Source of the DNA: Aridibaculum aurantiacum
GTDB taxonomy: Bacteria > Bacteroidota > Bacteroidia > Chitinophagales > Chitinophagaceae
Reading direction: 5' to 3'
Length of the DNA: 64,000 nucleotides
NCBI RefSeq assembly: GCF_017355875.1
Contig: NZ_JAFEWC010000001.1
Coordinates: forward strand, 2,542,001 to 2,606,000
Below are positions 1-64,000 of this stretch, piece after piece. The notes beneath the pieces are model-generated. The model did not search any database, was not told where the DNA came from, and saw only the letters and a program-made list of their open reading frames with translations. The first letter of the stretch is position 1. The number at the start of each line of letters is the position of its first letter. The position numbers and the translations under genes are program-made.

Positions 1-492
1 GTATTCAGTTGCTGCGTTATCGCTGCCACGGAGTATTGATGCAGCGTCTGCAAATGTCATTTGTTTGATAGCAGCAACGAAGATGTTTGCAGCACTTTTG
101 CTTGCATCTTCGGCAGCACGGTTCATGGTAAGAATAGCATTATCTACATGTTTACCCAAACCCATTGCTCTTAACTTTTGCTCAGCCTTTTGTGCTTCTG
201 CCGGCATCAAAATTTTTAGTGCAGCGTTCCCAAAGAAACCATCCACATTAGAAAGCTTTGCTGAACTTCTTTGAGCGCCTGCTTCCAATGCATCTTTCAA
301 TCCACTTGCTATATCGGCAGCTGAAAGATTAACTCCTTTTCCTGTAAGTGATTCTATATTTTTTGCAATCGAACTTGAAGAGCTACTATCTTTCCTGACA
401 GCATCCTTCAGTAAACCTTTAAGACCTTGTGCCTGTATAGATGTAACTGAGGTTGCAATAGCTATAGCAAGTAGAAGATTTTTTTTCATCAT
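1..492 (-). CDS. DUF4197 domain protein (3' end outside window)
   Basis: The gene runs leftward off the window edge, leaving 164 codons from the ATG at 492 (a second ATG follows at 489). The start MKKNLLLAIAIATSVTSIQA is a signal peptide. The remainder matches what I know of the DUF4197 family: VNLSAADIASGLKDALEAG, then KLSNVDGFFGNAALKILMP, EAQKVEQKLRAMGLGKHVD, and NRAAEDASKSAANIFVAAIK. The family is usually about 230 residues, so some 60-70 residues are missing here. The protein is exported, probably periplasmic, and its function is unknown. It is transcribed divergently from the FAD oxidoreductase at 572 across an 80-bp spacer. Confidence 0.85.
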   Translation of the reverse strand, partial: MMKKNLLLAIAIATSVTSIQAQGLKGLLKDAVRKDSSSSSSIAKNIESLTGKGVNLSAADIASGLKDALEAGAQRSSAKLSNVDGFFGNAALKILMPAEAQKAEQKLRAMGLGKHVDNAILTMNRAAEDASKSAANIFVAAIKQMTFADAASILRGSDNAATEY

Positions 493-571
493 GCGAGGTT
501 GTTTAGAGTTTTGACAAATATAAGTTTGAGCTTTAGCCGCTCTATTGAATTAACGTTTCAGATACAATTTT

Positions 572-1750
572 ATGCAGGTAAGCTTCTGGGAACAAACTAG
601 TTTTTATAAAGAACAAGATTTTATTATTGCCGGTGCCGGTCTTGCGGGACTTTGGATCGCTCTCGAATTGAAGGGCAAATTGCCTAAAGCCTCTATTCTC
701 ATACTAGAGCGTGGTGCTATTCCTTGCGGCGCATCTACGCGCAATGCAGGCTTTGCCTGTTTTGGCAGCCCTACAGAAATGATAAGTGATGCTAAGAAAG
801 TGGATGAAGATGCAATGTGGTCAGTAGTAGAAATGCGCTACAAGGGAATAGATAAAATCAGAAAAACATTTACTGATGACGTGATAGACTTTGACCATTG
901 TGGCGGCTATGAATGTTTTAAACACGATGATGGACAGTACGAGCAAGTGAACGCGCAGCTTGACTGGCTGAATAAAGGAATGAAAGCTATTACCGGAAAG
1001 GAAAATGTTTTCACGTGGGCCAACAAAAAATTAGATGATGTAGGTTTCAGTGGCTTTTCATCTATGATAGAGAATAAACTGGAAGGAGGAATTCATTCAG
1101 GGAAATATGTACAAGCTATGCAGCAATTGGTAGCAAGTAAGGGAATAACAATTCTGTACAATACTGAGCTTCTTCAATGGGAAGAGGTACAAGATAAGGT
1201 TCATGTAAGAACACATCAGCAAACTTTCACCTGCAGTCAACTTATACTTGCTACCAATGCATTCTTACCTCGGATAACAAATGATACCACCATTCAACCT
1301 AACCGCGGACAAGTACTGGTAACTGCACCCATCAATGATTTGAAAGTGAAAGGCACCTTCCATTTTGATGAAGGATATTATTACTTCAGGAATGTTGGAA
1401 ACAGGATCTTATTAGGTGGAGCACGCAATACAGCGTTTGATGCAGAAGCCACGGATGAGATGAACATATCTGGTGAGGTACAGGAAGCGCTGGAACATTT
1501 TCTTTTCAAACATATACTACCAAACACTAAAGTAGAGATCACGCACAGGTGGAGCGGCATAATGGCATTTACAAATAACAAGCTTCCCTACCTACATCTA
1601 TTGCAGAAAAATGTACTTGCTGTAAGTGCCTGCAATGGTATGGGTGTAGCACTTACACCTGTCATTGCTGAAAAAGTGGTGCAACAACTTACAGGCTCTT
1701 TTAACGAGAAGGAAGTGTCTTCTTCCCTACTTTTGTCGCCAACCTTGTAA
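572..1750 (+). CDS. FAD-dependent oxidoreductase, DAO family
   Basis: This 392-residue protein belongs to the D-amino-acid oxidase / glycine oxidase fold. The dinucleotide-binding motif IIAGAGLAGLWIALEL sits at about residues 18-33, followed by the acidic strand end LILERG. STRNAGFACFG (about 55-65) resembles the FAD-contacting segment of GlpD/DadA-like enzymes, and a C-terminal NGMGVALTPVIAEKV closes the FAD site. There is no signal peptide, so it is cytoplasmic. The likely reaction is oxidation of an amine or amino acid, but the substrate cannot be read from the sequence. It is first in a tight run with the glutamine cyclotransferase gene, whose ATG lies 4 nt after this stop codon. Confidence 0.85.
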   Translation: MQVSFWEQTSFYKEQDFIIAGAGLAGLWIALELKGKLPKASILILERGAIPCGASTRNAGFACFGSPTEMISDAKKVDEDAMWSVVEMRYKGIDKIRKTFTDDVIDFDHCGGYECFKHDDGQYEQVNAQLDWLNKGMKAITGKENVFTWANKKLDDVGFSGFSSMIENKLEGGIHSGKYVQAMQQLVASKGITILYNTELLQWEEVQDKVHVRTHQQTFTCSQLILATNAFLPRITNDTTIQPNRGQVLVTAPINDLKVKGTFHFDEGYYYFRNVGNRILLGGARNTAFDAEATDEMNISGEVQEALEHFLFKHILPNTKVEITHRWSGIMAFTNNKLPYLHLLQKNVLAVSACNGMGVALTPVIAEKVVQQLTGSFNEKEVSSSLLLSPTL

Positions 1751-1754
1751 CACG

Positions 1755-2561
1755 ATGAAAAAATTTTTAGGCTACCTTCTTTTGATAGTAACAATGGCTG
1801 CATGTAAAGATGATAAAACAGGAGATACAGAAAATACCACTACTAACAGTCCCATTCCTGCACCTCAAAATATCCAGTACAATATAGTTGCTTCCTATCC
1901 GCACGATACTTCATCGTATACTCAAGGATTGATCTGGCTTAATAATTCTCTTTTTGAAGGCACTGGTATAGAAGGGCAAAGCAAACTGCTGAAGGTAGAC
2001 CTGCAGACAGGAAAAGCGCAGCAGGCAGTAAAACTTTCTGATGAAGATTTTGGAGAAGGCATCACCATCCTGAATGATAAGATCTACCAATTGACATGGA
2101 TGAACAATAAGGTGTATGTGTATGATGCATCAAGTTTAAAAAAGATACAGGAGTTTAAGTGGGAGCACCAGGGTTGGGGCATTACGCACAATGGCACAGA
2201 CCTGATCATTAGCACTGGTAGCAACAACCTGTATTTTGTTGATCCGGCTACTTTCCAGATAAAAAATGTAGTCGGTGTTTTTGATAACAATGGTCCGGTA
2301 GGAAACCTGAATGAGCTGGAATATATTGATGGTTCAGTTTATTCCAATGTGTATACCACGGATTATATCATTAAAATAGATCCTTCATCTGGTCATGTAA
2401 TTGGCAGAATGAACCTGGAAGGATTGTTGCAAAAAGCAGGTAAAACAGTAGAGTACGGAGATGGCAATGTACTAAATGGTATAGCGTACGATAAAGAAAA
2501 GAACTCTCTTTACATCACCGGAAAGAAATGGCCGCTACTCTTCGAGCTTAAACTGAACTAG
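1755..2561 (+). CDS. Glutaminyl-peptide cyclotransferase, lipoprotein
   Basis: This is a glutamine cyclotransferase of the plant/bacterial beta-propeller type (PF05096), which converts N-terminal Gln of peptides to pyroglutamate. I chose the ATG at 1755, not the longer frame from 1665, because it gives a clean lipoprotein signal (MKKFLGYLLLIVTMAACKDD, lipobox Cys at about 17) and starts 4 nt after the preceding stop. Family segments are YTQGLIW, FEGTG, EDFGEGI, QLTWMN, EHQGWGI, LNELEYI, NVYTTDYI and VLNGIAYD. The mature protein of about 250 residues is expected in the periplasm or on the outer membrane. T9SS cargo in Bacteroidota often has N-terminal pyroglutamate, so it may process exported proteins such as those in this window (inference). 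Confidence 0.88.
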   Translation: MKKFLGYLLLIVTMAACKDDKTGDTENTTTNSPIPAPQNIQYNIVASYPHDTSSYTQGLIWLNNSLFEGTGIEGQSKLLKVDLQTGKAQQAVKLSDEDFGEGITILNDKIYQLTWMNNKVYVYDASSLKKIQEFKWEHQGWGITHNGTDLIISTGSNNLYFVDPATFQIKNVVGVFDNNGPVGNLNELEYIDGSVYSNVYTTDYIIKIDPSSGHVIGRMNLEGLLQKAGKTVEYGDGNVLNGIAYDKEKNSLYITGKKWPLLFELKLN

Positions 2562-2562
2562 C

Positions 2563-2910
2563 ATGGCAAACAACAACAGGCAGTACTTTGCAGGTAATAC
2601 ACCTTTTGAATGGGGCATTTTTGCAGCTGCATTAGTGGTGATTGTTGTTAACCTTGTATACCGCGATGATGAGTCTGTTACCTACTACCTTTCTGCCCTA
2701 TTATACGCGCTTACCGGCATCGGCATGATTAGTAAGACAAGCAGGGCTCGTGGTTTTATATCCAACAAAATTTACAGGATTTCGATGGCATGCATAGCCT
2801 TTGTTTTTGTAGCTGCAGGCCTTACCATACTTACCGAAGATAAAAGCTGGAACCTGCTATGGCTGGCAGCACTTATAGTTTTTGGAGTTGTAGGAAGAAG
2901 AAACAGCTAG
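2563..2910 (+). CDS. Small four-helix membrane protein, unknown function
   Basis: A 115-residue protein starting one base after the cyclotransferase stop, which implies co-transcription. Hydrophobic stretches at about 16-34, 43-57, 74-90 and 96-108 suggest four membrane helices. The C-terminus ends in GRRNS, and positive residues (KTSRARGF and NKIYR) between helices 2 and 3 suggest that loop is cytoplasmic. I do not recognise a family. Its tight link to the preceding gene is the only clue to function. Confidence 0.7.
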   Translation: MANNNRQYFAGNTPFEWGIFAAALVVIVVNLVYRDDESVTYYLSALLYALTGIGMISKTSRARGFISNKIYRISMACIAFVFVAAGLTILTEDKSWNLLWLAALIVFGVVGRRNS

Positions 2911-2913
2911 TCT

Positions 2914-3023
2914 ATTGAAGATTTTTGATTGCGGATTTTAGATTTAGGAAAACTACCTCCTGTAAAAACGGAGAAAATTATTTTGAACCCAATCTTCAAT
3001 CAAAAATCTAAAATCTAAATTTG
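2914..3023. repeat. Intergenic AATCTAAA-type word repeat, inverted
   Basis: The spacer between two convergent genes holds attgaagatttttgattg and gattttagattta near its left end (2916-2945), and the reversed words caatcttcaatcaaaaatct and aaaatctaaat near its right end (2992-3020). The imperfect inverted arrangement could form a long AT-rich hairpin that serves as a bidirectional terminator. It belongs to a set of similar spacers in the window that use other words. Confidence 0.6.
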
Positions 3024-3031
3024 CTACCCTC

Positions 3032-3931
3032 TTATTTTTTCCGCATCACATAGATCACTGAGCTACATTTTGCGGTATCAAAAATCGCTTTCACATTTGA
3101 GACAAGGCCAACTTTAATGGCGCGTAGGTGGTTGTTTTTCCCTTTTTGATATTGTTCGCTAAGCATGCTTACATAAATGCTATCGAACCACATTGGGTAA
3201 AGCTTTTCTATGATGAAGCCTTTTTCTTCGGCAAGCACATGCATACTTTTTGGCGAAAAATGATATAGGTGTCGTGGCACATCGTAAGCAGCCCAGTAAG
3301 CCTGGTATACAGATGCATCGTGGCTGGTGTAATTTGGTACAGCAACCACCAATCTCCCGGTATTTTTGAGCAACCTGCTAAAGGTGTGAAAGTAGCCATC
3401 CAGGTCGTGAACATGCTCCAGCACATGCCATAGCGTAATGGCATCGTAAGATGCAGGTTGCAGTTCTGTAAGACTTTGCAGTGTTTGCAGCTCAAGGTTG
3501 TATTTAGATAAAGCTGTAGCCCGCGCTGCAGTATCAGGTTCTAAACCTGTAACATGCCACCCGGCTGTTTGCATAGTATGTGCAAAAGCACCAGTACCTG
3601 CGCCAACATCCAGCAAGGTTCCATTCTTTAAGCCAGTGATCTTTTTCAGAAGGCTTCGCTTGCTTCGTAGCGTCACCTTACGCACCTGGTGGTATAGTTT
3701 GTTGATGATGCCTTCCTTAGTATCACTGTGCGACACATACGCCGACGATTGGTAATAAGGAGCTATATAATCGAGCGTAGGCACATTTTGTGTGAATGCA
3801 AATGTGCAGGCACTACATTTCCAGACTTCAAAAATCTTTTTGCTTACTGTGTGATCGGTGCAGCTAAACATCTTGCTGATAGCAGCACTTCCGCAACAGG
3901 GACAATGATCGTATGTAATTTTAGAAGCCAT
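3032..3931 (-). CDS. Class I SAM-dependent methyltransferase with N-terminal zinc ribbon
   Basis: A 299-residue protein. I prefer the ATG at 3931 (MASKITYDHC) over the TTG at 3946. The N-terminus has two CxxC pairs (CPCC at about 10-13 and CSAC at about 39-42), suggesting a zinc ribbon. A Rossmann methyltransferase domain follows: motif I LLDVGAGTGAFAHTM, then GLEPD, and DAITLWHVLEHVHDL. This layout is typical of the Methyltransf_23-type proteins often found in polysaccharide or lipid modification; the substrate is unknown. No glycan genes surround it here. It converges with the small membrane protein gene and is divergent from the DUF58 gene. Confidence 0.85.
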   Translation of the reverse strand: MASKITYDHCPCCGSAAISKMFSCTDHTVSKKIFEVWKCSACTFAFTQNVPTLDYIAPYYQSSAYVSHSDTKEGIINKLYHQVRKVTLRSKRSLLKKITGLKNGTLLDVGAGTGAFAHTMQTAGWHVTGLEPDTAARATALSKYNLELQTLQSLTELQPASYDAITLWHVLEHVHDLDGYFHTFSRLLKNTGRLVVAVPNYTSHDASVYQAYWAAYDVPRHLYHFSPKSMHVLAEEKGFIIEKLYPMWFDSIYVSMLSEQYQKGKNNHLRAIKVGLVSNVKAIFDTAKCSSVIYVMRKK

Positions 3932-4040
3932 AAATAAGTGGTGCAAAGAAAGTGAAAAGGCGGTTAAAAAGTACTACCCCTTTTGCATCTCTTTACTGCA
4001 CTACATGATCTTTCTTTATCTTAACTGCGTAATTACAATT

Positions 4041-5405
4041 ATGAATTTTGCACGATTGAAGGGCAACATCAAACAAGCTGGCTTTTACATTCCTTTCACC
4101 ATCTATTTCCTGGTTTTTGCGGTTGCATCAGTGCTGGCGTGGCGCTGGCTTCACATCAATCCACTGCAGGCAGATACAGCGTTTGGAAATATCTTTCTAT
4201 TGCTGTTAAAGGTGGCTATGTGGTTTGCCATTATCATGCTTACAGTTGCACTGCTGTCTGTTGTTGTTTCACTTGTTCATTTTGTATATCAAAAAAAGAA
4301 ATACGGCATACAGTTTAAAATAGATACCGACCTGAAAGAAAGTGAACTGCACCAAAAGCAGACTGTTCGTTTACATATTTCACCTGTACTAAAGCCTTTC
4401 TTTGGTTTTATAAAATTGAGACTGCAGTACGATCAAAATCATTTTTCAAAAAAATTCTCACTGCTGGAAACGAACAGGAAGAAGTTTTTCAGCAATGAAA
4501 TTGATGGCATTTACAACTGGCCGTTACCGCAGATTAAAGAATATAAAGTAGACAGGGCAGTCATCTACTTTGAAGATGTTTTCCAGTTCTTTTCAGTGGC
4601 CATTGACCTGCCGGCTAAAAGTAACTTCTTCACCCACCCTACTGCTAAAGCATTAGCAGAGCTGAAAGTAGCTCCACGTAAAACGGAAGAAACCAGTACA
4701 CGAATAGATGAACTGCGCAAAGTAGAAGGTGAATACCTGAACTATAAAAACTTTGAGAACAATGATGATGTAAGGCGGATAGTATGGAAGATTTATGCAA
4801 AGAATAAGGAGCTGGTGGTACGTATACCTGAGATTATGGATCCTTATGCTTCTCACATTTACATGTACACTTCTTACTATTCCATTTTCAATACTACTGG
4901 CAATAGTGTAGCAGAAGTTCCATTCCTGAATTATTACAAGGTGATGGCGTGGACGGTTTATCAAAATCTTGTGAAGAAAGGATTTGATGTAAAGTATATT
5001 CCCGACCAGGATACGGCGAAGAATAATTCAGCTGATGAACAACAGGTGGTGAAATACCAGGTAAGTACAAGCCAGTGGCATACTGATAAGCAACTGAAGA
5101 ATTATGTAAAAGCCAAAGATGCTTCTGTTGTACTTGTTTCTTCTTTCAGCGACCCGGAAGAAGTGCGGCAACTGGCAGAACAACATGGAAAAGATATCCG
5201 GTTCATATTTGTAAAACTTACAGATGGCTTGCGCAGGCAGAACCTGTTCGACTGGGTGCAGTGGCTGTTTGTACACAATGAAAAGAATGATATAGATGTG
5301 TATAAAAGAGCATGGGCTATTTCACCATTAAGACAGAAGGTGATACAAAATGAGAAGAACCTGGCTGCTATCATTGGGCAGTTTACTGACCCGGTGGTGG
5401 TGTAA
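4041..5405 (+). CDS. DUF58 domain protein
   Basis: The start is taken at 4041 (MNFARLKGN), giving 454 residues. An upstream in-frame ATG at 4005 would add 12 poorly conserved residues. Two membrane helices lie near the N-terminus (about 15-35 and 50-75). The DUF58 signature occurs at about 225-265: DELRKVEGEYLNYKNF, DDVRRIVWKIYAK, and LVVRIPE. The remainder looks like the degenerate von Willebrand-like fold seen after DUF58. DUF58 proteins are classically paired with MoxR ATPases, and that ATPase is two genes downstream. The cluster probably assembles or activates periplasmic protein complexes (inference from family context). Confidence 0.87.
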   Translation: MNFARLKGNIKQAGFYIPFTIYFLVFAVASVLAWRWLHINPLQADTAFGNIFLLLLKVAMWFAIIMLTVALLSVVVSLVHFVYQKKKYGIQFKIDTDLKESELHQKQTVRLHISPVLKPFFGFIKLRLQYDQNHFSKKFSLLETNRKKFFSNEIDGIYNWPLPQIKEYKVDRAVIYFEDVFQFFSVAIDLPAKSNFFTHPTAKALAELKVAPRKTEETSTRIDELRKVEGEYLNYKNFENNDDVRRIVWKIYAKNKELVVRIPEIMDPYASHIYMYTSYYSIFNTTGNSVAEVPFLNYYKVMAWTVYQNLVKKGFDVKYIPDQDTAKNNSADEQQVVKYQVSTSQWHTDKQLKNYVKAKDASVVLVSSFSDPEEVRQLAEQHGKDIRFIFVKLTDGLRRQNLFDWVQWLFVHNEKNDIDVYKRAWAISPLRQKVIQNEKNLAAIIGQFTDPVVV

Positions 5406-5418
5406 GCAAATGGGTTTA

Positions 5419-5580
5419 TGGTTTCTTGTTCCTCGTTTCTGGTTCTTAGGTGCGAGGTGTGAAAAGAATAAAAACGTTCAAAAGAAATATTAGATCATTC
5501 TTTTGCTCGACATGCGGTTTTGGAAGAGAACACAAGAAAACATGAAGTGAATAACCAGGAACTAGAAACCAGGAACTACA
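5419..5580. repeat. Inverted ACCAGGAACTAGAA word repeats flanking a spacer
   Basis: The 221-bp gap between the DUF58 and transglutaminase genes begins with ggtttcttgttcctcgtttc and ggttcttagg (5420-5450) and ends with ataaccaggaactagaaacc plus aggaactac (5551-5579). The right arm is roughly the reverse complement of the left. The middle holds no open frame or recognisable site. It may be a hairpin that attenuates or punctuates the cluster. Confidence 0.6.
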
Positions 5581-5626
5581 AAAATCAGAACAAAATCTAA
5601 CGTTATAAAAATTGAAGAACTTTTAA

Positions 5627-8239
5627 ATGCAGATTGGAAGAATACATAGTTGGAAGAAAGTGACTGCACAGTTGTTCTTGTTGGCATTACCAACAATAGC
5701 ACTGGCTGTATACTTATTGTGGGATCTGAACAGGTACTATTCTGTACTTCAAAACAGGTATGCCGAGCAAGGACTGTTCTTTGCTACGGGCATTGTTACA
5801 TCATTAGTGTTTTATGGCTATCGCTTCAGGTTCATAACCACAGCAGCGTTACTGGGAGCATTTTATTACCTCGTATACAAAATCATAGGCAACATAAGCG
5901 TAGGCGAATTTGATGCATTCTTTGTATCCGTCAGGTTCCTGATGTTTGCAATCTTATTTTCATTGGGATGGGTAGCTGGATATGGTTTCTCCCGTTCCCG
6001 CTACTTCACTATTTTCTGGGCGGTCTTCCTGTTGGCTTTGCAGATCATTGTTGTTAGTCGTACTGCAGAGGTCACTGCTAATGCCATCATTTTTGCTTTT
6101 GCACCTGTATTAGCGTATGCTTTCTACGTCATCTATATAGCTGAACTCATCCGCAACATGAATGAGGATGAGAAAGGCTTTGTATGGTTTATTGGTAAAA
6201 GGTTAATAGGTTTTACCATGCTTGCCGGAGTGGTTTTGGTTGCACTGTTGCTGGTCTTTCAAAAAGATTTTCAATCTATAGAGCATGATTGGGGCGGTGC
6301 ACAAGGTGGAAAAGAGAAAGGTGGCAAAGAAAGTATGACCAAAGAAAACCGTGATGGCAGCATAAGCAACAAAGACCAGATGAAGATGACAAGCTCTTTA
6401 TCGAAAGATAAGAGACTGGTGTTTGTTGCGCGGGTTGATAATTATTTTCCTGATGGTAAAACACCTAACCCACTTTACTTTACCTCACGCTACTATACCC
6501 GTTTCGATACATCCACCCAGACTTTTGAAACGGATGATAAGATGCCGTACAACGATCTGTTCAGTCCTGACCCGAGCAAGATACCACTGTATTTTGCAAA
6601 GACGGATTCAACGGTATTGACCAATACAAAAGCAACAAAAGGCAGAAAGGTGGTAACGGCAGATGTTTATAAAACACTTCTTTCGCCACACGATTATCTT
6701 GCTCCATCTACAGCATTTTACTGTCAGCCTATAGCTGTAGAAAATGAGTATAAAGACCAGTTTAAAAGTGCTTACCGTGCTAAGATGTGGGTGAGTGATT
6801 TGAATAGCGCTTACTTTATTTACAATCCTGCTGGCAATGATATGCTGGAGCTGTTTCAGCAAACACGTTTTAATGAACTGCGTACTGCTGGTCCTTATTC
6901 ATCATTGGATAAAACGTTTCGCGACTACTACACCTTCATGCCTGCCAACGAAGATTATAAACGTATCGTTGACCTTGCAAAAGACATTACCAAAGACGCA
7001 CATACACCTGTTGACAAAGTAGTTGCTATTCGCGATTTCTTTTTAGGTAAAGATGAGTTCGGACAACCGTTATTCAGGTATAGCGATAACCCGGGAATAC
7101 CAGGATTGCCAAGCGCAAGCAAGCTGAATTATTTTCTTTTTGAGAATAGGAAAGGTTACTGCGCATATTATGCCGGCGCTACTCTTTTCCTGCTACGTGC
7201 ATTAGGTATTCCTAGCCGAATTGCTGCCGGTTTTCTTACAGTAGATAGAAGCAGCAAGAACCCCGGCTGGTATTGGTTTTATGCAGACCAGGCGCATGCA
7301 TGGGTGCAGGTATATTTTCCAGGTTATGGTTGGATAGATTTTGATACAACAGTGCCTGATCAGAATACGCAGCAAGCGGCACAGCCAGATGGCACTCCAC
7401 CTATGAATACACAGCAAGCTTTATTGGTAGCAGACGGCGAAGCAATTTCTGTTGATACCGCAGCCAAGCGTGTTACGATGAAAGTAAAAAAGCTGATGTA
7501 TCATGATCAAAATTTTACAACAGATGCACCAAAAGATATGCTGATGGATGTATCAGTTGCATCTATCACACGTGATACAGGTTTGGCTGTTTTATCCGAC
7601 ATTAAAAAAGGGACAAACATAGTAGCAGTATCATTTGCAGAAGTATTCAAAAACAAGAAGCCTGTACCAACGGATAACCTTTCTTCGCTTGTAGACAAAT
7701 CACCAAAGCCAGCTCCCATTGATGAAGTTAAAATCATGGAAACGGAAGAGCAAAAGAAAGAGCGCCAGTCAAAACAAGAGGAAGCAAAAAAACCATTTGA
7801 TTGGGTGAAAGCAGCCTGGATAACCTTAAGTGTCTTAGGTGGTTTCATTATCATTCTGTTTTCACTGCCGTGGTTGATATGGCTGGTGATACACAACAAA
7901 GCGAAAGGTGCAGGTAATGCAAGAAGCAAAGCTTACAATGTTTTCACTGCATCAACTTATTACCTCAACCAGTTGGGATATACAAGGCATCATCAAAGCC
8001 CTGCTGCATTTGCTACGCAGGTTGACCAAACATTCAAAACAAGCTTTAGCAGCTTCAATAATATTTACCAGAAGGTGAAGTACAGTACAACTCCACTAAC
8101 AGCTAATGAAGAAAAAGCAGTACATGCGTTTTATCCTTCATTTGTGGAGGCTGTAAAAAAGCAGGTGCCGGTAAAAACAAGATTTAGCCGTTTCCTGAAT
8201 GTTTACAATACCCTTCATTTCTTTACCAAACCAAAATAG
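5627..8239 (+). CDS. Membrane transglutaminase-like protein (TgpA type)
   Basis: An 870-residue integral membrane protein. About six hydrophobic helices fill residues 12-225, followed by a large extracytoplasmic region, a further helix at about 728-750 and a C-terminal cytoplasmic tail. The transglutaminase-like core has Cys512 in KGYCAYYAGA, His557 in DQAHAWVQV and Asp573 in WIDFDTT, so the Cys-His-Asp triad is complete and spaced as in the family. ALGIPSRIAAGF between Cys and His is also typical. TgpA-like proteins sit with DUF58 and MoxR genes in many bacteria, and the MoxR gene starts 9 nt downstream. Catalysis could be hydrolysis or cross-linking of periplasmic peptides. Confidence 0.87.
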   Translation: MQIGRIHSWKKVTAQLFLLALPTIALAVYLLWDLNRYYSVLQNRYAEQGLFFATGIVTSLVFYGYRFRFITTAALLGAFYYLVYKIIGNISVGEFDAFFVSVRFLMFAILFSLGWVAGYGFSRSRYFTIFWAVFLLALQIIVVSRTAEVTANAIIFAFAPVLAYAFYVIYIAELIRNMNEDEKGFVWFIGKRLIGFTMLAGVVLVALLLVFQKDFQSIEHDWGGAQGGKEKGGKESMTKENRDGSISNKDQMKMTSSLSKDKRLVFVARVDNYFPDGKTPNPLYFTSRYYTRFDTSTQTFETDDKMPYNDLFSPDPSKIPLYFAKTDSTVLTNTKATKGRKVVTADVYKTLLSPHDYLAPSTAFYCQPIAVENEYKDQFKSAYRAKMWVSDLNSAYFIYNPAGNDMLELFQQTRFNELRTAGPYSSLDKTFRDYYTFMPANEDYKRIVDLAKDITKDAHTPVDKVVAIRDFFLGKDEFGQPLFRYSDNPGIPGLPSASKLNYFLFENRKGYCAYYAGATLFLLRALGIPSRIAAGFLTVDRSSKNPGWYWFYADQAHAWVQVYFPGYGWIDFDTTVPDQNTQQAAQPDGTPPMNTQQALLVADGEAISVDTAAKRVTMKVKKLMYHDQNFTTDAPKDMLMDVSVASITRDTGLAVLSDIKKGTNIVAVSFAEVFKNKKPVPTDNLSSLVDKSPKPAPIDEVKIMETEEQKKERQSKQEEAKKPFDWVKAAWITLSVLGGFIIILFSLPWLIWLVIHNKAKGAGNARSKAYNVFTASTYYLNQLGYTRHHQSPAAFATQVDQTFKTSFSSFNNIYQKVKYSTTPLTANEEKAVHAFYPSFVEAVKKQVPVKTRFSRFLNVYNTLHFFTKPK

Positions 8240-8248
8240 AAACAGCAC

Positions 8249-9232
8249 ATGGAGCAAACCATACAGGTAGAACAAGCCATTGAAAATATACAGCGACTGG
8301 TAGAAAATATAGAGAAAGTAATTCGTGGAAAAAGAAACCAGATACAGTTCATACTAACTGCACTACTTGCCAAAGGCCATATACTGATGGAAGACAATCC
8401 AGGTACAGGTAAAACAGTGATGGCAAAAACATTGGCTCAAAGTATAGCAGGTCGTACGCATGATGGAGGTGTCAATTTCAAACGTATACAATTCACGCCC
8501 GACCTTTTGCCAATGGATCTTATTGGTTCGCACATTTTTGATGATGTACAAAAGGAATTCATCTTTAAGCGTGGTCCATTATTCTGTAATGTGCTACTGG
8601 CTGATGAGATCAACCGTGCTTCACCTAAAGTGCAGTCAGCACTACTGGAGTGTATGGCCGAGCACCAGATCACGATTGGTGAAACTACCTATCCATTAGA
8701 GAAAATGTTCTTCACCATTGCTACGCAAAACCCGGTAGAAATGGAAGGCACTTATCCCCTGCCTGCTGCACAACTCGATCGCTTTTTTATAAAAATTGTT
8801 TTCGGTTATGTAGATGAAGAAACGGAGTTGGACATCTATAACAACTACCTGGGTATAGCTAATAACCTGGAGCATATTGAGCAAGTGCTTTCTATGGAAG
8901 AGATACTGTTTCTACAAGAGGAAGCGGAAAAAGTACATGTACATGAAGAGATTGTAAAAGCGGTTAGAAACATTGTGTGGGATACACGCCGTCACAACGA
9001 TATCCTGCTGGGTGCATCTACGCGTAGCGGTATTACTTTCCTGAAATGTCTGAAAGCATTCGCGTTGGTAAATGGAAGAACGTTTGTAACAGAAGATGAC
9101 TTACAGATTATTACGCCACCAGTATTGGATCACCGCCTTATCTATAGAAACCGTGATGCAAAACAAAAAGCACTGGCAAGCATCCTGGATAAGGAAATGA
9201 GCAGGTTGGGCAAACTAAGATTAGATAAGTAG
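8249..9232 (+). CDS. MoxR family AAA+ ATPase
   Basis: A 327-residue cytoplasmic ATPase. Walker A is DNPGTGKTVMAKTLA at about residues 48-62, and Walker B is LLADEINRASPKVQSALLE at about 116-134. Sensor 1 lies in TIATQNPVEMEGTYPLPAAQ, and the Arg-finger area is QLDRF. The C-terminal lid (AAA_lid_2) contains ASTRSG and DLQIITPPVLDHR. MoxR ATPases act as chaperones that mature or activate partner complexes, usually with DUF58 or VWA proteins as co-factors; the DUF58 and transglutaminase partners are immediately upstream. The 9-nt spacing indicates one operon. Confidence 0.93.
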   Translation: MEQTIQVEQAIENIQRLVENIEKVIRGKRNQIQFILTALLAKGHILMEDNPGTGKTVMAKTLAQSIAGRTHDGGVNFKRIQFTPDLLPMDLIGSHIFDDVQKEFIFKRGPLFCNVLLADEINRASPKVQSALLECMAEHQITIGETTYPLEKMFFTIATQNPVEMEGTYPLPAAQLDRFFIKIVFGYVDEETELDIYNNYLGIANNLEHIEQVLSMEEILFLQEEAEKVHVHEEIVKAVRNIVWDTRRHNDILLGASTRSGITFLKCLKAFALVNGRTFVTEDDLQIITPPVLDHRLIYRNRDAKQKALASILDKEMSRLGKLRLDK

Positions 9233-9252
9233 TAAGTAATAAGTAGTAAGAA
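9226..9252. repeat. Short AAGTAGTAAGT tandem words
   Basis: The end of the MoxR gene and the following spacer read taagtagtaagtaataagta and gtaag: three imperfect copies of an 8-11 nt word, the first of which supplies the stop codon. A small member of the word-repeat spacers. Confidence 0.4.
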
Positions 9253-9278
9253 AAATCAAAAGTCTAAAAAGGTCGTTG

Positions 9279-11315
9279 ATGATGAATAGCGGATCAATAT
9301 ATACATACCGGTTCTCAATGAAAGCAGCAGCCTGTTTTATATTATTGATTTTCGAATTTTCACTTTGCATGGCGCAGCCTGGTAGCGCTGCACGCTACGA
9401 AATAGATGCAAAGCGACAAGGTGTTATGCCTACCGATAAAGACGCTTTGCCACGTAGCCGTGAATTTATCAGGCTTGACAGTACCTACTATGTTGGTCAC
9501 ATGTATGAAGGCATGTACAAAGCCGAACGCAGCAGCGATTATATAGGTTTCAGAAATGCCATTCCTGCGCTCAGGAAGTCGTTCATGCTCTTCCAGCGGG
9601 ACTATAGCAAGAACATGCGCAACATGTTCACTACGCCAGAGAACTACATGGCGTCAATCAACCAGTACATTGATTTTTTACAAATCAGCAATAGCCTGAA
9701 GGAATGCTACGACAACCTGGAAATGGCAGACAGCGTAATGTGGGTGCTGGACCAGGTAGATAAGTATAATTTTCCCAAAGAACATTTTGCTGTTACAACC
9801 AGTAAGGCATGGACCTACCATCGCAACCGCTTCTATACGTCTGATAAGTTTGCTTTTTTAAAAAACACGGTAGAGGATAATGAGAAGATGGCGTTTGGTT
9901 ATTGCTACCTCGCTTTGGCAAGGATAGAAAAGAACCGTCCTCAAAATGATGTATGGTTTGGGCCCGGGCAGGCAGAAAGTGACAAGATGAGCGTGTACCA
10001 TTACCTGGCACTTCTTCATGCGTATAATAAGAACTACGACAGCAGTACATACTACTATGAACGAATGGTAGACGGTGGCAGCGTATCGTGGAATAACTAC
10101 GGCAACATGAAGCACGAGGTAGGCGAACTATCAACTGCTTATGAATTCATCAATCGCGATAAGTATAAGATGTATGAAAAGATGCTGCGTGAGCCATACT
10201 ATTACTTACCAATGTTAGATGTGTATGCTGGTCGTACCAAAGAAGCAATGTCGGCAAGTAAAGAGGCAATAGAATTTGCCGGCTCTACGCCAGGCTTTGG
10301 TTGGTATAATATTGCCCTTAGCCGCAGCTACCTGTACGATGGCCAATTAGATAGTGCTGAATATGCACTTACAAAAGCTGCCGATTTCAAAGAAATTCAT
10401 ATAGGCACTACACTCACACAAACGCAATACGATTTTACAGTAAACCTGCTAAGGCTGCAACTAATAGATAAAAAAATGGCTAAGGAGAAGTTCAACAACA
10501 AAGGTTGGTGGTACTCTCCTGCAGCGCTGTATAAAGTAGCTTCGCTAAAGGTGGAAATGATGATGATACAGTATGTGCTCATCAATCAACTGGCGGCAAA
10601 CCCTGAACGTGAACGGACTGTTTATGATCTTTTCTGCAGCGAATCTACCACCACTTGGGATGAAGCATATTATCTTATCAAAGACTTTAGCCCTAACTTC
10701 TTTATTCGCAAGTACACTAACTACCAGGACAATGATCCTCGTACGCAACTGACCCGTTATTTCACTTTATTTAAGCACCAGTTGCAGTGGGCTAAAGGCA
10801 GCGAGGATAAGGCATTTGAAGGTTATAAAAAATTAGCTAATGAAGTGCTGGTGGATACCACTTTTGAAAAGCTGTTTTTAGGACGATTGTATGAAGGCAT
10901 GTACAAAGCACATAAAGATGAAGGCAATGATAAAGAGGTAGAATTTTATGCCAACACTCTATACGAAACCTACCCACAGCTAATGCCTTTCAACAATGTA
11001 AAAGTAAAAATGAAGCTGAACATAGCTGGTTTGGAAGATGAGAATACTAAGGAGGTAGTGAAAGAACTAAAGAAGGCAAGAGTGGATTGGGTGAATGATG
11101 CAGATGGTAATACGGCCATTGCTACCGTTAACTTCATCAAAAAAGGTGACCGATACGAAGCAACCGTAAATACAGTTGGTGGCAGTAACAAACCTGTGGT
11201 GGTAGAAGAAAAAATGATCTTCAAAGATAAAGCCGGTGCTGGAAAGGAATTAGCGCTTCGATTGTTTGGTAAAAGCGGCGCGATGATCTATGAAACAAGA
11301 GACGCCGGCAATTAA
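9279..11315 (+). CDS. Exported TPR-like protein, unknown function
   Basis: About 678 residues from the ATG at 9279; an ATG at 9318 (MKAAACFILLIFEFSLCMAQ) gives a shorter protein with a better-placed signal peptide, so the true start is uncertain. The mature part is rich in helical repeats with Tyr, Asn and Lys, such as CYLALARIEKN, VYHYLALLHAYNKNYDSST, FGWYNIALSRSYLYDGQLD and FEGYKKLANEVL, which suggests TPR-like units. No catalytic motif is visible. It lies 46 nt after moxR, so it may belong to that cluster as a periplasmic scaffold, although the intervening word repeat could separate the transcripts. Confidence 0.75.
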   Translation: MMNSGSIYTYRFSMKAAACFILLIFEFSLCMAQPGSAARYEIDAKRQGVMPTDKDALPRSREFIRLDSTYYVGHMYEGMYKAERSSDYIGFRNAIPALRKSFMLFQRDYSKNMRNMFTTPENYMASINQYIDFLQISNSLKECYDNLEMADSVMWVLDQVDKYNFPKEHFAVTTSKAWTYHRNRFYTSDKFAFLKNTVEDNEKMAFGYCYLALARIEKNRPQNDVWFGPGQAESDKMSVYHYLALLHAYNKNYDSSTYYYERMVDGGSVSWNNYGNMKHEVGELSTAYEFINRDKYKMYEKMLREPYYYLPMLDVYAGRTKEAMSASKEAIEFAGSTPGFGWYNIALSRSYLYDGQLDSAEYALTKAADFKEIHIGTTLTQTQYDFTVNLLRLQLIDKKMAKEKFNNKGWWYSPAALYKVASLKVEMMMIQYVLINQLAANPERERTVYDLFCSESTTTWDEAYYLIKDFSPNFFIRKYTNYQDNDPRTQLTRYFTLFKHQLQWAKGSEDKAFEGYKKLANEVLVDTTFEKLFLGRLYEGMYKAHKDEGNDKEVEFYANTLYETYPQLMPFNNVKVKMKLNIAGLEDENTKEVVKELKKARVDWVNDADGNTAIATVNFIKKGDRYEATVNTVGGSNKPVVVEEKMIFKDKAGAGKELALRLFGKSGAMIYETRDAGN

Positions 11316-11325
11316 AGATTAGGTT

Positions 11326-11373
11326 GAATGTTGCAGAATATACTATAGCTGCTTTTGAAAATCCGCAACATTC
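11326..11373. terminator. Possible bidirectional terminator (inverted repeat)
   Basis: gaatgttgc (11326-11334) and its exact reverse complement gcaacattc (11365-11373) flank a 30-nt loop in the 75-bp gap between two convergent genes. No T-tract follows on either side, so it would be an atypical terminator. Confidence 0.35.
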
Positions 11374-11390
11374 TTCACTTACTGTCCTAC

Positions 11391-12224
11391 TTATGCAAAA
11401 GCCAAAGCAAGCTGTGAAGAAGCAGCTGCTTTACGAATAACACTGGCAGCTTGTTTGCCTGCAGATATTTCATATACAGCACTCTCTTCATAACGAGAGG
11501 CAACAACCACATTTACATCTCCACAATTTTTGCTGAAAAGCTCATGCACCAGCTTAGGGCAGTTATTGTTTTTAGACAAGTGCGACAACAACAGGTGGCT
11601 CATAAATGCAGGCCTGTGATTGTGAAACAACTGCAGTGCCTGCGCATTGCTCAAATGTCCATTACCACCTTTTATCCGCCGCTTCAGATGGTAAGGATAA
11701 TTCCCCTGGTCCAGCATAGCATCATCATAATTAGCTTCAAGGAAAGCAGCATTACACAGCTGGAAATGTTTTACTACATGACTGCAAGGAAAACCAATAT
11801 CTGTAAAAACGCCTACAACCACGTTACCACAGGAAACAGTGAAACTGGTTGGATCGCATGCATCGTGTAGCTTAGGAAAAGGCATGATACAAAGTTCACC
11901 GATAGCTATAGGCTGGTTGGGTTTGAATTCAAAAACTTGTTCGGCCGAAATTTCTACCCCACATGATCGGTAGGTGTTGGCAGTGATATAAACCGGTAGC
12001 CGGAATTTTTTAGCAAGTACAGCCAACCCACGAATATGGTCTGTGTGCTCATGCGAAATAAAAATGGCTTTGATCTTGTTGATGTTCAAACCAAGCCTCG
12101 CCATACGTTTCTCCACCTCTTTACAGGAAATCCCAACATCTACCAGTATGGCCTCGTTATGGTTGCCAATGTAGTAGCAGTTGCCGTTACTTCCTGAATT
12201 GATAGATGATATAAACAAGGACAT
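11391..12224 (-). CDS. MBL-fold metallo-hydrolase, YycJ/WalJ-like
   Basis: A 277-residue beta-lactamase-fold hydrolase. N-terminal SSINSGSNGNCYYIG and ILVDVGISCKEVEKRM are typical of the YycJ/WalJ family, followed by the metal-binding motif ISHEHTDHIRG at about residues 54-64. A further His lies in PKLHDACDP, and Asp in GVFTDIGF. A later His-rich segment (HLSNAQALQLFHNH) matches the family C-terminal domain. Firmicutes WalJ is linked to cell-wall homeostasis and DNA repair, and the Bacteroidota role is not established. The gene has its own spacer; TTTCTTTG, one base off the -7 consensus, ends 5 nt before the ATG. Confidence 0.87.
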   Translation of the reverse strand: MSLFISSINSGSNGNCYYIGNHNEAILVDVGISCKEVEKRMARLGLNINKIKAIFISHEHTDHIRGLAVLAKKFRLPVYITANTYRSCGVEISAEQVFEFKPNQPIAIGELCIMPFPKLHDACDPTSFTVSCGNVVVGVFTDIGFPCSHVVKHFQLCNAAFLEANYDDAMLDQGNYPYHLKRRIKGGNGHLSNAQALQLFHNHRPAFMSHLLLSHLSKNNNCPKLVHELFSKNCGDVNVVVASRYEESAVYEISAGKQAASVIRKAAASSQLALAFA

Positions 12225-12365
12225 GAGAACAAAGAAAGCTGGATTAGGTGGCTATTACAAAAGCTTTTTTCTGCCAATCATAACTCTTTCACTTCAAGAA
12301 AAGTAGCAGTGGAAATATTAGACTCCTGCTTCTAAAGTTTCAAAAGAGCTTCTCACTATTGAAGG

Positions 12366-12953
12366 CTACAACCTGATATTCCCGTTGATGTAGAAATAAT
12401 ATGCAATGGCCGCAATAGCAATAACACCAATGATCAACGCCCAGATCCACCACATGCCTTTAGCCTTTGTCTCCTCAGCTGCTTCCAGCTTAGCCTGCAT
12501 TTCTGTACTGGAAGTATGGGTATTTCCAACAAGCAGTGCATGCTCTTCGCTCGGTCTTACCGTTGGCTCTAATGGAACAGGTGGAAAATATTTTCGCAGC
12601 AATTCATCCTGCTGAAAGCTAAGCCTGCCTTCCTCGTTCTTCCTGATAACACCAATACCCGGCAATTCAGTTATGGAAAACTTCTTTACATGCTGTTGAA
12701 ACCGGTAAGAGAAATCCTGGAAAGAACGAATTGCCTCAACCTCATTTATTCCACGTTCCTTGCTTAAGAAATCATAGAACTGCTTATCAGCTTTTACTGG
12801 CTCTTCACGAAACGAAATGGTAAATACAGGTGGCTGGTATACCTTGTTGATGAAATCCTGGCGCGCAGCGGTTCGCTCTTTGAAAAATCTACCTACGCCA
12901 GGAATACAAACCTGCTCATGCAGCATTAAATATTTATACAACAAAGGATACAT
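12366..12953 (-). CDS. HU-CCDC81 domain protein with C-terminal membrane anchor, no SPOR domain
   Basis: A 195-residue protein. The first 65 residues (LLYKYLMLHEQVCIPGVGRF, then FKERTAARQDF) and residues 65-125 (INEVEAIRSFQDF and ITELPGIGVI) resemble the two HU-like domains of Bacteroidota HU-CCDC81 proteins. A variable linker follows, then a single membrane helix at about 168-190 (WWIWALIIGVIAIAAIAYYF) and a very short tail NGNIRL. Relatives commonly have a SPOR domain beyond the helix; none is present. The HU-like part would be cytoplasmic. Its ATG overlaps the stop of the upstream beta-barrel gene by one base (TAATG), indicating translational coupling. Confidence 0.75.
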   Translation of the reverse strand: MYPLLYKYLMLHEQVCIPGVGRFFKERTAARQDFINKVYQPPVFTISFREEPVKADKQFYDFLSKERGINEVEAIRSFQDFSYRFQQHVKKFSITELPGIGVIRKNEEGRLSFQQDELLRKYFPPVPLEPTVRPSEEHALLVGNTHTSSTEMQAKLEAAEETKAKGMWWIWALIIGVIAIAAIAYYFYINGNIRL

Positions 12954-14617
12954 TACTTACCTATTTGGGAGAACGAATATACAACACCTCCCATCACGTT
13001 GAAACCAAGTACTTCATATTGGTTCCAGCGCTGGTAGCGGTTGTTCAGCAAATTGTTGAACTGTATCCAAAGATTAAGCTTAGGCATTACTTTGAACTCA
13101 ACACCTGCATTCAGGTCAACAGCTGGATTTAGTTTTACAGTCTCGTTGTTCTTTGTTCTAAATCTTGCGCCATCCCAAAAGAAGAAATCACTTTTTACAT
13201 GTACATCTTTTAGTACCTGCCAGCGTAGTGCGCCGGTAAGCTCCAGTGGAATTAAACCCCATGCTCTTTCGTTATCACTCAATCCACTAAACTGGTTTAT
13301 GGTTGTACCAGCCAACAAGCTAAATTTTTCCTGCACCGTATAGCCTACCTCACCATGTATACGAAGTGCTTTCATAGACGACTCATACAATGGCATGAAC
13401 GTCTTGCCATCCATGGTATCATTTACATACAATACTGCATTGGAAAATGACAGCGTAGAGATACGTCCGTTGTAAGTAAAATGGCTGCCGGCCGATCCTT
13501 TAAATCCTGCATATTGTTCGCGGATACGTGTATTACGCAGTTCATGTGGCTGGTGGATAAATGGATTAACACGCGTCAGTGTGCGATAATCATTCTTCTC
13601 AAAATATCCAACCCATCCTGCCTGCAATACAAAGCGCTCATCTTTCAGTTTTGCTTCTGCGGTAAAGTTTGGCAACAGGCTAAACACCTGGTTGTCCCAT
13701 GCCGGTGTAAAACCAAGGTTCAATCGTAGGTTAGGCGTTTTCAACAGCACCGATGGTGTTAAGAAATACAAGTTGTTCTTAATGGTTTCTCCACTGCCTG
13801 TTTTATAAGTTGTGATGTCGGCAGTAAGACCAAGGTTAAAACCAAATGCTCTACCGAAAGTTTTGGTTACTGGTGCATTCAACCTAAAGTTGGTTTCATT
13901 GCCTTTCTTGTTATCAGTAAACAGGTTAATGTTCAGCGAAGGATCATAAGTGATACCATATTCATTGGCCACTTTATTTCTAAAACCAACCACACCGCTT
14001 AATGTAGTGAAACGTTGCCTTAACTGGTCCTTTCCATAGGGTAATGTATCCGGTTGAAAACCGTACAGGTACTGCGTCCTGTTATCGAAACCAACCTTGC
14101 CGCGCCACTCGTTGTTGCCTTGCATATTGAACACTCCAAGAAAATCAACATTGGAATGACTGTACTGCTGAAAAGGAATGTTTCCTTTTTGCGAAATATG
14201 CCTTGCATGTACATTCATTGCTGATGACTTTCCATCACCAAATGAAATTCCTGCCTGTGCAAAGGGTGTACGAAAATTGCCAAAACCTGCTTTTACATAG
14301 CTCTCATTATTCCATTCCACAGCCGTATCTATAGATAAAGCCAATGGCTTCAGCAATGCCGGCTGGTAAGTGAAAAATAGATTTTGTGCAGGTACATTAT
14401 ACGTAAGTGCAGTACGTGCAGTATCAACCGGCGGAGTAGATGCACTGAAGTTGATCTTTGCCGCAGGTTTTATTTCCGGCTTATAAGCCGATGTTATAAC
14501 CACTGTTTTTTTGGTGGTATCAAAAGATTGGGTAGTTCTTCTTTGTGCGGTTGCGGTAAGGGCAAAGGCAGAAAGTATGGCTATCGAAAAAACTTGTTTC
14601 ATCATTGGTTGCGGCAT
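12953..14617 (-). CDS. Outer-membrane beta-barrel protein, TonB-receptor-like without plug
   Basis: A 554-residue exported protein; signal peptide MKQVFSIAILSAFALTATAQ. The ATG at 14617 overlaps the upstream stop (TAATG), which supports that start, although MMKQ at 14605/14602 would put the signal sequence right at the N-terminus. After a short segment (VVITSAYKPEIKPAAKINF), the chain is amphipathic beta-strand throughout: VKAGFGNFRTPFAQAGISFG, LRLNLGFTPAWDNQVF, and a C-terminal LNLWIQFNNLLNNRYQRWN followed by a final strand ending in FSQIGK, as in TonB-dependent receptors. No plug domain is visible, so it is probably a barrel with a structural or docking role. Confidence 0.78.
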   Translation of the reverse strand: MPQPMMKQVFSIAILSAFALTATAQRRTTQSFDTTKKTVVITSAYKPEIKPAAKINFSASTPPVDTARTALTYNVPAQNLFFTYQPALLKPLALSIDTAVEWNNESYVKAGFGNFRTPFAQAGISFGDGKSSAMNVHARHISQKGNIPFQQYSHSNVDFLGVFNMQGNNEWRGKVGFDNRTQYLYGFQPDTLPYGKDQLRQRFTTLSGVVGFRNKVANEYGITYDPSLNINLFTDNKKGNETNFRLNAPVTKTFGRAFGFNLGLTADITTYKTGSGETIKNNLYFLTPSVLLKTPNLRLNLGFTPAWDNQVFSLLPNFTAEAKLKDERFVLQAGWVGYFEKNDYRTLTRVNPFIHQPHELRNTRIREQYAGFKGSAGSHFTYNGRISTLSFSNAVLYVNDTMDGKTFMPLYESSMKALRIHGEVGYTVQEKFSLLAGTTINQFSGLSDNERAWGLIPLELTGALRWQVLKDVHVKSDFFFWDGARFRTKNNETVKLNPAVDLNAGVEFKVMPKLNLWIQFNNLLNNRYQRWNQYEVLGFNVMGGVVYSFSQIGK

Positions 14618-17600
14618 TACTGTTGAACTTTGCTGTTACGGTTCTTTTCATCTATTACTGCATCAAGCTTTACTTGTGCTTCCTCTTTCAGCTCTGGTAT
14701 GGTAGCATTCTCAGCTACACTTTTCAGTGTTGCTTCAGAGTTAAAGAAGTCACCCTGCTTCCAATAAATATCACCAAGCAGTATGTAAGCTTTTGTTGTC
14801 CAATATTCGTATGAACCTGCTTTATTGATCACTTCAAAAGCGGCCTTTTCGGCGGCAGAAAGATTGTTTTGCGTATAAAGTATAGCGGCAAGTTGGTAAC
14901 GTGCTTCGGCAGCAAATTCAGATTTACCCAAATTAACTACGGTACGAAAAGTAGCCGTTGCTTCTGATAGCTGGTTGTTGAGATGCTGGTTTTTGGCTAT
15001 CACCATATTGGCCATCATTCTATCGTCTGTTGCAATACCTTTTTGTGTTAGCAGGTCTTGTGCATTGGGCACTGCTTCTTTCCACCTATTGAGCCTGTAC
15101 TGCGAACGAAGCAGGCCGCGCATACTTTCGAGCCTGATAGCTGGATCAGTTGCCAGTTCTTTTAGTTGTGTGAAGTATTGTTCAGCCAATACATAATTCT
15201 TTATCTCGAAGAAGTTTAAACGAGCTGCCTGCAGTACCGCCCTTTCAGCATATTTATTAGGCGCTTTTGATGCTACATACGTGTAGCCGATCAGGGCGTT
15301 CTCGTACTCCTTGCGACTGTTGTAAATATCTGCTATCACATAATTGGCATCAATTGCATAGCGGCCATTTGGAAAACGATTGAGGTAATCTTTTAGTCCT
15401 GTAAGTGCATTTGTCATATCCCTGTTTTGGTAGCGGATATTAGCAGATGCATAGGTAAGAGAATCCTCTTCACTAAAGCTGATGTTCTTACCGTTTTGGC
15501 GCATGAAGTTTACAAACTCTGCAGGCTTTTGTTGATCAACAAAAATGTTGCGAACATATTCCACTGCAGCATCACTTTCTGCAGAATTAGGATAGGTAGA
15601 TATCAGCGTTTGGAAGTTGGTAAGCGCGTCCTGGTTATTCTCCAGGTTGAAGTGAGCCACACCTAATTTCAGGTAACCCTGCGGATGCAATGAAGCAGCA
15701 TTACGATTACGAACCAGTTTTGTAAGTGGAGCAATAGCTGCACGGTAATTTTCATCAGCCAGGTAGGTATTAGCTACTTCTAAATTCGCATCAGGTATTA
15801 AAGCGGATGAAGGAAAACGCTGCTCCAAAGCCTGTAGCTGGTTTATCTTTTCAGTACTCCTGTTAGAAGCACCTGCTATAATAGCACGCTGGTATAAAGC
15901 ATAATCAGCAGAAGGCATATTGTTGTTCAATACAACATCATACATGCTTGCTGCCTGCGAATAATTTCGGTTCATAAATTGTGCATCGGCGCTACGCAAA
16001 AATGCATCTTGCTCCACTGCTGTAGATGCTGGTGTAATTGATCTTGTTACCTGCTCAAAGAAACCTAATGCTTGCCTGTACTGCTCCTTTTTGAAATAAG
16101 CATGTCCCAGGTTATAACGTGCATTGGTTACATTCACTTCACCATTGGTAGCAGGATTTTTCAAGTAGTTATTGAAGAACTCTATAGCAGCATCAGGATT
16201 GTTCTGCCTCAATGCTATCTCTCCTTTCCAGAAATATACATATGGTAGTTGTGCATTATTATAAGGTTGTGCAATCAGCTCATTTAGCATAGCATCAGCC
16301 TGGTTCATTTGCTGATCGTTCACCAGCTCCACGGCACGGCCATACAATATTTTTGGGTAAACCCGCTTCACTGTTTCACTCTTACCTTTCAGGCTTTCGT
16401 ATAGTGTAAGTGCATCTTTATAATTATTGGTATTCGCCAGCACACTCACCAATAATTCCTTTGCCTCTGGTATATACGTAGAATTAGGATACTCGTTGAT
16501 GAAGCTTTGCAATTCGTTCAATGCTATATCCTGGAAACCTAGTTCGAAAGAAAGTTTAGCATAATGAAACCTTGCAATCTGCCTTTGCGATGCATTGCTA
16601 TTATTGGCCGCAGAAAATAAGAACGCATTTCTTGCATTGGCCTTTTGCCCTGTTTTTAAATATGCATCTGCCAACAGGTACATACTATTTTGCGCCAGCG
16701 AATCTTCTTTGCCACCTAGCTCTTTGAAACCAGCTATAGCCTTCGTGTATTGCTTGGTTTCGTACTGCGTATAAGCCAGTTCGTACAGGTCTTCACGTCG
16801 TACCTTATCTGCTTTATCTACATACTCTTCCAGGTAAGGAAGCGCCTTCGTGTAGTTCTTCTTTTCAAAATAAGCATGACCTACCAGCTGCTTCAATTGC
16901 GTATCATAGTATTGTCCGCCAGCAGCCAGTTTCGCTTCACCATATTCGATGGCTTTATCTTTTTGACCACTGAAGTATAAGATCTCAGTGATGTAGTAAG
17001 GAACTATATTAGCATAGGTCGGTTCATTCTCTACTTTGCGAAACGACTCGAGTGCTACATTATATTGTTTATCGTAGAAGGATATAAAACCGAAATAATA
17101 ATTCGCATCTAAGTAATTAGGATCTGTTGGTATCTGGCGAATAGCATCAAACAATGGCTTAGCTTCTGAAAAACGCTGCAAGGTGAAATAACCATAAGCC
17201 TGGTGAAATTTCATTTCGGCTATCTGGCGGTTATTCAGGTTGTCGATGCCTGCTTTTTCGTAATAATTCAATGCTTCTACAAACTGCTGGTTCCTGTAGT
17301 AGTACTCGCCCAGGTGGTAGCTCAGCATTTGTATACGTGGCGTATTATGCTCCAGGTCTATAAATTCACGCGCTGCCACTTCCGATGCAGACTCGTTCAG
17401 CATAAGACCACATACCAGCGAGTAATACCTTGACTCAACCTGTACACTAATAGGCAGTTTACTATTGGGTGAAGCAAGCAATGAGATGTTTTTGAATAGC
17501 GGGTAAGCCAGGCTGAATTGTTCTTTCTGAAAGAATTCTTTGGCTAATTTAAAATCTGCGTCAGGATCTATATTGGCTTGCGTGGCTTGAGAAAAAGAAG

Positions 17601-17658
17601 TTGATTGTATACCAACAACCAAGGCTGCTGTATACAATGATTTTTTGAATGATATCAT
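14617..17658 (-). CDS. Giant periplasmic TPR protein
   Basis: The start is placed at 17658 (MISFKKSLYTAALVVGIQST, a signal peptide) and not at the longer frame from 17712, giving 1013 residues. Nearly the whole mature chain consists of tetratricopeptide repeats, for example FVEALNYYEKAGIDNL, KAIEYGEAKLAAGGQYYD, AIEFFNNYLKNPATNGE and QALGFFEQVTR. The C-terminal region, with LGKSEFAAEARYQLAAILY and WKQGDFFNSEATLKSV, is like YbgF/BamD-type TPRs. It is first in a three-gene leftward operon with the barrel and HU-CCDC81 genes, each joined by a TAATG overlap. It probably acts as a periplasmic scaffold bridging the two membranes (inference). Confidence 0.85.
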   Translation of the reverse strand: MISFKKSLYTAALVVGIQSTSFSQATQANIDPDADFKLAKEFFQKEQFSLAYPLFKNISLLASPNSKLPISVQVESRYYSLVCGLMLNESASEVAAREFIDLEHNTPRIQMLSYHLGEYYYRNQQFVEALNYYEKAGIDNLNNRQIAEMKFHQAYGYFTLQRFSEAKPLFDAIRQIPTDPNYLDANYYFGFISFYDKQYNVALESFRKVENEPTYANIVPYYITEILYFSGQKDKAIEYGEAKLAAGGQYYDTQLKQLVGHAYFEKKNYTKALPYLEEYVDKADKVRREDLYELAYTQYETKQYTKAIAGFKELGGKEDSLAQNSMYLLADAYLKTGQKANARNAFLFSAANNSNASQRQIARFHYAKLSFELGFQDIALNELQSFINEYPNSTYIPEAKELLVSVLANTNNYKDALTLYESLKGKSETVKRVYPKILYGRAVELVNDQQMNQADAMLNELIAQPYNNAQLPYVYFWKGEIALRQNNPDAAIEFFNNYLKNPATNGEVNVTNARYNLGHAYFKKEQYRQALGFFEQVTRSITPASTAVEQDAFLRSADAQFMNRNYSQAASMYDVVLNNNMPSADYALYQRAIIAGASNRSTEKINQLQALEQRFPSSALIPDANLEVANTYLADENYRAAIAPLTKLVRNRNAASLHPQGYLKLGVAHFNLENNQDALTNFQTLISTYPNSAESDAAVEYVRNIFVDQQKPAEFVNFMRQNGKNISFSEEDSLTYASANIRYQNRDMTNALTGLKDYLNRFPNGRYAIDANYVIADIYNSRKEYENALIGYTYVASKAPNKYAERAVLQAARLNFFEIKNYVLAEQYFTQLKELATDPAIRLESMRGLLRSQYRLNRWKEAVPNAQDLLTQKGIATDDRMMANMVIAKNQHLNNQLSEATATFRTVVNLGKSEFAAEARYQLAAILYTQNNLSAAEKAAFEVINKAGSYEYWTTKAYILLGDIYWKQGDFFNSEATLKSVAENATIPELKEEAQVKLDAVIDEKNRNSKVQQ

Positions 17659-17980
17659 AATGCCAGTGTGTCGGTGAATATTTTTGAATATTACAACTGT
17701 CTGTCTTAACAAAAAGTAAAAGTATTAAATGAAGAGAACCACCCTTGTTAAACAAAGCTCATTCCAACAGTATGTGGATAAAGAGGAAACATGAGGAAAA
17801 TTGCTCACAGCCATAGACAACCTCTTGTGGAACTACAAATACAATAGAGATATTTCTTTATACATAAAGCTGTTGTTTCTGTGGCTGCATTATTGTTCAA
17901 CATCATTTAGAGCAGCCTGTGCTATTACTGAAATTTTATAGCAAGGATTACTCTTTATTTGCAACTTATAAAACCAGCAG
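17659..17980. other. 322-bp divergent spacer, no gene seen
   Basis: The spacer separates the leftward TPR operon from the rightward acetyltransferase gene. It must hold both promoters. On the minus strand tacttttactttttg near 17706-17724 is a loose match to a -7 element; on the plus strand tttatttg at about 17951-17958 is one base off consensus. No RNA gene, repeat or open frame is convincing. Confidence 0.5.
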
Positions 17981-18520
17981 ATGATAAAGCTTGAATATTT
18001 CACTAAAGAAGATTTTCAACAACTAATAGATTGGATAGATAATGAAGACCTGTTAGCTAATTGGGCTGGCTCTTTATTTAGTTTCCCGCTTACGCACCAT
18101 AGCCTGGAGTGGTACCTTGATAAAACTAATGATCCGCAAACTTCGGATGCGATGGTTTATAAAGCAGTCTCCACCGATACAGGAAAAGCAGTTGGACATA
18201 TTTCATTGGGATCTATAAGCAGGAAAAACAGCTCGGCACGCATCACCCGTGTACTTATAGGCGATGATAGTTTTAAAGGCAAAGGTCTATGTTGTAAAAT
18301 GGTAACGGCCATTTTGAAAATTGCATTTAAACAACTGCAGCTACATAAAGTATCACTAGGTGTTTATGATTTTAATAAAAAGGCACTGGGCTGTTATACC
18401 AAGTGCGGTTTTGTTACAGAAGGTGTGATGCGCGATGTGCTTAAAACAGATGATGGTTATTGGAGCCTGGTGGAGATGAGCATACTGGAAGATGAATGGA
18501 GAGCGCTTCATCCAAAATGA
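17981..18520 (+). CDS. GNAT family N-acetyltransferase
   Basis: A 179-residue acetyltransferase of the RimJ/RimL type (Acetyltransf_3). The fold is read from EDFQQLIDWIDNEDLL near the N-terminus, then VGHISLGSISRKNSSARITR, and the acetyl-CoA loop GDDSFKGKGLCCKMV at about residues 93-107. KVSLGVYDFNKKALGCYTKC followed by GFVTEGVMRD is the classic C-terminal strand/helix. It is cytoplasmic, probably acetylating an amino group of a protein, peptide or small molecule. It is a single gene; the next gene has its own promoter. Confidence 0.88.
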   Translation: MIKLEYFTKEDFQQLIDWIDNEDLLANWAGSLFSFPLTHHSLEWYLDKTNDPQTSDAMVYKAVSTDTGKAVGHISLGSISRKNSSARITRVLIGDDSFKGKGLCCKMVTAILKIAFKQLQLHKVSLGVYDFNKKALGCYTKCGFVTEGVMRDVLKTDDGYWSLVEMSILEDEWRALHPK

Positions 18521-18528
18521 TAAGATGC

Positions 18529-18560
18529 TTGCGATGTAGAAAGGGAAAAATGTAAATTTG
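18529..18560 (+). promoter_or_regulatory. Predicted Bacteroidota promoter
   Basis: TTG at 18529-18531, a 21-bp gap, then TAAATTTG at 18553-18560, matching TAnnTTTG. The predicted start lies about 28 nt before the ATG at 18593. The match to the Flavobacterium-type promoter rule (TTG, 17-23 bp, TAnnTTTG) is complete. Confidence 0.6.
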
Positions 18561-18592
18561 CTGAACCCCATTTTTAACCCAAATCTACCTGC

Positions 18593-19270
18593 ATGTTCCT
18601 CGGACATTTTGCCGTTGCCTTTGCTGCAAAAAAGATGCATCCTAAAACATCTTTGCCTGTTTATTTTGTTGCCGCCCAGTTTCTTGACTTGCTGTGGCCG
18701 TCCTTTTTGATGATGGGCGTAGAGCATGTTCATTTAGCTACAGACCCATCTGCACCCATTCCTCTTTTGTTTTCGCACTACCCCTACTCGCATAGTTTGG
18801 CTATGGTATTAGGCTGGGCCATACTGTTTGCTGCATTGTATAAATACTTTACAAAAGATAGTACCGGCGCAGCTCTTGGAGGAGTTTTAGTTATTAGTCA
18901 CTGGCTGCTTGATTTGGTTGTTCACCTTGCTGATCTTCCGCTTTGGCCAGGAGATTCTATGATGTTAGGATTAGGATTATGGCAGTGGCCAATCGTAACG
19001 CTCACTATTGAAATTCTGTTCTTTGTTATAGCTGTTGCTTTGTATTTAACGTCAACCGACGCGGCTAAAACGAAAGGCAAATTCCGCATACTTAGCTTAA
19101 TCACTTTCTTGGTGATCATACACCTGCTGAACATATTTGGACCTGCACCTACAGATACCAATGCAGTAGCATGGGATGCACAAACTCAATGGTTATTGAT
19201 ACTGTGGGCGTGGTGGGCAGATAAGAAAAGAACAAATGAAAACCTTGAAGCCAGGACGGGATTAGCCTAA
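18593..19270 (+). CDS. Polytopic membrane protein, YdjM-like
   Basis: A 225-residue membrane protein with about six hydrophobic segments (roughly 25-40, 75-92, 98-118, 128-150, 160-180 and 195-210). Conserved polar residues lie near the membrane: [30 protein letters not shown] and [13 protein letters not shown]. The His/Asp pattern recalls the inner-membrane metal-dependent hydrolases (YdjM, PF04307), but the match is by pattern only. The enzymatic activity and substrate are unknown. The last residues ([16 protein letters not shown]) are cytoplasmic. It sits alone, upstream of pdxJ. Confidence 0.7.
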
Positions 19271-19322
19271 CATCAACAGTAGTCTCTTTAGATTGATCAA
19301 TTACCCTAAACATTTTCGCACC

Positions 19323-19330
19323 TACCTTTG
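19323..19330 (+). promoter_or_regulatory. -7 element of pdxJ, predicted leaderless
   Basis: TACCTTTG matches TAnnTTTG exactly and ends 4 nt before the ATG at 19335. If transcription starts a few bases downstream of the box, the mRNA has almost no leader. No clear -33 TTG at the right distance was found. Confidence 0.5.
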
Positions 19331-19334
19331 CAGC

Positions 19335-20057
19335 ATGACAAAACTCAGTGTAAACATCAACAAGTTTGCGACCATTAGAAACAGTCGTGGAGGTAATAAT
19401 CCGGATGTATTAAAAGCTGCCCTGGATGCGGAACGATTTGGTGCTGATGGTGTGACGGTGCATCCGCGACCTGATGAAAGACACATCCGTTATGCAGATG
19501 TTCGTGCTATAAAACCTGCTCTGAAAACAGAGTTCAACATAGAAGGCAATCCTACAGAACAGAAGTTTGTAGATCTTGTTTTGGAAGTAAAGCCGCACCA
19601 GGTAACACTTGTTCCTGATGCTGAAGGACAACTAACATCTGATCATGGATGGGATACCGTAAAGCATAAGGATTACCTGGTAGAATTGGTTTCCATTTTC
19701 AAGAATGCAGGCATCCGCACTTCCATATTTGTTGACCCTGTAGAAGCAATGATAGAAGGCGCTGCCAAAACCGGGACAGAAAGAATAGAACTGTACACGG
19801 AAGGATATGCAAAACAGTTCATTGAAAATAAAGAAGCTGCAATAGAACCTTATGTAAAGGCTGCGGAGCTTGCAAATAAATTAGGATTAGGCATCAACGC
19901 AGGTCACGACCTAGACCTGGATAATCTTCAATATTTTTCTGATAACATACCCGGGCTACTGGAAGTATCTATTGGCCATGCACTTATTTGCGATGCCTTA
20001 TACCTTGGGTATGAGAATGCTATACAGTTGTATAAGAGATGCTTAACAAAGGGGTAA
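19335..20057 (+). CDS. pdxJ: Pyridoxine 5'-phosphate synthase
   Basis: PdxJ condenses 3-amino-2-oxopropyl phosphate with 1-deoxyxylulose 5-phosphate to form pyridoxine 5'-phosphate, the last ring-forming step of the DXP-dependent vitamin B6 route. The ATG at 19335 ([20 protein letters not shown]) matches the family N-terminus; the frame from 19293 is an upstream extension. 240 residues is the usual length. Family motifs: [72 protein letters not shown], and the C-terminal [13 protein letters not shown]. It is cytoplasmic and apparently monocistronic. Confidence 0.96.
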
Positions 20058-20155
20058 GTACGAGGTACGAACCTAGAAGTACATAATTAAAGTAGATGTA
20101 CGAAGTACGAGGTAAGAAATCGTACTTCCAATTTAGTACTTCCAACTTTACTACC
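20056..20155. repeat. Intergenic AGTACGAGGTACGAA word repeat, inverted
   Basis: After pdxJ the spacer reads aagtacgaggtacgaacc (20056-20073), later gtacgaagtacgaggtaag (20099-20117), then reversed copies tcgtacttccaatttagtac and ttcc (20121-20145). The word also appears after mutS at 57729-57812. The two directions can pair into a hairpin downstream of pdxJ and beyond the end of rnpB. Confidence 0.65.
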
Positions 20156-20175
20156 TGCCGATATAAACACAAAAA

Positions 20176-20547
20176 GAAAGCTACCAACTCATAAGCCGGA
20201 TTTTGTTCCAACACTATCATTTATCTGCTCCAGCTATTACTAGCAGGATGTATCTGCCTACCCTGGATCGCGTTGTGGCAAGCCACAAACGAGAACGAGC
20301 AGCTCTCAATCGATCCTATACATGGCATTTCAGCACCCAAGGTTTACCCGCCACTGCAGTTACCTGCAGCAACCGTGAGCTCTTACCTCACGTTTTCACC
20401 CTCATCCTACCGAAGTAAGACAGTTATTTTCTGTGGCACTATCTCTTACCGCCGAAGCAGGTAGCCGGCTATTCACCGGTAGGTTGCTCTGTGCTGTCCG
20501 GACTTTCCTCCCTGCTTACGCAAGGCGATAGTTCGGTTGGTAGCTTT
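20176..20547 (-). ncRNA. rnpB: RNase P RNA
   Basis: The catalytic RNA of RNase P, which trims the 5' leader of tRNA precursors. On the minus strand the 5' helix strand AAGCTACCAACC (near 20545) pairs with the 3' strand GTTGGTAGCTTT (near 20178). The invariant block GGGAGGAAAGTCCGGACAGC follows about 20 nt after the 5' helix, and CCGGTGAATAGCCGGC and TTCGGCGGTAAGAGATAG follow it. Near the 3' end is ACAAAATCCGGCTTATGAG. The length, about 370 nt, fits a bacterial type A RNA. Both ends are placed by the terminal helix and may be off by a few bases. Confidence 0.95.
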
Positions 20548-20572
20548 ATTTTAAAGAACTGTTTCAAAGTCA

Positions 20573-20642
20573 ATGGTAAGTGGTCAGAGATCAGTAGGTC
20601 ATTGGAACTAATCTCTAGTCTCTAATCACTACTCACTAAAAC
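20573..20642. repeat. Intergenic AGTGGTCAGAGATCAGT word repeat, inverted
   Basis: aagtggtcagagatcagtag (20578-20597) is followed by a reversed set ctaatctctagtctctaatc and actactcact (20608-20637). It lies between rnpB and the DUF2027-Smr gene, downstream of the latter, and may end that transcript just before the rnpB promoter. Confidence 0.6.
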
Positions 20643-21671
20643 TCAATACTGGAAAAATATCTCCGTAGCGCCGTATCCAAACCTTGCATCGTATTGGTTA
20701 ACGAAGGTCTTTACATCCTTCTTGGTCTTCAGTATATCGTGTATCTCTTCCTTCAGCTTTCCTTTTCCCACACCATGAATAACGATGAATGAAGGAAGAC
20801 GATGAGCCACGGCAAGATCATACCATTTTTCAAACTCCTTCAACTGCAGTGTTATGATCTCAAAATTAGAAAGGTGCTTCCAGCTATCTACAAATTTTTC
20901 TATATGCAGGTCTACTACACTGCGTGCTGGCTCCAGGTGTTGCTTTACTTTCTTAGCATCGTAAATTTTGAAACCTGCAGCCTGCAAACGATTCAGATCT
21001 AAACCAGAATCCTCGTAAGCTTTATCAGGGTAACGATCCAGCAACTTATGCGTAAGTGATGGCAGGTTCTTTTCTTTCAGCTCCTCAATCTTTTTGAACA
21101 ACTGCTTCGGCTTTATCTTATAATGCGCCTCTACAAATTCAGCCTTGTATCTACTTGGCTGAAGCAGCGAAAATTCAAAATCAAATGAAGGATTATCATT
21201 CAAACTTTCGAAGCTGATATCGTGCAGGTAAAAATCTTTGAAACCTTGAATTTCGCTGGTGATTTCAAAATCTACATGGCCACCAGCAAAAGTGTACTTG
21301 TAATTGAAATCATATCCTTCTTCGGTCCGGTTGATCAGGTAGACCTTGAATATATCCACTACATCATCGCCAAAAATATCAGTATCAAATTTTGGAAAAA
21401 GAGCCACCCAAATGCCATCTTCCACTTTCACTTCATCGCGACGTTTTTCCTTTTGCACCTGGTCTACATACACCTTTGGCTTCTTCTGTTCAGGAAAAAG
21501 TTTTTTCTGTGTAAACCGCTTGAAATAAGGAAAATCTATCTGGTCCATGTAAGCAGGGAACTTCACTCCCTTCACCTCTATGAGCACCATTTTGTCGTTA
21601 ATGATCTCTATCACCTTCCCCTCATCATTACTGTGCACCACTATAATTTCGTCGCCAACCTGGTACTTCAT
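20643..21671 (-). CDS. DUF2027 and Smr domain protein
   Basis: A 342-residue cytoplasmic protein. The N-terminus (KYQVGDEIIVVHSNDEGKV, then VKGVKFPAYMDQIDFPY) is a small beta-barrel as in DUF2027 proteins; a middle beta-rich region follows. The C-terminal 85 residues form an Smr domain: SVVDLHIEKF at about 258, and VIHGVGKGKLKEEI at about 307-320, the LDxH-like and HGxGxGxL signatures. In MutS2 relatives the Smr domain is a nuclease, and in some it acts on RNA or collided ribosomes. Here the first motif is VDLHIE and not LDLRG, so activity is uncertain. TACCTTCG upstream is one base off the -7 consensus. Confidence 0.88.
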   Translation of the reverse strand: MKYQVGDEIIVVHSNDEGKVIEIINDKMVLIEVKGVKFPAYMDQIDFPYFKRFTQKKLFPEQKKPKVYVDQVQKEKRRDEVKVEDGIWVALFPKFDTDIFGDDVVDIFKVYLINRTEEGYDFNYKYTFAGGHVDFEITSEIQGFKDFYLHDISFESLNDNPSFDFEFSLLQPSRYKAEFVEAHYKIKPKQLFKKIEELKEKNLPSLTHKLLDRYPDKAYEDSGLDLNRLQAAGFKIYDAKKVKQHLEPARSVVDLHIEKFVDSWKHLSNFEIITLQLKEFEKWYDLAVAHRLPSFIVIHGVGKGKLKEEIHDILKTKKDVKTFVNQYDARFGYGATEIFFQY

Positions 21672-21730
21672 TCTCTGGTAAAAATTAATGCGCGAAGGTA
21701 CAGAATAAGCTGATGGTGGTCTTAATGAAA

Positions 21731-22363
21731 TCAGGCGAATTCAGCAAGTTCATTGTTAATGTTTTCTCTTGCCTGTTGCTCGTATAGTTCCCTGAACGCG
21801 TTGGTATAATACAGGTGATCTTTCTTCAATAACTGCAGCATTGCCTGCTTTCTTCCCTCTTTATAAACATGTGTACGGTATTGCAAATACTCCTGCCTGA
21901 TGTCTTTCCTATATTGTTCGTATGCAAATTCTGACGAACCTAAAACAGCAAGATCAAAATCCAGGAAGAAGGCTAAGTCATTTTTATTAACCACTTCCTC
22001 TGGAATAACATGATCCTTGGTTGCAAGAATAAATGCCTCCACTTCTGAAATAAATGAACGCTTCAGGTTGATAGCTTTCAGATGCCTCCTCGCCTTTTCA
22101 GCACTTTGCTCTTCATTATCCCTGCGCTCGGTGTTATAAATGATATCGTGGTACACAATGGCAAAGCCTACCACTACAGGATTTTGCAGCGCAGCAATAT
22201 GCTCATCGCACAATTGCAGCATTTGTTCAATATGATCAAGATTATGAAAATGCCTACCCGGTGCTGTATAAGCAGATTTTATTTCGTGCAGTAATGTATT
22301 CTTAAGTTCAGTATCTGGATTGAAAGCAGTCAGTTGCTGCCACTTTTGATCGATCAATGTCAT
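21731..22363 (-). CDS. Predicted HD-superfamily phosphohydrolase
   Basis: A 210-residue cytoplasmic protein. Metal-binding residues are visible in RHFHNLDHIEQML (about 36-48) and AIVYHDIIYN (about 68-77), with a further DHVIPEE and LDFDLAVLG downstream; this pattern matches the uncharacterised HD family COG4339. FEEARENINNEL-like helical sequence closes the protein. The substrate is unknown, possibly a nucleotide or phosphorylated metabolite. The ATG is 20 nt after the stop of the amino acid permease gene and is preceded by aggaggct, one of the few purine-rich leaders in the window, so the two are likely co-transcribed. Confidence 0.82.
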   Translation of the reverse strand: MTLIDQKWQQLTAFNPDTELKNTLLHEIKSAYTAPGRHFHNLDHIEQMLQLCDEHIAALQNPVVVGFAIVYHDIIYNTERRDNEEQSAEKARRHLKAINLKRSFISEVEAFILATKDHVIPEEVVNKNDLAFFLDFDLAVLGSSEFAYEQYRKDIRQEYLQYRTHVYKEGRKQAMLQLLKKDHLYYTNAFRELYEQQARENINNELAEFA

Positions 22364-22383
22364 AGCCTCCTGTTCCTCAAAAA

Positions 22384-24069
22384 CTATTCCGCAAGCTTAC
22401 TCCTGCGCCTTCCATAAATGAAATAAATAACCAGCCCCACACCCATCCATACAAAGAACCAGAACCAGCTATCTGCCGGAATTTCAATCATTAAATATGC
22501 ACAACAAAGTGCACCTACCACTGGAATGAAAGAAAGGTTTTTTAAGAAAGAGAATAAAGCAGAAATGTACAATACTGCCATAAATACAAGGAACAACACC
22601 TCCTGGTAGCTCTCACTGCCAATGTTGGCAACTGCATCATTGATGCGCTGCCACGAAAGAAAAGTGAAACCAATAACCATCAGCGGTATGATGATCTTTC
22701 CATTGATGTAAGGCAGCTGAAATTTACCCGGTCCCTTCATGATACGTGGCAATAGCAGTACACCTGCACATACCAGTACAAAAGCGAATAAAGTTCCTAT
22801 ACTGGTCAGGTCGGTAACGATGCTGCTGGGAATAAAGAGTGCGGGGATGGCTACTAAAAAACCGGTGACAATAGTTGCAAACGCAGGTGTTTGATACCGC
22901 GGATGAACATTTGAAAATTTCTTTGGCAACAGGCCATCGCGACTCATGCTCATCCATATGCGCGGCTGGCCAAGCTGGAACACCAACAGAACACTGGTAG
23001 TAGCAACCACTGCACTAACGGAGATCATATAGCTGATCCATGGCATATTCAAACGTTCAAATACATAAGCCAGCGGGTCATCTACTTTTAGTTCAGAATA
23101 GTTTACCATACCTGTAAGCACCAGCGCTATCAGGATATAAAGAACAGTACATATCAACAACGAATAGATCATTCCTCGCGGCAGATCGCGCTGTGGGTTT
23201 TTACATTCTTCCGCAGTTGTACTAATAGCATCAAAGCCTATATAAGCATAAAATACGGCTGACACACCAGCCAATACGCCACCAAAGCCATTAGGAAGAA
23301 ACGGCTGCCAATTGTCCAGGTCAACAAAGAAGCCGCCGACAATAATGATAAAGATGATAACCGCGATCTTGAAGACCACCATGAAGTTGGTGCTCTTCTT
23401 ACTTTCTTTTATACCGATATAAGCAAGAATGGTTACCAGTACTACAATAATGAAGGCCGGAAGATTTACGATAAAACGGTAACCGCCAATCAAAGGAGCT
23501 GTTGTCCACGCTTCATAACCCTGGCGTAAGGGTTTGGTAAGCGAAGCAACATTTTCACCTGCAGTAAGAGAAGTAGCAGCTTCAGTAAAAGCTTCTTTAG
23601 CAGTGGTGGCATTTGTGGCCAGCCAAGCCGGCAGGTTGATATTGAAAGCTTCCAATAAATTATTGAAGTAGCCGCTCCAGCTAATGGCCACTACTATATT
23701 TCCTATAGCGTATTCCAGTATCAGCGCCCACCCAATGATCCATGCTATTAATTCGCCAAACGAAACATATGCATATGTATAAGCGCTACCGGCAATGGGA
23801 ACCCTACTGGCAAATTCTGCATAACAAAGCGCACTGAAACCGCAGGTGACAGCGGTAATAATGAATAAGAAAGCAATACCAGGACCTCCACTAAATGCTG
23901 CAGAACCAATAGTAGAAAATATACCCGCACCTACTACGGCCGCAATACCCATAAAAGTAAGATCCCTCACTCCCAATACCTTCCGCAATCCTGAGCTGTG
24001 ACCATCTGCTGCACCGGCTTCGGCATCCGCTACTATTTTATCAATCGATTTCTTCCGCAATACGCTCAT
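22384..24069 (-). CDS. APC-family amino acid permease
   Basis: The start is placed at the ATG at 24069 (MSVLRKKSIDKIVADAEAG), since the longer frame begins with TTG. At 561 residues it is a CAT-like basic amino acid transporter of the APC superfamily with 12-14 helices. Landmarks: LGVRDLTFMGIAAVVGAGIF (helix 1, with the GAGIF substrate motif), FSALCYAEFASRVPIAGSAY (helix 3), FYAYIGFDAISTTAEECKNP (helix 6-7 loop), and a MSRDGLLPKKFSNVHPRYQT loop. It is probably a proton-coupled importer or exchanger in the inner membrane. An HD phosphohydrolase gene follows in the same transcript. Confidence 0.9.
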   Translation of the reverse strand: MSVLRKKSIDKIVADAEAGAADGHSSGLRKVLGVRDLTFMGIAAVVGAGIFSTIGSAAFSGGPGIAFLFIITAVTCGFSALCYAEFASRVPIAGSAYTYAYVSFGELIAWIIGWALILEYAIGNIVVAISWSGYFNNLLEAFNINLPAWLATNATTAKEAFTEAATSLTAGENVASLTKPLRQGYEAWTTAPLIGGYRFIVNLPAFIIVVLVTILAYIGIKESKKSTNFMVVFKIAVIIFIIIVGGFFVDLDNWQPFLPNGFGGVLAGVSAVFYAYIGFDAISTTAEECKNPQRDLPRGMIYSLLICTVLYILIALVLTGMVNYSELKVDDPLAYVFERLNMPWISYMISVSAVVATTSVLLVFQLGQPRIWMSMSRDGLLPKKFSNVHPRYQTPAFATIVTGFLVAIPALFIPSSIVTDLTSIGTLFAFVLVCAGVLLLPRIMKGPGKFQLPYINGKIIIPLMVIGFTFLSWQRINDAVANIGSESYQEVLFLVFMAVLYISALFSFLKNLSFIPVVGALCCAYLMIEIPADSWFWFFVWMGVGLVIYFIYGRRRSKLAE

Positions 24070-24152
24070 GAATACAGTTAATTTTTGAGGCGTCAAAATA
24101 TGAAATAATTCTGAAGCAGCCGGTAAGACTGCTGCAGCTGCTTGTATCTATT

Positions 24153-24177
24153 AAAAAAGCCGCTCATAAAGAGCGGC
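24153..24177 (-). terminator. Rho-independent terminator of the beta-helix gene
   Basis: On the minus strand GCCGCTC (24177-24171), loop TTTATG-like, GAGCGGC (24165-24159), then TTTTTT. It starts 21 nt after the stop codon at 24199. Confidence 0.85.
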
Positions 24178-24198
24178 CTTCTATAGCAAAGTTTGTGA

Positions 24199-27100
24199 TT
24201 ATTGTTTTACAAATCGGATGGTTTTCTTGTAGCCATCTGTTGTTGTACCGGTCAGGTGGTAGATACCAGCTGCTAGTGTGCTCACATCTACAGGAAGCAA
24301 TGCAGAACCAGAAGGCACCTGCTTCACAGCCTGCTGAACAGTTCTTCCATTCACATCTGTGATGCTTAGTGTAAGTGCTGTATTACGTGCTGCCGTTACA
24401 TTCAGGTAAGTGGTGCTACCTGCTACCAAAGATGGATTCAATCCTACTATTTCAAATCCGGCATGTTTGTTCAACAGTGCAATGGTAATTGAATAAGTAG
24501 CTCTTCCATCTGCATCTGTCATCTTCAACCTGTAGTAGTTAGTTCCTTCTAAAGGACGGCTATCGGTGAAGTTGAAAGGATTAGCACAATCAGCCAATGT
24601 AGCGCGGATAGTACCAATGCTGGTAAAGTTGCGACTGTCTGAACTTCTTTCAATGCTAAACACGGTGTTAGAAGTGCAGGTCACCTTCCATGTAAGCTGG
24701 TGCTCGTTCATTTGACGCACACCACGGAAATAGTTGACGATAACCGGAAGAGTAACGTTTGCTTCATCTGCACCCATGTAAGGTGATGTAGCGTTACGAG
24801 GGTCTCCGTCAAAGTCAACCGGAACAGCAGCTATAGGTGTTCCCGCCAGGTTTACATCACCAACAGAAGACCCTGCCAGGTGTAGATCAGCAATGTTGAT
24901 GTTAGCGAATGTAACTGGTACTGACTTTGAATTTGCATCTTGACCTGATACTGATTTCCAGCCATCAAAATCATAACCAGTAGCGTTCCAAAATCCTATA
25001 GTAGTAGGATTGCTGCTATACAGGTTGTTGTAGTTGGATTGCCAGTTTGTAGCTGCTTCTGTGCCTTGGTTACCTATAGCAAAATGATTAGCTCCTCCGC
25101 CTGTACGCATGTTCACAAAAATATTGTTATACAAAGTATCCGCTTGCAGCTGAGAGGTAGTGGTGTTATTTCCTCTTAAGAAAGCAAAAGAGCTATTAGA
25201 ACCTGTAGCGTTACCGCCTACATATACAGAATTATGCAAAACATACATTGGCGAATAATTCGTCAGCTCGCCACCGGCTACAAGTATACCAGTGAACTGA
25301 ACATCATTGATTTCTCCTTCACCAACGGAGATCATATTGTTCGTCAACAAACCAGACAAGAACCGAGCATAAATACCTGCCGCAACTGGTGGCTGGTTGG
25401 CAGTGGTACCTGTAGACTTGTTGCGGATGTTATAAACCACATTTTGTGTTACAGAACCTCCCATATTAGTTACTACAATGCCAGCTGCAATATTAGTTGT
25501 AGTCAGCGCCGTTGTATTTTCTATTGAAATGTTGAATATAGTATTGCCTTTAATACTTGCTGACTGAAAACCGGTTGGAAAATAGTGTATACCAACAGCT
25601 GCCTGGTTTCCGGCGGTGTAACTGACAGCAGCGCCGCTAGATGAAAGATCATGTACCTGGTTATTCTCAATTACAGAATTTGCCAATGACCCTGTATAAC
25701 TAATGCCTCGTGTACGGGCAGTTGTTCCAGTGTTTGTTGATGTTATGTTAGCTATTCTGTTATTGGTCACAGTTGCTAAACCATTCGTGATATTAATTCC
25801 AGTTACCACTACGTTTCCAGAGTTTGTCCAGGTTCCAGCAGCATCAAAACCACTACCACCTATTACATTATTACTAATAACAACACCTGTACTAGTGGTA
25901 GATGCCAACAGTATACCATTTTGTGTTGATGATGAGGTGATGGTATTGTACATGTTATTTCCTGTAATGATCCAGTTAGGACCATTACCGGTTGCACTAA
26001 TACTAACACCTGCCGAGGTGAAATCAACCATGGTATTATTCGTGATGCTGTTATCACGATTTGGTGCAGCAGCTGTACCTGAAGAATAGACAGAAACCGA
26101 ATGTGCGTTGGCAACGTCTGTTCTTCCTCTGAAAAAATTATCAGTTATTGTATTGAAAGAATTTCCTACTGAATCGGCAGAAGACGACGTATGAAAATAG
26201 ATCAAACCAGTAGTAGCGGATGTCGCCTGACTCTCGAGGTTAAGATTCCGGATTACGTTGAAGTTAGCACCGTCCACCAATCTTATGACGGATCCAATAG
26301 AGGCCGTAGTACGAGTATTACGAAGCGTCCACTCATTTGTACTGCCGGTTCCCCCTGGTCTGCCGTCTAATAAATATCTATCTCCACCAGTAAAGTTTAT
26401 GAGGCCAATCGTTAAGCTGGAGGCAGGGTCACCTGCTGTTACCCTATTGGTAACACCTGTTGCAGGACGAATGGTAACTGTCCAATTAGGATTTGTTGAT
26501 TGGAACTCATTGAAATTTATAGGAAAGGTTTCCCCTGTTGTACCGTCATAGGTGTTGGTCAACTCAAACACCACATTACCCGTTATTTCTACTGTTCTGG
26601 AATTTATAGCAGTCGCTATTGCAGTAATGTTGGCATAAGTTTCTCCCACACCCACAAGGTATGAGCCGCTAAGTGCAGGAATGATCTCAAAAGTTGCCGG
26701 CGCTGCAGGTGGAGTTGTTCCAGGAGGATTAACACCGGAGCCGCCTGAAGGAGAGGTGGAACCATTTCCAGCTTGATCCTGCGCTGCTACATAATATTCT
26801 ATTGTTGTGCCCGCAGATACGCCACCAATGGCTGCAAAATCAAACGTGAACGTGTATGTATTACCAGATACAGTAGGATTAGCATCAAAATAATATGTAG
26901 CTGTGCCTGCCTTACGGTAATAAAGACGCGGACCATTCGCACCAGATTGCACACCACTTGGGTCTGTAATAGTTACTGTCAATGCTCTGGAGGACGTAGT
27001 AGAAGTGTTACCCAACTGAGTATAAGTGATGGCAGGTCCGGTAAGATCAACACCAATTCCATCAAATTCATCAGCACCTATATCAGGCGAGGTTGTGCTG

Positions 27101-29169
27101 CGGGTTTGTCCATCAAAATCGTCTGTTACACCTGCTAATGGAATGCCACCACTTTCTATTTGCGTTGGCTGTGTAGGATCGATATGAAGAAACAGCGGTG
27201 AACTTCCAGAAGTGCTTAGGAATTTCCCAGAAACATCCTCTGTCTTACTATTACCTTCTGCTTGTGGGAAGCGGGCTTTGTAATCAGCCAGTGTCTGGTC
27301 CACATTTGTTCCATCATAATAGATCACATTGTTAGCAGATGGTGTACCAGCATAATACAGGTTGTTATTAGCATCGCCGAAATTGGTAGTAGTGGTGGAT
27401 GATCTGCGTAAAACAGAAGCCACGCCAGTACCGTTTGGAGTAGAAACATTCACCACCAGGTTATTAAACATATTGAGAGTGGCAGTGGTTGCTGTTGTAC
27501 TGGTAGTATGAAAAATGCCGGATGTATAGAAGTTAGTTCCGCTGGAGGTAGCATCTAGGTAAATTGTATTGTGCCATAGGTTCACTGAACTATTTGCTGA
27601 AACAGTAAGGCTGCTAATTCCCCGGATAGCGTCAGCACTGGTAGAACTGGAACTCGGAGTCTTCAGTTCCCCTATCAAATTGTTGTAGATGTTTGTTGTG
27701 ATACTTCCAGTAGCAATTTGTATCCCGTTCACTACTCCAGAAGCATGGTCGCTGGTAATGTTGTAGATCTTGTTTTTGAAAATGTTGATCAGGTTTTGCG
27801 ATCCTACAGTGATACCGCCAACAATGCCTGTCGAACCCATACCTGTTAAGGAATGGATGGTGTTACCTGAAATACTAAACTGCGTTGTAGCCGAAGAGTT
27901 GTTCCATCCTATACCAAACAAGACCGCTGAAGCAGAGGTAGAAGTCCTGGTAATGTTTTGTATTGTATTGTTATTGATGAAAGTATTTACCGGATTGCTG
28001 ATATTATACATGCCGTATACAGCACCACTACTTGCAAAGGTGCTGTTGCCAATTGTATTGTTCGAGATATTCAGGTTCTGCGGATAATTCGAAGTTGCAT
28101 ATATGAAGTAAGTAACACCGGTGGCACCTCCTCTTGTAAAGTTGGTTATAGTATTGTTACGTACATTCTGGGTATTAGTTGTACCTGTAGTTGTTCCGGC
28201 GTTTAGGTAAATTCCAGTTAACTGGCCAGTAGTTCCTATGTTTAGTTGAATGGTGTTGAAATCAAAATCTACATTAGCATTAGCAGACGTACCTAAAAAG
28301 ATCCCGTACAAATTTGAAGTAGTTCCGTCTCCACCAGTTATGCTATTGTAGTTGGCCTTCAAATTATTTTGCTGAATAGCGTAGATGCCATAAGCTGTTA
28401 CACTACCTCCTGCAAAGTCACTGATGATATTACCACTATCCTGCTTGCCCACTTCAATGTTCTGGTCATAAAAATTATATGGACTTGAAGTATGTGCAAA
28501 ACCCCTAACCTGAACCCCGTGGTACACATTGCTGATGTTGTTCTTAAAGATCTTTATATTTTCTGCTCTTCCGCCTTCACTAGTTACTGTTACAGTAGCA
28601 GTACCTGAGATATTGGAGACGAAGACACCGCACGACTGTGTATTAGCCTTCTGCAGCGTGATGTTGCAGTTGCGTATATTCACGTTCTTAGATGCGTCAG
28701 TTGCAGAAGCTTTTGTAATGTAATAACCATAATCTAAAGCCCCCGGGTTTGCTGTCGTTCCGTTTGCCTGTAAGTCTATTGCATCAAAAGTTATCCAGTC
28801 GCCGCCATTTATCTGAACCAGGCCATCGCCATGACCACCAAAGGTGGGTGAAAGCGTTCCGTCTGAGGCCTGGATTATTTTAGGATTTGCACCGGCTCCC
28901 GCTTTCCTGAAAATAATTTGATTAGCGGCAGTCCCGGTTGCGTTCAGCACCGGTGGATTTTCTGTAAAAGTTCTGTCTGCAATTACATCAAATGTTACAC
29001 CTCCAGGTCCGACACCAGAAGTGTTGAGAGCGTTGAAGGCGTCAGTAAAACTGTTGTAATTGTTGCCCGTGGTAGGCAGTGTGTTGTCGATGGTCATTGT
29101 TCCTGTTAGTTGCGCCTGCAACGACCAGAAAATAAGAACACCTACAAGTGTTAAGTAGAGTTTTCTCAT
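24199..29169 (-). CDS. Giant beta-helix surface protein with T9SS sorting domain
   Basis: The start is at 29169 (MRKLYLTLVGVLIFWSLQAQ, a signal peptide), giving 1656 residues. Two long parallel beta-helix regions, about residues 90-610 and 950-1480, show dozens of imperfect coils with the ladder NNxI, for example ISNNTIGNS, FINNNTIQNI, ITGNNMYNTI and VISNNVIGG. Between them lies a domain at about 690-800 with TYTFTFDFAAIGG. Each helix region ends with a similar cassette, VDFDGDPRNATSP.MGADEAN or DDFDGQTRSTTSP.IGADEFD, a sign of internal duplication. The last 85 residues (LNPSLVAGSTTYLNV to IRFVKQ) are a T9SS type A sorting domain. It is likely secreted or surface-anchored; ligand unknown. Confidence 0.88.
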   Translation of the reverse strand: MRKLYLTLVGVLIFWSLQAQLTGTMTIDNTLPTTGNNYNSFTDAFNALNTSGVGPGGVTFDVIADRTFTENPPVLNATGTAANQIIFRKAGAGANPKIIQASDGTLSPTFGGHGDGLVQINGGDWITFDAIDLQANGTTANPGALDYGYYITKASATDASKNVNIRNCNITLQKANTQSCGVFVSNISGTATVTVTSEGGRAENIKIFKNNISNVYHGVQVRGFAHTSSPYNFYDQNIEVGKQDSGNIISDFAGGSVTAYGIYAIQQNNLKANYNSITGGDGTTSNLYGIFLGTSANANVDFDFNTIQLNIGTTGQLTGIYLNAGTTTGTTNTQNVRNNTITNFTRGGATGVTYFIYATSNYPQNLNISNNTIGNSTFASSGAVYGMYNISNPVNTFINNNTIQNITRTSTSASAVLFGIGWNNSSATTQFSISGNTIHSLTGMGSTGIVGGITVGSQNLINIFKNKIYNITSDHASGVVNGIQIATGSITTNIYNNLIGELKTPSSSSTSADAIRGISSLTVSANSSVNLWHNTIYLDATSSGTNFYTSGIFHTTSTTATTATLNMFNNLVVNVSTPNGTGVASVLRRSSTTTTNFGDANNNLYYAGTPSANNVIYYDGTNVDQTLADYKARFPQAEGNSKTEDVSGKFLSTSGSSPLFLHIDPTQPTQIESGGIPLAGVTDDFDGQTRSTTSPDIGADEFDGIGVDLTGPAITYTQLGNTSTTSSRALTVTITDPSGVQSGANGPRLYYRKAGTATYYFDANPTVSGNTYTFTFDFAAIGGVSAGTTIEYYVAAQDQAGNGSTSPSGGSGVNPPGTTPPAAPATFEIIPALSGSYLVGVGETYANITAIATAINSRTVEITGNVVFELTNTYDGTTGETFPINFNEFQSTNPNWTVTIRPATGVTNRVTAGDPASSLTIGLINFTGGDRYLLDGRPGGTGSTNEWTLRNTRTTASIGSVIRLVDGANFNVIRNLNLESQATSATTGLIYFHTSSSADSVGNSFNTITDNFFRGRTDVANAHSVSVYSSGTAAAPNRDNSITNNTMVDFTSAGVSISATGNGPNWIITGNNMYNTITSSSTQNGILLASTTSTGVVISNNVIGGSGFDAAGTWTNSGNVVVTGINITNGLATVTNNRIANITSTNTGTTARTRGISYTGSLANSVIENNQVHDLSSSGAAVSYTAGNQAAVGIHYFPTGFQSASIKGNTIFNISIENTTALTTTNIAAGIVVTNMGGSVTQNVVYNIRNKSTGTTANQPPVAAGIYARFLSGLLTNNMISVGEGEINDVQFTGILVAGGELTNYSPMYVLHNSVYVGGNATGSNSSFAFLRGNNTTTSQLQADTLYNNIFVNMRTGGGANHFAIGNQGTEAATNWQSNYNNLYSSNPTTIGFWNATGYDFDGWKSVSGQDANSKSVPVTFANINIADLHLAGSSVGDVNLAGTPIAAVPVDFDGDPRNATSPYMGADEANVTLPVIVNYFRGVRQMNEHQLTWKVTCTSNTVFSIERSSDSRNFTSIGTIRATLADCANPFNFTDSRPLEGTNYYRLKMTDADGRATYSITIALLNKHAGFEIVGLNPSLVAGSTTYLNVTAARNTALTLSITDVNGRTVQQAVKQVPSGSALLPVDVSTLAAGIYHLTGTTTDGYKKTIRFVKQ

Positions 29170-29299
29170 AAGTATGTTGTTGTTTGGAGAGATAGTTGGA
29201 CAGGGAAAGTACATCAAAAGTCGGTTTCTCCCGCTATAGCAAAAAAATTTAAGGTGGACTACAATCGGAATGAGCTGTAGATCTTTACTCTTACCTACT

Positions 29300-30265
29300 T
29301 TAATATTCTCTTTTTACCAGGTACTCTGCCAGCTCAGTCATTGGCTGTTTTCGTTTAGATACAACAGCTATATTCTCTATATCATCAAAAGCTTGCTGAA
29401 CATATTTCTGTTGCAGGCTCTTCGCCCATTCATCTACACCGCAGTTTCTAAAAATTTCAAGCACCTTCTCTACCTTACCTTCTCCATTTGATTGAAGCAG
29501 TTGATCGAGCTCTTCACGTTGAGTAGTTGAACAGGTTTCCAGTGCTTTTATCATCAGGAATGTTTTCTTATTAGCTACAATATCTCCACCTACCTGTTTA
29601 CCAACTTTTGCCGGATCACCAAATGCATCCAGGTAATCATCTTGTATCTGGAATGCAAGGCCGAGGTTAAGACCGAAGTTGTAAAGATGTTCAGCATTAC
29701 CCTCACCTGCCCCGCCGAGTATGGCGCCCATCTTCAGGCTCGCCGCAATCAGCACAGAAGTCTTCAGACCGATCATGTGAATGTATTCATCAAGTGCTAC
29801 TCCATCCTGCTTTTCAAAATCCATATCCAGTTGCTGGCCTTCGCAAACTTCACGTGCTGTTTTATTGAACAAATGAAGTATACGCTTTAGTTGAGGAGAT
29901 TTTACATTGTGCAGGTGTTCATAAGCCTGTATAAGCATCACATCACCAGATAATATCGCGGTACTGTCACCGTATTTTGTATGTACAGTTTCCATTCCAC
30001 GACGCAAGGGTGCTTTGTCCATCAAATCATCGTGGATGAGTGTAAAGTTGTGAAACAACTCAATAGCAGTGGCTACTTCAAAAGCATCTGGAATGATTGC
30101 ATCAAACAGTTCATTACCCATCAGGCACATCACCGGGCGAATACGCTTACCACCCATTCCAAGGAAATACTCACATGGTTCGTATAAAGACTGAGGGTTC
30201 TGAGGAAAATGACGTGTATCAAAAAAATGGTTGAACTGCTTAGATAACTCCTGGAATGACTGCAT
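29300..30265 (-). CDS. Polyprenyl (geranylgeranyl/farnesyl-type) diphosphate synthase
   Basis: A 321-residue all-helical trans-prenyltransferase. It has GGKRIRP (IPP binding) at about 34-40, the first Asp-rich motif LIHDDLMDKAPLRRG at about 75-89, and the second FQIQDDYLDAFGD at about 203-215. KTSVLIAASLKMGAIL and QVGGDIVANKKTFLM complete the pattern. It builds all-trans polyprenyl diphosphates from IPP and DMAPP; chain length cannot be settled by eye, but it may supply the menaquinone side chain used by the prenyltransferase at 51431. A well-formed promoter lies just upstream, so it is not transcribed from terC. Confidence 0.9.
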   Translation of the reverse strand: MQSFQELSKQFNHFFDTRHFPQNPQSLYEPCEYFLGMGGKRIRPVMCLMGNELFDAIIPDAFEVATAIELFHNFTLIHDDLMDKAPLRRGMETVHTKYGDSTAILSGDVMLIQAYEHLHNVKSPQLKRILHLFNKTAREVCEGQQLDMDFEKQDGVALDEYIHMIGLKTSVLIAASLKMGAILGGAGEGNAEHLYNFGLNLGLAFQIQDDYLDAFGDPAKVGKQVGGDIVANKKTFLMIKALETCSTTQREELDQLLQSNGEGKVEKVLEIFRNCGVDEWAKSLQQKYVQQAFDDIENIAVVSKRKQPMTELAEYLVKREY

Positions 30266-30282
30266 AATATTTACTTGCTGCG

Positions 30283-30311
30283 CAAATATAAAGGCTACCT
30301 CTTTCTTTCAA
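30283..30311 (-). promoter_or_regulatory. Promoter of the polyprenyl synthase gene
   Basis: On the minus strand TTG (30311-30309), an 18-bp gap, then TATATTTG (30290-30283), an exact TAnnTTTG. The predicted leader is about 13-15 nt. It lies directly after the terC terminator, consistent with a new transcription unit. Confidence 0.7.
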
Positions 30312-30320
30312 TCCAAAAAC

Positions 30321-30348
30321 AAAAAGGAGCTGGACCCAGCTCCTTTTT
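30321..30348 (-). terminator. Rho-independent terminator of terC
   Basis: A perfect 13-bp stem (aaaaaggagctgg / ccagctccttttt) with a 2-nt centre, and T-rich sequence on both sides. It ends the leftward fau-lpxK-rnr-terC unit 19 nt after the terC stop. Confidence 0.9.
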
Positions 30349-30366
30349 CTAATAATGATTTATAAA

Positions 30367-31122
30367 CTAAACGATTTCCTTTCTCGCCTCTTTCGCCTCT
30401 CCGGGAAAATAATGTTCATGAATTTGAACAGGCTCTGGTGCTTTGTGCATTTTCATTTGCAGGAAGTTCACCAGCAAAGAAAAAGCCATTGAGAAATAGA
30501 TGTAACCTTTAGGAATATGTACTTCCAGTCCTTCTGCTATAAGTGATACGCCTATTAATAGCAAGAAGCTCAACGCAAGCATTTTGAACGCAGGATGCTG
30601 GTTTACAAACTTGCTGATAGGCTCGGCTGCAAACAGCATGATACCTACAGATACAACAACAGCCACATACATTACCCATAGTTCTTTCACCATTCCTACG
30701 GCAGTGATAATAGAGTCTACAGAGAAAACGATGTCAAGTAATAGTATCTGGAAAATAACACCTTTAAATGTTACTGCTTTTACCTTTTTGGAAGTATCAC
30801 CCGTTTCACCTTCCATCTTGTGATGAATTTCCGTCGAGCTTTTATAGATGAGGAAAAGCCCTCCCAATATCAGGATTAGATCCTTGCCGCTGATCTCGTT
30901 ATCAAATACCGTAAATAGATTACCCTGGAGCTGAAGTATAAGTGCAATGAGACCCAGCAAAGCCAGCCGCATAAACATGGCCAGTATCAGTCCAAGCCTG
31001 CGAGCCCTTTTCTGCTGGTGTGCAGGCAATCTTGATGCTACTATAGAGATAAATATTACATTATCTAAACCGAGAACAACTTCTAGAAGTATAAGGGTAA
31101 TTAAACCCGCCAACCATTCCAT
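30367..31122 (-). CDS. TerC family integral membrane protein
   Basis: A 251-residue inner-membrane protein with about seven helices. The family signature is at the N-terminus, LILLEVVLGLDNVIFISIVA (residues 8-27), with acidic residues inside helix 1, and is mirrored in the second half as LLDIVFSVDSIITAVGM. RARRLGLILAMFMRLALLG and SFLLLIGVSLIAEGL also fit. TerC proteins are implicated in metal ion (manganese) efflux and metalation of exported proteins; tellurite resistance is the historical name. It follows rnr by 24 bp and is the last gene before a strong terminator. Confidence 0.9.
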   Translation of the reverse strand: MEWLAGLITLILLEVVLGLDNVIFISIVASRLPAHQQKRARRLGLILAMFMRLALLGLIALILQLQGNLFTVFDNEISGKDLILILGGLFLIYKSSTEIHHKMEGETGDTSKKVKAVTFKGVIFQILLLDIVFSVDSIITAVGMVKELWVMYVAVVVSVGIMLFAAEPISKFVNQHPAFKMLALSFLLLIGVSLIAEGLEVHIPKGYIYFSMAFSLLVNFLQMKMHKAPEPVQIHEHYFPGEAKEARKEIV

Positions 31123-31146
31123 TTCTATTTCTTTTATTAATTATGT

Positions 31147-33222
31147 CTAATCGTGGAACTTACTACCTGAGGACTTCTTCTTTTTTCCTTCTTTTCCTTT
31201 CGGTTTGTCCTTTTCCCTTTTCGCTCTTTTTGGTTTTGAAACAGGCGCATCATTTTCTTCTTCGCCATCTGGTTTAAGCACCCATTCAAAATCCAACTGT
31301 CGCTTGGAAAGATTGGCTGCTACTACTTTTATCCAAACCTTGTCTCCCATTCTAAACTTGCGGCCACTACGCTTACCCACCAGGCTATAATCACCTTCTA
31401 TCAACCTGAAATCATCAAAATCAATTAAGCTGGTTATTGGAACTAAGCCTTCACATTTATGCTCTACCGTTTCTACCCAAAAACCAAATGCAGCCACCCC
31501 GCTTACCACACCCAAAAAGGTCTCACCTATATGATCTTTCAAAAACTCTACCTGCTTGTATTTATTACCTGCACGTTCACTATCCATAGCACTACGTTCC
31601 ATATTGCTACAGTGCTTGCACTTCTCTTCCATCTTCTTATCTATCACCGGCTGTCCGTCAAGACATGTAGCTAATACCCGGTGCACCAGCACATCGGGGT
31701 AGCGGCGAATAGGCGAGGTAAAATGACAGTAATGCTCGAAAGCTAGACCATAGTGACCGATGTTTTCAGAAGAGTAAACAGCCTTGGCCATTGTACGTAT
31801 ACCTAATTGCTCCAATACATGTTGCTCTGGTCTGCCTTTTACATCTTCCAGCATTTGGTTAAAACTGGAAGCAATTTTTTCAGGAGTAGAAGTATCGAAC
31901 TTGTGGCCATATTTAGCAGCAAAAGCAACAAAAGGCAGCAGCTTTATTTCGTCAGGTACATCGTGTATGCGGTAAGCAAAAGGAACTTCTTTCTTATTAA
32001 CTTTTATGTTTGAAACATATTCCGCCACTGTGCGATTAGCCAGCAACATGAACTCCTCAATAAGTTGGTGGGCTTCTTTACTTTCCTTCACTACAATTCC
32101 TATAGGCTTGCCTTTTTCATCCAGCTTAAATCTTACTTCGGTAGAAGTAAAATTGATGGCGCCCTTAGAAAAACGTTCGGACCTGTAGTGCTGTGCCAGT
32201 TTATTCAATAGAAGAACTTCTTCAGCATACTGCCCTTCTTTATTCTCTATAATTTCCTGTACATCTTCATAAGTAAATCGGTGATTACTATGGGTAACTG
32301 TTCTACCCAACCAGTGCTTTTTGATTTCTCCTGTGTTGATATTGATTTGAAAAACCGCTGAAAAAGTTAGCTTATCCTCATGAGGACGAAGTGAACACAA
32401 CTCATTGGAAATTCTCTCAGGCAACATTGGGTTTACCCTATCAGGCAAGTAAACAGAAGTTGCACGACGGTAAGCTTCATTATCAAGCTCGCTACCGGGA
32501 GTAACATAATGGCTTACATCTGCAATGTGTACACCTATTTCGTAGATATTTCCCTTCAAAGGTTTTATAGAAATCGCATCATCGAAATCTCGTGCATCTA
32601 CAGGGTCAATGGTGAATGTGAGCTCTTCGCGCATGTCGCGGCGTTTCTTTATTTCCGATTCACCAATGATATCCGGAAGCCTTGCTGCCTCCTCCATTAC
32701 CTCATCATCAAACTGAAGCGGAAAGCCATTCTCCAGTAGTATTTCCTTCATGGCTATATCACTTTCATCTTCAGCTTGCAGCACCTGTATTATCTCACCT
32801 TCAGGTTTTTTATTGCCGCTGTCCCACTTGGTGATGCGCGCCAAAACCCTGTCTTTATCTTTAGCTCCATTCAATTTTTCGAGTGGAATATACAGGTCAG
32901 GCATTGGCTTATCTGTATCGGGAATAAAGAAAGCAAACGAAGCACTAACATCTACATGACCAATAAAATCTGATTGCTTACGATTGATTACTTCTATTAC
33001 TTTTCCATCTTTGCGGCCATTTTTCGAATTTTCCCTGGTTACCTGTACCCGTACGGTGTCACCATTCAGAGCAGAATTGAAATCGTTAGGACGAACTAAA
33101 ATATCACCTTCATCTTCCTTTACCACCACGTAACCAATCCCACTTCGGGTAATTTCTAATGTTCCTTTGTATAGCTCCAGGTTGTTTTTTTTACTACGGG
33201 AAGATTTCTGTTTTTTACTCAT
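31147..33222 (-). CDS. rnr: Ribonuclease R
   Basis: A 691-residue processive 3'-5' exoribonuclease of the RNB family, acting on structured RNA and in rRNA and mRNA turnover. Two cold-shock-like OB folds fill about residues 15-150. The RNB catalytic domain starts at about 190 with LTFTIDPVDARDFDDAIS, the Asp cluster that binds two magnesium ions, and continues through VHIADVSHYV, ERISNELCSLRP and FTSPIRRYPDV. An S1 domain (FLGVVSGVAAFGFWV) is at about 575-650. The C-terminus is a Lys-rich tail (KPKRAKREKDKPKGKEGKKK), as in other RNase R. Its ATG overlaps the lpxK stop (ATGA). Confidence 0.95.
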   Translation of the reverse strand: MSKKQKSSRSKKNNLELYKGTLEITRSGIGYVVVKEDEGDILVRPNDFNSALNGDTVRVQVTRENSKNGRKDGKVIEVINRKQSDFIGHVDVSASFAFFIPDTDKPMPDLYIPLEKLNGAKDKDRVLARITKWDSGNKKPEGEIIQVLQAEDESDIAMKEILLENGFPLQFDDEVMEEAARLPDIIGESEIKKRRDMREELTFTIDPVDARDFDDAISIKPLKGNIYEIGVHIADVSHYVTPGSELDNEAYRRATSVYLPDRVNPMLPERISNELCSLRPHEDKLTFSAVFQININTGEIKKHWLGRTVTHSNHRFTYEDVQEIIENKEGQYAEEVLLLNKLAQHYRSERFSKGAINFTSTEVRFKLDEKGKPIGIVVKESKEAHQLIEEFMLLANRTVAEYVSNIKVNKKEVPFAYRIHDVPDEIKLLPFVAFAAKYGHKFDTSTPEKIASSFNQMLEDVKGRPEQHVLEQLGIRTMAKAVYSSENIGHYGLAFEHYCHFTSPIRRYPDVLVHRVLATCLDGQPVIDKKMEEKCKHCSNMERSAMDSERAGNKYKQVEFLKDHIGETFLGVVSGVAAFGFWVETVEHKCEGLVPITSLIDFDDFRLIEGDYSLVGKRSGRKFRMGDKVWIKVVAANLSKRQLDFEWVLKPDGEEENDAPVSKPKRAKREKDKPKGKEGKKKKSSGSKFHD

Positions 33223-34301
33223 AATGATTTGTTGTTCGCTGAAAACCTGCTGATGAAGGTATGAACTACTTTATCAAAAGCTGTGCCCTCACCAAAGAGA
33301 AACTGGTGTCGCACAGGCAACACAAACAGTGGCATATCAATTAGTTCGTTTCTGAATTTTGCTAACCGGGTTGCATCCTTTTCCGTGGTGATGATGAATT
33401 TATGATTGTTTAGCTGCTCTAATTTGCTCCTGATCTCTTTCAGATCATCGATTGTAAAAATGTGGTGATCACCATACGTTTGCTCATAATAAGTATGTGC
33501 ATGCGTTACCAGGTATTGCTTTAGAGGCTTTGGATTGGCAATGCCGCATACCAGCAATATTTCATCTTCAGCTTTTATGGAGCGCTGTTCTTTAGTGATG
33601 ATATGGTAAGGAATATCGTAGGCTATGGTGGTAAAAAACACCTTTTGATGCTTCAGCGGGTTGATCTCCTTCACCAGGCTGTTTCTTTCCTCAATGGATA
33701 AATCCTGAGGACATTTGGTAACTACAATGACGTCTGCTCTTTTATACGAAGACCGTTGATCGCGCAGGTCGCCAGTTGGCAAAAACATGTCGCGGGTAAA
33801 CAAGTTGTTGTAATCCGTGAGCATGATGTTCAAACCAGCTGTTATACTACGGTGCTGGAATGCATCGTCTAAAATGATAACCTGCGTGCCCGGCTTATCG
33901 TGTAGTAATTGCGGAATGGCAACTATTCTCTCCTCACCTACTGCTACGGCCACACCCGGAAATTTTTCGTGGAACTGCATTGGCTCATCACCTATTTCAA
34001 GCGCTGTAGTGCCCGCATGCGCCAGCACATATCCTTTGGTCTTTCTTTTATATCCACGACTGAGAGTAGCGACTTTGAATTCATTTTGCAGCAACCGAAG
34101 CAGGTATTCTACCATTGGCGATTTCCCTGTACCACCCACAGCCAGGTTGCCTACATTTATGATTGGCATATTGAAACGCGTACTCTTCAGTATGTTTTTA
34201 TCAAACAGGAAATTGCGTATCACGATCACCAGGCCGTAAAGAAGAGAAAAAGGAAAGAGAAGAATGCGGAATGACTTGACCAGGTAAAAATTAAAATTCA
34301 T
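33219..34301 (-). CDS. lpxK: Tetraacyldisaccharide 4'-kinase
   Basis: LpxK phosphorylates the 4' position of the lipid A disaccharide precursor at the inner membrane. The 360-residue protein has an N-terminal membrane-associated helix (FRILLFPFSLLYGLVIVIRN), then the P-loop VGNLAVGGTGKSPMVEYLL at about 50-68. Family markers include SRGYKRKTKGY, GDEPMQF, VAVGEERI, LDDAFQHRSI and LLVCGIANPKPL. The length is slightly above the usual 320-330. It overlaps the next gene (rnr) by 4 nt and the upstream cyclo-ligase gene by 11 nt, so the three are translationally linked. Confidence 0.95.
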   Translation of the reverse strand: MNFNFYLVKSFRILLFPFSLLYGLVIVIRNFLFDKNILKSTRFNMPIINVGNLAVGGTGKSPMVEYLLRLLQNEFKVATLSRGYKRKTKGYVLAHAGTTALEIGDEPMQFHEKFPGVAVAVGEERIVAIPQLLHDKPGTQVIILDDAFQHRSITAGLNIMLTDYNNLFTRDMFLPTGDLRDQRSSYKRADVIVVTKCPQDLSIEERNSLVKEINPLKHQKVFFTTIAYDIPYHIITKEQRSIKAEDEILLVCGIANPKPLKQYLVTHAHTYYEQTYGDHHIFTIDDLKEIRSKLEQLNNHKFIITTEKDATRLAKFRNELIDMPLFVLPVRHQFLFGEGTAFDKVVHTFISRFSANNKSL

Positions 34302-34863
34302 ACACTTTATGCGGTGTGATGCAGAAGTTTAAAGGTACATCAAATTGATCGGTGTCATCTATTTTATCAACCGGCTCAAAATAAGAGAAACCTACAGTAA
34401 TAACATCTGCTCGGCAGTATTGCAGGTAACGATCATAGTAGCCTTTGCCATAACCCACACGGTAACCCTGGTTATCATAAGCTAGTAATGGCACCAGAAC
34501 AAGATCCAATTCTATGGGTGGTATTTCCTCACCTGTTTCCGGCTCGGCTATGTTATACTTGTTCTCTACAAAGTCTGTCTCTTCATGCACATGAATGGCT
34601 TTCATGGAAGCATCATCGAAATTGATAACCGGATATGCTATGCGTACACCAGGAATATGATTTTCCAGGTAATAAGTAAAAAGATGCGTATTAGGTTCTG
34701 CTTGCGCTTCTAAAGGCCAATAACTAAGCAGGGTTTGCACCCTGTCTTCAAATGCAAGGCGCTGCAGTTGTATCAGCATCAGGTCATCCATCTTCAACCT
34801 GTCAGATGAAGTAAGTTCCTTTCTTTTGACTTTGTATATGTTCCGTAATTCCTTTTTCGTCAT
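34291..34863 (-). CDS. 5-formyltetrahydrofolate cyclo-ligase
   Basis: A 190-residue enzyme that converts 5-formyl-THF to 5,10-methenyl-THF with ATP, salvaging a folate dead-end. The N-terminus MTKKELRNIYKVKRKELTSS is typical, and the signature GYRVGYGKGYYDRYLQ lies at about residues 131-146. It is preceded by DLVLVPLLAYD, the Mg-ATP site strand. The family is also called YgfA, Fau or MTHFS; I leave the symbol open. It heads the operon with lpxK, rnr and terC. The 141-bp spacer upstream separates it from rsmD and holds no consensus promoter that I could identify. Confidence 0.93.
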   Translation of the reverse strand: MTKKELRNIYKVKRKELTSSDRLKMDDLMLIQLQRLAFEDRVQTLLSYWPLEAQAEPNTHLFTYYLENHIPGVRIAYPVINFDDASMKAIHVHEETDFVENKYNIAEPETGEEIPPIELDLVLVPLLAYDNQGYRVGYGKGYYDRYLQYCRADVITVGFSYFEPVDKIDDTDQFDVPLNFCITPHKVYEF

Positions 34864-35004
34864 GCTGTGGATTTGGAAATGATGCCTTAGATCACCTAAT
34901 GATTAACCTTTTTCAACTACTTCTACTAATGCCTTATTATTATAAAGCAGACATGGATCTTTATGAAATCCAATACGCCATTACAATCACCCGCGGCTGA
35001 TTAC

Positions 35005-35556
35005 CTACTCGTTCTCTTCTTTGTTTACAAAAAATGAAAAAATGGTAGTGCCGTAGTTGCGTGCAAAACTGAAGCCATCAAATTTTTCGTAGGCATTGCG
35101 GGGTGTATGCTCCAAAACGAAAAAGCCACCTGGCGCTATCAGCTTTCGTGACACGATGATTTTAGGAAGTTCGTCGATAGAACCAAGTGCATAAGGCGGG
35201 CCGGCAAAAATAAAATCGAATTGTTCAGTGCAGGAAGAAAGAAAGGTGAAAACATCCAGGCGTAACACTTTAGCATTTTCAACCTTCAGCATTTCCATTG
35301 TCTTCTTTATGAAGGCATGCATAGCTGTATCTTTTTCCACTATAGTAAGATCGGCTGCTCCACGAGAGGCCAGTTCGTAACTGATGCTGCCGGTACCACC
35401 AAACAGGTCAAGCGTTTTGATATCCTGCAGATCGATCCGTGTTTGTAAAATATTGAAAAGACCTTCTTTCGCTATATCCGTCGTAGGCCTTGTATGTGGC
35501 ATATTTGGTGGTGGGTTAATTCTTCTTCCACCGAACTCTCCTGAAATTATCCTCAT
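35005..35556 (-). CDS. rsmD: 16S rRNA (guanine-N2)-methyltransferase RsmD, altered motif IV
   Basis: RsmD methylates G966 of 16S rRNA during small-subunit assembly. The 183-residue chain has the family N-terminus MRIISGEFGGRRI, the RPTTDIAKEGLFNIL segment, and SAM motif I LDLFGGTGSISYELASRGA. Motif IV reads FDFIFAGPPYAL; the normal sequence is DPPY/F, with Asp or Asn contacting the target amino group. Here a Gly occupies that place, clearly encoded as ggc on the minus strand. FFVLEHTPRN resembles the family motif. Its ATG overlaps the stop of the upstream DUF3822 gene (ATGA), a pairing common in Bacteroidota. Confidence 0.9.
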   Translation of the reverse strand: MRIISGEFGGRRINPPPNMPHTRPTTDIAKEGLFNILQTRIDLQDIKTLDLFGGTGSISYELASRGAADLTIVEKDTAMHAFIKKTMEMLKVENAKVLRLDVFTFLSSCTEQFDFIFAGPPYALGSIDELPKIIVSRKLIAPGGFFVLEHTPRNAYEKFDGFSFARNYGTTIFSFFVNKEENE

Positions 35557-36383
35557 GATACTAGCTTACTAAATGGCGTGAAATAATGTGCAGGGTGCTG
35601 TTCCTGTTCAATTGCCTGTCCTTCGCCTAATACCTCCACCTCTATGTTGCTAAAGTATTTTTGCATTTCGCGGTAAAGATTTGACTGCAGCTCAATCATT
35701 CCAGACACCCTAACAAGTGGCCTGGCAAGTTCAAGTTGCTGTGTTATATTAAGCAGCATATACACCACATCTTCAGGCGCATCGTAACTAAAGCTTTGAA
35801 TGAAAAGCAGCACTTGCTGGCGTAGAGCACAAACAATAAAATGAGAATGATAGAACTGGATATAGATCGTTTCGTTAGCCTTATTAGTATCTAATGCTGC
35901 TTGAACAATCTTAGTATAGATATGACTTGCGGACCTGATCTCATAATGCTTAAGCAATACATCGTTCCAGTTTATAGGTAGCCTGTAAACATTCACTATT
36001 GCCGGGTCACATTCTAACTTATCAAAAACTTTTAGATGAGCACCACCATCACCAAGCGCTAACCGCAGGTAATCGTCCGAGATTTCTTTATTGAACTTAT
36101 AGGCAGGTACAAGTACAGACAGACCATTGTTAACTACAATATCTACAGAAGAAAATGCATTGGAAAGAATTTGCGACTGAGTCTTGATAGTAGAAAATGT
36201 AGCCTCAAGATCAGAAGCTTCTTCTGCATCAAAAGTGAACATTTCGAAAGCTACCACCTGTGAATGACCTTCATTGGAAACCGCACATGACAGGTGATGA
36301 TCACCTATCTCAATAATTAACCTGTTACTGGTTTCGCCAGGCAAATAATTAGTAGAAAGTATCTTGAACTGCGTAGCAGGCAT
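35553..36383 (-). CDS. DUF3822 family protein
   Basis: A 276-residue protein from the ATG at 36383 (MPATQFKIL); the longer frame from 36416 lacks support. The chain shows an ASKHA-like alternation of beta-strands (RLIIEIGDHHLSCAVSN; IDIVVNN-like VDIVVNNGLSVLVPAY; IYIQFYHSHFIVCALR; LLFIQSFSYDAPEDVVYMLL) that matches what I recall of DUF3822, a family of Bacteroidota proteins found next to rsmD. Its function is unknown. A link to pilus or secretion ATPase-like proteins is only a fold-based guess. The gene is translationally coupled to rsmD by a 4-nt overlap. Confidence 0.82.
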   Translation of the reverse strand: MPATQFKILSTNYLPGETSNRLIIEIGDHHLSCAVSNEGHSQVVAFEMFTFDAEEASDLEATFSTIKTQSQILSNAFSSVDIVVNNGLSVLVPAYKFNKEISDDYLRLALGDGGAHLKVFDKLECDPAIVNVYRLPINWNDVLLKHYEIRSASHIYTKIVQAALDTNKANETIYIQFYHSHFIVCALRQQVLLFIQSFSYDAPEDVVYMLLNITQQLELARPLVRVSGMIELQSNLYREMQKYFSNIEVEVLGEGQAIEQEQHPAHYFTPFSKLVS

Positions 36384-36465
36384 TGCGTATTTTTTTGCAG
36401 TGCAATGATACAGCATAGTTTTTAGCCACAGTACAAGCCGCCCTTTTTGAAGAGACCTTCAATCA

Positions 36466-37218
36466 TCACAACATGTCCTGCAGCATCTTTTTTCCTTCTT
36501 CTTTTAATGCTGCATCATCGGCTGTACGATTTGGAAGCTTTACAAGCAAATTCAGAATTTCAATTGCTTTAGCTGGTTTATTATCCGCTTTGTAAGCTTT
36601 GGCAAGTTCAAGATGGTTCAGCACAAAATATTTATCCAGCTGGCGGCTTTTCTCCATGTACTTGATTGCATCATCAATGGTTGCATCCGGCAGGCCGCCA
36701 AAAAGTAGTTTCACCGCAGCCTTCTTAGCCCAATTCAGGTTCACCATTTCCATGTGCCATTTACCTAAAGTAAAAGAAGCCCTGGCATGTACCGGGTTGA
36801 GTGCAAGAGCTTTATCAGCATAATCCTTTACTTCCTTTACATAAGCCACTATCTTTTTATTCTCCGTTTCGGTTTCGGTAAGTTTTCCTGCAACAACTGC
36901 ACGTACATAATTAGCGTCAGCATTGTTGGCATCTACCTGCAGTGCTTTATCAGCATAAGTTTTAGCCTGGTCAAAATAGGTCTTCTTTGCTTTCTTGTCG
37001 GCCAGTCTTGCACCAATCCCGCTGCTCAGTTCGGATGCCTTTACCAGCGCTTGTATATTGTCGGGATCGGTAGCCAATACCTGCTTGTACTTATCAAGCG
37101 CCTCACTATCCTTTAAAGAACGCTCCGCATTCTCTGCTTCTTTCAATAAAGTTTTTATATCCTGCGCCACCAGCGGAGCAGCTGCAAATAATAATAGAGC
37201 TAAAAGAACCTGCTTCAT
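36466..37218 (-). CDS. Exported TPR protein
   Basis: A 250-residue protein with a signal peptide (MKQVLLALLLFAAAPLVAQ). The mature part is made of TPR units: SLKDSEALDKYKQVLATDPDN, AKTYADKALQVDANNADANY, DYADKALALNPVHARASFTL and a final PAKAIEILNLLVKLPN. It is likely periplasmic and acts in protein-protein contacts; the partner is unknown. The ATG at 37218 overlaps the folB stop (ATGA). An 82-bp spacer separates it from the DUF3822 gene. Confidence 0.85.
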   Translation of the reverse strand: MKQVLLALLLFAAAPLVAQDIKTLLKEAENAERSLKDSEALDKYKQVLATDPDNIQALVKASELSSGIGARLADKKAKKTYFDQAKTYADKALQVDANNADANYVRAVVAGKLTETETENKKIVAYVKEVKDYADKALALNPVHARASFTLGKWHMEMVNLNWAKKAAVKLLFGGLPDATIDDAIKYMEKSRQLDKYFVLNHLELAKAYKADNKPAKAIEILNLLVKLPNRTADDAALKEEGKKMLQDML

Positions 37219-37577
37219 AAGTTATTCCTGTTTAATTCGAAACTAACACCAACCACACCCTGGAAGTTGGGAATAGGGGCATTTAATTTATGTATAGAAA
37301 TATTCACCTGCTGTACGTTGTTAAACTTCCTCATGATATCCAGCACAATCTCAGTTGCTATTGTTTCTAACAATGCCGTACGTTTTTGCATGCGATCTTT
37401 TACAATAGTATAAAGAGATGTGTAATCTACTGTCTCCTGCAGGTGTAAAACAGGAACTTTTAACGGTTCATACGAGGCAACCAGGTTTACTTCAAACTCG
37501 TTCCCGGTAAGCTCTTCCTCCGAAAATAGCCCATGCGTGTGCTGGATCTTTACGTTTTTTAATATCACAGAAAGCAT
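37215..37577 (-). CDS. folB: Dihydroneopterin aldolase
   Basis: FolB cleaves 7,8-dihydroneopterin to 6-hydroxymethyl-dihydropterin and glycolaldehyde in folate synthesis. The 120-residue protein has the usual length and pattern: LKNVKIQHTHGLFSEEELTG (substrate-binding Glu near residue 21), the ETVDYTSLYTIV segment, ALLETIATEI and the catalytic Lys in IHKLNAPIPNFQGVVGV. It is cytoplasmic and forms an octamer in known cases. It is first of a pair with the exported TPR gene, an unexpected partner. The spacer to the divergent M36 gene is 219 bp. Confidence 0.92.
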   Translation of the reverse strand: MLSVILKNVKIQHTHGLFSEEELTGNEFEVNLVASYEPLKVPVLHLQETVDYTSLYTIVKDRMQKRTALLETIATEIVLDIMRKFNNVQQVNISIHKLNAPIPNFQGVVGVSFELNRNNL

Positions 37578-37796
37578 ATACCTGTTTAAGGCACAAATTA
37601 AATCGATCGGCTGTACATCTACGGAAATGTTTTAAGGAAGCGTTTACAAAATTTTAACATTGGCATTGCTTTTGCTTCTACGGTAGAACAAGATCCTGTC
37701 ACCACACCTTCTGTTGAAGGCTTTCTCCAATTCTATTGAAAAAGCACCATCCCTAATCCTTTACTACACCCTATTTATAAACTTAAACTTTAGAAA

Positions 37797-40700
37797 ATGA
37801 AGACAACTTTAAAGCTGTTATTCTTTATTTTCTGCTTGATGGTGTTTGGCCCTGCCATAGCACAACAATCAGAATTAGCCGCAGTAAAGGCTTATCTCGA
37901 AAAGCACAAGGAACAATTTCAACTTTCACCAACAGACTATGCAGATGTAGGAATTACACATTCTTACACAGAAAAGGAAACGCCAATCAAGCGTATCTAT
38001 GCACAACAAAAAATTGGCGGTATTGATGTAGTAGGCGGAAGCTTTTCACTGCATGTAAATACCAGGAACAACTATGAAGTAGGAACCAATCAACTGCTTC
38101 CTATCCATGCTTTCCAAAAAGATGGTTCTTTCCCGTATCGTACAGCTGAATTTGCCGCAAAAAAAGCACTGGAACATATTGGTGCCGGTGTTACAGGTTT
38201 ACAGGTAAAACAAGCTGCTGGCGGTGCTGAAAAGAAAACCGTATTCAAACGCAATGAAGCAGCCATGTGGGATGTACCGGCAAGGCTGGTATACCTGGCT
38301 GATGAAAAAGCTAAGAAGCTAAAGCTAGCGTGGGAAGTGCAGGTTTACGAGTACAACAAAAAGCACTACTGGGTAATGTACATCGAAGACCAGGGCGGCA
38401 AGATCTTGAAAAAAGTAGACCTGGTAGTAAAATGCCAGTTTGATGGACCGGCTACAGATGCTGATCATCAAAACCACAAGCACGAACTGGAAGTGGAAAA
38501 GGTACAGGATTCACCAGAGCCACTTTCGCCTTTTTTAAGAAATATAACTGCTACCAACAATGCATACCGCGTATACGATATGCCTATAGAAGCACCTAAT
38601 GACCCTATAGCTTCACACTCTTTAGTTTCAGGCAAAGAAGATGACGTAGCCTCAACTGATGGATGGCATAGAGTAGGTGCTGGTGCGCCTTTCAATTATT
38701 CGCGTGGTAACAACGTGTGGGCATTCTGGGATCCTAGCCCTACTCCATTAGGCGGTGTTCCTTCACCTGCAAATTCTGCTTTTAATAATGGTGGACCGCT
38801 AGGTGCTCCAACGCTTACAGAGCCATTCACCTTTGATTATCCAATCAATCTTGCACAGGAACCAGAAGCATATAGGAATGCAGCTATTGTAAACCTTTTT
38901 TACTGGAACAACCTGATACACGATGTGTATTATAAGTATGGTTTTAATGAAGATGCAGGTACCTTCCAAACATCACACATCTTTAGCGATGGACAACATG
39001 GTAGTACAGCGGCCCTTGATGGTCAGCTGGATGAAGTACTGGCGCAGGCGCAAGATGGCGGTGGTACCAATAATGCCAATTTCCTTACGCTACCTGATGG
39101 TACACATGGCCAGATGCAGATGTACCTGTGGACTGCCTCTATTCCAGACTCAATGGTGCAAATCACTTCTTCATCATCAGGTATACCACCTGCTGGCACT
39201 AAATTCATCGCAATAAAAGGTTCATTTGCCAGCCCTTCACAACAAAACCTGCATACCAACCCGGTAGTAAACAAGCAGTTTGTTATTGTGAAGAAAAACC
39301 CGCTTTCTACAGTAGGTAGCGACTCTGAAGGCTGTTCAACCGGCCAACAAAGTGTTGCTTTACCTCCGGGAAATGATGTGCAGGATAAGATCGTTCTGAT
39401 TGACAGAGGTAACTGTTCATTTGTAGAAAAAGTATTTGGTGCACAACAAGGCGGAGCAGCCGGTGTTATCATCATCAACAATGTAGATGGACCACCAATG
39501 GCAATGGGTGGCGCCGATGCACCAGGATTTCTTATTACTATTCCTGCTGTGATGATCAGCAAAGCTGATGGTGAAATACTAAAAGCACAACTTCGTGCAG
39601 GTGCTACCATCATCGGTTCATTAAAACAAGATAATCCTCCTGCTCCTAAGCGTGATGGAGATCTTGACAATGGTGTTATTGCACACGAATATGGTCATGG
39701 TATTTCTAACAGGCTTACCGGCGGTAGAAAAGCACTAGGTCCATTAGGTGGCAGCGAGCAAGGCGGTGAAGGCTGGAGCGACTTTATTGCGCTACACATG
39801 ATCACCCGCACCAATGATCTTCTACCAGCTACTGCAGATCATCCTAATGGTGTACTGCCAGATAAAGGAATTGGTACGTACGTAGTTTATCAACCAAGCA
39901 CTACCGGTGCAGGTATCCGTCCAACACGCTACAGCATCAGCAAAAGCGTAAACCCTTCATTGTTCAAAGACATAGCAAAAGGTGGAGAGATAACCGTTCC
40001 GCACGGCGTAGGCTACATCTGGTGTACTATGCTGTACGAAATGATGCAGGAGATGATTGACGAATATGGTTTCAATGATAATATTTATAACGCAGCAGCG
40101 CCTAATGCAGCAGGTACAGCACCTATGGCAGGAAGTGGTGGTAACAACATTGCTATGCGCCTGGTGATAGAAGGTATGAAGATCCAACCTACTGCACCTA
40201 CTTTCCAGCAGCAGCGCGATGCTATACTTAAAGCAGATACTTTATTGTATGGTGGTGTAAACGGCTGCAGAATATGGAGAGCATTTGCAAAGAGAGGTTT
40301 AGGATTAGGAGCAAGAAGCGGCAGCAATGCTTTGGGTGATGAAGTACAGGGTTTTGACGTACCAAATGCTTGCGATAACACGCAACTGCGGATGAATGTG
40401 AAGATAGATGGACCAGAAAGAGTGGATAATAATACTTTGGCGACTTACACAGTTACGGTAAGAAATATCCAAACGACAGATATCGCTAATGTTGTTATCA
40501 AAGACTCTATCCCAATGAACACCAGCTTCATTTCAGCATCAGACGGTGGTACACAAGTAGGTAATTTCGTGGTATGGAACCTGGCTACTCTTCCAGCAGG
40601 TCAAACAAAAACACTTACCATGACACTTGCTGTAAGCCTGCCTGAAGCATCTGTTACTCGTTTCTTTGATGATCATGAATCAGGTGGAGCAAACTGGACT

Positions 40701-41882
40701 ACAGATCCTCGTCCTGACACATGGCAGCGTCGCAATCTTCCTTCTCAGTCTTACAGTGGCAACTTCCATTGGTATGCACGCGAAGTAGAAGATCCAACAC
40801 ACAATGTTTGGTTGCAAATGGTACCACAGGTTACTATTCCTGCTGGCGGTGCTAAACTATCGTTCTACCACAAATACAATACTGAGCGCAACTACGATGG
40901 CGGTATAGTAGAAGTATCGGTGAATAATGGTCCATGGACTTACCTTCCTCCAAACAAGTTTGAGAAGAACGGTTACAATTCTGTTATCCAGCCGGCAGAC
41001 AATCCGAACATTGGCACTGCAGCTACATCTGCTTTCTCAGGTGCTACTGCAGGGTATATCAATTCTGTAGCTGACCTGAGCGATTATGCAGGACAGCAGA
41101 TAAGGGTTCGTTTCCGCTATACATGCGATGTAGCAAGCCTTGCTTCAGGAACTGACCCAGGCTGGTATATGGATGATGTATACATCATCAGCAACCTGAC
41201 CACAATCACTAATAAAGTAACCTTGGACGTAGCAAGTGGTAGTGCACAAATATTTGACTCTACCGGCAATACACCAGAGGCAAGCTTCACTACAATAGTT
41301 ATCGAAAATGCTACTCTGCCTACTGCTATCTCTTCATTGAGTGCAGCAGCACAGCGCAATCACATCAGGCTTAGCTGGAAGACCTTCACCGAAGTGAAGA
41401 ACAATGGTTTTGAAATAGAAAGAAAAGCTGAGAACGAAACCGACTTCCGCCCTATTGGATTTGTAAAAGGTGCAGGCAACAGCACACAAGAAAAAGGATA
41501 CATCTTCAATGATGCTGATGTACGTGCAGGTATATTCTACCATTACAGGCTGAAGCAGAAAGATGTGGATGGAAACTTCACTTATACCAATGTGGCAGTT
41601 GCAAAACTGGGCACTAAAGAAAGTGGAATCGTTTTCGACATCATGCCTAATCCTGCAACCAGTGTAGCCAACCTGGTGGTTAGCACGCCTGGCAGAAACA
41701 CCGGCCTTATCCGCCTGTACGATGCCATGGGTAAACCAATTACAACTTTCAATGCCTCATCTGCAATGAGCAGTGTACAGCGTTACGAAGTAAATGTAAG
41801 TACACTTCCTGCAGGTACATATTGGGTTGAGCTAATTGTAGACGATGTAAAAATGACCAAACGCCTGGTGGTAAACAGGTAA
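37797..41882 (+). CDS. M36 (fungalysin-type) metalloprotease with PA insert and T9SS domain
   Basis: A 1361-residue secreted protease. It has a signal peptide (about 1-22), an FTP propeptide (about 30-160, including QQKIGGIDVVGGSFSLHVN), and the M36 catalytic domain with HEYGH at 630-634 and the third zinc ligand Glu658 in GGEGWSDF. A protease-associated (PA) domain is inserted at about 500-600 (DKIVLIDRGNCSFVEKV). After the catalytic part come a DUF11-like repeat (about 865-945), a MAM/jelly-roll-like domain ending in PGWYMDDVYI, and a T9SS type A sorting domain (PNPATSVANLVV to KRLVVNR). It degrades extracellular protein, probably feeding peptides to the cell. Confidence 0.94.
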   Translation: MKTTLKLLFFIFCLMVFGPAIAQQSELAAVKAYLEKHKEQFQLSPTDYADVGITHSYTEKETPIKRIYAQQKIGGIDVVGGSFSLHVNTRNNYEVGTNQLLPIHAFQKDGSFPYRTAEFAAKKALEHIGAGVTGLQVKQAAGGAEKKTVFKRNEAAMWDVPARLVYLADEKAKKLKLAWEVQVYEYNKKHYWVMYIEDQGGKILKKVDLVVKCQFDGPATDADHQNHKHELEVEKVQDSPEPLSPFLRNITATNNAYRVYDMPIEAPNDPIASHSLVSGKEDDVASTDGWHRVGAGAPFNYSRGNNVWAFWDPSPTPLGGVPSPANSAFNNGGPLGAPTLTEPFTFDYPINLAQEPEAYRNAAIVNLFYWNNLIHDVYYKYGFNEDAGTFQTSHIFSDGQHGSTAALDGQLDEVLAQAQDGGGTNNANFLTLPDGTHGQMQMYLWTASIPDSMVQITSSSSGIPPAGTKFIAIKGSFASPSQQNLHTNPVVNKQFVIVKKNPLSTVGSDSEGCSTGQQSVALPPGNDVQDKIVLIDRGNCSFVEKVFGAQQGGAAGVIIINNVDGPPMAMGGADAPGFLITIPAVMISKADGEILKAQLRAGATIIGSLKQDNPPAPKRDGDLDNGVIAHEYGHGISNRLTGGRKALGPLGGSEQGGEGWSDFIALHMITRTNDLLPATADHPNGVLPDKGIGTYVVYQPSTTGAGIRPTRYSISKSVNPSLFKDIAKGGEITVPHGVGYIWCTMLYEMMQEMIDEYGFNDNIYNAAAPNAAGTAPMAGSGGNNIAMRLVIEGMKIQPTAPTFQQQRDAILKADTLLYGGVNGCRIWRAFAKRGLGLGARSGSNALGDEVQGFDVPNACDNTQLRMNVKIDGPERVDNNTLATYTVTVRNIQTTDIANVVIKDSIPMNTSFISASDGGTQVGNFVVWNLATLPAGQTKTLTMTLAVSLPEASVTRFFDDHESGGANWTTDPRPDTWQRRNLPSQSYSGNFHWYAREVEDPTHNVWLQMVPQVTIPAGGAKLSFYHKYNTERNYDGGIVEVSVNNGPWTYLPPNKFEKNGYNSVIQPADNPNIGTAATSAFSGATAGYINSVADLSDYAGQQIRVRFRYTCDVASLASGTDPGWYMDDVYIISNLTTITNKVTLDVASGSAQIFDSTGNTPEASFTTIVIENATLPTAISSLSAAAQRNHIRLSWKTFTEVKNNGFEIERKAENETDFRPIGFVKGAGNSTQEKGYIFNDADVRAGIFYHYRLKQKDVDGNFTYTNVAVAKLGTKESGIVFDIMPNPATSVANLVVSTPGRNTGLIRLYDAMGKPITTFNASSAMSSVQRYEVNVSTLPAGTYWVELIVDDVKMTKRLVVNR

Positions 41883-41910
41883 ACCAGATCTCACTATTCT
41901 CTGAAATACA

Positions 41911-41939
41911 AGAGGCTGCTCCAAATGGGCAGCCTCTTT
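41911..41939 (+). terminator. Terminator of the M36 protease gene
   Basis: agaggctgc (41911-41919), loop, gcagcctct (41929-41937) followed by a short ttta. The stem is perfect but the T-tract is weak. Confidence 0.7.
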
Positions 41940-41988
41940 AGTTAAATGAGGTTTTTGTTAACCGGCACCTATTCCTTCTTCAGCCCCG

Positions 41989-42008
41989 GTTGCGTCGCAC
42001 ACTTGTAC
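41989..42008 (-). repeat. 20-bp interspersed repeat, copy 1
   Basis: On the minus strand gtacaagtgtgcgacgcaac, identical over all 20 bases to the copies at 43127 and 52403. It lies in the convergent gap between the M36 gene and trxB. It contains the near-palindrome tgcgacgca, and is followed on its own strand by ccggggctga. A gtac...gtac repeat flanks it on the left (42005-42020). Confidence 0.9.
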
Positions 42009-42088
42009 ATTTAGGTGTACATCATCAATCCTGGCTTCAGATGGTATCCAACTTCTTTACATACACATTATGAGGAAGAGACAGGGCA

Positions 42089-43030
42089 CTAGATACCTTT
42101 CATAGCTAAATAGCGCTCGGCATCTAAAGCAGCCATACATCCACTGCCTGCAGCAGTTACAGCCTGGCGATAAATCTTATCCTGCACATCACCTGCAGCA
42201 AATACACCTTCTATAATGGTTTTACTGGTGCCTGGAGTTGTCAGCAGGTAACCGGCATCATCCATTTCGAGCCAGCCTTTAAAGATGTCGCTGTTAGGTT
42301 TGTGACCAATAGCTACAAAAAATGCACTCACCGGAATGTCGGCAGTTGTATTGGTTTCATGGTTCATGATGCGAACAGCTTCTACCTTCTTTTCACCCAG
42401 CACCTCCTGCGTAGAAGTGTTCCAGTAAACCTTGATATTCTCAGTTTTAAAAACGCGATCCTGCATGATCTTAGAGGCACGCATCTGGTCGCGGCGCACC
42501 AGCATATGTACAGTGCTGCAGAGCTTAGAAAGATATAAGGCTTCTTCGGCAGCAGTGTCACCAGCACCTACTATTGCTACTTCTTTTCCTTTAAAAAAGA
42601 AACCATCACATACAGCACAAGCACTTACGCCATAACCATTCAGTCGTTGCTCACTTTCCAGTCCCAGCCATTTAGCCGATGCACCTGTGCTTATAATAAC
42701 TGAGTCGGCTGTAATCAACTTTTCTTCATCAATCCATACCTTGAACGGCGGCTCCATGAAGTCAACCTTTGTAGCCATTCCATAACGAATGTCCGCTCCC
42801 ATACGTGCTGCCTGTTTTTCAAAATCGATCATCATTTCAGGACCCTGGACGCCTTCAGGATAACCCGGGTAGTTTTCTACTTCTGTAGTTATGGTAAGTT
42901 GTCCTCCGGGTTGAATGCCCTGGTAAAGCACCGGCTTAAGGTTAGCACGGGCAGCATAGATAGCAGCAGTATAACCTGCCGGTCCCGAACCTATTATTAA
43001 GCAATGAACGTGTTCTGTATTATTTTCCAT
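42089..43030 (-). CDS. trxB: Thioredoxin-disulfide reductase
   Basis: TrxB uses NADPH and FAD to reduce thioredoxin. The 313-residue chain has the FAD-binding motif LIIGSGPAGYTAAIYAARAN near residues 11-30, GGQLTITTEVENYPGYPEG, the redox-active Cys138-Ala-Val-Cys141-Asp motif (usually CATC), an NADPH-binding VAIVGAGDTAAEEALYL, and the C-terminal GVFAAGDVQDKIYRQAVTAA. It is cytoplasmic. The gene stands alone: convergent with the M36 gene, and with a 199-bp leader region upstream that holds a 20-bp interspersed repeat. Confidence 0.96.
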   Translation of the reverse strand: MENNTEHVHCLIIGSGPAGYTAAIYAARANLKPVLYQGIQPGGQLTITTEVENYPGYPEGVQGPEMMIDFEKQAARMGADIRYGMATKVDFMEPPFKVWIDEEKLITADSVIISTGASAKWLGLESEQRLNGYGVSACAVCDGFFFKGKEVAIVGAGDTAAEEALYLSKLCSTVHMLVRRDQMRASKIMQDRVFKTENIKVYWNTSTQEVLGEKKVEAVRIMNHETNTTADIPVSAFFVAIGHKPNSDIFKGWLEMDDAGYLLTTPGTSKTIIEGVFAAGDVQDKIYRQAVTAAGSGCMAALDAERYLAMKGI

Positions 43031-43046
43031 TTTAGGGGTTTTATCA

Positions 43047-43060
43047 CGAGGCTACCCTCG
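43047..43060 (-). promoter_or_regulatory. Small GC hairpin before trxB
   Basis: CGAGG-GTAG-CCTCG on the minus strand, a 5-bp stem and 4-nt loop ending 16 nt before the ATG. It may affect translation of trxB if the transcript starts at the -7 box near 43180. Confidence 0.3.
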
Positions 43061-43126
43061 CTCGTCTTTTCTAATGAATGCCAGGTTGTGGTTTGAGTGC
43101 GCAAACTGGTGAATAAAGCAGTTAAA

Positions 43127-43146
43127 GTACAAGTGTGCGACGCAAC
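43127..43146 (+). repeat. 20-bp interspersed repeat, copy 2
   Basis: gtacaagtgtgcgacgcaac, identical to the other two copies. It is followed by tacagctgataaatg. It lies upstream of trxB in the opposite orientation to that gene, and inside its predicted leader. Confidence 0.9.
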
Positions 43147-43176
43147 TACAGCTGATAAATGTTCTGCTGGCGGCGA

Positions 43177-43184
43177 CAAAATTA
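43177..43184 (-). promoter_or_regulatory. Possible -7 element of trxB
   Basis: TAATTTTG on the minus strand matches TAnnTTTG exactly, about 147 nt before the ATG. No good TTG partner is seen, so this is tentative. If used, the leader would include repeat copy 2. Confidence 0.35.
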
Positions 43185-43229
43185 AATTACTACACATTGC
43201 CAGAGGTGGCATTTTCTCAACATGAACTG

Positions 43230-44105
43230 TTATTTGGGGATAATAAGTGAAATATACTGCACCGCGTAACCGCAAAAAGCACCCAGCGCACCATTGTTTA
43301 CATTTCCCAGGACCCGCACCGGGCTCGCAAATGGATTGCCAACGCTCTGGTAGCCAAACTCCAGCGTGCGCCAGAAGTCGTAGGTGGCTTTATCAATATT
43401 GGCAAATTTCACAGTTACGGTATCTCCCCTTCCAAACGAGCGCCTATGCCCTTCTCCATTGTTCCGGTCTTTTCCTTGCTCTACAGTTACATTATAAGTA
43501 GTACCATCAACCACCTGGTCGTCGTGCACGGAGTTATCGCCGGGTAAAAAGTTGCCGTTGTTGGTGCTGGTATAGTAACGGATATAATTTCCTAATCCTG
43601 GCGGATCGGTGATTTTCGCCATCAGCCACACCCTGGACGTATCGCTGAACCTTGTCGGTTCGTGCCACAGGCTGTCTATGGTTTTGGTAAGTTTGGGAAT
43701 AGTGGTAGTGGAAGTATAGGATCTATTGTCAACACCTATGGATAATGTATAGGTTTTCTCCTGCTCACCCAGCATATTTAGGGCAGCGTTGGTGGTATCA
43801 GTAGAATAATAAGTAAGCGTGTACAGTCCTAAAACCGGCACATGGTATTCCTTTAGGTTTACTGTCCTGGTACCATCGTTAAGGGTAAGATTGGCTCCGC
43901 GTACAACAGAAGCGGCTACTACATCAGGGGAAAAGGATGAAAAGTAATTGATAGACTTACTTAATATAACATAAGGCGGTTGTCCATCTTCAATAATGCC
44001 ATCGACTACCAGTAGCGGCTCTTGTATTTCCGGCTGAACATTGATTGTTTTTTCGCACGAGATAGCCATTACTGAAAGCAGGAATAGCCAAAATGTGTTT
44101 TTCAT
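43230..44105 (-). CDS. DUF4249 domain lipoprotein
   Basis: A 291-residue lipoprotein (MKNTFWLFLLSVMAISCEKT, lipobox Cys17) with the DUF4249 start PEIQEPLLVVDGIIEDGQPP followed by YVILSKS and an Ig-like beta-rich body. DUF4249 genes usually follow a TonB-dependent receptor gene, and their products are thought to be surface-exposed partners. No receptor adjoins this one, so it is an orphan by context. It may be a stand-alone surface protein, or its partner may lie elsewhere. It has its own promoter box 4 nt before the ATG. Confidence 0.88.
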   Translation of the reverse strand: MKNTFWLFLLSVMAISCEKTINVQPEIQEPLLVVDGIIEDGQPPYVILSKSINYFSSFSPDVVAASVVRGANLTLNDGTRTVNLKEYHVPVLGLYTLTYYSTDTTNAALNMLGEQEKTYTLSIGVDNRSYTSTTTIPKLTKTIDSLWHEPTRFSDTSRVWLMAKITDPPGLGNYIRYYTSTNNGNFLPGDNSVHDDQVVDGTTYNVTVEQGKDRNNGEGHRRSFGRGDTVTVKFANIDKATYDFWRTLEFGYQSVGNPFASPVRVLGNVNNGALGAFCGYAVQYISLIIPK

Positions 44106-44109
44106 AAAG

Positions 44110-44117
44110 CAAAAGTA
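44110..44117 (-). promoter_or_regulatory. -7 element of the DUF4249 gene, predicted leaderless
   Basis: TACTTTTG on the minus strand matches TAnnTTTG exactly and ends 4 nt before the ATG at 44105, as at pdxJ. Confidence 0.5.
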
Positions 44118-44232
44118 CGGTGGTAAAATATATGAGCAGAAACTATAACAATTACATCACCATTCGGTTGAGTTTCAACAACTACACCTGCAAATGGCAT
44201 GGAAATTTTGCACCTACTGCAAATTGTTCATA

Positions 44233-45090
44233 ATGAGAAAAACACTTTCAGTACCAGTAATGGTTGTTTGTGCTGCACTATCGCTTAGTTCGTGTGTGGC
44301 AAAACGACATTTAGTAAATGCAGAAAACAATATCCAGCGACTGCAGATGGACAGCACCCAGATGTCGGCAAGGATAAACACCCTTGAACAGAATGTTAGC
44401 CGGATGGAAGCCAGCATCCGCGATCTTGAAGCCAACAGAACCTCCCTTCAACAACAACTAAGTGCAACGCGGCAGGAAGCTTCGAGCCGCCTGCAGGATG
44501 CCAGCACCCGCTTGAACCTGAGTGCGGCCCAGATAGCTGACCAGCAAAAAAGGCTGGAGTATATGCAGCAACTAATAGAGCAGCAAAGGCGAGCTACACA
44601 GGAACTAAGAAAAAAGGTGAGCGATGCTTTGGGCAACTTCAACACGGAAGAATTGACCGTTTCTACCAAGAATGGAAAAGTATATGTTAGTCTGCAGGAA
44701 AACCTGCTTTTCCCTTCAGGAAGTGCGGTAGTAAATCCTAAAGGACGACAGGCATTGGGAACTTTGGCAGGTGTACTCAACAGTAATCCTGAGATCAATG
44801 TATTGATAGAAGGTCATACAGACTCCATTCCTATGCGTGGTCGTTTTGCTGACAACTGGGAACTGAGTACAGCGCGTGCAAATGCGATAGTGAGAATATT
44901 GACAGATACGTACAAAGTAGAACCAACAAGAGTAACAGCCAGTGGCCGCGCCTGGTACGACCCGGTTGATACCAATCTAACAACACAAGGGCGTGCAAAG
45001 AATCGCAGAACAGAAATCATTTTAGAACCAAGGCTTGACCAGTTGATGGAGCTGATAAGATATGGAGAAGAGGGAACTGCGGGGCAGTGA
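44233..45090 (+). CDS. OmpA-family lipoprotein with coiled coil
   Basis: The start is at 44233 (MRKTLSVPVMVVCAALSLSS, lipobox Cys21), since the frame from 44194 would bury the signal. The 285-residue protein has a coiled coil at about 28-135 (NIQRLQMDSTQMSARINTLE, with repeated Gln/Arg/Leu heptads), then a C-terminal OmpA peptidoglycan-binding domain: VLIEGHTDSIPMRG, ELSTARANAIVRIL, VTASGRAWYDPVD and RAKNRRTEIIL. The coiled coil could span the periplasm between outer membrane and wall. The gene converges on the primary sigma factor gene, with a shared terminator. Confidence 0.9.
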   Translation: MRKTLSVPVMVVCAALSLSSCVAKRHLVNAENNIQRLQMDSTQMSARINTLEQNVSRMEASIRDLEANRTSLQQQLSATRQEASSRLQDASTRLNLSAAQIADQQKRLEYMQQLIEQQRRATQELRKKVSDALGNFNTEELTVSTKNGKVYVSLQENLLFPSGSAVVNPKGRQALGTLAGVLNSNPEINVLIEGHTDSIPMRGRFADNWELSTARANAIVRILTDTYKVEPTRVTASGRAWYDPVDTNLTTQGRAKNRRTEIILEPRLDQLMELIRYGEEGTAGQ

Positions 45091-45192
45091 GCTGGTAATT
45101 AGTTGATCAGTTGATTAGTTGATCAGTAACTGGTGATTAGTTACAAGTTTTCGACTTTAGAGTTTTGACTTTTGACATTTGACTTTTGAATT
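45091..45192. repeat. Intergenic GATTAGTTGATCAGTT and GACTTTTGACTTT words
   Basis: The spacer after the OmpA-family gene has aattagttgatcagttgatt and agttgatcagtaactggt, plus gattagttacaagt (45096-45147), then gactttagagttttgact and tttgacatttgacttttg (45150-45188). Two different tandem words lie side by side. No inverted partner is seen, but the downstream terminator is intact. Confidence 0.6.
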
Positions 45193-45205
45193 TCTAACAC
45201 AAAAC

Positions 45206-45234
45206 AAAACCCCTTCCAGTTAGGAAGGGGTTTT
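45206..45234. terminator. Bidirectional terminator between the OmpA-family gene and the sigma factor gene
   Basis: aaaaccccttcc, loop agtta, ggaaggggtttt: a perfect 12-bp stem with A-tract and T-tract on the two sides. It serves two convergent genes. Confidence 0.9.
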
Positions 45235-45258
45235 TACTTTTTATCTATGTAGGAAAGA

Positions 45259-46116
45259 TTATCCTAAATATGCTTTCAGCGCATTGCTATAACGTGCTTT
45301 TTGAAGACGTTTGATAGCTCTTTCTTTGATCTGGCGGATACGTTCTTTTGTAAGATCATATTTTTGACCGATCTGCTCAATGGTAACACCATTTTCGCCA
45401 TCTAAACCAAAATATGCATTAACGATCTCGGCTTCACGTGGAGATAGAGACTTCAATACCCGACGAATTTCTTCTCTTAAACTATCCTTCATTACATCGT
45501 CGTCGGTATCATCACCACCTTCCAGCAGGTCACCCATTGCTACGTCTTCAGCTTCGTGCACAGGTGCATCCAGGGAAGTGTGACGGGTATTGCTTTGAAA
45601 GATATTGTTGATCTCAGTCTCACTCATTTCCAGGATCTCAGCTAACTCTTCAGTGCTTGGCTCCCTTTCGTGTTCCTGTTCAAAAGCCATGTAAGCTTTA
45701 TTGGCTTTGTTATAAGTTCCGATTTTATTTTGTGGCAGACGAACCAACCTACCCTGCTCGGCCAAAGCCTGCAAAATTGATTGACGGATCCACCAAACTG
45801 CATAAGATATGAATTTGAAACCTTTTGTTTCGTCGAAACGCTGGGCCGCTTTTATCAAACCGAGGTTACCCTCATTTATCAGGTCGCTTAGCGAAAGCCC
45901 CTGGTGTTGGTATTGTTTTGCAACAGACACTACGAAACGAAGGTTAGCGGTAGTAAGTCTTTCCAAAGCTCTCTGATCGCCCATTTTTATTTTCTGGGCC
46001 AGGATCGTTTCCTCTTCGGGAGTGATCATTGGGATCTTAGAGATTTCCTGGAGGTACTTTTCTACAGCTTGCGAATCGCGGTTCGTAATCTGTGTGGCAA
46101 TTTTGAGCTGCCTCAT
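45259..46116 (-). CDS. rpoD: Primary sigma factor (sigma-70), Bacteroidota type
   Basis: A 285-residue sigma-70 factor lacking region 1.1, as is usual for the Bacteroidota primary sigma. Region 1.2 (SQAVEKYLQEISKIPMITPE) is followed by region 2 with LTTANLRFVVSVAKQYQHQG, DLINEGNLGLIKAA and FKFISYAVWWIRQSIL; region 3 has RLVRLPQNK; region 4 has LSPREAEIVNAYFGLDG and LTKERIRQIKERAIKRLQKA. This factor would read the TTG/TAnnTTTG promoters marked in the window. The acidic stretch EGGDDTDDD between regions 3 and 4 is also a family trait. It has a divergent 412-bp spacer to threonine aldolase. Confidence 0.95.
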   Translation of the reverse strand: MRQLKIATQITNRDSQAVEKYLQEISKIPMITPEEETILAQKIKMGDQRALERLTTANLRFVVSVAKQYQHQGLSLSDLINEGNLGLIKAAQRFDETKGFKFISYAVWWIRQSILQALAEQGRLVRLPQNKIGTYNKANKAYMAFEQEHEREPSTEELAEILEMSETEINNIFQSNTRHTSLDAPVHEAEDVAMGDLLEGGDDTDDDVMKDSLREEIRRVLKSLSPREAEIVNAYFGLDGENGVTIEQIGQKYDLTKERIRQIKERAIKRLQKARYSNALKAYLG

Positions 46117-46528
46117 AATTTAATTGAATGTATTGGTTAAAGTAAAACGCTTGTAAGACATTGATGTACATGAACTGGTTGCAATAACAATGCTAAACGC
46201 CATAATTCAAATGTCTGCAAAGGTAAGTTGCAACATTGGTTTTTGCCAGCGTTTGTGGAAAAAGATAACCGGATTGTATATAATTTAACCCTTTGTAACT
46301 AAAAATTTAGTATATCAGTCAATTTTGATTTCTTCTTCCTTCTATTCCAACCACTATTGATTTACAGTTTTTTCTACTTCATTAGCTTAAACTTTTTTAA
46401 GTAAAGAAATTCTCCTATCCGGGAGTAGCTTTTTGTAGAACGAAATGTTTGGGTATGCGGCGAAATAATATTCAAAAAGCATACCCTATTGTTTCTTTTA
46501 CCACTATAGATAGTAATTTCGTGCCCCT
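46117..46528. other. 412-bp divergent spacer with predicted promoters
   Basis: No gene is seen. On the minus strand TACCTTTG (46225-46218) is an exact -7 element for the sigma factor gene, with a leader near 95 nt. On the plus strand TTG (46490-46492), 21 bp, TAATTTCG (46514-46521) is one base off and ends 7 nt before the threonine aldolase ATG. A short ctcctatccgggag hairpin with ttttt lies near 46410-46435. The centre is AT-rich. Confidence 0.5.
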
Positions 46529-47545
46529 ATGATTGATTACCGGTCAGACACCTTTACCAAGCCAACTCCAGCCATGCTGGAAGCCATGTTTAGAGCCGAA
46601 GTAGGCGACGATGTTTTTGAAGAAGATCCCACCATCAATAAGCTGGAAATACTTTCTGCAGACATGTTTGGCAAAGAAGCTGGATTGTTTTGTCCTAGTG
46701 GAACAATGACAAACCAAATAGCGATTAAATGCCATACGCAACCCGGCGATGAAGTGATCTGCGAAGAACTTTCGCATGTTTACATATATGAAGGTGGCGG
46801 CATAGCCTTCAATGCGGCTGCATCTGTACGGCCGGTAAAAGGCGACAGGGGAAGAATTACTGCCGAACAAGTACGGGAGGCTATTAACCCGGAAGATATT
46901 CATAAACCTTATTCTGCATTGGTGAGCCTGGAAAATACTGCGAACCGCGGCGGCGGAAGTTGCTATGATTTTGCTGAGCTTGAAAAGATAAAAGAGGTTT
47001 GTAAAGAACAAGGGTTGGCACTTCACCTGGATGGAGCACGATTATTCAATGCATTGGTGGCCAAAAATGAAAAGCCCCAGGCATACGGGCAGGTTTTTGA
47101 TACTATTTCACTATGCCTTAGCAAAGGATTAGGAACACCAGTTGGTAGTGTATTATTGGGAGACAAGAACTTTATAAAGAAGGCGCGCCGGGTAAGAAAA
47201 GTTTTAGGAGGAGGAATGAGGCAGGCAGGTTACCTTGCTGCCGCCGGCATATATGCTCTTGAAAATCATATTGACCGGTTGGCTGAAGATCACCAACATG
47301 CACAAATGCTGGCTGATGCATTGGCCAGTAAAGATTTTGTTAGAGTGATCAACCCGGTAGAGACCAACATCCTGATATTTGAAGTGAAGGGAAGATTTAC
47401 ACCACAAGGATTGGTTGACAAACTGATGAACGAGTATGACATTAAATGTATAGCCATTTCGCGTACACAAGTAAGATTGGTTTTACATCTAGATGTAACA
47501 AGAGAAATGGTAGAGAAAACTATTGATGTATTACAACAGCTGTAA
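46529..47545 (+). CDS. ltaE: Threonine aldolase, PLP-dependent
   Basis: A 338-residue fold-type I PLP enzyme that cleaves threonine or allo-threonine into glycine and acetaldehyde. The N-terminus IDYRSDTFTKPTPAMLEAM, with GDDVFEEDPT and GLFCPSGTMTNQIAI, is characteristic. The PLP Lys is K199 in SLCLSKGLGTPVGS, and RKVLGGGMRQAGYLAAAG contributes the phosphate contacts. ALHLDGARLFNAL holds the Asp that pairs with the PLP ring. It is cytoplasmic. Pgi follows 31 nt later, probably in the same transcript, with no obvious metabolic link. Confidence 0.93.
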   Translation: MIDYRSDTFTKPTPAMLEAMFRAEVGDDVFEEDPTINKLEILSADMFGKEAGLFCPSGTMTNQIAIKCHTQPGDEVICEELSHVYIYEGGGIAFNAAASVRPVKGDRGRITAEQVREAINPEDIHKPYSALVSLENTANRGGGSCYDFAELEKIKEVCKEQGLALHLDGARLFNALVAKNEKPQAYGQVFDTISLCLSKGLGTPVGSVLLGDKNFIKKARRVRKVLGGGMRQAGYLAAAGIYALENHIDRLAEDHQHAQMLADALASKDFVRVINPVETNILIFEVKGRFTPQGLVDKLMNEYDIKCIAISRTQVRLVLHLDVTREMVEKTIDVLQQL

Positions 47546-47576
47546 TACCTTCATTTTAATATTTAAAGGTTATTGA

Positions 47577-49238
47577 ATGCTTCCTAAAGTAAATCCCACC
47601 AATACACAAGCCTGGCTGCTGCTGAGACGACATTTTGAAGAAGAGATGCAACGTACGCACATGCGCAAATTATTTGACGCTGATGCAGAAAGGTTCTCTA
47701 AGTTCAGTCTCCAGTTCAATGATATCCTGTTTGATTATTCAAAAAATATCCTGACGCAGAAGACCATGCAGTTGTTGTTTCAACTGGCGGAAGAATGCCA
47801 GCTAAGGCAATCAATAGACAGCATGTTTGGTGGTGAAAGGATTAATGAAACGGAAGATCGTGCTGTACTTCATGTGGCTTTACGCAATATGGGTAATGCA
47901 CCATACATGGTAAATGGCGAAGATGTGATGCCTGGTGTGGTAAAGGTGCGCAAGCAAATGAAGACCTTCTGCGATAAAGTACATTCGGGTGATTGGAAAG
48001 GTTATACAGGCAAGCGGATCAAGAGTATCGTGAACATTGGTATTGGAGGAAGCGACCTGGGACCAGTGATGGTTACAGAAGCACTGAAGCCTTATTGGAA
48101 GAAAAACATACAGACCTACTTTGTAAGTAATGTAGATGGAACTCATATAGCCGAGACGCTAAAAAAGGTTAAGCCGGAAGAGACTTTATTCCTTGTGGCA
48201 AGTAAGACCTTTACTACCCAAGAAACTATGACCAATGCACATACTGCACGTTCATGGTTCCTGGAGCAGGCTATAGATGAAGCACATATTGCAAAACATT
48301 TTGTTGCCCTTAGCACCAATGAAAAAGAGGTGGTGAAATTCGGAATTGCACCTGAGAATATGTTTGAATTCTGGGATTGGGTTGGCGGAAGATATTCTTT
48401 GTGGAGTGCAATTGGTTTATCTATAGCATTGACCATTGGCTATAACAACTTTGAAGAATTACTACACGGTGCTTACGAGGTTGATGAACATTTCCGCAGA
48501 GAAAAGTTCTCTGGCAACATCCCGGTGATCATGGCGTTGATCGGCCTTTGGTATACCAACTTCTTCAATGCGCAGAGCGAGGCAATCCTACCTTACGACC
48601 AGTACATGCATAGGTTTGCGGCATATTTCCAGCAAGGAAATATGGAGAGCAATGGAAAGTCAGTAGATCGTAACGGATACGAGGTTAACTACCCTACCGG
48701 TCCTGTTATCTGGGGCGAACCCGGCACCAATGGTCAACACGCTTTTTACCAGCTCATCCACCAGGGCACACTTATTATTCCTTGCGATTTTATAGCACCA
48801 GCTATTAGTCATAATCCTATTGGTGATCATCATGTAAAACTGTTGAGCAACTATTTTGCACAAACAGAAGCATTAATGAATGGTAAGACTGAAGACGAAG
48901 TAAAACAGGAACTAACAAAGGCTGGGTTGAACAAAGAAGAGATCAAAAAGCTGGTGAAGTTCAAAGTCTTCAAAGGGAATAAGCCTACGAATTCATTTAT
49001 GGTAAAACAGGTAACACCACGTACATTAGGTAACCTCGTAGCGATGTACGAACACAAGATATTTGTACAGGGCGCTATCTGGAATATCTTCAGCTTCGAC
49101 CAGTGGGGTGTAGAGCTAGGAAAACAACTAGCAAATAAAATATTGCCTGAACTGGAAAATAATGATACTGTAAATTCTCATGACAGCTCTACCAATGGAT
49201 TGATCAATGCGTTTAAGACGTTGAGAGCACAAGGTTAG
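47577..49238 (+). CDS. pgi: Glucose-6-phosphate isomerase
   Basis: Pgi interconverts glucose-6-phosphate and fructose-6-phosphate in glycolysis. The 553-residue length matches the large bacterial/eukaryal type. Signatures: [20 protein letters not shown] (about 150-169), [37 protein letters not shown] (PGI motif 1), [19 protein letters not shown] and, near the C-terminus, [13 protein letters not shown] (PGI motif 2). All expected motifs are intact. It is cytoplasmic and ends before a strong bidirectional terminator. Confidence 0.97.
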
Positions 49239-49276
49239 GGTTTAAGGTTTAAAGTATAAAGTTTAAGGTTAGGCTT
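49239..49276. repeat. GTTTAAGGTTTAAAG words after pgi
   Basis: Four imperfect copies of a gtttaaggt-type word (ggtttaaggtttaaagtata, then aagtttaaggttaggctt) fill the 38 nt between the pgi stop and its terminator. Confidence 0.5.
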
Positions 49277-49281
49277 ATATG

Positions 49282-49316
49282 AAAAAAAGGCAACTGTGAA
49301 CCAGTTGCCTTTTTTT
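49282..49316. terminator. Bidirectional terminator after pgi
   Basis: aaaaaaaggcaactg, loop tgaac, cagttgccttttttt: a perfect 15-bp stem shared by the convergent pgi gene and the hypothetical gene at 49350. Confidence 0.92.
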
Positions 49317-49349
49317 ATGGAGCAGAGGTATATTTCCTCTTGTTTCAAT

Positions 49350-50288
49350 TTATCGCTTGAAATCAAACAAAGTAGCGGTGAAGTTGGCTATCTCTCTTTT
49401 CTTGAACATAACATTCCAATTGCCGACATAACGTAGAACTTTTGGCACCAGCAACTCTCCCACTTTTTCTAGCTGTACTTCCATGTCTACGTCAAAATCA
49501 TATACACCTGTTTTGTAGCTAAGGCTATAGTTGCGGCCAATGATCTCCAACGTGCGGGCATTGAACCAGGTGGTCATTTCATCAATTACTATATTGCTCC
49601 TGTCCCACGCAGAAAGGTCTTTCTTTGGTCGGATGGTGAAGACATAACAAGGATAACCTCGATAATCCTGTTTATCAATTTTGAAGTCGTATAGCTTGGC
49701 AACATCCTCATCGAATATGGCTACTTTGTTAGCTATCATAGGGAGACCTGGAATACGGTTACCTGGATTGAAAAACAATTGCTTCAATTGTTCTTTATGT
49801 TTGGCCATCCCACTTTTGCCCCGGGTATTGAAAGTTGTTCCTTTTACAATATTCGTCTCACCACATACCTTTCCTTTTGTAAAGAATAAACCTGCATACA
49901 TTTCCGCAGTAGTGTAGTTGTAGCTGCCATCACCTTTGTAAAAATCACCTGTGGTCTTTTCGTCTTTCACTTCCATTGTTCTGCAGCCGTTGGCATAGGT
50001 CTGCCTGGTGGTGCTTTGCATGGTAGCTGTAACCGCACCTTTCTTATTCTTTAAGATGATGTCGTTGTAAGAAGAAAAGCTGAGCACCCTGAGGTTGCGG
50101 AATGCTTTGTAAAATGTAGTGTCGTTTTTTACGTATTCAATGAAGGCAGGATAATCAAAGTTGTTGCGGATAACAACATCGGTTAAGGTGAAGGACTGGT
50201 TCTTATAAACAACAGTAGTATCTTCTTGCGAAAAAGCGCAAAAGGAAACCGCTGTTAGAAGAGACAGTATCAACCATTGCTTCATCAT
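49350..50288 (-). CDS. Exported hypothetical protein
   Basis: A 312-residue protein with a signal peptide (MMKQWLILSLLTAVSFCAFS). The start VVYKNQSFTLTDVVIRNNFD recalls the beginning of carboxypeptidase-like surface proteins of Bacteroidota, and the body is beta-rich with repeated long strands (YPCYVFTIRPKKD, TWFNARTLEIIGRNYSLSYK, FDVDMEVQLEKVGELLVPKV), as in outer-membrane lipoprotein-sorting or LolA-like folds. I do not assign a function. The ATG overlaps the def stop (ATGA), so it is translated from the def mRNA. It converges on pgi with a shared terminator. Confidence 0.75.
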   Translation of the reverse strand: MMKQWLILSLLTAVSFCAFSQEDTTVVYKNQSFTLTDVVIRNNFDYPAFIEYVKNDTTFYKAFRNLRVLSFSSYNDIILKNKKGAVTATMQSTTRQTYANGCRTMEVKDEKTTGDFYKGDGSYNYTTAEMYAGLFFTKGKVCGETNIVKGTTFNTRGKSGMAKHKEQLKQLFFNPGNRIPGLPMIANKVAIFDEDVAKLYDFKIDKQDYRGYPCYVFTIRPKKDLSAWDRSNIVIDEMTTWFNARTLEIIGRNYSLSYKTGVYDFDVDMEVQLEKVGELLVPKVLRYVGNWNVMFKKREIANFTATLFDFKR

Positions 50289-50863
50289 TTGGCGTACATC
50301 ATCTTGTAGTCCATCCTGATCTTCCCTTTGCTGATGTCGTTCAGTTTGCCTTGCAGCATCTTGCGGCGCAGTGGCTTCAGGTAGTCAATAAAAAGTTTAC
50401 CTTCTATATGATCGTACTCGTGTTGTATGATGCGTGCTGTAAGACCAACAAAGGTTTCTGTATGTGGTTGAAAATTTTCGTCTACATATTCCAACACCAC
50501 CTCTTCAGGGCGCTTTACATCTTCGCGGATCTTTGGTATGCTCAAACAGCCTTCGTTGTATGCCCACTCTTCGCCATCCAATTGCTTGATGTGCGCATTG
50601 ATGAAAACCTTCTTAACACCTGGAGCATCTGCATATCCACCATCCTCATCGTCGTCCTGGTTGGCAAAGATCTGTGCGCTGTCTACAACAAAAAGACGGA
50701 TAGCTCTATTGATCTGCGGTGCAGCCAATCCCACTCCATTACTTGCATACATGGTTTCCCACATATCTTCAATCAGTTTCTCTAATTGAGGATAATCTGG
50801 AGAAATGTCCTGGGCTACTTGTCGTAAAATGGGAGCACCGTATGCAACTATCGGAAGAGTCAT
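50285..50863 (-). CDS. def: Peptide deformylase
   Basis: Def removes the formyl group from nascent N-terminal Met. The correct start is the ATG at 50863 (MTLPIVAYGAPILRQVA); the open frame continues upstream to 50974, but without homology and across the promoter box. The 192-residue enzyme has all three motifs: GVGLAAPQ (motif 1), EGCLSIP (motif 2, metal Cys) and QHEYDHIEG (motif 3, HExxH). An acidic insert DDDEDGGYADAPG at about 82-94 lies between motifs 1 and 2. It is cytoplasmic, co-translated with the exported protein downstream, and follows ruvX. Confidence 0.96.
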   Translation of the reverse strand: MTLPIVAYGAPILRQVAQDISPDYPQLEKLIEDMWETMYASNGVGLAAPQINRAIRLFVVDSAQIFANQDDDEDGGYADAPGVKKVFINAHIKQLDGEEWAYNEGCLSIPKIREDVKRPEEVVLEYVDENFQPHTETFVGLTARIIQHEYDHIEGKLFIDYLKPLRRKMLQGKLNDISKGKIRMDYKMMYAK

Positions 50864-50904
50864 ATATAATTTTCTACGTATTAAAAATGCTGGTTGAGCG
50901 GTGG

Positions 50905-50912
50905 CAAAAATA
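50905..50912 (-). promoter_or_regulatory. -7 element upstream of def
   Basis: TATTTTTG on the minus strand matches TAnnTTTG exactly, placed in the 61-bp gap after ruvX and about 41 nt before the def ATG. Confidence 0.45.
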
Positions 50913-50924
50913 GCCAAATAGATG

Positions 50925-51335
50925 TTATTGCCTTTGTAAATACTCCTGTAACATAATGATGGCTGCAATCTCATCCACCATCTTTTTATCCTGGCGTTTC
51001 TTTTTTTTCATCCCGCTTTCTACCATGCTTTGCACCGCCATTTTAGAAGTGTAACGTTCATCTACTTTTTCTATGGGTATGTTGGGAAATACTTTTACGA
51101 AACGATTGATGAATGCCTGAACCAATGGCGTAGCATGCGTATCGCTGTCGTCCCAGTTGGTAGGATGTCCAATGATGACCCGCTCCACCTGCTCTTTAGA
51201 AAAATAATCCTTCAAAAATTGCTCAAGGTCTTTGGTGTGTAAACCTGCAAGGCCTGTAGCAATGATCTGCATAGGGTCGGTAACAGCCAGGCCTGTGCGT
51301 TTAGAGCCGTAGTCAATGGAAAGAATTCTAGCCAT
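50925..51335 (-). CDS. ruvX: Putative pre-16S rRNA nuclease, YqgF/RuvX
   Basis: A 136-residue RNase H-like protein. Family motifs: RILSIDYGSKRTGLAVTDP (catalytic Asp7), VERVIIGHPTNWD and VDERYTSKMAVQSMV, then DEIAAIIMLQEYL (the last Asp). YqgF/RuvX matures the 5' end of 16S rRNA in E. coli and was once called a Holliday-junction resolvase. All expected acidic residues are present. It is upstream of def on the same strand, with a promoter between them. The 95-bp spacer to ubiA carries inverted word repeats. Confidence 0.93.
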   Translation of the reverse strand: MARILSIDYGSKRTGLAVTDPMQIIATGLAGLHTKDLEQFLKDYFSKEQVERVIIGHPTNWDDSDTHATPLVQAFINRFVKVFPNIPIEKVDERYTSKMAVQSMVESGMKKKKRQDKKMVDEIAAIIMLQEYLQRQ

Positions 51336-51340
51336 GTTTT

Positions 51341-51437
51341 TAATTAAAAATCTAAAATGTAAAATGTAAAAATTAGGAAATTGATGCCTAGCGATTTAAC
51401 TGACGAACGATGAGTTTTTCATTTTGCATTTTACATT
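51341..51437. repeat. AAAATGTAAAATGTAAAA words, inverted, entering a gene
   Basis: aaaatctaaaatgtaaaatg and taaaaatt (51347-51374) face the reversed copy gtttttcattttgcatttta and catttt (51413-51438). The right arm runs into the coding sequence at 51431 and supplies its stop codon and the last Met and Lys codons. Confidence 0.65.
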
Positions 51438-52363
51438 TTCCAAAGCAGATCGGCTATTACAAAAACAGCGAACACCACACTGGCTATACCATTAGCCGTC
51501 ATGAAAGCCAGGTTTACGCGGCGCAGGTCGTGGGGCTTTACAATGGAATGTTGATAGATGAGCATGCCGCAAAACACAACAACCCCTATCCAATACAGCC
51601 AGCCAAATTCACCTAACCATCCTGCAGCTATTACAATCAATCCGCTAAAAACATGCAGCAGTTCCGACACCCGCAGAGCGTTCTTTTTACCAAGCCGCGC
51701 CGGGATAGAATGAAGCTGGTGCTCACGGTCAAAATCAATATCCTGCAAAGCATAGATGATATCGAAACCACTTACCCAGAATAAAACTGTGAAAGAAAAT
51801 AATACAGGCAGCACGGCAAACTCGCCGGTAACAGCAAGATAGGCGCCAATGGGTGCAAGCGATAGCCCCAGCCCCAGCACAAGATGACACAATGCAGTGA
51901 AGCGCTTTGTATAACTATAAAAAAGAATTACGAATAATGCTACAGGACTTAGAAAGAAACATATGCGGTTGATAAAGAAAGTAGAGATAATAAACAGGAT
52001 GCAATTGAGAATAACAAAGCGAAGCGCACTGCTGGACGAAATGATACCAGCCGGAATTTCGCGGATGGCAGTACGCGGGTTCTTTGCATCAAAATTTTTG
52101 TCGAGAAAGCGGTTGAAGGCCATTGCCGCACTGCGTGCAGTGACCATACATACCAGCACAAGAACAAAGCGGAGGATAATTTCCTGGATCGAGCCTGGAA
52201 AATCATACGAGGATATACCAAACTCGTAATGGACTTGTGAAAGCACATTGCCATACTGTTCAAATAGCCTATACCCAAGAAAAAACCCGATCAATGCGAA
52301 TGGAAGCGCAAAGATGGTGTGACTAAACTTTACCAGTGACAGGTAATTCTTTACTGTGTTCAT
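51431..52363 (-). CDS. UbiA-type prenyltransferase (menaquinone pathway, MqnP-like)
   Basis: A 310-residue integral membrane prenyltransferase with about eight helices. The two Asp-rich motifs are visible: AAMAFNRFLDKNFDAKNPRT (about 83-102, NRxxDxxxD type) and FDIIYALQDIDFDREHQLHS (about 200-219). HSIPARLGKK after the second motif is typical of the UbiA-like enzymes of the futalosine (MqnP) route, so it likely attaches the polyprenyl chain in menaquinone synthesis. 4-Hydroxybenzoate prenyltransferase annotation is the common alternative. Its last codons lie inside an intergenic-type word repeat. Confidence 0.85.
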   Translation of the reverse strand: MNTVKNYLSLVKFSHTIFALPFALIGFFLGYRLFEQYGNVLSQVHYEFGISSYDFPGSIQEIILRFVLVLVCMVTARSAAMAFNRFLDKNFDAKNPRTAIREIPAGIISSSSALRFVILNCILFIISTFFINRICFFLSPVALFVILFYSYTKRFTALCHLVLGLGLSLAPIGAYLAVTGEFAVLPVLFSFTVLFWVSGFDIIYALQDIDFDREHQLHSIPARLGKKNALRVSELLHVFSGLIVIAAGWLGEFGWLYWIGVVVFCGMLIYQHSIVKPHDLRRVNLAFMTANGIASVVFAVFVIADLLWKM

Positions 52364-52402
52364 TTATGTTTTTGATGTTGCCTTGCCGATACTTACTCTA
52401 CA

Positions 52403-52422
52403 GTACAAGTGTGCGACGCAAC
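52403..52422 (+). repeat. 20-bp interspersed repeat, copy 3
   Basis: gtacaagtgtgcgacgcaac, identical to copies 1 and 2, followed by gaagttgattg. It lies in the 109-bp spacer upstream of the UbiA gene, in the opposite orientation to that gene, as copy 2 does at trxB. Confidence 0.9.
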
Positions 52423-52472
52423 GAAGTTGATTGTTTTTCAAATGCTGGTTACAAAAATTCTTCCCACCAAAC

Positions 52473-53009
52473 CTAAAGCCGCAATAGCTGTTGCTCCACC
52501 AATTTCCAGGTAACAATACCTGCTGCTACTGATATGTTCAACGAATGCTTCATACCCAGCTGCGGTATCTCAATGCTGCCGTCTGCCATCTTCAAAACGT
52601 CATCGGCTACGCCCTCTACTTCATTGCCTAGTACAATTGCTAGCTTCGTCTCTGGTTGCCAATGGAATTTTTCCAACGAGATGCTTCCTTGCGTTTGTTC
52701 AATGGCATAAACCGTATACCCGCGCTGTTTCAGCTCGGCAACAGCTTCAGTAGTTTCGGAATAATAAAGCCAATCTACCGTTTCAGTAGCGCCTAATGCA
52801 GTCTTTTGAATATCGCGATGCGGAGGTTGCGGTGTATAGCCACAAAGGCAAATAGCTTCTACAAGAAATGCATCGGCAGTACGAAATACGCTGCCCACAT
52901 TGTGCATGCTGCGGATGTTATCCAGCACCACCACCAACGGGTTCTTCTCAGCCTGCTTAAACTCATCGACCGACTTTCGGCCCAGCTCATCCATACTCAA
53001 TTTGCGCAT
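52473..53009 (-). CDS. SpoU/TrmH family RNA methyltransferase
   Basis: A 178-residue 2'-O-ribose methyltransferase with the trefoil-knot fold. The three motifs are seen: VVLDNIRSMHNVGSVFRTAD (motif 1, about 27-46), TKLAIVLGNEVEGVADDVL (motif 2) and IEIPQLGMKHSLNISVAAGI (motif 3). It modifies tRNA or rRNA; the exact position is unknown, and there is no N-terminal substrate-binding domain. MRKLSMDELGRKSVDEFKQA begins the chain. It has its own promoter box, 5 nt before the ATG. It is transcribed away from the EthD gene. Confidence 0.93.
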   Translation of the reverse strand: MRKLSMDELGRKSVDEFKQAEKNPLVVVLDNIRSMHNVGSVFRTADAFLVEAICLCGYTPQPPHRDIQKTALGATETVDWLYYSETTEAVAELKQRGYTVYAIEQTQGSISLEKFHWQPETKLAIVLGNEVEGVADDVLKMADGSIEIPQLGMKHSLNISVAAGIVTWKLVEQQLLRL

Positions 53010-53014
53010 GGCGG

Positions 53015-53022
53015 CAAAGGTA
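53015..53022 (-). promoter_or_regulatory. -7 element of the SpoU gene, predicted leaderless
   Basis: TACCTTTG on the minus strand matches TAnnTTTG exactly, ending 5 nt before the ATG at 53009. The sequence is the same as at pdxJ. Confidence 0.5.
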
Positions 53023-53109
53023 AGTGTATCACAGCTTTAGGTCTATTCATGAACGTACTGTTATGCGAAAAATATGATTGCAATGGTATGAGCAACTGCA
53101 ACCTTAAAC

Positions 53110-53117
53110 TATGTTTG
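53110..53117 (+). promoter_or_regulatory. -7 element of the EthD gene
   Basis: TATGTTTG matches TAnnTTTG exactly, about 43 nt before the ATG at 53161. TATCTTTA, one base off, lies 13 nt further on. Confidence 0.4.
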
Positions 53118-53160
53118 GCCTTATCTTTATGATAATTATCAGAAACCAACAGGCCAAGCA

Positions 53161-53469
53161 ATGCATAAGATCACTGTACTTTATAATCATCCTGGTGACG
53201 AAGCAGCATTTGAAGATTATTATGAGAATAAGCACCTGCCTATGGCACGACATATGCCTGGTGTGAGTAAAGTAGAGCTGACGAAATTTGTACCTACGCC
53301 AGGTGGCGACCAACCGGAGTTTTACAGGATGGCGGAGTTATATTTTTCGTCTGAAGAGCAGATGATAGAAACGATGGGCTCGCCTGAAGGACAAGCGGTG
53401 ATAGACGATATCCACAACCTGTCGGAGGCTGGAGTAAAAGTGGTGATTGGTAAGGTAACTACCTATTGA
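53161..53469 (+). CDS. EthD family protein
   Basis: A 102-residue ferredoxin-like (dimeric alpha-beta barrel) protein. The pattern HKITVLYNHPGDEAAFEDYY, then ENKHLPMARHMPGVSKVEL and FYRMAELYFSSEEQM, matches EthD, a family of small heme-associated or structural proteins first linked to ether degradation. Its real role here is unknown. It is cytoplasmic. The last 7 bases overlap the 3' end of the convergent GYF_2 gene. Confidence 0.88.
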   Translation: MHKITVLYNHPGDEAAFEDYYENKHLPMARHMPGVSKVELTKFVPTPGGDQPEFYRMAELYFSSEEQMIETMGSPEGQAVIDDIHNLSEAGVKVVIGKVTTY

Positions 53470-53948
53470 TCTTTCGTAAGCAATTCCTGCTTTACCGTTA
53501 CCAATTGATTATTTGCAAGCGAAGTTTCATCTTTTTCATGATGTGAAGTTTGCTGGTTCGAACGGAACAGCTGAAGTGTAATTGCCATCACTATTGCCAG
53601 CATTATTACAAATTGTCCTACACGCAACTTTGCGCGTAGCCTACGACGCGCTTGTTTCTTCTCATTCCATTGATTGTATTCTTCCCGCAGCTCCACCAGC
53701 GATTTGCAATATTTCACATTCAGTTCTACTATTTCTTCTTCACTTGCTGCAATGGCAACAGGTTCTACTTGCTCAGGTGCTTGAACATAATCATGCAATT
53801 GTTCGAATTCAGCGGCTTGCTTCCAGCAAATGCTGATGCCTTCCTGCCATAACAGGTCAGTCGGTAAAAGCTGTTGTTCTATGAGTTCGGAAACTGTAAA
53901 AGGACCACAGGTATTGTTATAACGGAGAAGGAGAAACTGCTGGGTCAT
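53463..53948 (-). CDS. GYF_2 domain protein with membrane anchor
   Basis: A 161-residue protein. The N-terminal GYF_2 (DUF4339) domain is QFLLLRYNNTCGPFTVSELI, DLLWQEGISICWKQAAEFEQL; the usual GPxxxxEL pattern is present. A charged helix with basic repeats (KKQARRRLRAKLRVG) leads into a single membrane helix at about 110-128 (FVIMLAIVMAITLQLF), with a short tail. GYF_2 domains bind proline-rich or short peptide motifs, which suggests a docking role. It follows the small membrane protein gene by 25 bp and shares 7 bp with the EthD gene at their 3' ends. Confidence 0.82.
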   Translation of the reverse strand: MTQQFLLLRYNNTCGPFTVSELIEQQLLPTDLLWQEGISICWKQAAEFEQLHDYVQAPEQVEPVAIAASEEEIVELNVKYCKSLVELREEYNQWNEKKQARRRLRAKLRVGQFVIMLAIVMAITLQLFRSNQQTSHHEKDETSLANNQLVTVKQELLTKDQ

Positions 53949-53973
53949 ACATGAGATTTAAGAGTTGGAAAAT

Positions 53974-54246
53974 TTATGGCTGTATCGCTAAAAGAAGAAC
54001 AAGGTGAAACACAAGCAGGAACAGGAGGTAAAATGAAAGGCAGTTCTGAACAATCTTGATGGTTACGTTTTTCAGGCATTTGGTATCTACCACCTGGTAA
54101 TCGTTGAAGTAGAAAAACTGGCCGATGCGACTGTTGCTGGTTCTAAAAAATACAAATAGAACAAGTTTCAGTAGAACAACTGAGATGATTAATGGCGGCA
54201 ACCAATTTTCAAACAGGACAAGTGCGTTAAAAAAATCTTCTTGCAT
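53974..54246 (-). CDS. Small two-helix membrane protein
   Basis: A 90-residue protein starting MQEDFFNALVLFENW. Two hydrophobic segments lie at about 17-34 (PPLIISVVLLKLVLFVFF) and 68-88, with a polar stretch of about 30 residues between (RTSNSRIGQFFYFNDYQVVD). I do not recognise it. It is kept as a gene because it is immediately upstream of the GYF_2 gene on the same strand, has a plausible start and fills an otherwise empty span. Confidence 0.6.
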   Translation of the reverse strand: MQEDFFNALVLFENWLPPLIISVVLLKLVLFVFFRTSNSRIGQFFYFNDYQVVDTKCLKNVTIKIVQNCLSFYLLFLLVFHLVLLLAIQP

Positions 54247-54391
54247 TTCTTAAGGGGTTGGTGTATACAAAACGAAAAACAGGGGCGGTCATGTGTTTAA
54301 AAAAGGCTGAAGCAGGCCCCAAACGGACATAGATGAAGATGCTGGCATCAATTTATTGCCAGTATCAACTCATACTAAAACCAAAGAAGGA

Positions 54392-55009
54392 ATGAGTAAC
54401 GTAAAACTTGCGGTCATTTTTTATACTATGACCGGGACCAACTACCAGTTAGCACAATGGGCGGAGGAAGGAGCACGCAATGCAGGCGCTGAAACGAAAA
54501 TTCTGAAAGTTCCAGAATTGGCTCCGCAGAATGTTATTGACGGCAATCCTGCATGGAAAGCTACCGTTGAAAAATTACAAGATGTACCTACGGTAGATCT
54601 TTCAGATCTTGATTGGGCAGATGCCATCATTTTTAGTGTGCCTACCCGTTACGGGGTAATGGCTGCACAGTTGAAACAATTTTTGGATACTACAGGCGGA
54701 TTGTGGGCACAGGGAAAATTGGCCAATAAAGTGGTGAGTGCTATGACAAGCGCACAAAATCCTCATGGCGGACAAGAAGCCACCCTCCTGTCATTGTACA
54801 CTATGATGTTCCATTGGGGAGCAATCATAGCATGCCCAGGATATACCGATCAGTCTATTTTTGGGGCGGGTGGTAATCCATATGGCACCAGCGCCACTGT
54901 TGGCCAACAAGGAATTTCCAATGATGCGCAGGCAGCTGTTTTGCACCAGGCAAAGCGTACTGTTACTGTAGCTCAATGGGTGAAAGCGGGTATGACTTCA
55001 GGAACTTAA
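54392..55009 (+). CDS. Flavodoxin-fold NAD(P)H:quinone oxidoreductase, WrbA-like
   Basis: A 205-residue protein from the ATG at 54392 (MSNVKLAVIFYTM); the frame from 54356 is a shorter-support extension. VIFYTMTGTNYQLAQWAEEG is the FMN phosphate loop, DAIIFSVPTRYGVMAAQLKQ is a second FMN contact, and LWAQGKLANKVVSAMTSAQN with HGGQEATLLSLYTMMFHWGA is diagnostic of WrbA. WrbA reduces quinones by two electrons, avoiding semiquinones. It is cytoplasmic and stands alone, before mutS. Confidence 0.9.
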   Translation: MSNVKLAVIFYTMTGTNYQLAQWAEEGARNAGAETKILKVPELAPQNVIDGNPAWKATVEKLQDVPTVDLSDLDWADAIIFSVPTRYGVMAAQLKQFLDTTGGLWAQGKLANKVVSAMTSAQNPHGGQEATLLSLYTMMFHWGAIIACPGYTDQSIFGAGGNPYGTSATVGQQGISNDAQAAVLHQAKRTVTVAQWVKAGMTSGT

Positions 55010-55116
55010 TGCAATACAACCCCGGTAGGCACAATGAATACCGGGGTTTTCTTCAGCATCATCCACAACTTCTCCACTACAATTCCCGGTGGTTTTCGTT
55101 TAACTCCCAATCCGCC

Positions 55117-55124
55117 TATTTTTG
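55117..55124 (+). promoter_or_regulatory. -7 element of mutS, predicted leaderless
   Basis: TATTTTTG matches TAnnTTTG exactly and ends 6 nt before the ATG at 55131. It supports that start over the TTG at 55122, which lies inside the box. Confidence 0.5.
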
Positions 55125-55130
55125 CCGGCT

Positions 55131-57728
55131 ATGGCTAAGAGTAGTGCCGAAACCCCGCTGATGCAGCAGCACAAGGCTATTAAACAAAAATATCCTGATG
55201 CTATCCTCTTATTTCGCGTGGGCGATTTTTATGAAACGTTTGGAGAAGATGCCATCATTAGTAGCCAAGTGCTTGGGATCACACTGACCAAGCGCAACAA
55301 TGGCGCTGCCTTCAGTAGCGAGCTTGCTGGCTTCCCTTATCATGCATTGGACACTTACCTGCACAAGCTGGTAAAAGCTGGCTACCGTGTAGCCATATGC
55401 GATCAACTGGAAGATCCAAAGCAGGTAAAAGGCATTGTAAAACGTGGTGTAACCGAAATGGTAACGCCAGGTGTGGCTACCAATGACAAAATGCTGGAGC
55501 ACAACAGCAATAATTTTCTTGCTGCCTTACATTTCCAGGACGATAAAAGCGGGATTGCTTTTTTAGACATCTCTACAGGTGAAATGTTTGTGAGTGAAGG
55601 CAACCAGGAGTACATTGACAAACTATTACAAACGCTGAAGCCGGCGGAGGTAATCTTCCAGCGCAATTACCAGAAACAGTTCAAAGAGAACTTTGGCAGT
55701 AAGTTTTACACCTACACGCTCGACAGCTGGATTTTTGATACCGCTTATGCCACTGAAAACCTGCTCAAACATTTTCAAACACATTCCCTCAAAGGTTTTG
55801 GTGTAGAAAATATGCCTGCAGCCATCATTGCTGCCGGTGCTGTTTTTCATTATTTAAAAGATACAGAGCATCCCAACCTGCAGCACATTACTTCCATTCA
55901 GCGGATTGAGCGTGATGATTACCTGTGGATGGATCGATTCACCATTCGCAACCTGGAGCTACTGGGAAGTGGCGTGGAGGATGGACAGACGCTGTTGCGA
56001 GTTTTAGACAATACAGTAAGTGCCATGGGAGCACGTTTGCTGAAACGTTGGATCGTGCTTCCGCTAAAGGATATTGATAAGATAAACGAAAGGCTGGAGC
56101 TGGTAGAATTTCTTATCAAAGATGTGGAGCTGCGCAATAAGATCACTACTCATATAAAGCAGGCAGGAGATATTGAAAGGCTGGTGAGTAAGATCCCGCT
56201 GAAAAAAATAAACCCGCGTGAAGTACTGCAGATAGCACGTGGTCTGCAACAGGTAGATGCCATACGAAATGAATGTTTACAAGCCTCTAACGACTACCTG
56301 AAGCGGCTGGCTGATGCGCTCAACCCTTGCCACTACATCCTGGAAAAGATCTTAAAAGAGATTGTTGAAAATCCACCTGTACTGGTAGCAAAAGGCCATG
56401 TTATAAAAGAAGGTGTGCATTCCGAGCTGGATGAACTACGAAACATTGCCAGCACAGGCAAAGAATACCTGGTGCAGTTGCAGCAAAAAGAAAGTGAGGC
56501 AACGGGTATATCTTCCTTAAAAGTGGGCTTCAACAATGTGTTTGGCTACTACCTGGAAGTGACCAACCTGCACAAAAGTAAAGTGCCTGAAACATGGATG
56601 CGCAAGCAAACGCTTGCCAATGCTGAACGCTACATCACTCCCGAACTCAAGAACTACGAAGAAAAAATAGTTGGCGCTGAAGAAAAGATACAAGCCATAG
56701 AACAAGACCTGTTCAATAAGCTGCTGCTGGAGTTGCAGGATTATATAGCACCGATGCAGGTAAATGGAAATGTGCTGGCTGTATTGGATTGCCTTTGCTG
56801 TTTTGCCAACAATGCATTGCAGTACAATTACAAGAAGCCAAACATTCATACCGGCAGCGCATTGGAACTACACGACAGCCGACACCCGGTGATAGAGCGT
56901 AACCTACCTGCAGGTGACAGCTATGTTTCCAACGATATTTTATTGGACCCGGCATCGCAGCAGGTGATCATTCTTACAGGACCCAACATGAGTGGTAAAA
57001 GTGCGCTGCTGCGCCAGACCGCCCTCATCACACTGATGGCTCACATGGGAAGCTTTGTTCCTGCTTCTAATGCGAACATTCCACTTACTGATAAGATTTT
57101 TACACGCGTAGGGGCAAGCGATAACCTGAGCGGCGGCGAAAGTACATTCATGGTAGAGATGAATGAAACCGCAAGCATCATCAATAACCTTACATCAAGA
57201 AGTTTGGTACTACTTGATGAAATTGGCCGCGGCACCAGCACCTACGACGGTATCAGCATTGCCTGGAGTATAGTAGAATACCTGCATGCATCACCACATG
57301 CACCTAAAACACTTTTTGCTACACACTACCACGAGTTAAACGAGCTGGAGAATAAACTGCGCGGCGTAAAGAATTATCACATCACAAACAAGGAAGTAGG
57401 CAACAAGATCATTTTCCTGCGCAAGCTTGCTCCCGGCGGCAGCACCCATAGCTTTGGTATACATGTAGCACGCATGGCTGGTATGCCTCCCAAACTTATT
57501 GATCGTGCTAACGAAATACTGCAACAGCTGGAAAGTAAGCATGTAGATGAACATATAGGCGAACATGTAAAAACGCTTTCCGCACCCAAAATGCAGCTCA
57601 GCATTTTTGATGCGCACAGTCAAACCTTTGATGAGATCCGCCAGATGCTCGACGTCATTGACATCAACCGGTTAACGCCGGTAGAGGCGCTAATGAAGCT
57701 GAACGAGGTAAAGGAAAAAGTGAAGTAG
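55131..57728 (+). CDS. mutS: DNA mismatch repair protein MutS
   Basis: MutS recognises mismatched bases and recruits MutL. The 865-residue protein begins MAKSSAETPLMQQHKAIKQK and has the mismatch-contact motif FRVGDFYETFGEDA near residue 35. Domains follow in order: mismatch binding (about 10-120), connector, core with the lever, clamp (about 440-540), and ATPase with Walker A ILTGPNMSGKSALLRQTAL (about 618-636), Walker B LVLLDEIGRGTSTYDG and the FATHYHEL segment. HGMPP-like ARMAGMPPKLIDRANEIL closes the ATPase. Full length is normal; no defects are seen. Confidence 0.97.
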   Translation: MAKSSAETPLMQQHKAIKQKYPDAILLFRVGDFYETFGEDAIISSQVLGITLTKRNNGAAFSSELAGFPYHALDTYLHKLVKAGYRVAICDQLEDPKQVKGIVKRGVTEMVTPGVATNDKMLEHNSNNFLAALHFQDDKSGIAFLDISTGEMFVSEGNQEYIDKLLQTLKPAEVIFQRNYQKQFKENFGSKFYTYTLDSWIFDTAYATENLLKHFQTHSLKGFGVENMPAAIIAAGAVFHYLKDTEHPNLQHITSIQRIERDDYLWMDRFTIRNLELLGSGVEDGQTLLRVLDNTVSAMGARLLKRWIVLPLKDIDKINERLELVEFLIKDVELRNKITTHIKQAGDIERLVSKIPLKKINPREVLQIARGLQQVDAIRNECLQASNDYLKRLADALNPCHYILEKILKEIVENPPVLVAKGHVIKEGVHSELDELRNIASTGKEYLVQLQQKESEATGISSLKVGFNNVFGYYLEVTNLHKSKVPETWMRKQTLANAERYITPELKNYEEKIVGAEEKIQAIEQDLFNKLLLELQDYIAPMQVNGNVLAVLDCLCCFANNALQYNYKKPNIHTGSALELHDSRHPVIERNLPAGDSYVSNDILLDPASQQVIILTGPNMSGKSALLRQTALITLMAHMGSFVPASNANIPLTDKIFTRVGASDNLSGGESTFMVEMNETASIINNLTSRSLVLLDEIGRGTSTYDGISIAWSIVEYLHASPHAPKTLFATHYHELNELENKLRGVKNYHITNKEVGNKIIFLRKLAPGGSTHSFGIHVARMAGMPPKLIDRANEILQQLESKHVDEHIGEHVKTLSAPKMQLSIFDAHSQTFDEIRQMLDVIDINRLTPVEALMKLNEVKEKVK

Positions 57729-57812
57729 GACTTTGAAGGACGAGGTATGAGGGTGAAGTACGAGGTACAAAGCTTGAAGGACGAGGTACGAAGTAGGAAG
57801 TACGTGACTTCC
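57729..57812. repeat. GAAGGACGAGGTACGAAGTA words after mutS
   Basis: Tandem words tttgaaggacgaggtatgag, ggtgaagtacgaggtacaaa, gcttgaaggacgaggtacga and agtaggaagtacgtgacttc fill 84 nt after mutS. The same word set occurs after pdxJ (20056-20155). All copies here are in the same orientation except a short gacttcc at the end. Confidence 0.7.
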
Positions 57813-57844
57813 TTATTATCATTTTTATCTAATAAAACAGAAAT

Positions 57845-57877
57845 AATAAAGCCGGAAGATCTTCTTCCGGCTTTATT
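57845..57877. terminator. Bidirectional terminator between mutS and the amylase gene
   Basis: aataaagccggaaga, 3-nt loop, tcttccggctttatt: a perfect 15-bp stem in the gap between two convergent genes. Confidence 0.88.
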
Positions 57878-57899
57878 GCAATAAACAGTAGATATTTTT

Positions 57900-59270
57900 C
57901 TACCTATACTCATACACCCTGTACCCCCATGGCTCCAGTTGCTTCAATGAACTGATTTCTTCGTTTGCATTTGCAAATACATTGAAAGCATTTCCCTGCA
58001 ATGCCTGGTCCTGGATATTCACAGTTTGTTGTTTACCTGAAAGGTTCAGCACTACCAGTACCCGCTTCCCTCCTTTTTCTCTTACATAAGCATACACAGC
58101 AGCAGGATCACCAGCATCCAGTTTTCTGTAAGCAGCATCTGCAGCCAGTGCTGTATTATTTTTACGAAGTGTAAGTAATGTTTTATAAAATGGTGCACGC
58201 TGAAGTTTATTGAAGGTCATTGGATCTTTTTCAAAGAATTCAATCTTCCGCAGTACTGGTTCTTCCTGTCCGCTATATATAAGTGGTATGCTGGCTTTAG
58301 CCGTTTGAGTGAACACAGCAAAAGGCTCATGCACTTTACCAGGCATGGTTCCATAATCAGCTTTGTTCCAGCTGTTCTCGTCGTGGTTGCTGGTGAAATA
58401 CATATACATAGCATTGGCAGGAAATTCCTGGTTATTGTGCTGGATCACGCTATCAAGAGCAGAAGCAGGTCGAGAACCATTGGCTACTTCTTTCATCTTA
58501 CTGAACATTGGCCACGCATAGCTAGCATGAAAACCTACTGTATGAAGCGAAGGCTTATCACCTTCAGCCAGCATAAACAGTTGCTTTTCCTTTTGCAGCG
58601 TTGCTATACAATCCTTCCAAAAATCATCCGGCACATCACCAGCTACATCGCACCTGAAACCATCCACACCTGTTTCAGTTACCCAAAACTTCATGCTGGC
58701 AGTCATGCTATCATGTAACTCGCGGTTGTCATAATTCAGCTCACGCACATCCGTCCAATCGTAAGGAGCAATGAAGTTGCCGGTGCTGTCTTTGGTAAAG
58801 AAATCCGGCTTTTGCTGCAGCCAACGATGGTCAGCGCCGGTATGATTGGCTACCCAATCAATAATTACTTTAAAACCTTTTTCATGTGCAGAATTCACCA
58901 GGCGCTTCCAATCGTCCATGGTTCCAAACTCAGGGTTGGCAGCTGTATAATCAGCTATAGCATAATAACTGCCTAACGTGCCTTTCCTGTCCTTTACACT
59001 AATGGGTTGAATGGGCATGAACCACAGCGTTTGCACACCCATTTCCCGTAGCCTGTCAAGATGCGCAGCAAAGGCATTGAAAGTACCTTCTGGTGTGTAC
59101 TGGCGGATGTTTACTTCATAAATATTCCCCTGCAGTATCCATTCAGGCGCATCTGCAGATTGTGTAGCAGTATCATTTTGTGTAGCCGCCGTTTGGTTTG
59201 CATTGTTCTTACACGAAAAGAAAAAACAAACGAGCAAAGGCAGCAAAAGGTTAGAGCAAAGTTTCTTCAT
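57900..59270 (-). CDS. GH13 alpha-amylase family lipoprotein
   Basis: A 456-residue lipoprotein (MKKLCSNLLLPLLVCFFFSC, lipobox Cys20) with a GH13 (beta/alpha)8 barrel. Conserved regions: GVQTLWFMPIQPI, region I DWVANHTGADHRW, region II GFRCDVAGD with nucleophile Asp208, region III LAEGDKPS with acid/base Glu236, and region IV FTSNHDENS with Asp297. A small C-terminal beta domain follows (VLVVLNLSGKQQTVN). It hydrolyses alpha-1,4 glucans or oligosaccharides at the outer membrane or periplasm. It is not in a starch-utilisation (Sus-like) cluster here, so it probably acts alone. Confidence 0.92.
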   Translation of the reverse strand: MKKLCSNLLLPLLVCFFFSCKNNANQTAATQNDTATQSADAPEWILQGNIYEVNIRQYTPEGTFNAFAAHLDRLREMGVQTLWFMPIQPISVKDRKGTLGSYYAIADYTAANPEFGTMDDWKRLVNSAHEKGFKVIIDWVANHTGADHRWLQQKPDFFTKDSTGNFIAPYDWTDVRELNYDNRELHDSMTASMKFWVTETGVDGFRCDVAGDVPDDFWKDCIATLQKEKQLFMLAEGDKPSLHTVGFHASYAWPMFSKMKEVANGSRPASALDSVIQHNNQEFPANAMYMYFTSNHDENSWNKADYGTMPGKVHEPFAVFTQTAKASIPLIYSGQEEPVLRKIEFFEKDPMTFNKLQRAPFYKTLLTLRKNNTALAADAAYRKLDAGDPAAVYAYVREKGGKRVLVVLNLSGKQQTVNIQDQALQGNAFNVFANANEEISSLKQLEPWGYRVYEYR

Positions 59271-59392
59271 TAGTAGAAAATTTTAGCAGCTAAACTACTC
59301 ATAATGAAGGATAATGAAATGGTGATACCAATAAGGTTTTTATTAAGGCTGTAAGTGTATTTTCGCTGCTATTCAATTTTTACAAGATTGCC

Positions 59393-60484
59393 ATGCAAGA
59401 AAAAGTAATGTATTACCGAGACTACCTTGAACTGGAAAAGATTTTGAACAGCCAGCACCCGGTAAGTTTTGAACAACCCAATACGCCGGCACATGATGAA
59501 ATGTTATTCATCATCATTCACCAGGCATCAGAACTGTGGTTTAAGCAAATACTTTTTGAGCTTGATTTTGTAATGGAAGTTTTCAAAAAAGAAAAGATCA
59601 ACGATAACTCTGAAGATCTGAACCTTGTACGCCACCGGCTGAACCGAGTGATTAGAATAAACGAACTGCTGAACCAGCAGGTTACCATTCTTGATACAAT
59701 GACACCGCTCGACTTCCTGGAGTTTAGGAACCTGCTTGCTCCTTCATCCGGTTTTCAAAGTGTGCAGTTCAGGCTGATAGAAGCGCGTCTTGGCTTACAG
59801 CTACAAAAGCGCCACGAGTTTGATTATTACAAACGCACCAACGAAGGTGGCTTCAACAGCGATGATTATAAATCGATCAACAATGTAGAGAATGAGCAAA
59901 CACTTTTGCAGCTGCTGAACACATGGCTGGAGCGCATGCCATTCTTCGAAATGAAGTATTGGAAGTCATTCCAGCAAACAGCAACCAGCAACGATCTTCA
60001 TCCTTTCTGGGCTACCTACCGAGATATATATGAACAGGGACTAACTGAAAGAGAAAAGAGTAAGCTGCCTGAATTTGATTTCATATTTTTTGAAAAAGCG
60101 CTTGAAGGCTATACTGCTGAACAGCTGCACAACCTGCGTTCTGACCTTTCGCCCAAGGCTATGAAGGCTGCGCTCTTTATTATGCTGTACCGCGACTTCC
60201 CTGTGTTTCAAACCTCTTACCAGATCCTGGATGCTTTTGTAGAGATTGATCATATGATGAGCAACTGGCGGCACAAACATTTTATAATGGTAAGGCGAAT
60301 GATTGGCATGCGCAGCGGCACGGGCAATACGTCGGGCAGCGGCTACCTGGAAGGTGCTATGACAAAGCATTATGTTTTCAAAGACCTGGCAACGCTTTCC
60401 ACTTTCCTGATAGAAAGAAGAAGACTGCCCCAGCTTCCAATGGAGCTGATACAGAAACTGAGCTTTGCGCTGGATGATGAGTAA
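59393..60484 (+). CDS. kynA: Tryptophan 2,3-dioxygenase
   Basis: A heme dioxygenase that opens the indole ring of tryptophan to N-formylkynurenine. The 363-residue protein has YYRDYLELEKILNSQ at the N-terminus, the substrate region HDEMLFIIIHQASELWFKQI (about 38-57), LDFLEFRNLLAPSSGFQSVQ, and a C-terminal NWRHKHFIMVRRMIGMRSGT with the predicted heme ligand His296, followed by GNTSGSGYLEGAM. It is longer than many bacterial forms, more like eukaryal ones. It is cytoplasmic. A methyltransferase gene follows 46 nt later. No other kynurenine-pathway gene is in the window. Confidence 0.94.
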   Translation: MQEKVMYYRDYLELEKILNSQHPVSFEQPNTPAHDEMLFIIIHQASELWFKQILFELDFVMEVFKKEKINDNSEDLNLVRHRLNRVIRINELLNQQVTILDTMTPLDFLEFRNLLAPSSGFQSVQFRLIEARLGLQLQKRHEFDYYKRTNEGGFNSDDYKSINNVENEQTLLQLLNTWLERMPFFEMKYWKSFQQTATSNDLHPFWATYRDIYEQGLTEREKSKLPEFDFIFFEKALEGYTAEQLHNLRSDLSPKAMKAALFIMLYRDFPVFQTSYQILDAFVEIDHMMSNWRHKHFIMVRRMIGMRSGTGNTSGSGYLEGAMTKHYVFKDLATLSTFLIERRRLPQLPMELIQKLSFALDDE

Positions 60485-60530
60485 TGACTGCAGCCTGTTG
60501 TGCCTCATTCGTCACTTATAAAATGTATAG

Positions 60531-61583
60531 ATGAAGCTGACAACAACGGCACAAAATCCCCTGGAATGGATTGCAGTGAAAACAGGTGTGGCACCCGAAC
60601 CGGTAGCAGTAGCACATTTTGGATACCTCGTAAGCAAGTTTGTACTGGAGGCGATTGATAAAGGTGTATTCGAAGCAATAGGCAAAAGAAAAGTAACAGC
60701 AAATGATATAGCAACCGCATGTAAGCTAAATACAACGGCTGTAGAAAAACTGCTCAGGCTTTTTGCTTCAATGGGTTTGGTAATAACAAGTCCTCCTCAT
60801 TTTGCGCTTACTGCCAAAGCAAAAAAATGGTTGTTGAAAGACAGTCCTTCATCATTGTACTGGCTCCTGCTTTTCGACCAGAAAGTTTGTTTTGAATGGA
60901 TGAACTATGCATCCACTTTTTTGGAAACAGGTAAAGGCCTTCAATACCACGACAGCTTCACCACAGAGCAATGGTTCTATTACCAAAAAGCAATGGAAGC
61001 AGTGGCAAAAAATGCAGCCAGGGAAATAACAAGGCGCGTTCCCTCCTTCTCTGCTCCTACACAAATGCTCGACATTGGCGGCTCGCATGGATTGTATGCA
61101 GCAGCATTCTGTAAAAAATATGCTTCACTGAAGGCTACCATACTAGACTTACCAGCCGCTGTAGAGCAGGCGCAGCATATGGATAGAGACCCGCAAGTTT
61201 CAGCGCGTTTATCTTATACAGCAGGAAATATTTTACACGATGAAATTGGCAGTAACAAATACGACTTCATACTGCTGGCAAGTGTAGCACATCATTTTAC
61301 CGAAGAAGAAAATAAGCTGGTGGCGCAAAAGGTGCAGGCTGCACTAAAGCCAGGTGGATATTTTACAATAATGGAAGTAGTGTCGCCGGGACAGATAAAG
61401 AAGAATGAGGACATGCTTGGCGCCATCGGCGATATCTTTTTTGCCCTCAGCAGTACATCCGGCACATGGAGCAAAGATGATATTCAACAGTGGATGAAGG
61501 AGGCAGGGCTGAATGTAGTAAAGAAATCAACCTTCCTTTTTCTTCCAGGATATACAGCTATAACCGGCAAAAAATTGGCTTAA
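60531..61583 (+). CDS. O-methyltransferase with N-terminal dimerisation domain
   Basis: A 350-residue SAM methyltransferase of the Methyltransf_2 (plant caffeic-acid / acetylserotonin) layout. The N-terminal winged-helix part (VLEAIDKGVFEAIGKRKVTA, then TTAVEKLLRLFASMGLV) is followed by the Rossmann domain with motif I LDIGGSHGLYAAAFCKKYA (about 182-200), ILDLPAAVEQA, and FILLASVAHHF holding the candidate catalytic His pair. MEVVSPGQIKKNEDMLGAI follows. The enzyme methylates a hydroxyl or amino group of a small molecule. Its tight link to tryptophan 2,3-dioxygenase suggests an indole- or kynurenine-derived substrate, but that is inference. Confidence 0.88.
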   Translation: MKLTTTAQNPLEWIAVKTGVAPEPVAVAHFGYLVSKFVLEAIDKGVFEAIGKRKVTANDIATACKLNTTAVEKLLRLFASMGLVITSPPHFALTAKAKKWLLKDSPSSLYWLLLFDQKVCFEWMNYASTFLETGKGLQYHDSFTTEQWFYYQKAMEAVAKNAAREITRRVPSFSAPTQMLDIGGSHGLYAAAFCKKYASLKATILDLPAAVEQAQHMDRDPQVSARLSYTAGNILHDEIGSNKYDFILLASVAHHFTEEENKLVAQKVQAALKPGGYFTIMEVVSPGQIKKNEDMLGAIGDIFFALSSTSGTWSKDDIQQWMKEAGLNVVKKSTFLFLPGYTAITGKKLA

Positions 61584-61700
61584 ACCAGTACTTGCAGTTA
61601 TCATAAGAAAAGGTAATTCTACCATTGCTTCTGCCATTTAACTATTCAGCATAGCAACTACTGCATCTATCACCTATATTGCTTTTTTACAAAAATCATT

Positions 61701-64000
61701 ATGACAAAGATTGCGTGGATCATCCTGTTTGCATGTATGTGTGCAGGATTACAAACTGAAGTATTTGCCCAACCGGCTACGGATAAAAAACTACCCGTAG
61801 CGCCCCAGGTCAAGATCGGTAAGCTGGCAAATGGCCTTACCTACTACATCAGGAAAAATGCAGAGCCTGAGAACCGGGCTGAGCTGAGGCTGGTAGTAAA
61901 TGCAGGTTCTATTTTGGAAAATGACAACCAGCGTGGGCTTGCACACTTTGTTGAGCACATGGCTTTCAATGGCACCAAGAATTTTCAGAAACAGGAGTTG
62001 GTGGATTTTTTAGAAAAAAGTGGTGTAAGCTTTGGCGCCGATTTGAATGCTTATACATCTTTTGATGAAACGGTGTACGAGCTTCAGGTTCCTACTGATA
62101 GCCCGGCAGTTTTCAAAAAAGCCATGCAGATACTGGAGGATTGGGCGCACAATGTATCGTTTGATCATAAAGAAATAGATAAAGAGCGGGGCGTTGTAAT
62201 AGAAGAGTGGCGGCTAGGCTTAGGCGCTGAAGAAAGGATGCGGGAGAAATATTTTCCTGTTATCCTGAAAGGATCAAAATATGCCGATCGCTTACCAATT
62301 GGTACTAAGCAAAATCTTGAAACTTTCAAATATGAAACGCTCAAGCAGTTCTACCGCGATTGGTACAGGCCCGACCTCCAAGCTGTGATTGTTGTAGGAG
62401 ATATAGATGTTGATTCTACTGAACAATTGATAAGGGAACATTTCTCGAGGATACCTAAAAGAACAAATGCAAAACCTCGCACCAAGTTCAATGTTCCTGC
62501 CCAGAAGGGTACAGCCACTGCTGTGATCACAGATCCTGAACAGCCTTACAATATTGTGCAGGTGTTCTATAAGCAACAGGCAATTCCGGAGGCGCAAACA
62601 GAGCGTGAATACCGGGCAACACTGGTACGCAGCATGTTCAACCAAATGATGAGCAACCGCCTGCAGGAGCTGGCGCAAAAACCAGATGCACCTTTCTTAT
62701 TCGGAAACAGCAGCTATTCAAATTTCATAGCAGATAAAGATGCGCTTGTACTTTTTGCGGTAGCTAAAGATGGCCTATCCATTCCTGGTGCTACACGTGC
62801 ACTTTTGCAAGAGAATGAAAGAGTTCGTCAACATGGTTTTACTGCAACAGAACTGGCCCGCGCAAAGACAGCCATGCTTAGCAACATGGAAACGATGTAT
62901 AACGAGCGTGACAAAACCAAGTCGGCTCACCTGGTGCAGGAACTGATCAGGAATTTTTTGAAGAAGGAAACCATACCTGGCATTGAGTACGAGTATCAAA
63001 TGTACCAGCGATTTGTTCCGGGTATAGAACTAAAAGAAGTGAATAGCCTGGTGGCAAAATGGCTAAAACCAGATGATCGTGCGGTGTTGGTACTAGCACC
63101 GGATTCAGAAAAGAAAAACCTGGTGAAGAAAGAGCAATTGGTTGCCCTACTAAACAAACCTTTCGGAAAACTACAACCATACAAAGATGTTACGGTTACA
63201 GGCTCCATACTGGCCAATGCACCTATGCCGGGTAAGATTACATCACGGAAAGAAGTAAAAGAGCTGGGAGTAACGGAACTTACTTTAAGCAACGGAGCTC
63301 GGGTAATATTGAAGCCAACAAACTTCAAAAACAACGAGATCCTGATTTCAGCTATCAGTCCTGGTGGCATATCATTGTACAATGATGAAGTTTATTTGTC
63401 CGCGGCAAATGCAAGTGGAATAGTACAACTTGGAGGTTTGGGGAATTATGATGTAATGAGTTTGCAGAAAGAGCTGACTGGGAAACAGGCTTATGTTTCT
63501 CCTTCCATTTCGCAGTACAGTGAAGGGCTGAGCGGAAGTGCAATTCCAAAAGACCTGGAGACAGCTTTCATGCTATTGAATGGATATTTTACCGAGCCGC
63601 GCAAAGACAGCAGTATGTTCCAGGTGATGCTCCAGCAGCTGTCATCGTCGCTTGCCAATAAAGGAAAAGATCCCAACGCTGTTTTTGCCGACTCTGTCAA
63701 TTATATTCTTGGCAATTATCATTACCGCCGGCAGCCACTTACGCTGCAGCGTTTGCAGGAGATAGAACTGGAAAAGGCTTTCACCATTTACAAAGAACGT
63801 TTTGCAGATGCAGGAGATTTCATCTTTACGTTCGTTGGCAACTTTTCTGTAGATAGCATCACGCCTTTAGTAGAGAAATATATCGCTGGTCTACCATCGA
63901 AGAATATAAACGAACAGTGGAAAGATGTTGGTATTCGATACCCAAGTGGCAATATCCAGAAAGTGATCCGCAAAGGACAGGAAAGCAGGAGCACCGTACG
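61701..64000 (+). CDS. M16 family metallopeptidase (3' end outside window)
   Basis: The gene starts at the ATG at 61701 with a signal peptide (MTKIAWIILFACMCAGLQTE, cleaved near VFAQ) and stays open to the window edge, giving 766 codons. It has the inverted zinc motif HFVEH (His82, Glu85, His86) and a downstream Glu at about 162 in DKERGVVIEEWR. RADLQAVIVVGDIDVD and a second homologous half beginning near residue 500 (VTELTLSNGARVILKPTNFK) match PqqL-like M16 peptidases, which are usually about 930-950 residues. It is likely periplasmic, degrading peptides. The third ligand assignment is by spacing only. Confidence 0.92.
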   Translation, partial: MTKIAWIILFACMCAGLQTEVFAQPATDKKLPVAPQVKIGKLANGLTYYIRKNAEPENRAELRLVVNAGSILENDNQRGLAHFVEHMAFNGTKNFQKQELVDFLEKSGVSFGADLNAYTSFDETVYELQVPTDSPAVFKKAMQILEDWAHNVSFDHKEIDKERGVVIEEWRLGLGAEERMREKYFPVILKGSKYADRLPIGTKQNLETFKYETLKQFYRDWYRPDLQAVIVVGDIDVDSTEQLIREHFSRIPKRTNAKPRTKFNVPAQKGTATAVITDPEQPYNIVQVFYKQQAIPEAQTEREYRATLVRSMFNQMMSNRLQELAQKPDAPFLFGNSSYSNFIADKDALVLFAVAKDGLSIPGATRALLQENERVRQHGFTATELARAKTAMLSNMETMYNERDKTKSAHLVQELIRNFLKKETIPGIEYEYQMYQRFVPGIELKEVNSLVAKWLKPDDRAVLVLAPDSEKKNLVKKEQLVALLNKPFGKLQPYKDVTVTGSILANAPMPGKITSRKEVKELGVTELTLSNGARVILKPTNFKNNEILISAISPGGISLYNDEVYLSAANASGIVQLGGLGNYDVMSLQKELTGKQAYVSPSISQYSEGLSGSAIPKDLETAFMLLNGYFTEPRKDSSMFQVMLQQLSSSLANKGKDPNAVFADSVNYILGNYHYRRQPLTLQRLQEIELEKAFTIYKERFADAGDFIFTFVGNFSVDSITPLVEKYIAGLPSKNINEQWKDVGIRYPSGNIQKVIRKGQESRSTV

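Follow-up and report, generated by a model that had tools for sequence, protein, structure and literature searches.

Chromosome-organising proteins act at sites such as matS, NBS and parS, which are short dyads, sequence-specific and dispersed, and the known cases of DNA uptake signals need a pilus-type uptake machinery. Examples of such signals are the USS of the Pasteurellaceae and the DUS of the Neisseriaceae, as described in the available part of PMC1626085. CGTC-tagged REPs form a stem of 8-9 bp with a loop of 4-5 bases, according to the portion of PMC3733652 consulted. Here, the window, a 64,000-nt stretch of the Aridibaculum aurantiacum genome, contains three copies of the 20-bp sequence GTTGYGTCRCWCWCTTGTAC. 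A sequence-only reading had reported these copies as exact, intergenic and beyond chance recurrence; their coordinates and strands are as claimed, with 0 mismatches (Table 1), each copy lies in a spacer between called genes, and the 20-mer occurs 0 times in 100 dinucleotide shuffles. The tga seen 5-8 bases after each copy belongs to a conserved flank module that lies just upstream of the core and, on the opposite strand, reads TCA[GA]C. A 92-aa open reading frame with a TTG start (42997-43275) spans copy 2 and overlaps both neighbouring genes; it is not counted as a gene.

Table 1. Features around the three copies in the window. Cores are read as GTTGCG...GTAC; the extents of the extended elements come from a 706-copy profile.
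Feature	Position	Strand	Remark
M36 protease gene	ends 41882		left neighbour of copy 1 (right neighbour: trxB)
Terminator-like hairpin	41909..41940	+	between the M36 protease gene end and copy 1; by eye, unscored
Extended element, copy 1	about 41949-42027		
Core, copy 1	41989..42008	+	exact match; 20-mer as first reported is on minus
trxB	42089..43030	-	name from the sequence-only reading; Pfam Pyr_redox_2; one copy on either side
Extended element, copy 2	about 43108-43186		
Core, copy 2	43127..43146	-	exact match; 5' of trxB
DUF4249 gene	43230-44105		copy 2 stands between trxB and this gene
UbiA gene	51431-52363		neighbour of copy 3
Extended element, copy 3	about 52384-52462		in the UbiA-SpoU methylase spacer
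Core, copy 3	52403..52422	-	exact match
SpoU methylase gene	52473-53009		neighbour of copy 3

Copy number and placement of the repeat

The repeat is a large family of intergenic signals in many Chitinophagaceae, with more than 1,000 copies in some genomes. In the A. aurantiacum genome, 113 places match the 20-mer with at most 3 mismatches, far above the reversed-pattern control (1 match); 41 of these places are exact, and 26 others, also among the 113, exactly match a second core type that differs from the 20-mer at 3 positions, so that 67 places carry one of the two types without mismatch. Among relatives, the same threshold yields from 0 to 1,596 places per genome, and the counts within one genus range from 3 to 1,207. 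Matches of any kind occur in 59 genomes, 58 of which are Chitinophagaceae, and the element is missing at 3 mismatches from 31 of the 89 genomes of the family. Reversed-pattern controls give 0-2 matches per genome, so that a count of 1-4 is close to the control; G016 gives 4 against 2 in its control, and G018 gives 8 against 2. Repeated 14-mers in samples of the copy-poor genomes G007 and G012 revealed nothing comparable. A literature search that included the literal 20-mers, with subscription papers and preprints outside its scope, found no paper on the repeat.

The copies are strongly enriched in spacers. In samples from four relatives, 8 of 239 copies lie inside coding sequence, where the coding fraction would predict about 205; neither background-level counts nor a location mainly within genes, the two outcomes that the sequence-only reading had set against itself, was found. 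In four Chitinophagaceae genomes, 44 of the 64 convergent spacers of at least 60 bp contain a copy, as do 33 of the 87 divergent ones, and both the convergent preference and the divergent avoidance have a permutation p of 0.003 after length correction. Copies are often located directly after a stop codon or terminator, and close pairs are inverted in 31 of 34 cases, their T-tracts facing outward. No regional clustering was found on contig 1 of the A. aurantiacum assembly (77 places, KS p 0.09) or among 68 of the 161 places in G013 (p 0.24).

Architecture of the element

There is a longer consensus, for which the sequence-only reading had proposed a test: the 20-mer is the core of an element of about 78 bp. 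In the profile of 706 copies, a T-tract and CCRGC lie upstream of the core, and weak direct repeats, 42-43 bp apart, occupy both of its sides; the T-tract sits about 32-38 bp before the core, forming the left edge of the element. The core is strong and the flanks are weak, both in the 706 copies and in the 99 of 113 A. aurantiacum places used for flank and context analyses (14 were left out). The core dyad is odd (GYG-T-CRC), and its two types, GCG-T-CGC and GTG-T-CAC, together account for 666 of 682 distinct copies, in a ratio biased towards type A because 120 of the loci were fetched by the exact type A core. A T-run of at least 5 is present in 46% of the 179 copies whose T-tract faces a stop and in 43% of the 135 facing a start, an equal strength indicating that the T-tract is independent of transcription direction.

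Among 80 of 336 sampled copies, no RNA or DNA secondary structure beyond that of shuffles was found (mean z 0.07 and 0.32, respectively), and mutual information across all 336 revealed no covarying long-range stem. It is highest among core positions 5, 9 and 11, which allows a 3-base loop at most, and the remaining top pairs are close flank neighbours, as small shifts would give. Two further readings, reverse-strand coding and attC sites, were dropped after inspection by eye alone.

Positions shared across genomes

Where genomes share spacers of core operons, the core and its orientation are conserved, most notably between rpsB and tsf. There, 20 of 30 genomes have a copy no more than 340 nt upstream of tsf, in forward orientation in all 20 and with an extra reverse copy in one, whereas the density of copies across the genomes would predict 2.48 (P about 2e-20). 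The rpsB gene itself was found upstream of tsf in 28 of the 30 loci (all except G046 and G068). As far as the loci extend, the 400 nt after tsf contain a copy in 1 of 30 loci and the region before rpsB in 0 of 28. The rpsB-tsf and trxB sites were chosen after copies had been noticed there in the A. aurantiacum genome, and the calculations were repeated leaving those out. Without the two genomes whose copies had pointed to the site, G000 and G081, rpsB-tsf retains 18 of 28 (P 1e-17, or 2e-9 when the density is tripled to allow for a long spacer). Among 19 of these 20 copies, core identity is 0.90 and that of the flanks 0.30-0.44. The trxB site, at 6 of 19 without the A. aurantiacum genome (P 0.014, and 0.28 at doubled density), is weak evidence; G001 and G079 likewise have trxB between two copies oriented as here, making 3 of 20 genomes in all.

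Further, an orthologue test (12 of 17 versus 7 of 26, and 12 of 16 versus 5 of 22) was counted in favour of a recognition site, and its p-values are optimistic in that one spacer can be counted from both sides and the loci were mostly fetched for holding a copy. At 12 shared sites that were read, part of those behind 24 rows of this test, the core type differs between genomes at 3 and the orientation at 1, and simple purifying selection does not explain these switches. Two genomes also count against a recognition site: G033, where rpsB-tsf holds just a decayed copy, judged by eye, despite 285 places in the genome, and the copy-poor G007, where decay is visible at one of four spacers compared (rpsB-tsf) and the other three hold nothing above shuffles.

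Alternative explanations

Apart from a protein-binding site, the sequence-only reading had suggested a REP-like element or part of a mobile cassette. The former agrees with the distribution, since the copies are intergenic, number in the hundreds and form inverted pairs, but it does not match the structure: no stem beyond shuffles supports a palindromic REP, and there are copy-rich genomes without any Y1 transposase match. More broadly, it is unlikely that short REP- or MITE-like copies were once spread by a trans-acting transposase into T-rich gene ends and are now fixed, even though such a history would account for hundreds to over 1,000 intergenic copies, the uneven counts within one genus, the inverted pairs with outward T-tracts, and a T-tract edge beside stop codons or terminators. 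In the A. aurantiacum genome, four of the five Y1 genes have a copy at distances of 178, 596, 2,806 and 4,875 bp, closer than chance predicts (combined p 0.002). However, the element has neither palindrome nor fold; the Y1 search, covering 80 of the 89 family genomes, gave no match in 18, including G033 (285 places), G006 (129) and G081 (109); and 30 Y1 loci of 1.9-3.3 kb, each from a different genome, contain 5 copies in 4 loci versus 3.47 expected, with no Y1 gene flanked there on both sides by inverted copies. The Y1 gene in L014 adjoins a different repeat. The copy-rich genomes without a Y1 match and the count at the 30 loci do not support a general dependence on Y1 transposases. Moreover, none of the pairs compared in five genome samples (336 copies; 4,851, 4,278, 378, 703 and 3,003 pairs) has both flanks more than 80% identical in ungapped alignment, which argues for cores kept in place, not freshly copied; the 25 most recurrent neighbour families contain no mobile gene, and the rpsB-tsf site is common to many genomes. 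A mobile cassette likewise has little support, given the flank comparison and the neighbour families, although the four Y1 genes lie closer to copies than by chance.

The convergent preference, the divergent avoidance and the adjacency to stop codons and terminators would also fit a role in transcription, which counts against a recognition site. In particular, a bound protein could block RNA polymerase, with a pause in the T-tract, making the element a roadblock terminator or insulator. A T-tract adjoining stop codons or terminator hairpins would suit this, but we consider it very unlikely, as the T-tract is equally strong when facing a gene start. Hairpin terminators are as frequent in spacers with a copy as in those without (26 of 48 versus 15 of 26 in convergent spacers, 36 of 125 versus 40 of 140 in tandem ones), and the same counts do not support a replacement of intrinsic terminators. 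A function in RNA, as a structured RNA, sRNA target or processing site, would be consistent with copies inside the conserved gene pairs rpsB-tsf, gapA-pgk and nuoM-nuoN and with the single orientation at rpsB-tsf, but it is scarcely credible: both orientations occur relative to genes, Rfam gave no match at the window copies, and the lack of covarying stems (336 copies) and fold z values of about 0 do not support a structured RNA. The promoter motif TAnnTTTG is present in just 5 of 336 copies, which does not support a promoter either.

A putative recognition site

Among the suggestions made earlier, a protein-binding site fits best with the odd dyad, the strong core with weak flanks, the absence of a fold and the direction-independent T-tract, binding being predicted from these sequence features; the interpretation offered by the sequence-only reading is partly supported. 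On balance, the element is probably a double-stranded recognition site for a sequence-specific DNA-binding protein, dispersed between genes and under selection. The putative protein would read the core, GTTGYGTCRCWCWCTTGTAC, together with weaker surrounding modules, likely as a dimer on GYG-T-CRC, and lineages that lose it would then lose their sites. The element would act as DNA: it would mark or organise the chromosome of its own cell, either by self-DNA recognition, as uptake signals do, or through a chromosome-organising protein, and would neither make a transcript nor move as a transposon.

A more specific version, possible but doubtful, is that a DNA-uptake or recombination machine prefers the element and that biased transfer accumulates copies. 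By analogy with USS and DUS, as the available part of PMC1626085 describes them, it would be favoured by the strong consensus (one or the other core type exact at 67 of 113 places), the absence of strand bias (58/55 in A. aurantiacum, 784/812 in G079), the opposite orientation of close pairs, the weak flanking motifs, the two dialects, the stable positions and the non-coding preference. However, very few copies lie inside genes, the core is twice as long as in USS and DUS, the density is at most about 0.3 per kb versus about one per kb, and the spacing shows no regularity beyond random (gap CV 1.12; contig 1, 77 places). In searches of 77 of the 89 family genomes, a T2SSE/PilB-type motor exceeded the cut-off in 9 and was near full length only in 2 (G036 and G071), and uptake based on type IV pili is not supported. 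ComEC is present in 71 of the 77, including the copy-poor G007; the other six, in which no match came up, are the copy-rich drafts G005 and G008 together with G025, G027, G044 and G074. That ComEC tracks copy number is likewise not supported.

Tentatively, the Bacteroidota may contain a family-wide self-DNA recognition code, with a two-dialect 20-bp core in a phased element of about 78 bp and a putative new DNA-binding or uptake protein that works independently of type IV pili; the code would have persisted at some core operons from an early stage of the family and would have been lost repeatedly. To our knowledge, dispersed recognition sequences of such scale occur in few groups. The presence of the element in over two-thirds of the sampled convergent spacers (44 of 64), its rpsB-tsf place kept across genera and its absence from 31 of 89 genomes point to an undescribed trans-acting system, which would belong to a large environmental phylum, and the core sequence is a direct handle for finding its protein.

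Comparison with known systems

Sites such as matS, NBS and parS share with the element a short, dispersed dyad and a sequence-specific recognition that is here predicted; unlike them, it exceeds 1,000 copies in some genomes, has long flanks and, on contig 1 of A. aurantiacum and in G013, shows no regional clustering. The intergenic location, very many copies, inverted pairs and variable counts resemble REP/BIME elements with RAYT (PMC2817692, in the part available), but the element lacks a folding palindrome and a GT(A/G)G head followed by one, and copy-rich genomes without a Y1 match suggest that a Y1 transposase is not needed. Similar to CGTC-tagged REPs, as presented in the consulted portion of PMC3733652, the core contains CGTC or TGTC, no dedicated transposase is evident and dimers are common; in contrast, it has no such stem-loop, and its CGTC is part of an odd dyad. 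Unlike a MITE, it has no recent near-identical full-length copies in the five genome samples. Besides the consensus, dialects, strand balance and inverted pairs, the element shares with USS and DUS a restriction to one family, judging by the available text of PMC1626085. It differs in having a 20-bp core within about 78 bp, compared to a 9-bp core with two AT-rich motifs in Haemophilus and 10 bp in Neisseria, as far as that text goes, and in being almost wholly intergenic and less dense, whereas USS and DUS also have many copies in coding sequence.

Sequence and placement of the repeat

The sequence-only reading had described a 20-bp sequence occurring three times in the window, identically and only between genes; all three copies are confirmed (chance expectation none), each within a spacer. 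It had proposed a genome-wide count, a search for a longer consensus and a test of spacer enrichment, and all three bear it out. In particular, the A. aurantiacum genome (4.86 Mb, 5 contigs) contains 113 places that match the core with at most 3 mismatches (41 exact; 58 forward and 55 reverse), versus 1 place for a reversed-pattern control. The core reads as GTTGYGTCRCWCWCTTGTAC, and conservation extends from about -38 to +38 around it with little outside (99 copies from this genome; 706 copies), defining an element of about 78 bp.

Coordinates of the core copies (strands refer to the original 20-mer) and of other features in the window and the genome
Feature	Position	Strand	Description
Core copy 1	window 41989-42008	minus	exact 20-mer
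Core copy 2	window 43127-43146	plus	exact 20-mer
Core copy 3	window 52403-52422	plus	exact 20-mer
Protease gene	window 37797-41882		fungalysin-like, family M36; carries PA, MAM-like and DUF11 domains plus a secretion-system sorting tail
Y1 gene and palindromes	about 2198-3180 of locus L014 (contig 1: 418565-422584)		Y1 gene, then palindromic repeats, among them GTTGGGCTACGCCCAAC and ATGCGCTATGCGCAT

Upstream of the core lie, in order, a T-tract, GTnnCC-RGC and, directly before the core, (T)CA[GA]C; downstream, a TTCAGC-like module ends at +38. Upstream and downstream modules are weak direct repeats of each other, with a best offset of 42-43 bp. The core has two variants, A (GCG-T-CGC) and B (GTG-T-CAC), that differ jointly at three positions: 666 of 682 distinct copies carry one set or the other and 16 carry neither, and the joint change preserves a small odd dyad, GYG-T-CRC. 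The second variant, GTACAAGTGAGTGACACAAC in the orientation of the original 20-mer, occurs 26 times exactly and 31 times with at most 2 mismatches in the A. aurantiacum genome.

Across 336 copies, mutual information is highest among core positions 5, 9 and 11 and reveals no covarying stems; the other top pairs are near neighbours in the flanks, which suggests small shifts rather than stems. Folding of 80 copies does not exceed that of dinucleotide shuffles (mean z of 0.07 as RNA and 0.32 as DNA). These results do not support a structured RNA or a folding palindrome. Rfam families have no match at the window copies, with two sub-threshold matches elsewhere. The stretch directly upstream of copies folds better (RNA mean z of -0.70, with 23% below -2), as would be expected of terminator hairpins. 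The T-tract often adjoins a stop codon, placing the core 35-44 nt past the stop, or forms the tail of a terminator hairpin; it is equally strong where it faces a gene start, and therefore belongs to the element.

In samples of four relatives (taken around known copies in G072 and G033 and by contig number in G001 and G079, with one G079 stretch around trxB), 8 of 239 copies fall within coding sequence, as called by a simple codon-usage caller, versus about 205 expected. By the same caller, 8 of 99 A. aurantiacum copies are intragenic, none of them more than about 80 nt from a called start or end. Among the relatives' spacers of at least 60 bp, copies are held by 44/64 convergent, 114/231 tandem and 33/87 divergent ones; the convergent excess and divergent deficit persist after length correction (permutation p = 0.003 each). 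Further, 31 of 34 copy pairs at most 300 bp apart are inverted with their T-tracts outward, 3 are inverted the opposite way and none are tandem.

Conservation of sites and taxonomic spread

At least one place is found in 59 of 148 genomes: 58 of 89 within the family and, as a single place, 1 of 59 others of the order. Copy numbers range from 0 to 1,596 (G079), and from 3 (G007) to 1,207 (G001) within one genus; control matches number 0-2 per genome, and counts of 1-4 alone carry little meaning. The exact 20-mer occurs in at least 120 stretches of GTDB contigs; the 80 matches listed include Chitinophagaceae, Segetibacter, Ferruginibacter, Hydrotalea, Pinibacter, Paracnuella, Longitalea and Niastella records, and some labelled merely Bacteroidota, Bacteroidetes, Sphingobacteriales or Chitinophagales. 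IMG/VR yields 7 matching stretches, on 6 contigs.

The strongest shared site lies between rpsB and tsf. A forward copy is present at most 340 nt upstream of tsf in 20 of 30 genomes, versus 2.48 expected from density (rpsB was observed in 28 of the 30 loci), and one of the 20 carries an extra reverse copy; the control stretches after tsf and before rpsB hold copies in 1/30 and 0/28. With the two genomes that first revealed the site (A. aurantiacum and G081) excluded, 18/28 remain (P = 1e-17, or 2e-9 with density tripled), and among genomes with at most 161 places the copy is held by 9/18, versus 0.28 expected. Core identity across 19 of these copies is 0.90, and that of the flanks is 0.30-0.44. 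G007 retains a decayed remnant at this site (score of -15.9, versus about -28 for shuffles), with none in three other G007 spacers compared; the G033 copy, judged by eye, is also decayed. A second, inverted repeat, AACCACATAGGCACAT...ATGTGGTTT, directly follows the element upstream of tsf in several genomes (G001, G002, G004, G005, G006, G008 and G009), and also occurs in G019, which lacks the element there. Several A. aurantiacum copies are followed by a related repeat, TTGAACCAC(T/C/A)(A)AGACAC.

Other sites are shared as well. Across 56 orthologue-like gene pairs between A. aurantiacum and other genomes, spacers with copies coincide at both the 5′ side (12/17 vs 7/26, p = 0.011) and the 3′ side (12/16 vs 5/22, p = 0.003), in loci mostly fetched for holding copies and with one spacer possibly counting twice. 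Among 12 shared sites read, orientation is kept in 11 and changed in 1, and core type differs between genomes at 3; it differs from A. aurantiacum also at the trxB 3′ spacer of G001 and at gapA-pgk of G069. The trxB 5′ spacer holds a copy in 7/20 genomes versus 2.32 expected (P = 0.003; without A. aurantiacum, 6/19 and P = 0.014, or P = 0.28 with doubled density), and the 3′ spacer in 3/20. Further matches occur at nuoM-nuoN, trpB and aspS. In nine copy-poor genomes, 4 of 40 regions around listed places have a neighbour gene matching that of an A. aurantiacum copy: two of the three places in G069, upstream of tuf and at gapA-pgk, and two in G037, at prfA and metH. In most of the copies remaining there (L386 to L425), the core is almost intact and the modules next to it can still be recognised; whole sites look to have been lost rather than uniformly weakened.

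Discussion

A sequence-specific DNA-binding factor would be expected to leave such a pattern: sites that are long, unstructured and nearly invariant in the core, that show no polarity tied to transcription, that occupy the same positions in different genera, and that are scarce or missing in many species. We infer protein binding, and on balance lean towards the element being a site read by a protein at the DNA level.

Mobility was considered through copy flanks and through Y1, a transposase domain of the REP-associated (RAYT) type. No copy pairs have both flanks more than 80% identical (ungapped comparison, five genome samples), and no mobile genes were recognised by eye among partial sequences of the 25 most recurrent families beside copies. 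Of 80 family genomes, 18 have no Y1 match, and G033, G006 and G081, with over 100 places each, are among them; some of the genomes compared are drafts, from which genes may be missing. Thirty Y1 loci from 30 genomes contain 5 copies versus 3.47 expected, without a clear excess, and none has copies on both sides of the Y1 gene. The four listed A. aurantiacum Y1 genes are all less than 5 kb from a copy, nearer than chance (178, 596, 2,806 and 4,875 bp; combined p = 0.002), which weighs against the absence of a Y1 link. One of them, in L014, adjoins a different repeat, whose palindromes form a separate REP-like family, possibly with a RAYT of its own.

Among roles for a protein-read site, a roadblock terminator is attractive, and the T-tract-to-core spacing suits it, but copies neither substitute for nor shun hairpin terminators. 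The likeliest single named role, self-DNA recognition or uptake, is itself a tentative proposal, and several observations count against it: copies are nearly absent from genes, the element is longer than uptake signal sequences and is randomly spaced, just 2/77 genomes strongly match a type IV pilus motor, and ComEC is present in 71/77 regardless of copy count, but no match to it was seen in G005 and G008, both copy-rich drafts. Even so, among the published descriptions consulted, the behaviour that comes closest to that of the element is that of uptake signal sequences (PMC1626085).
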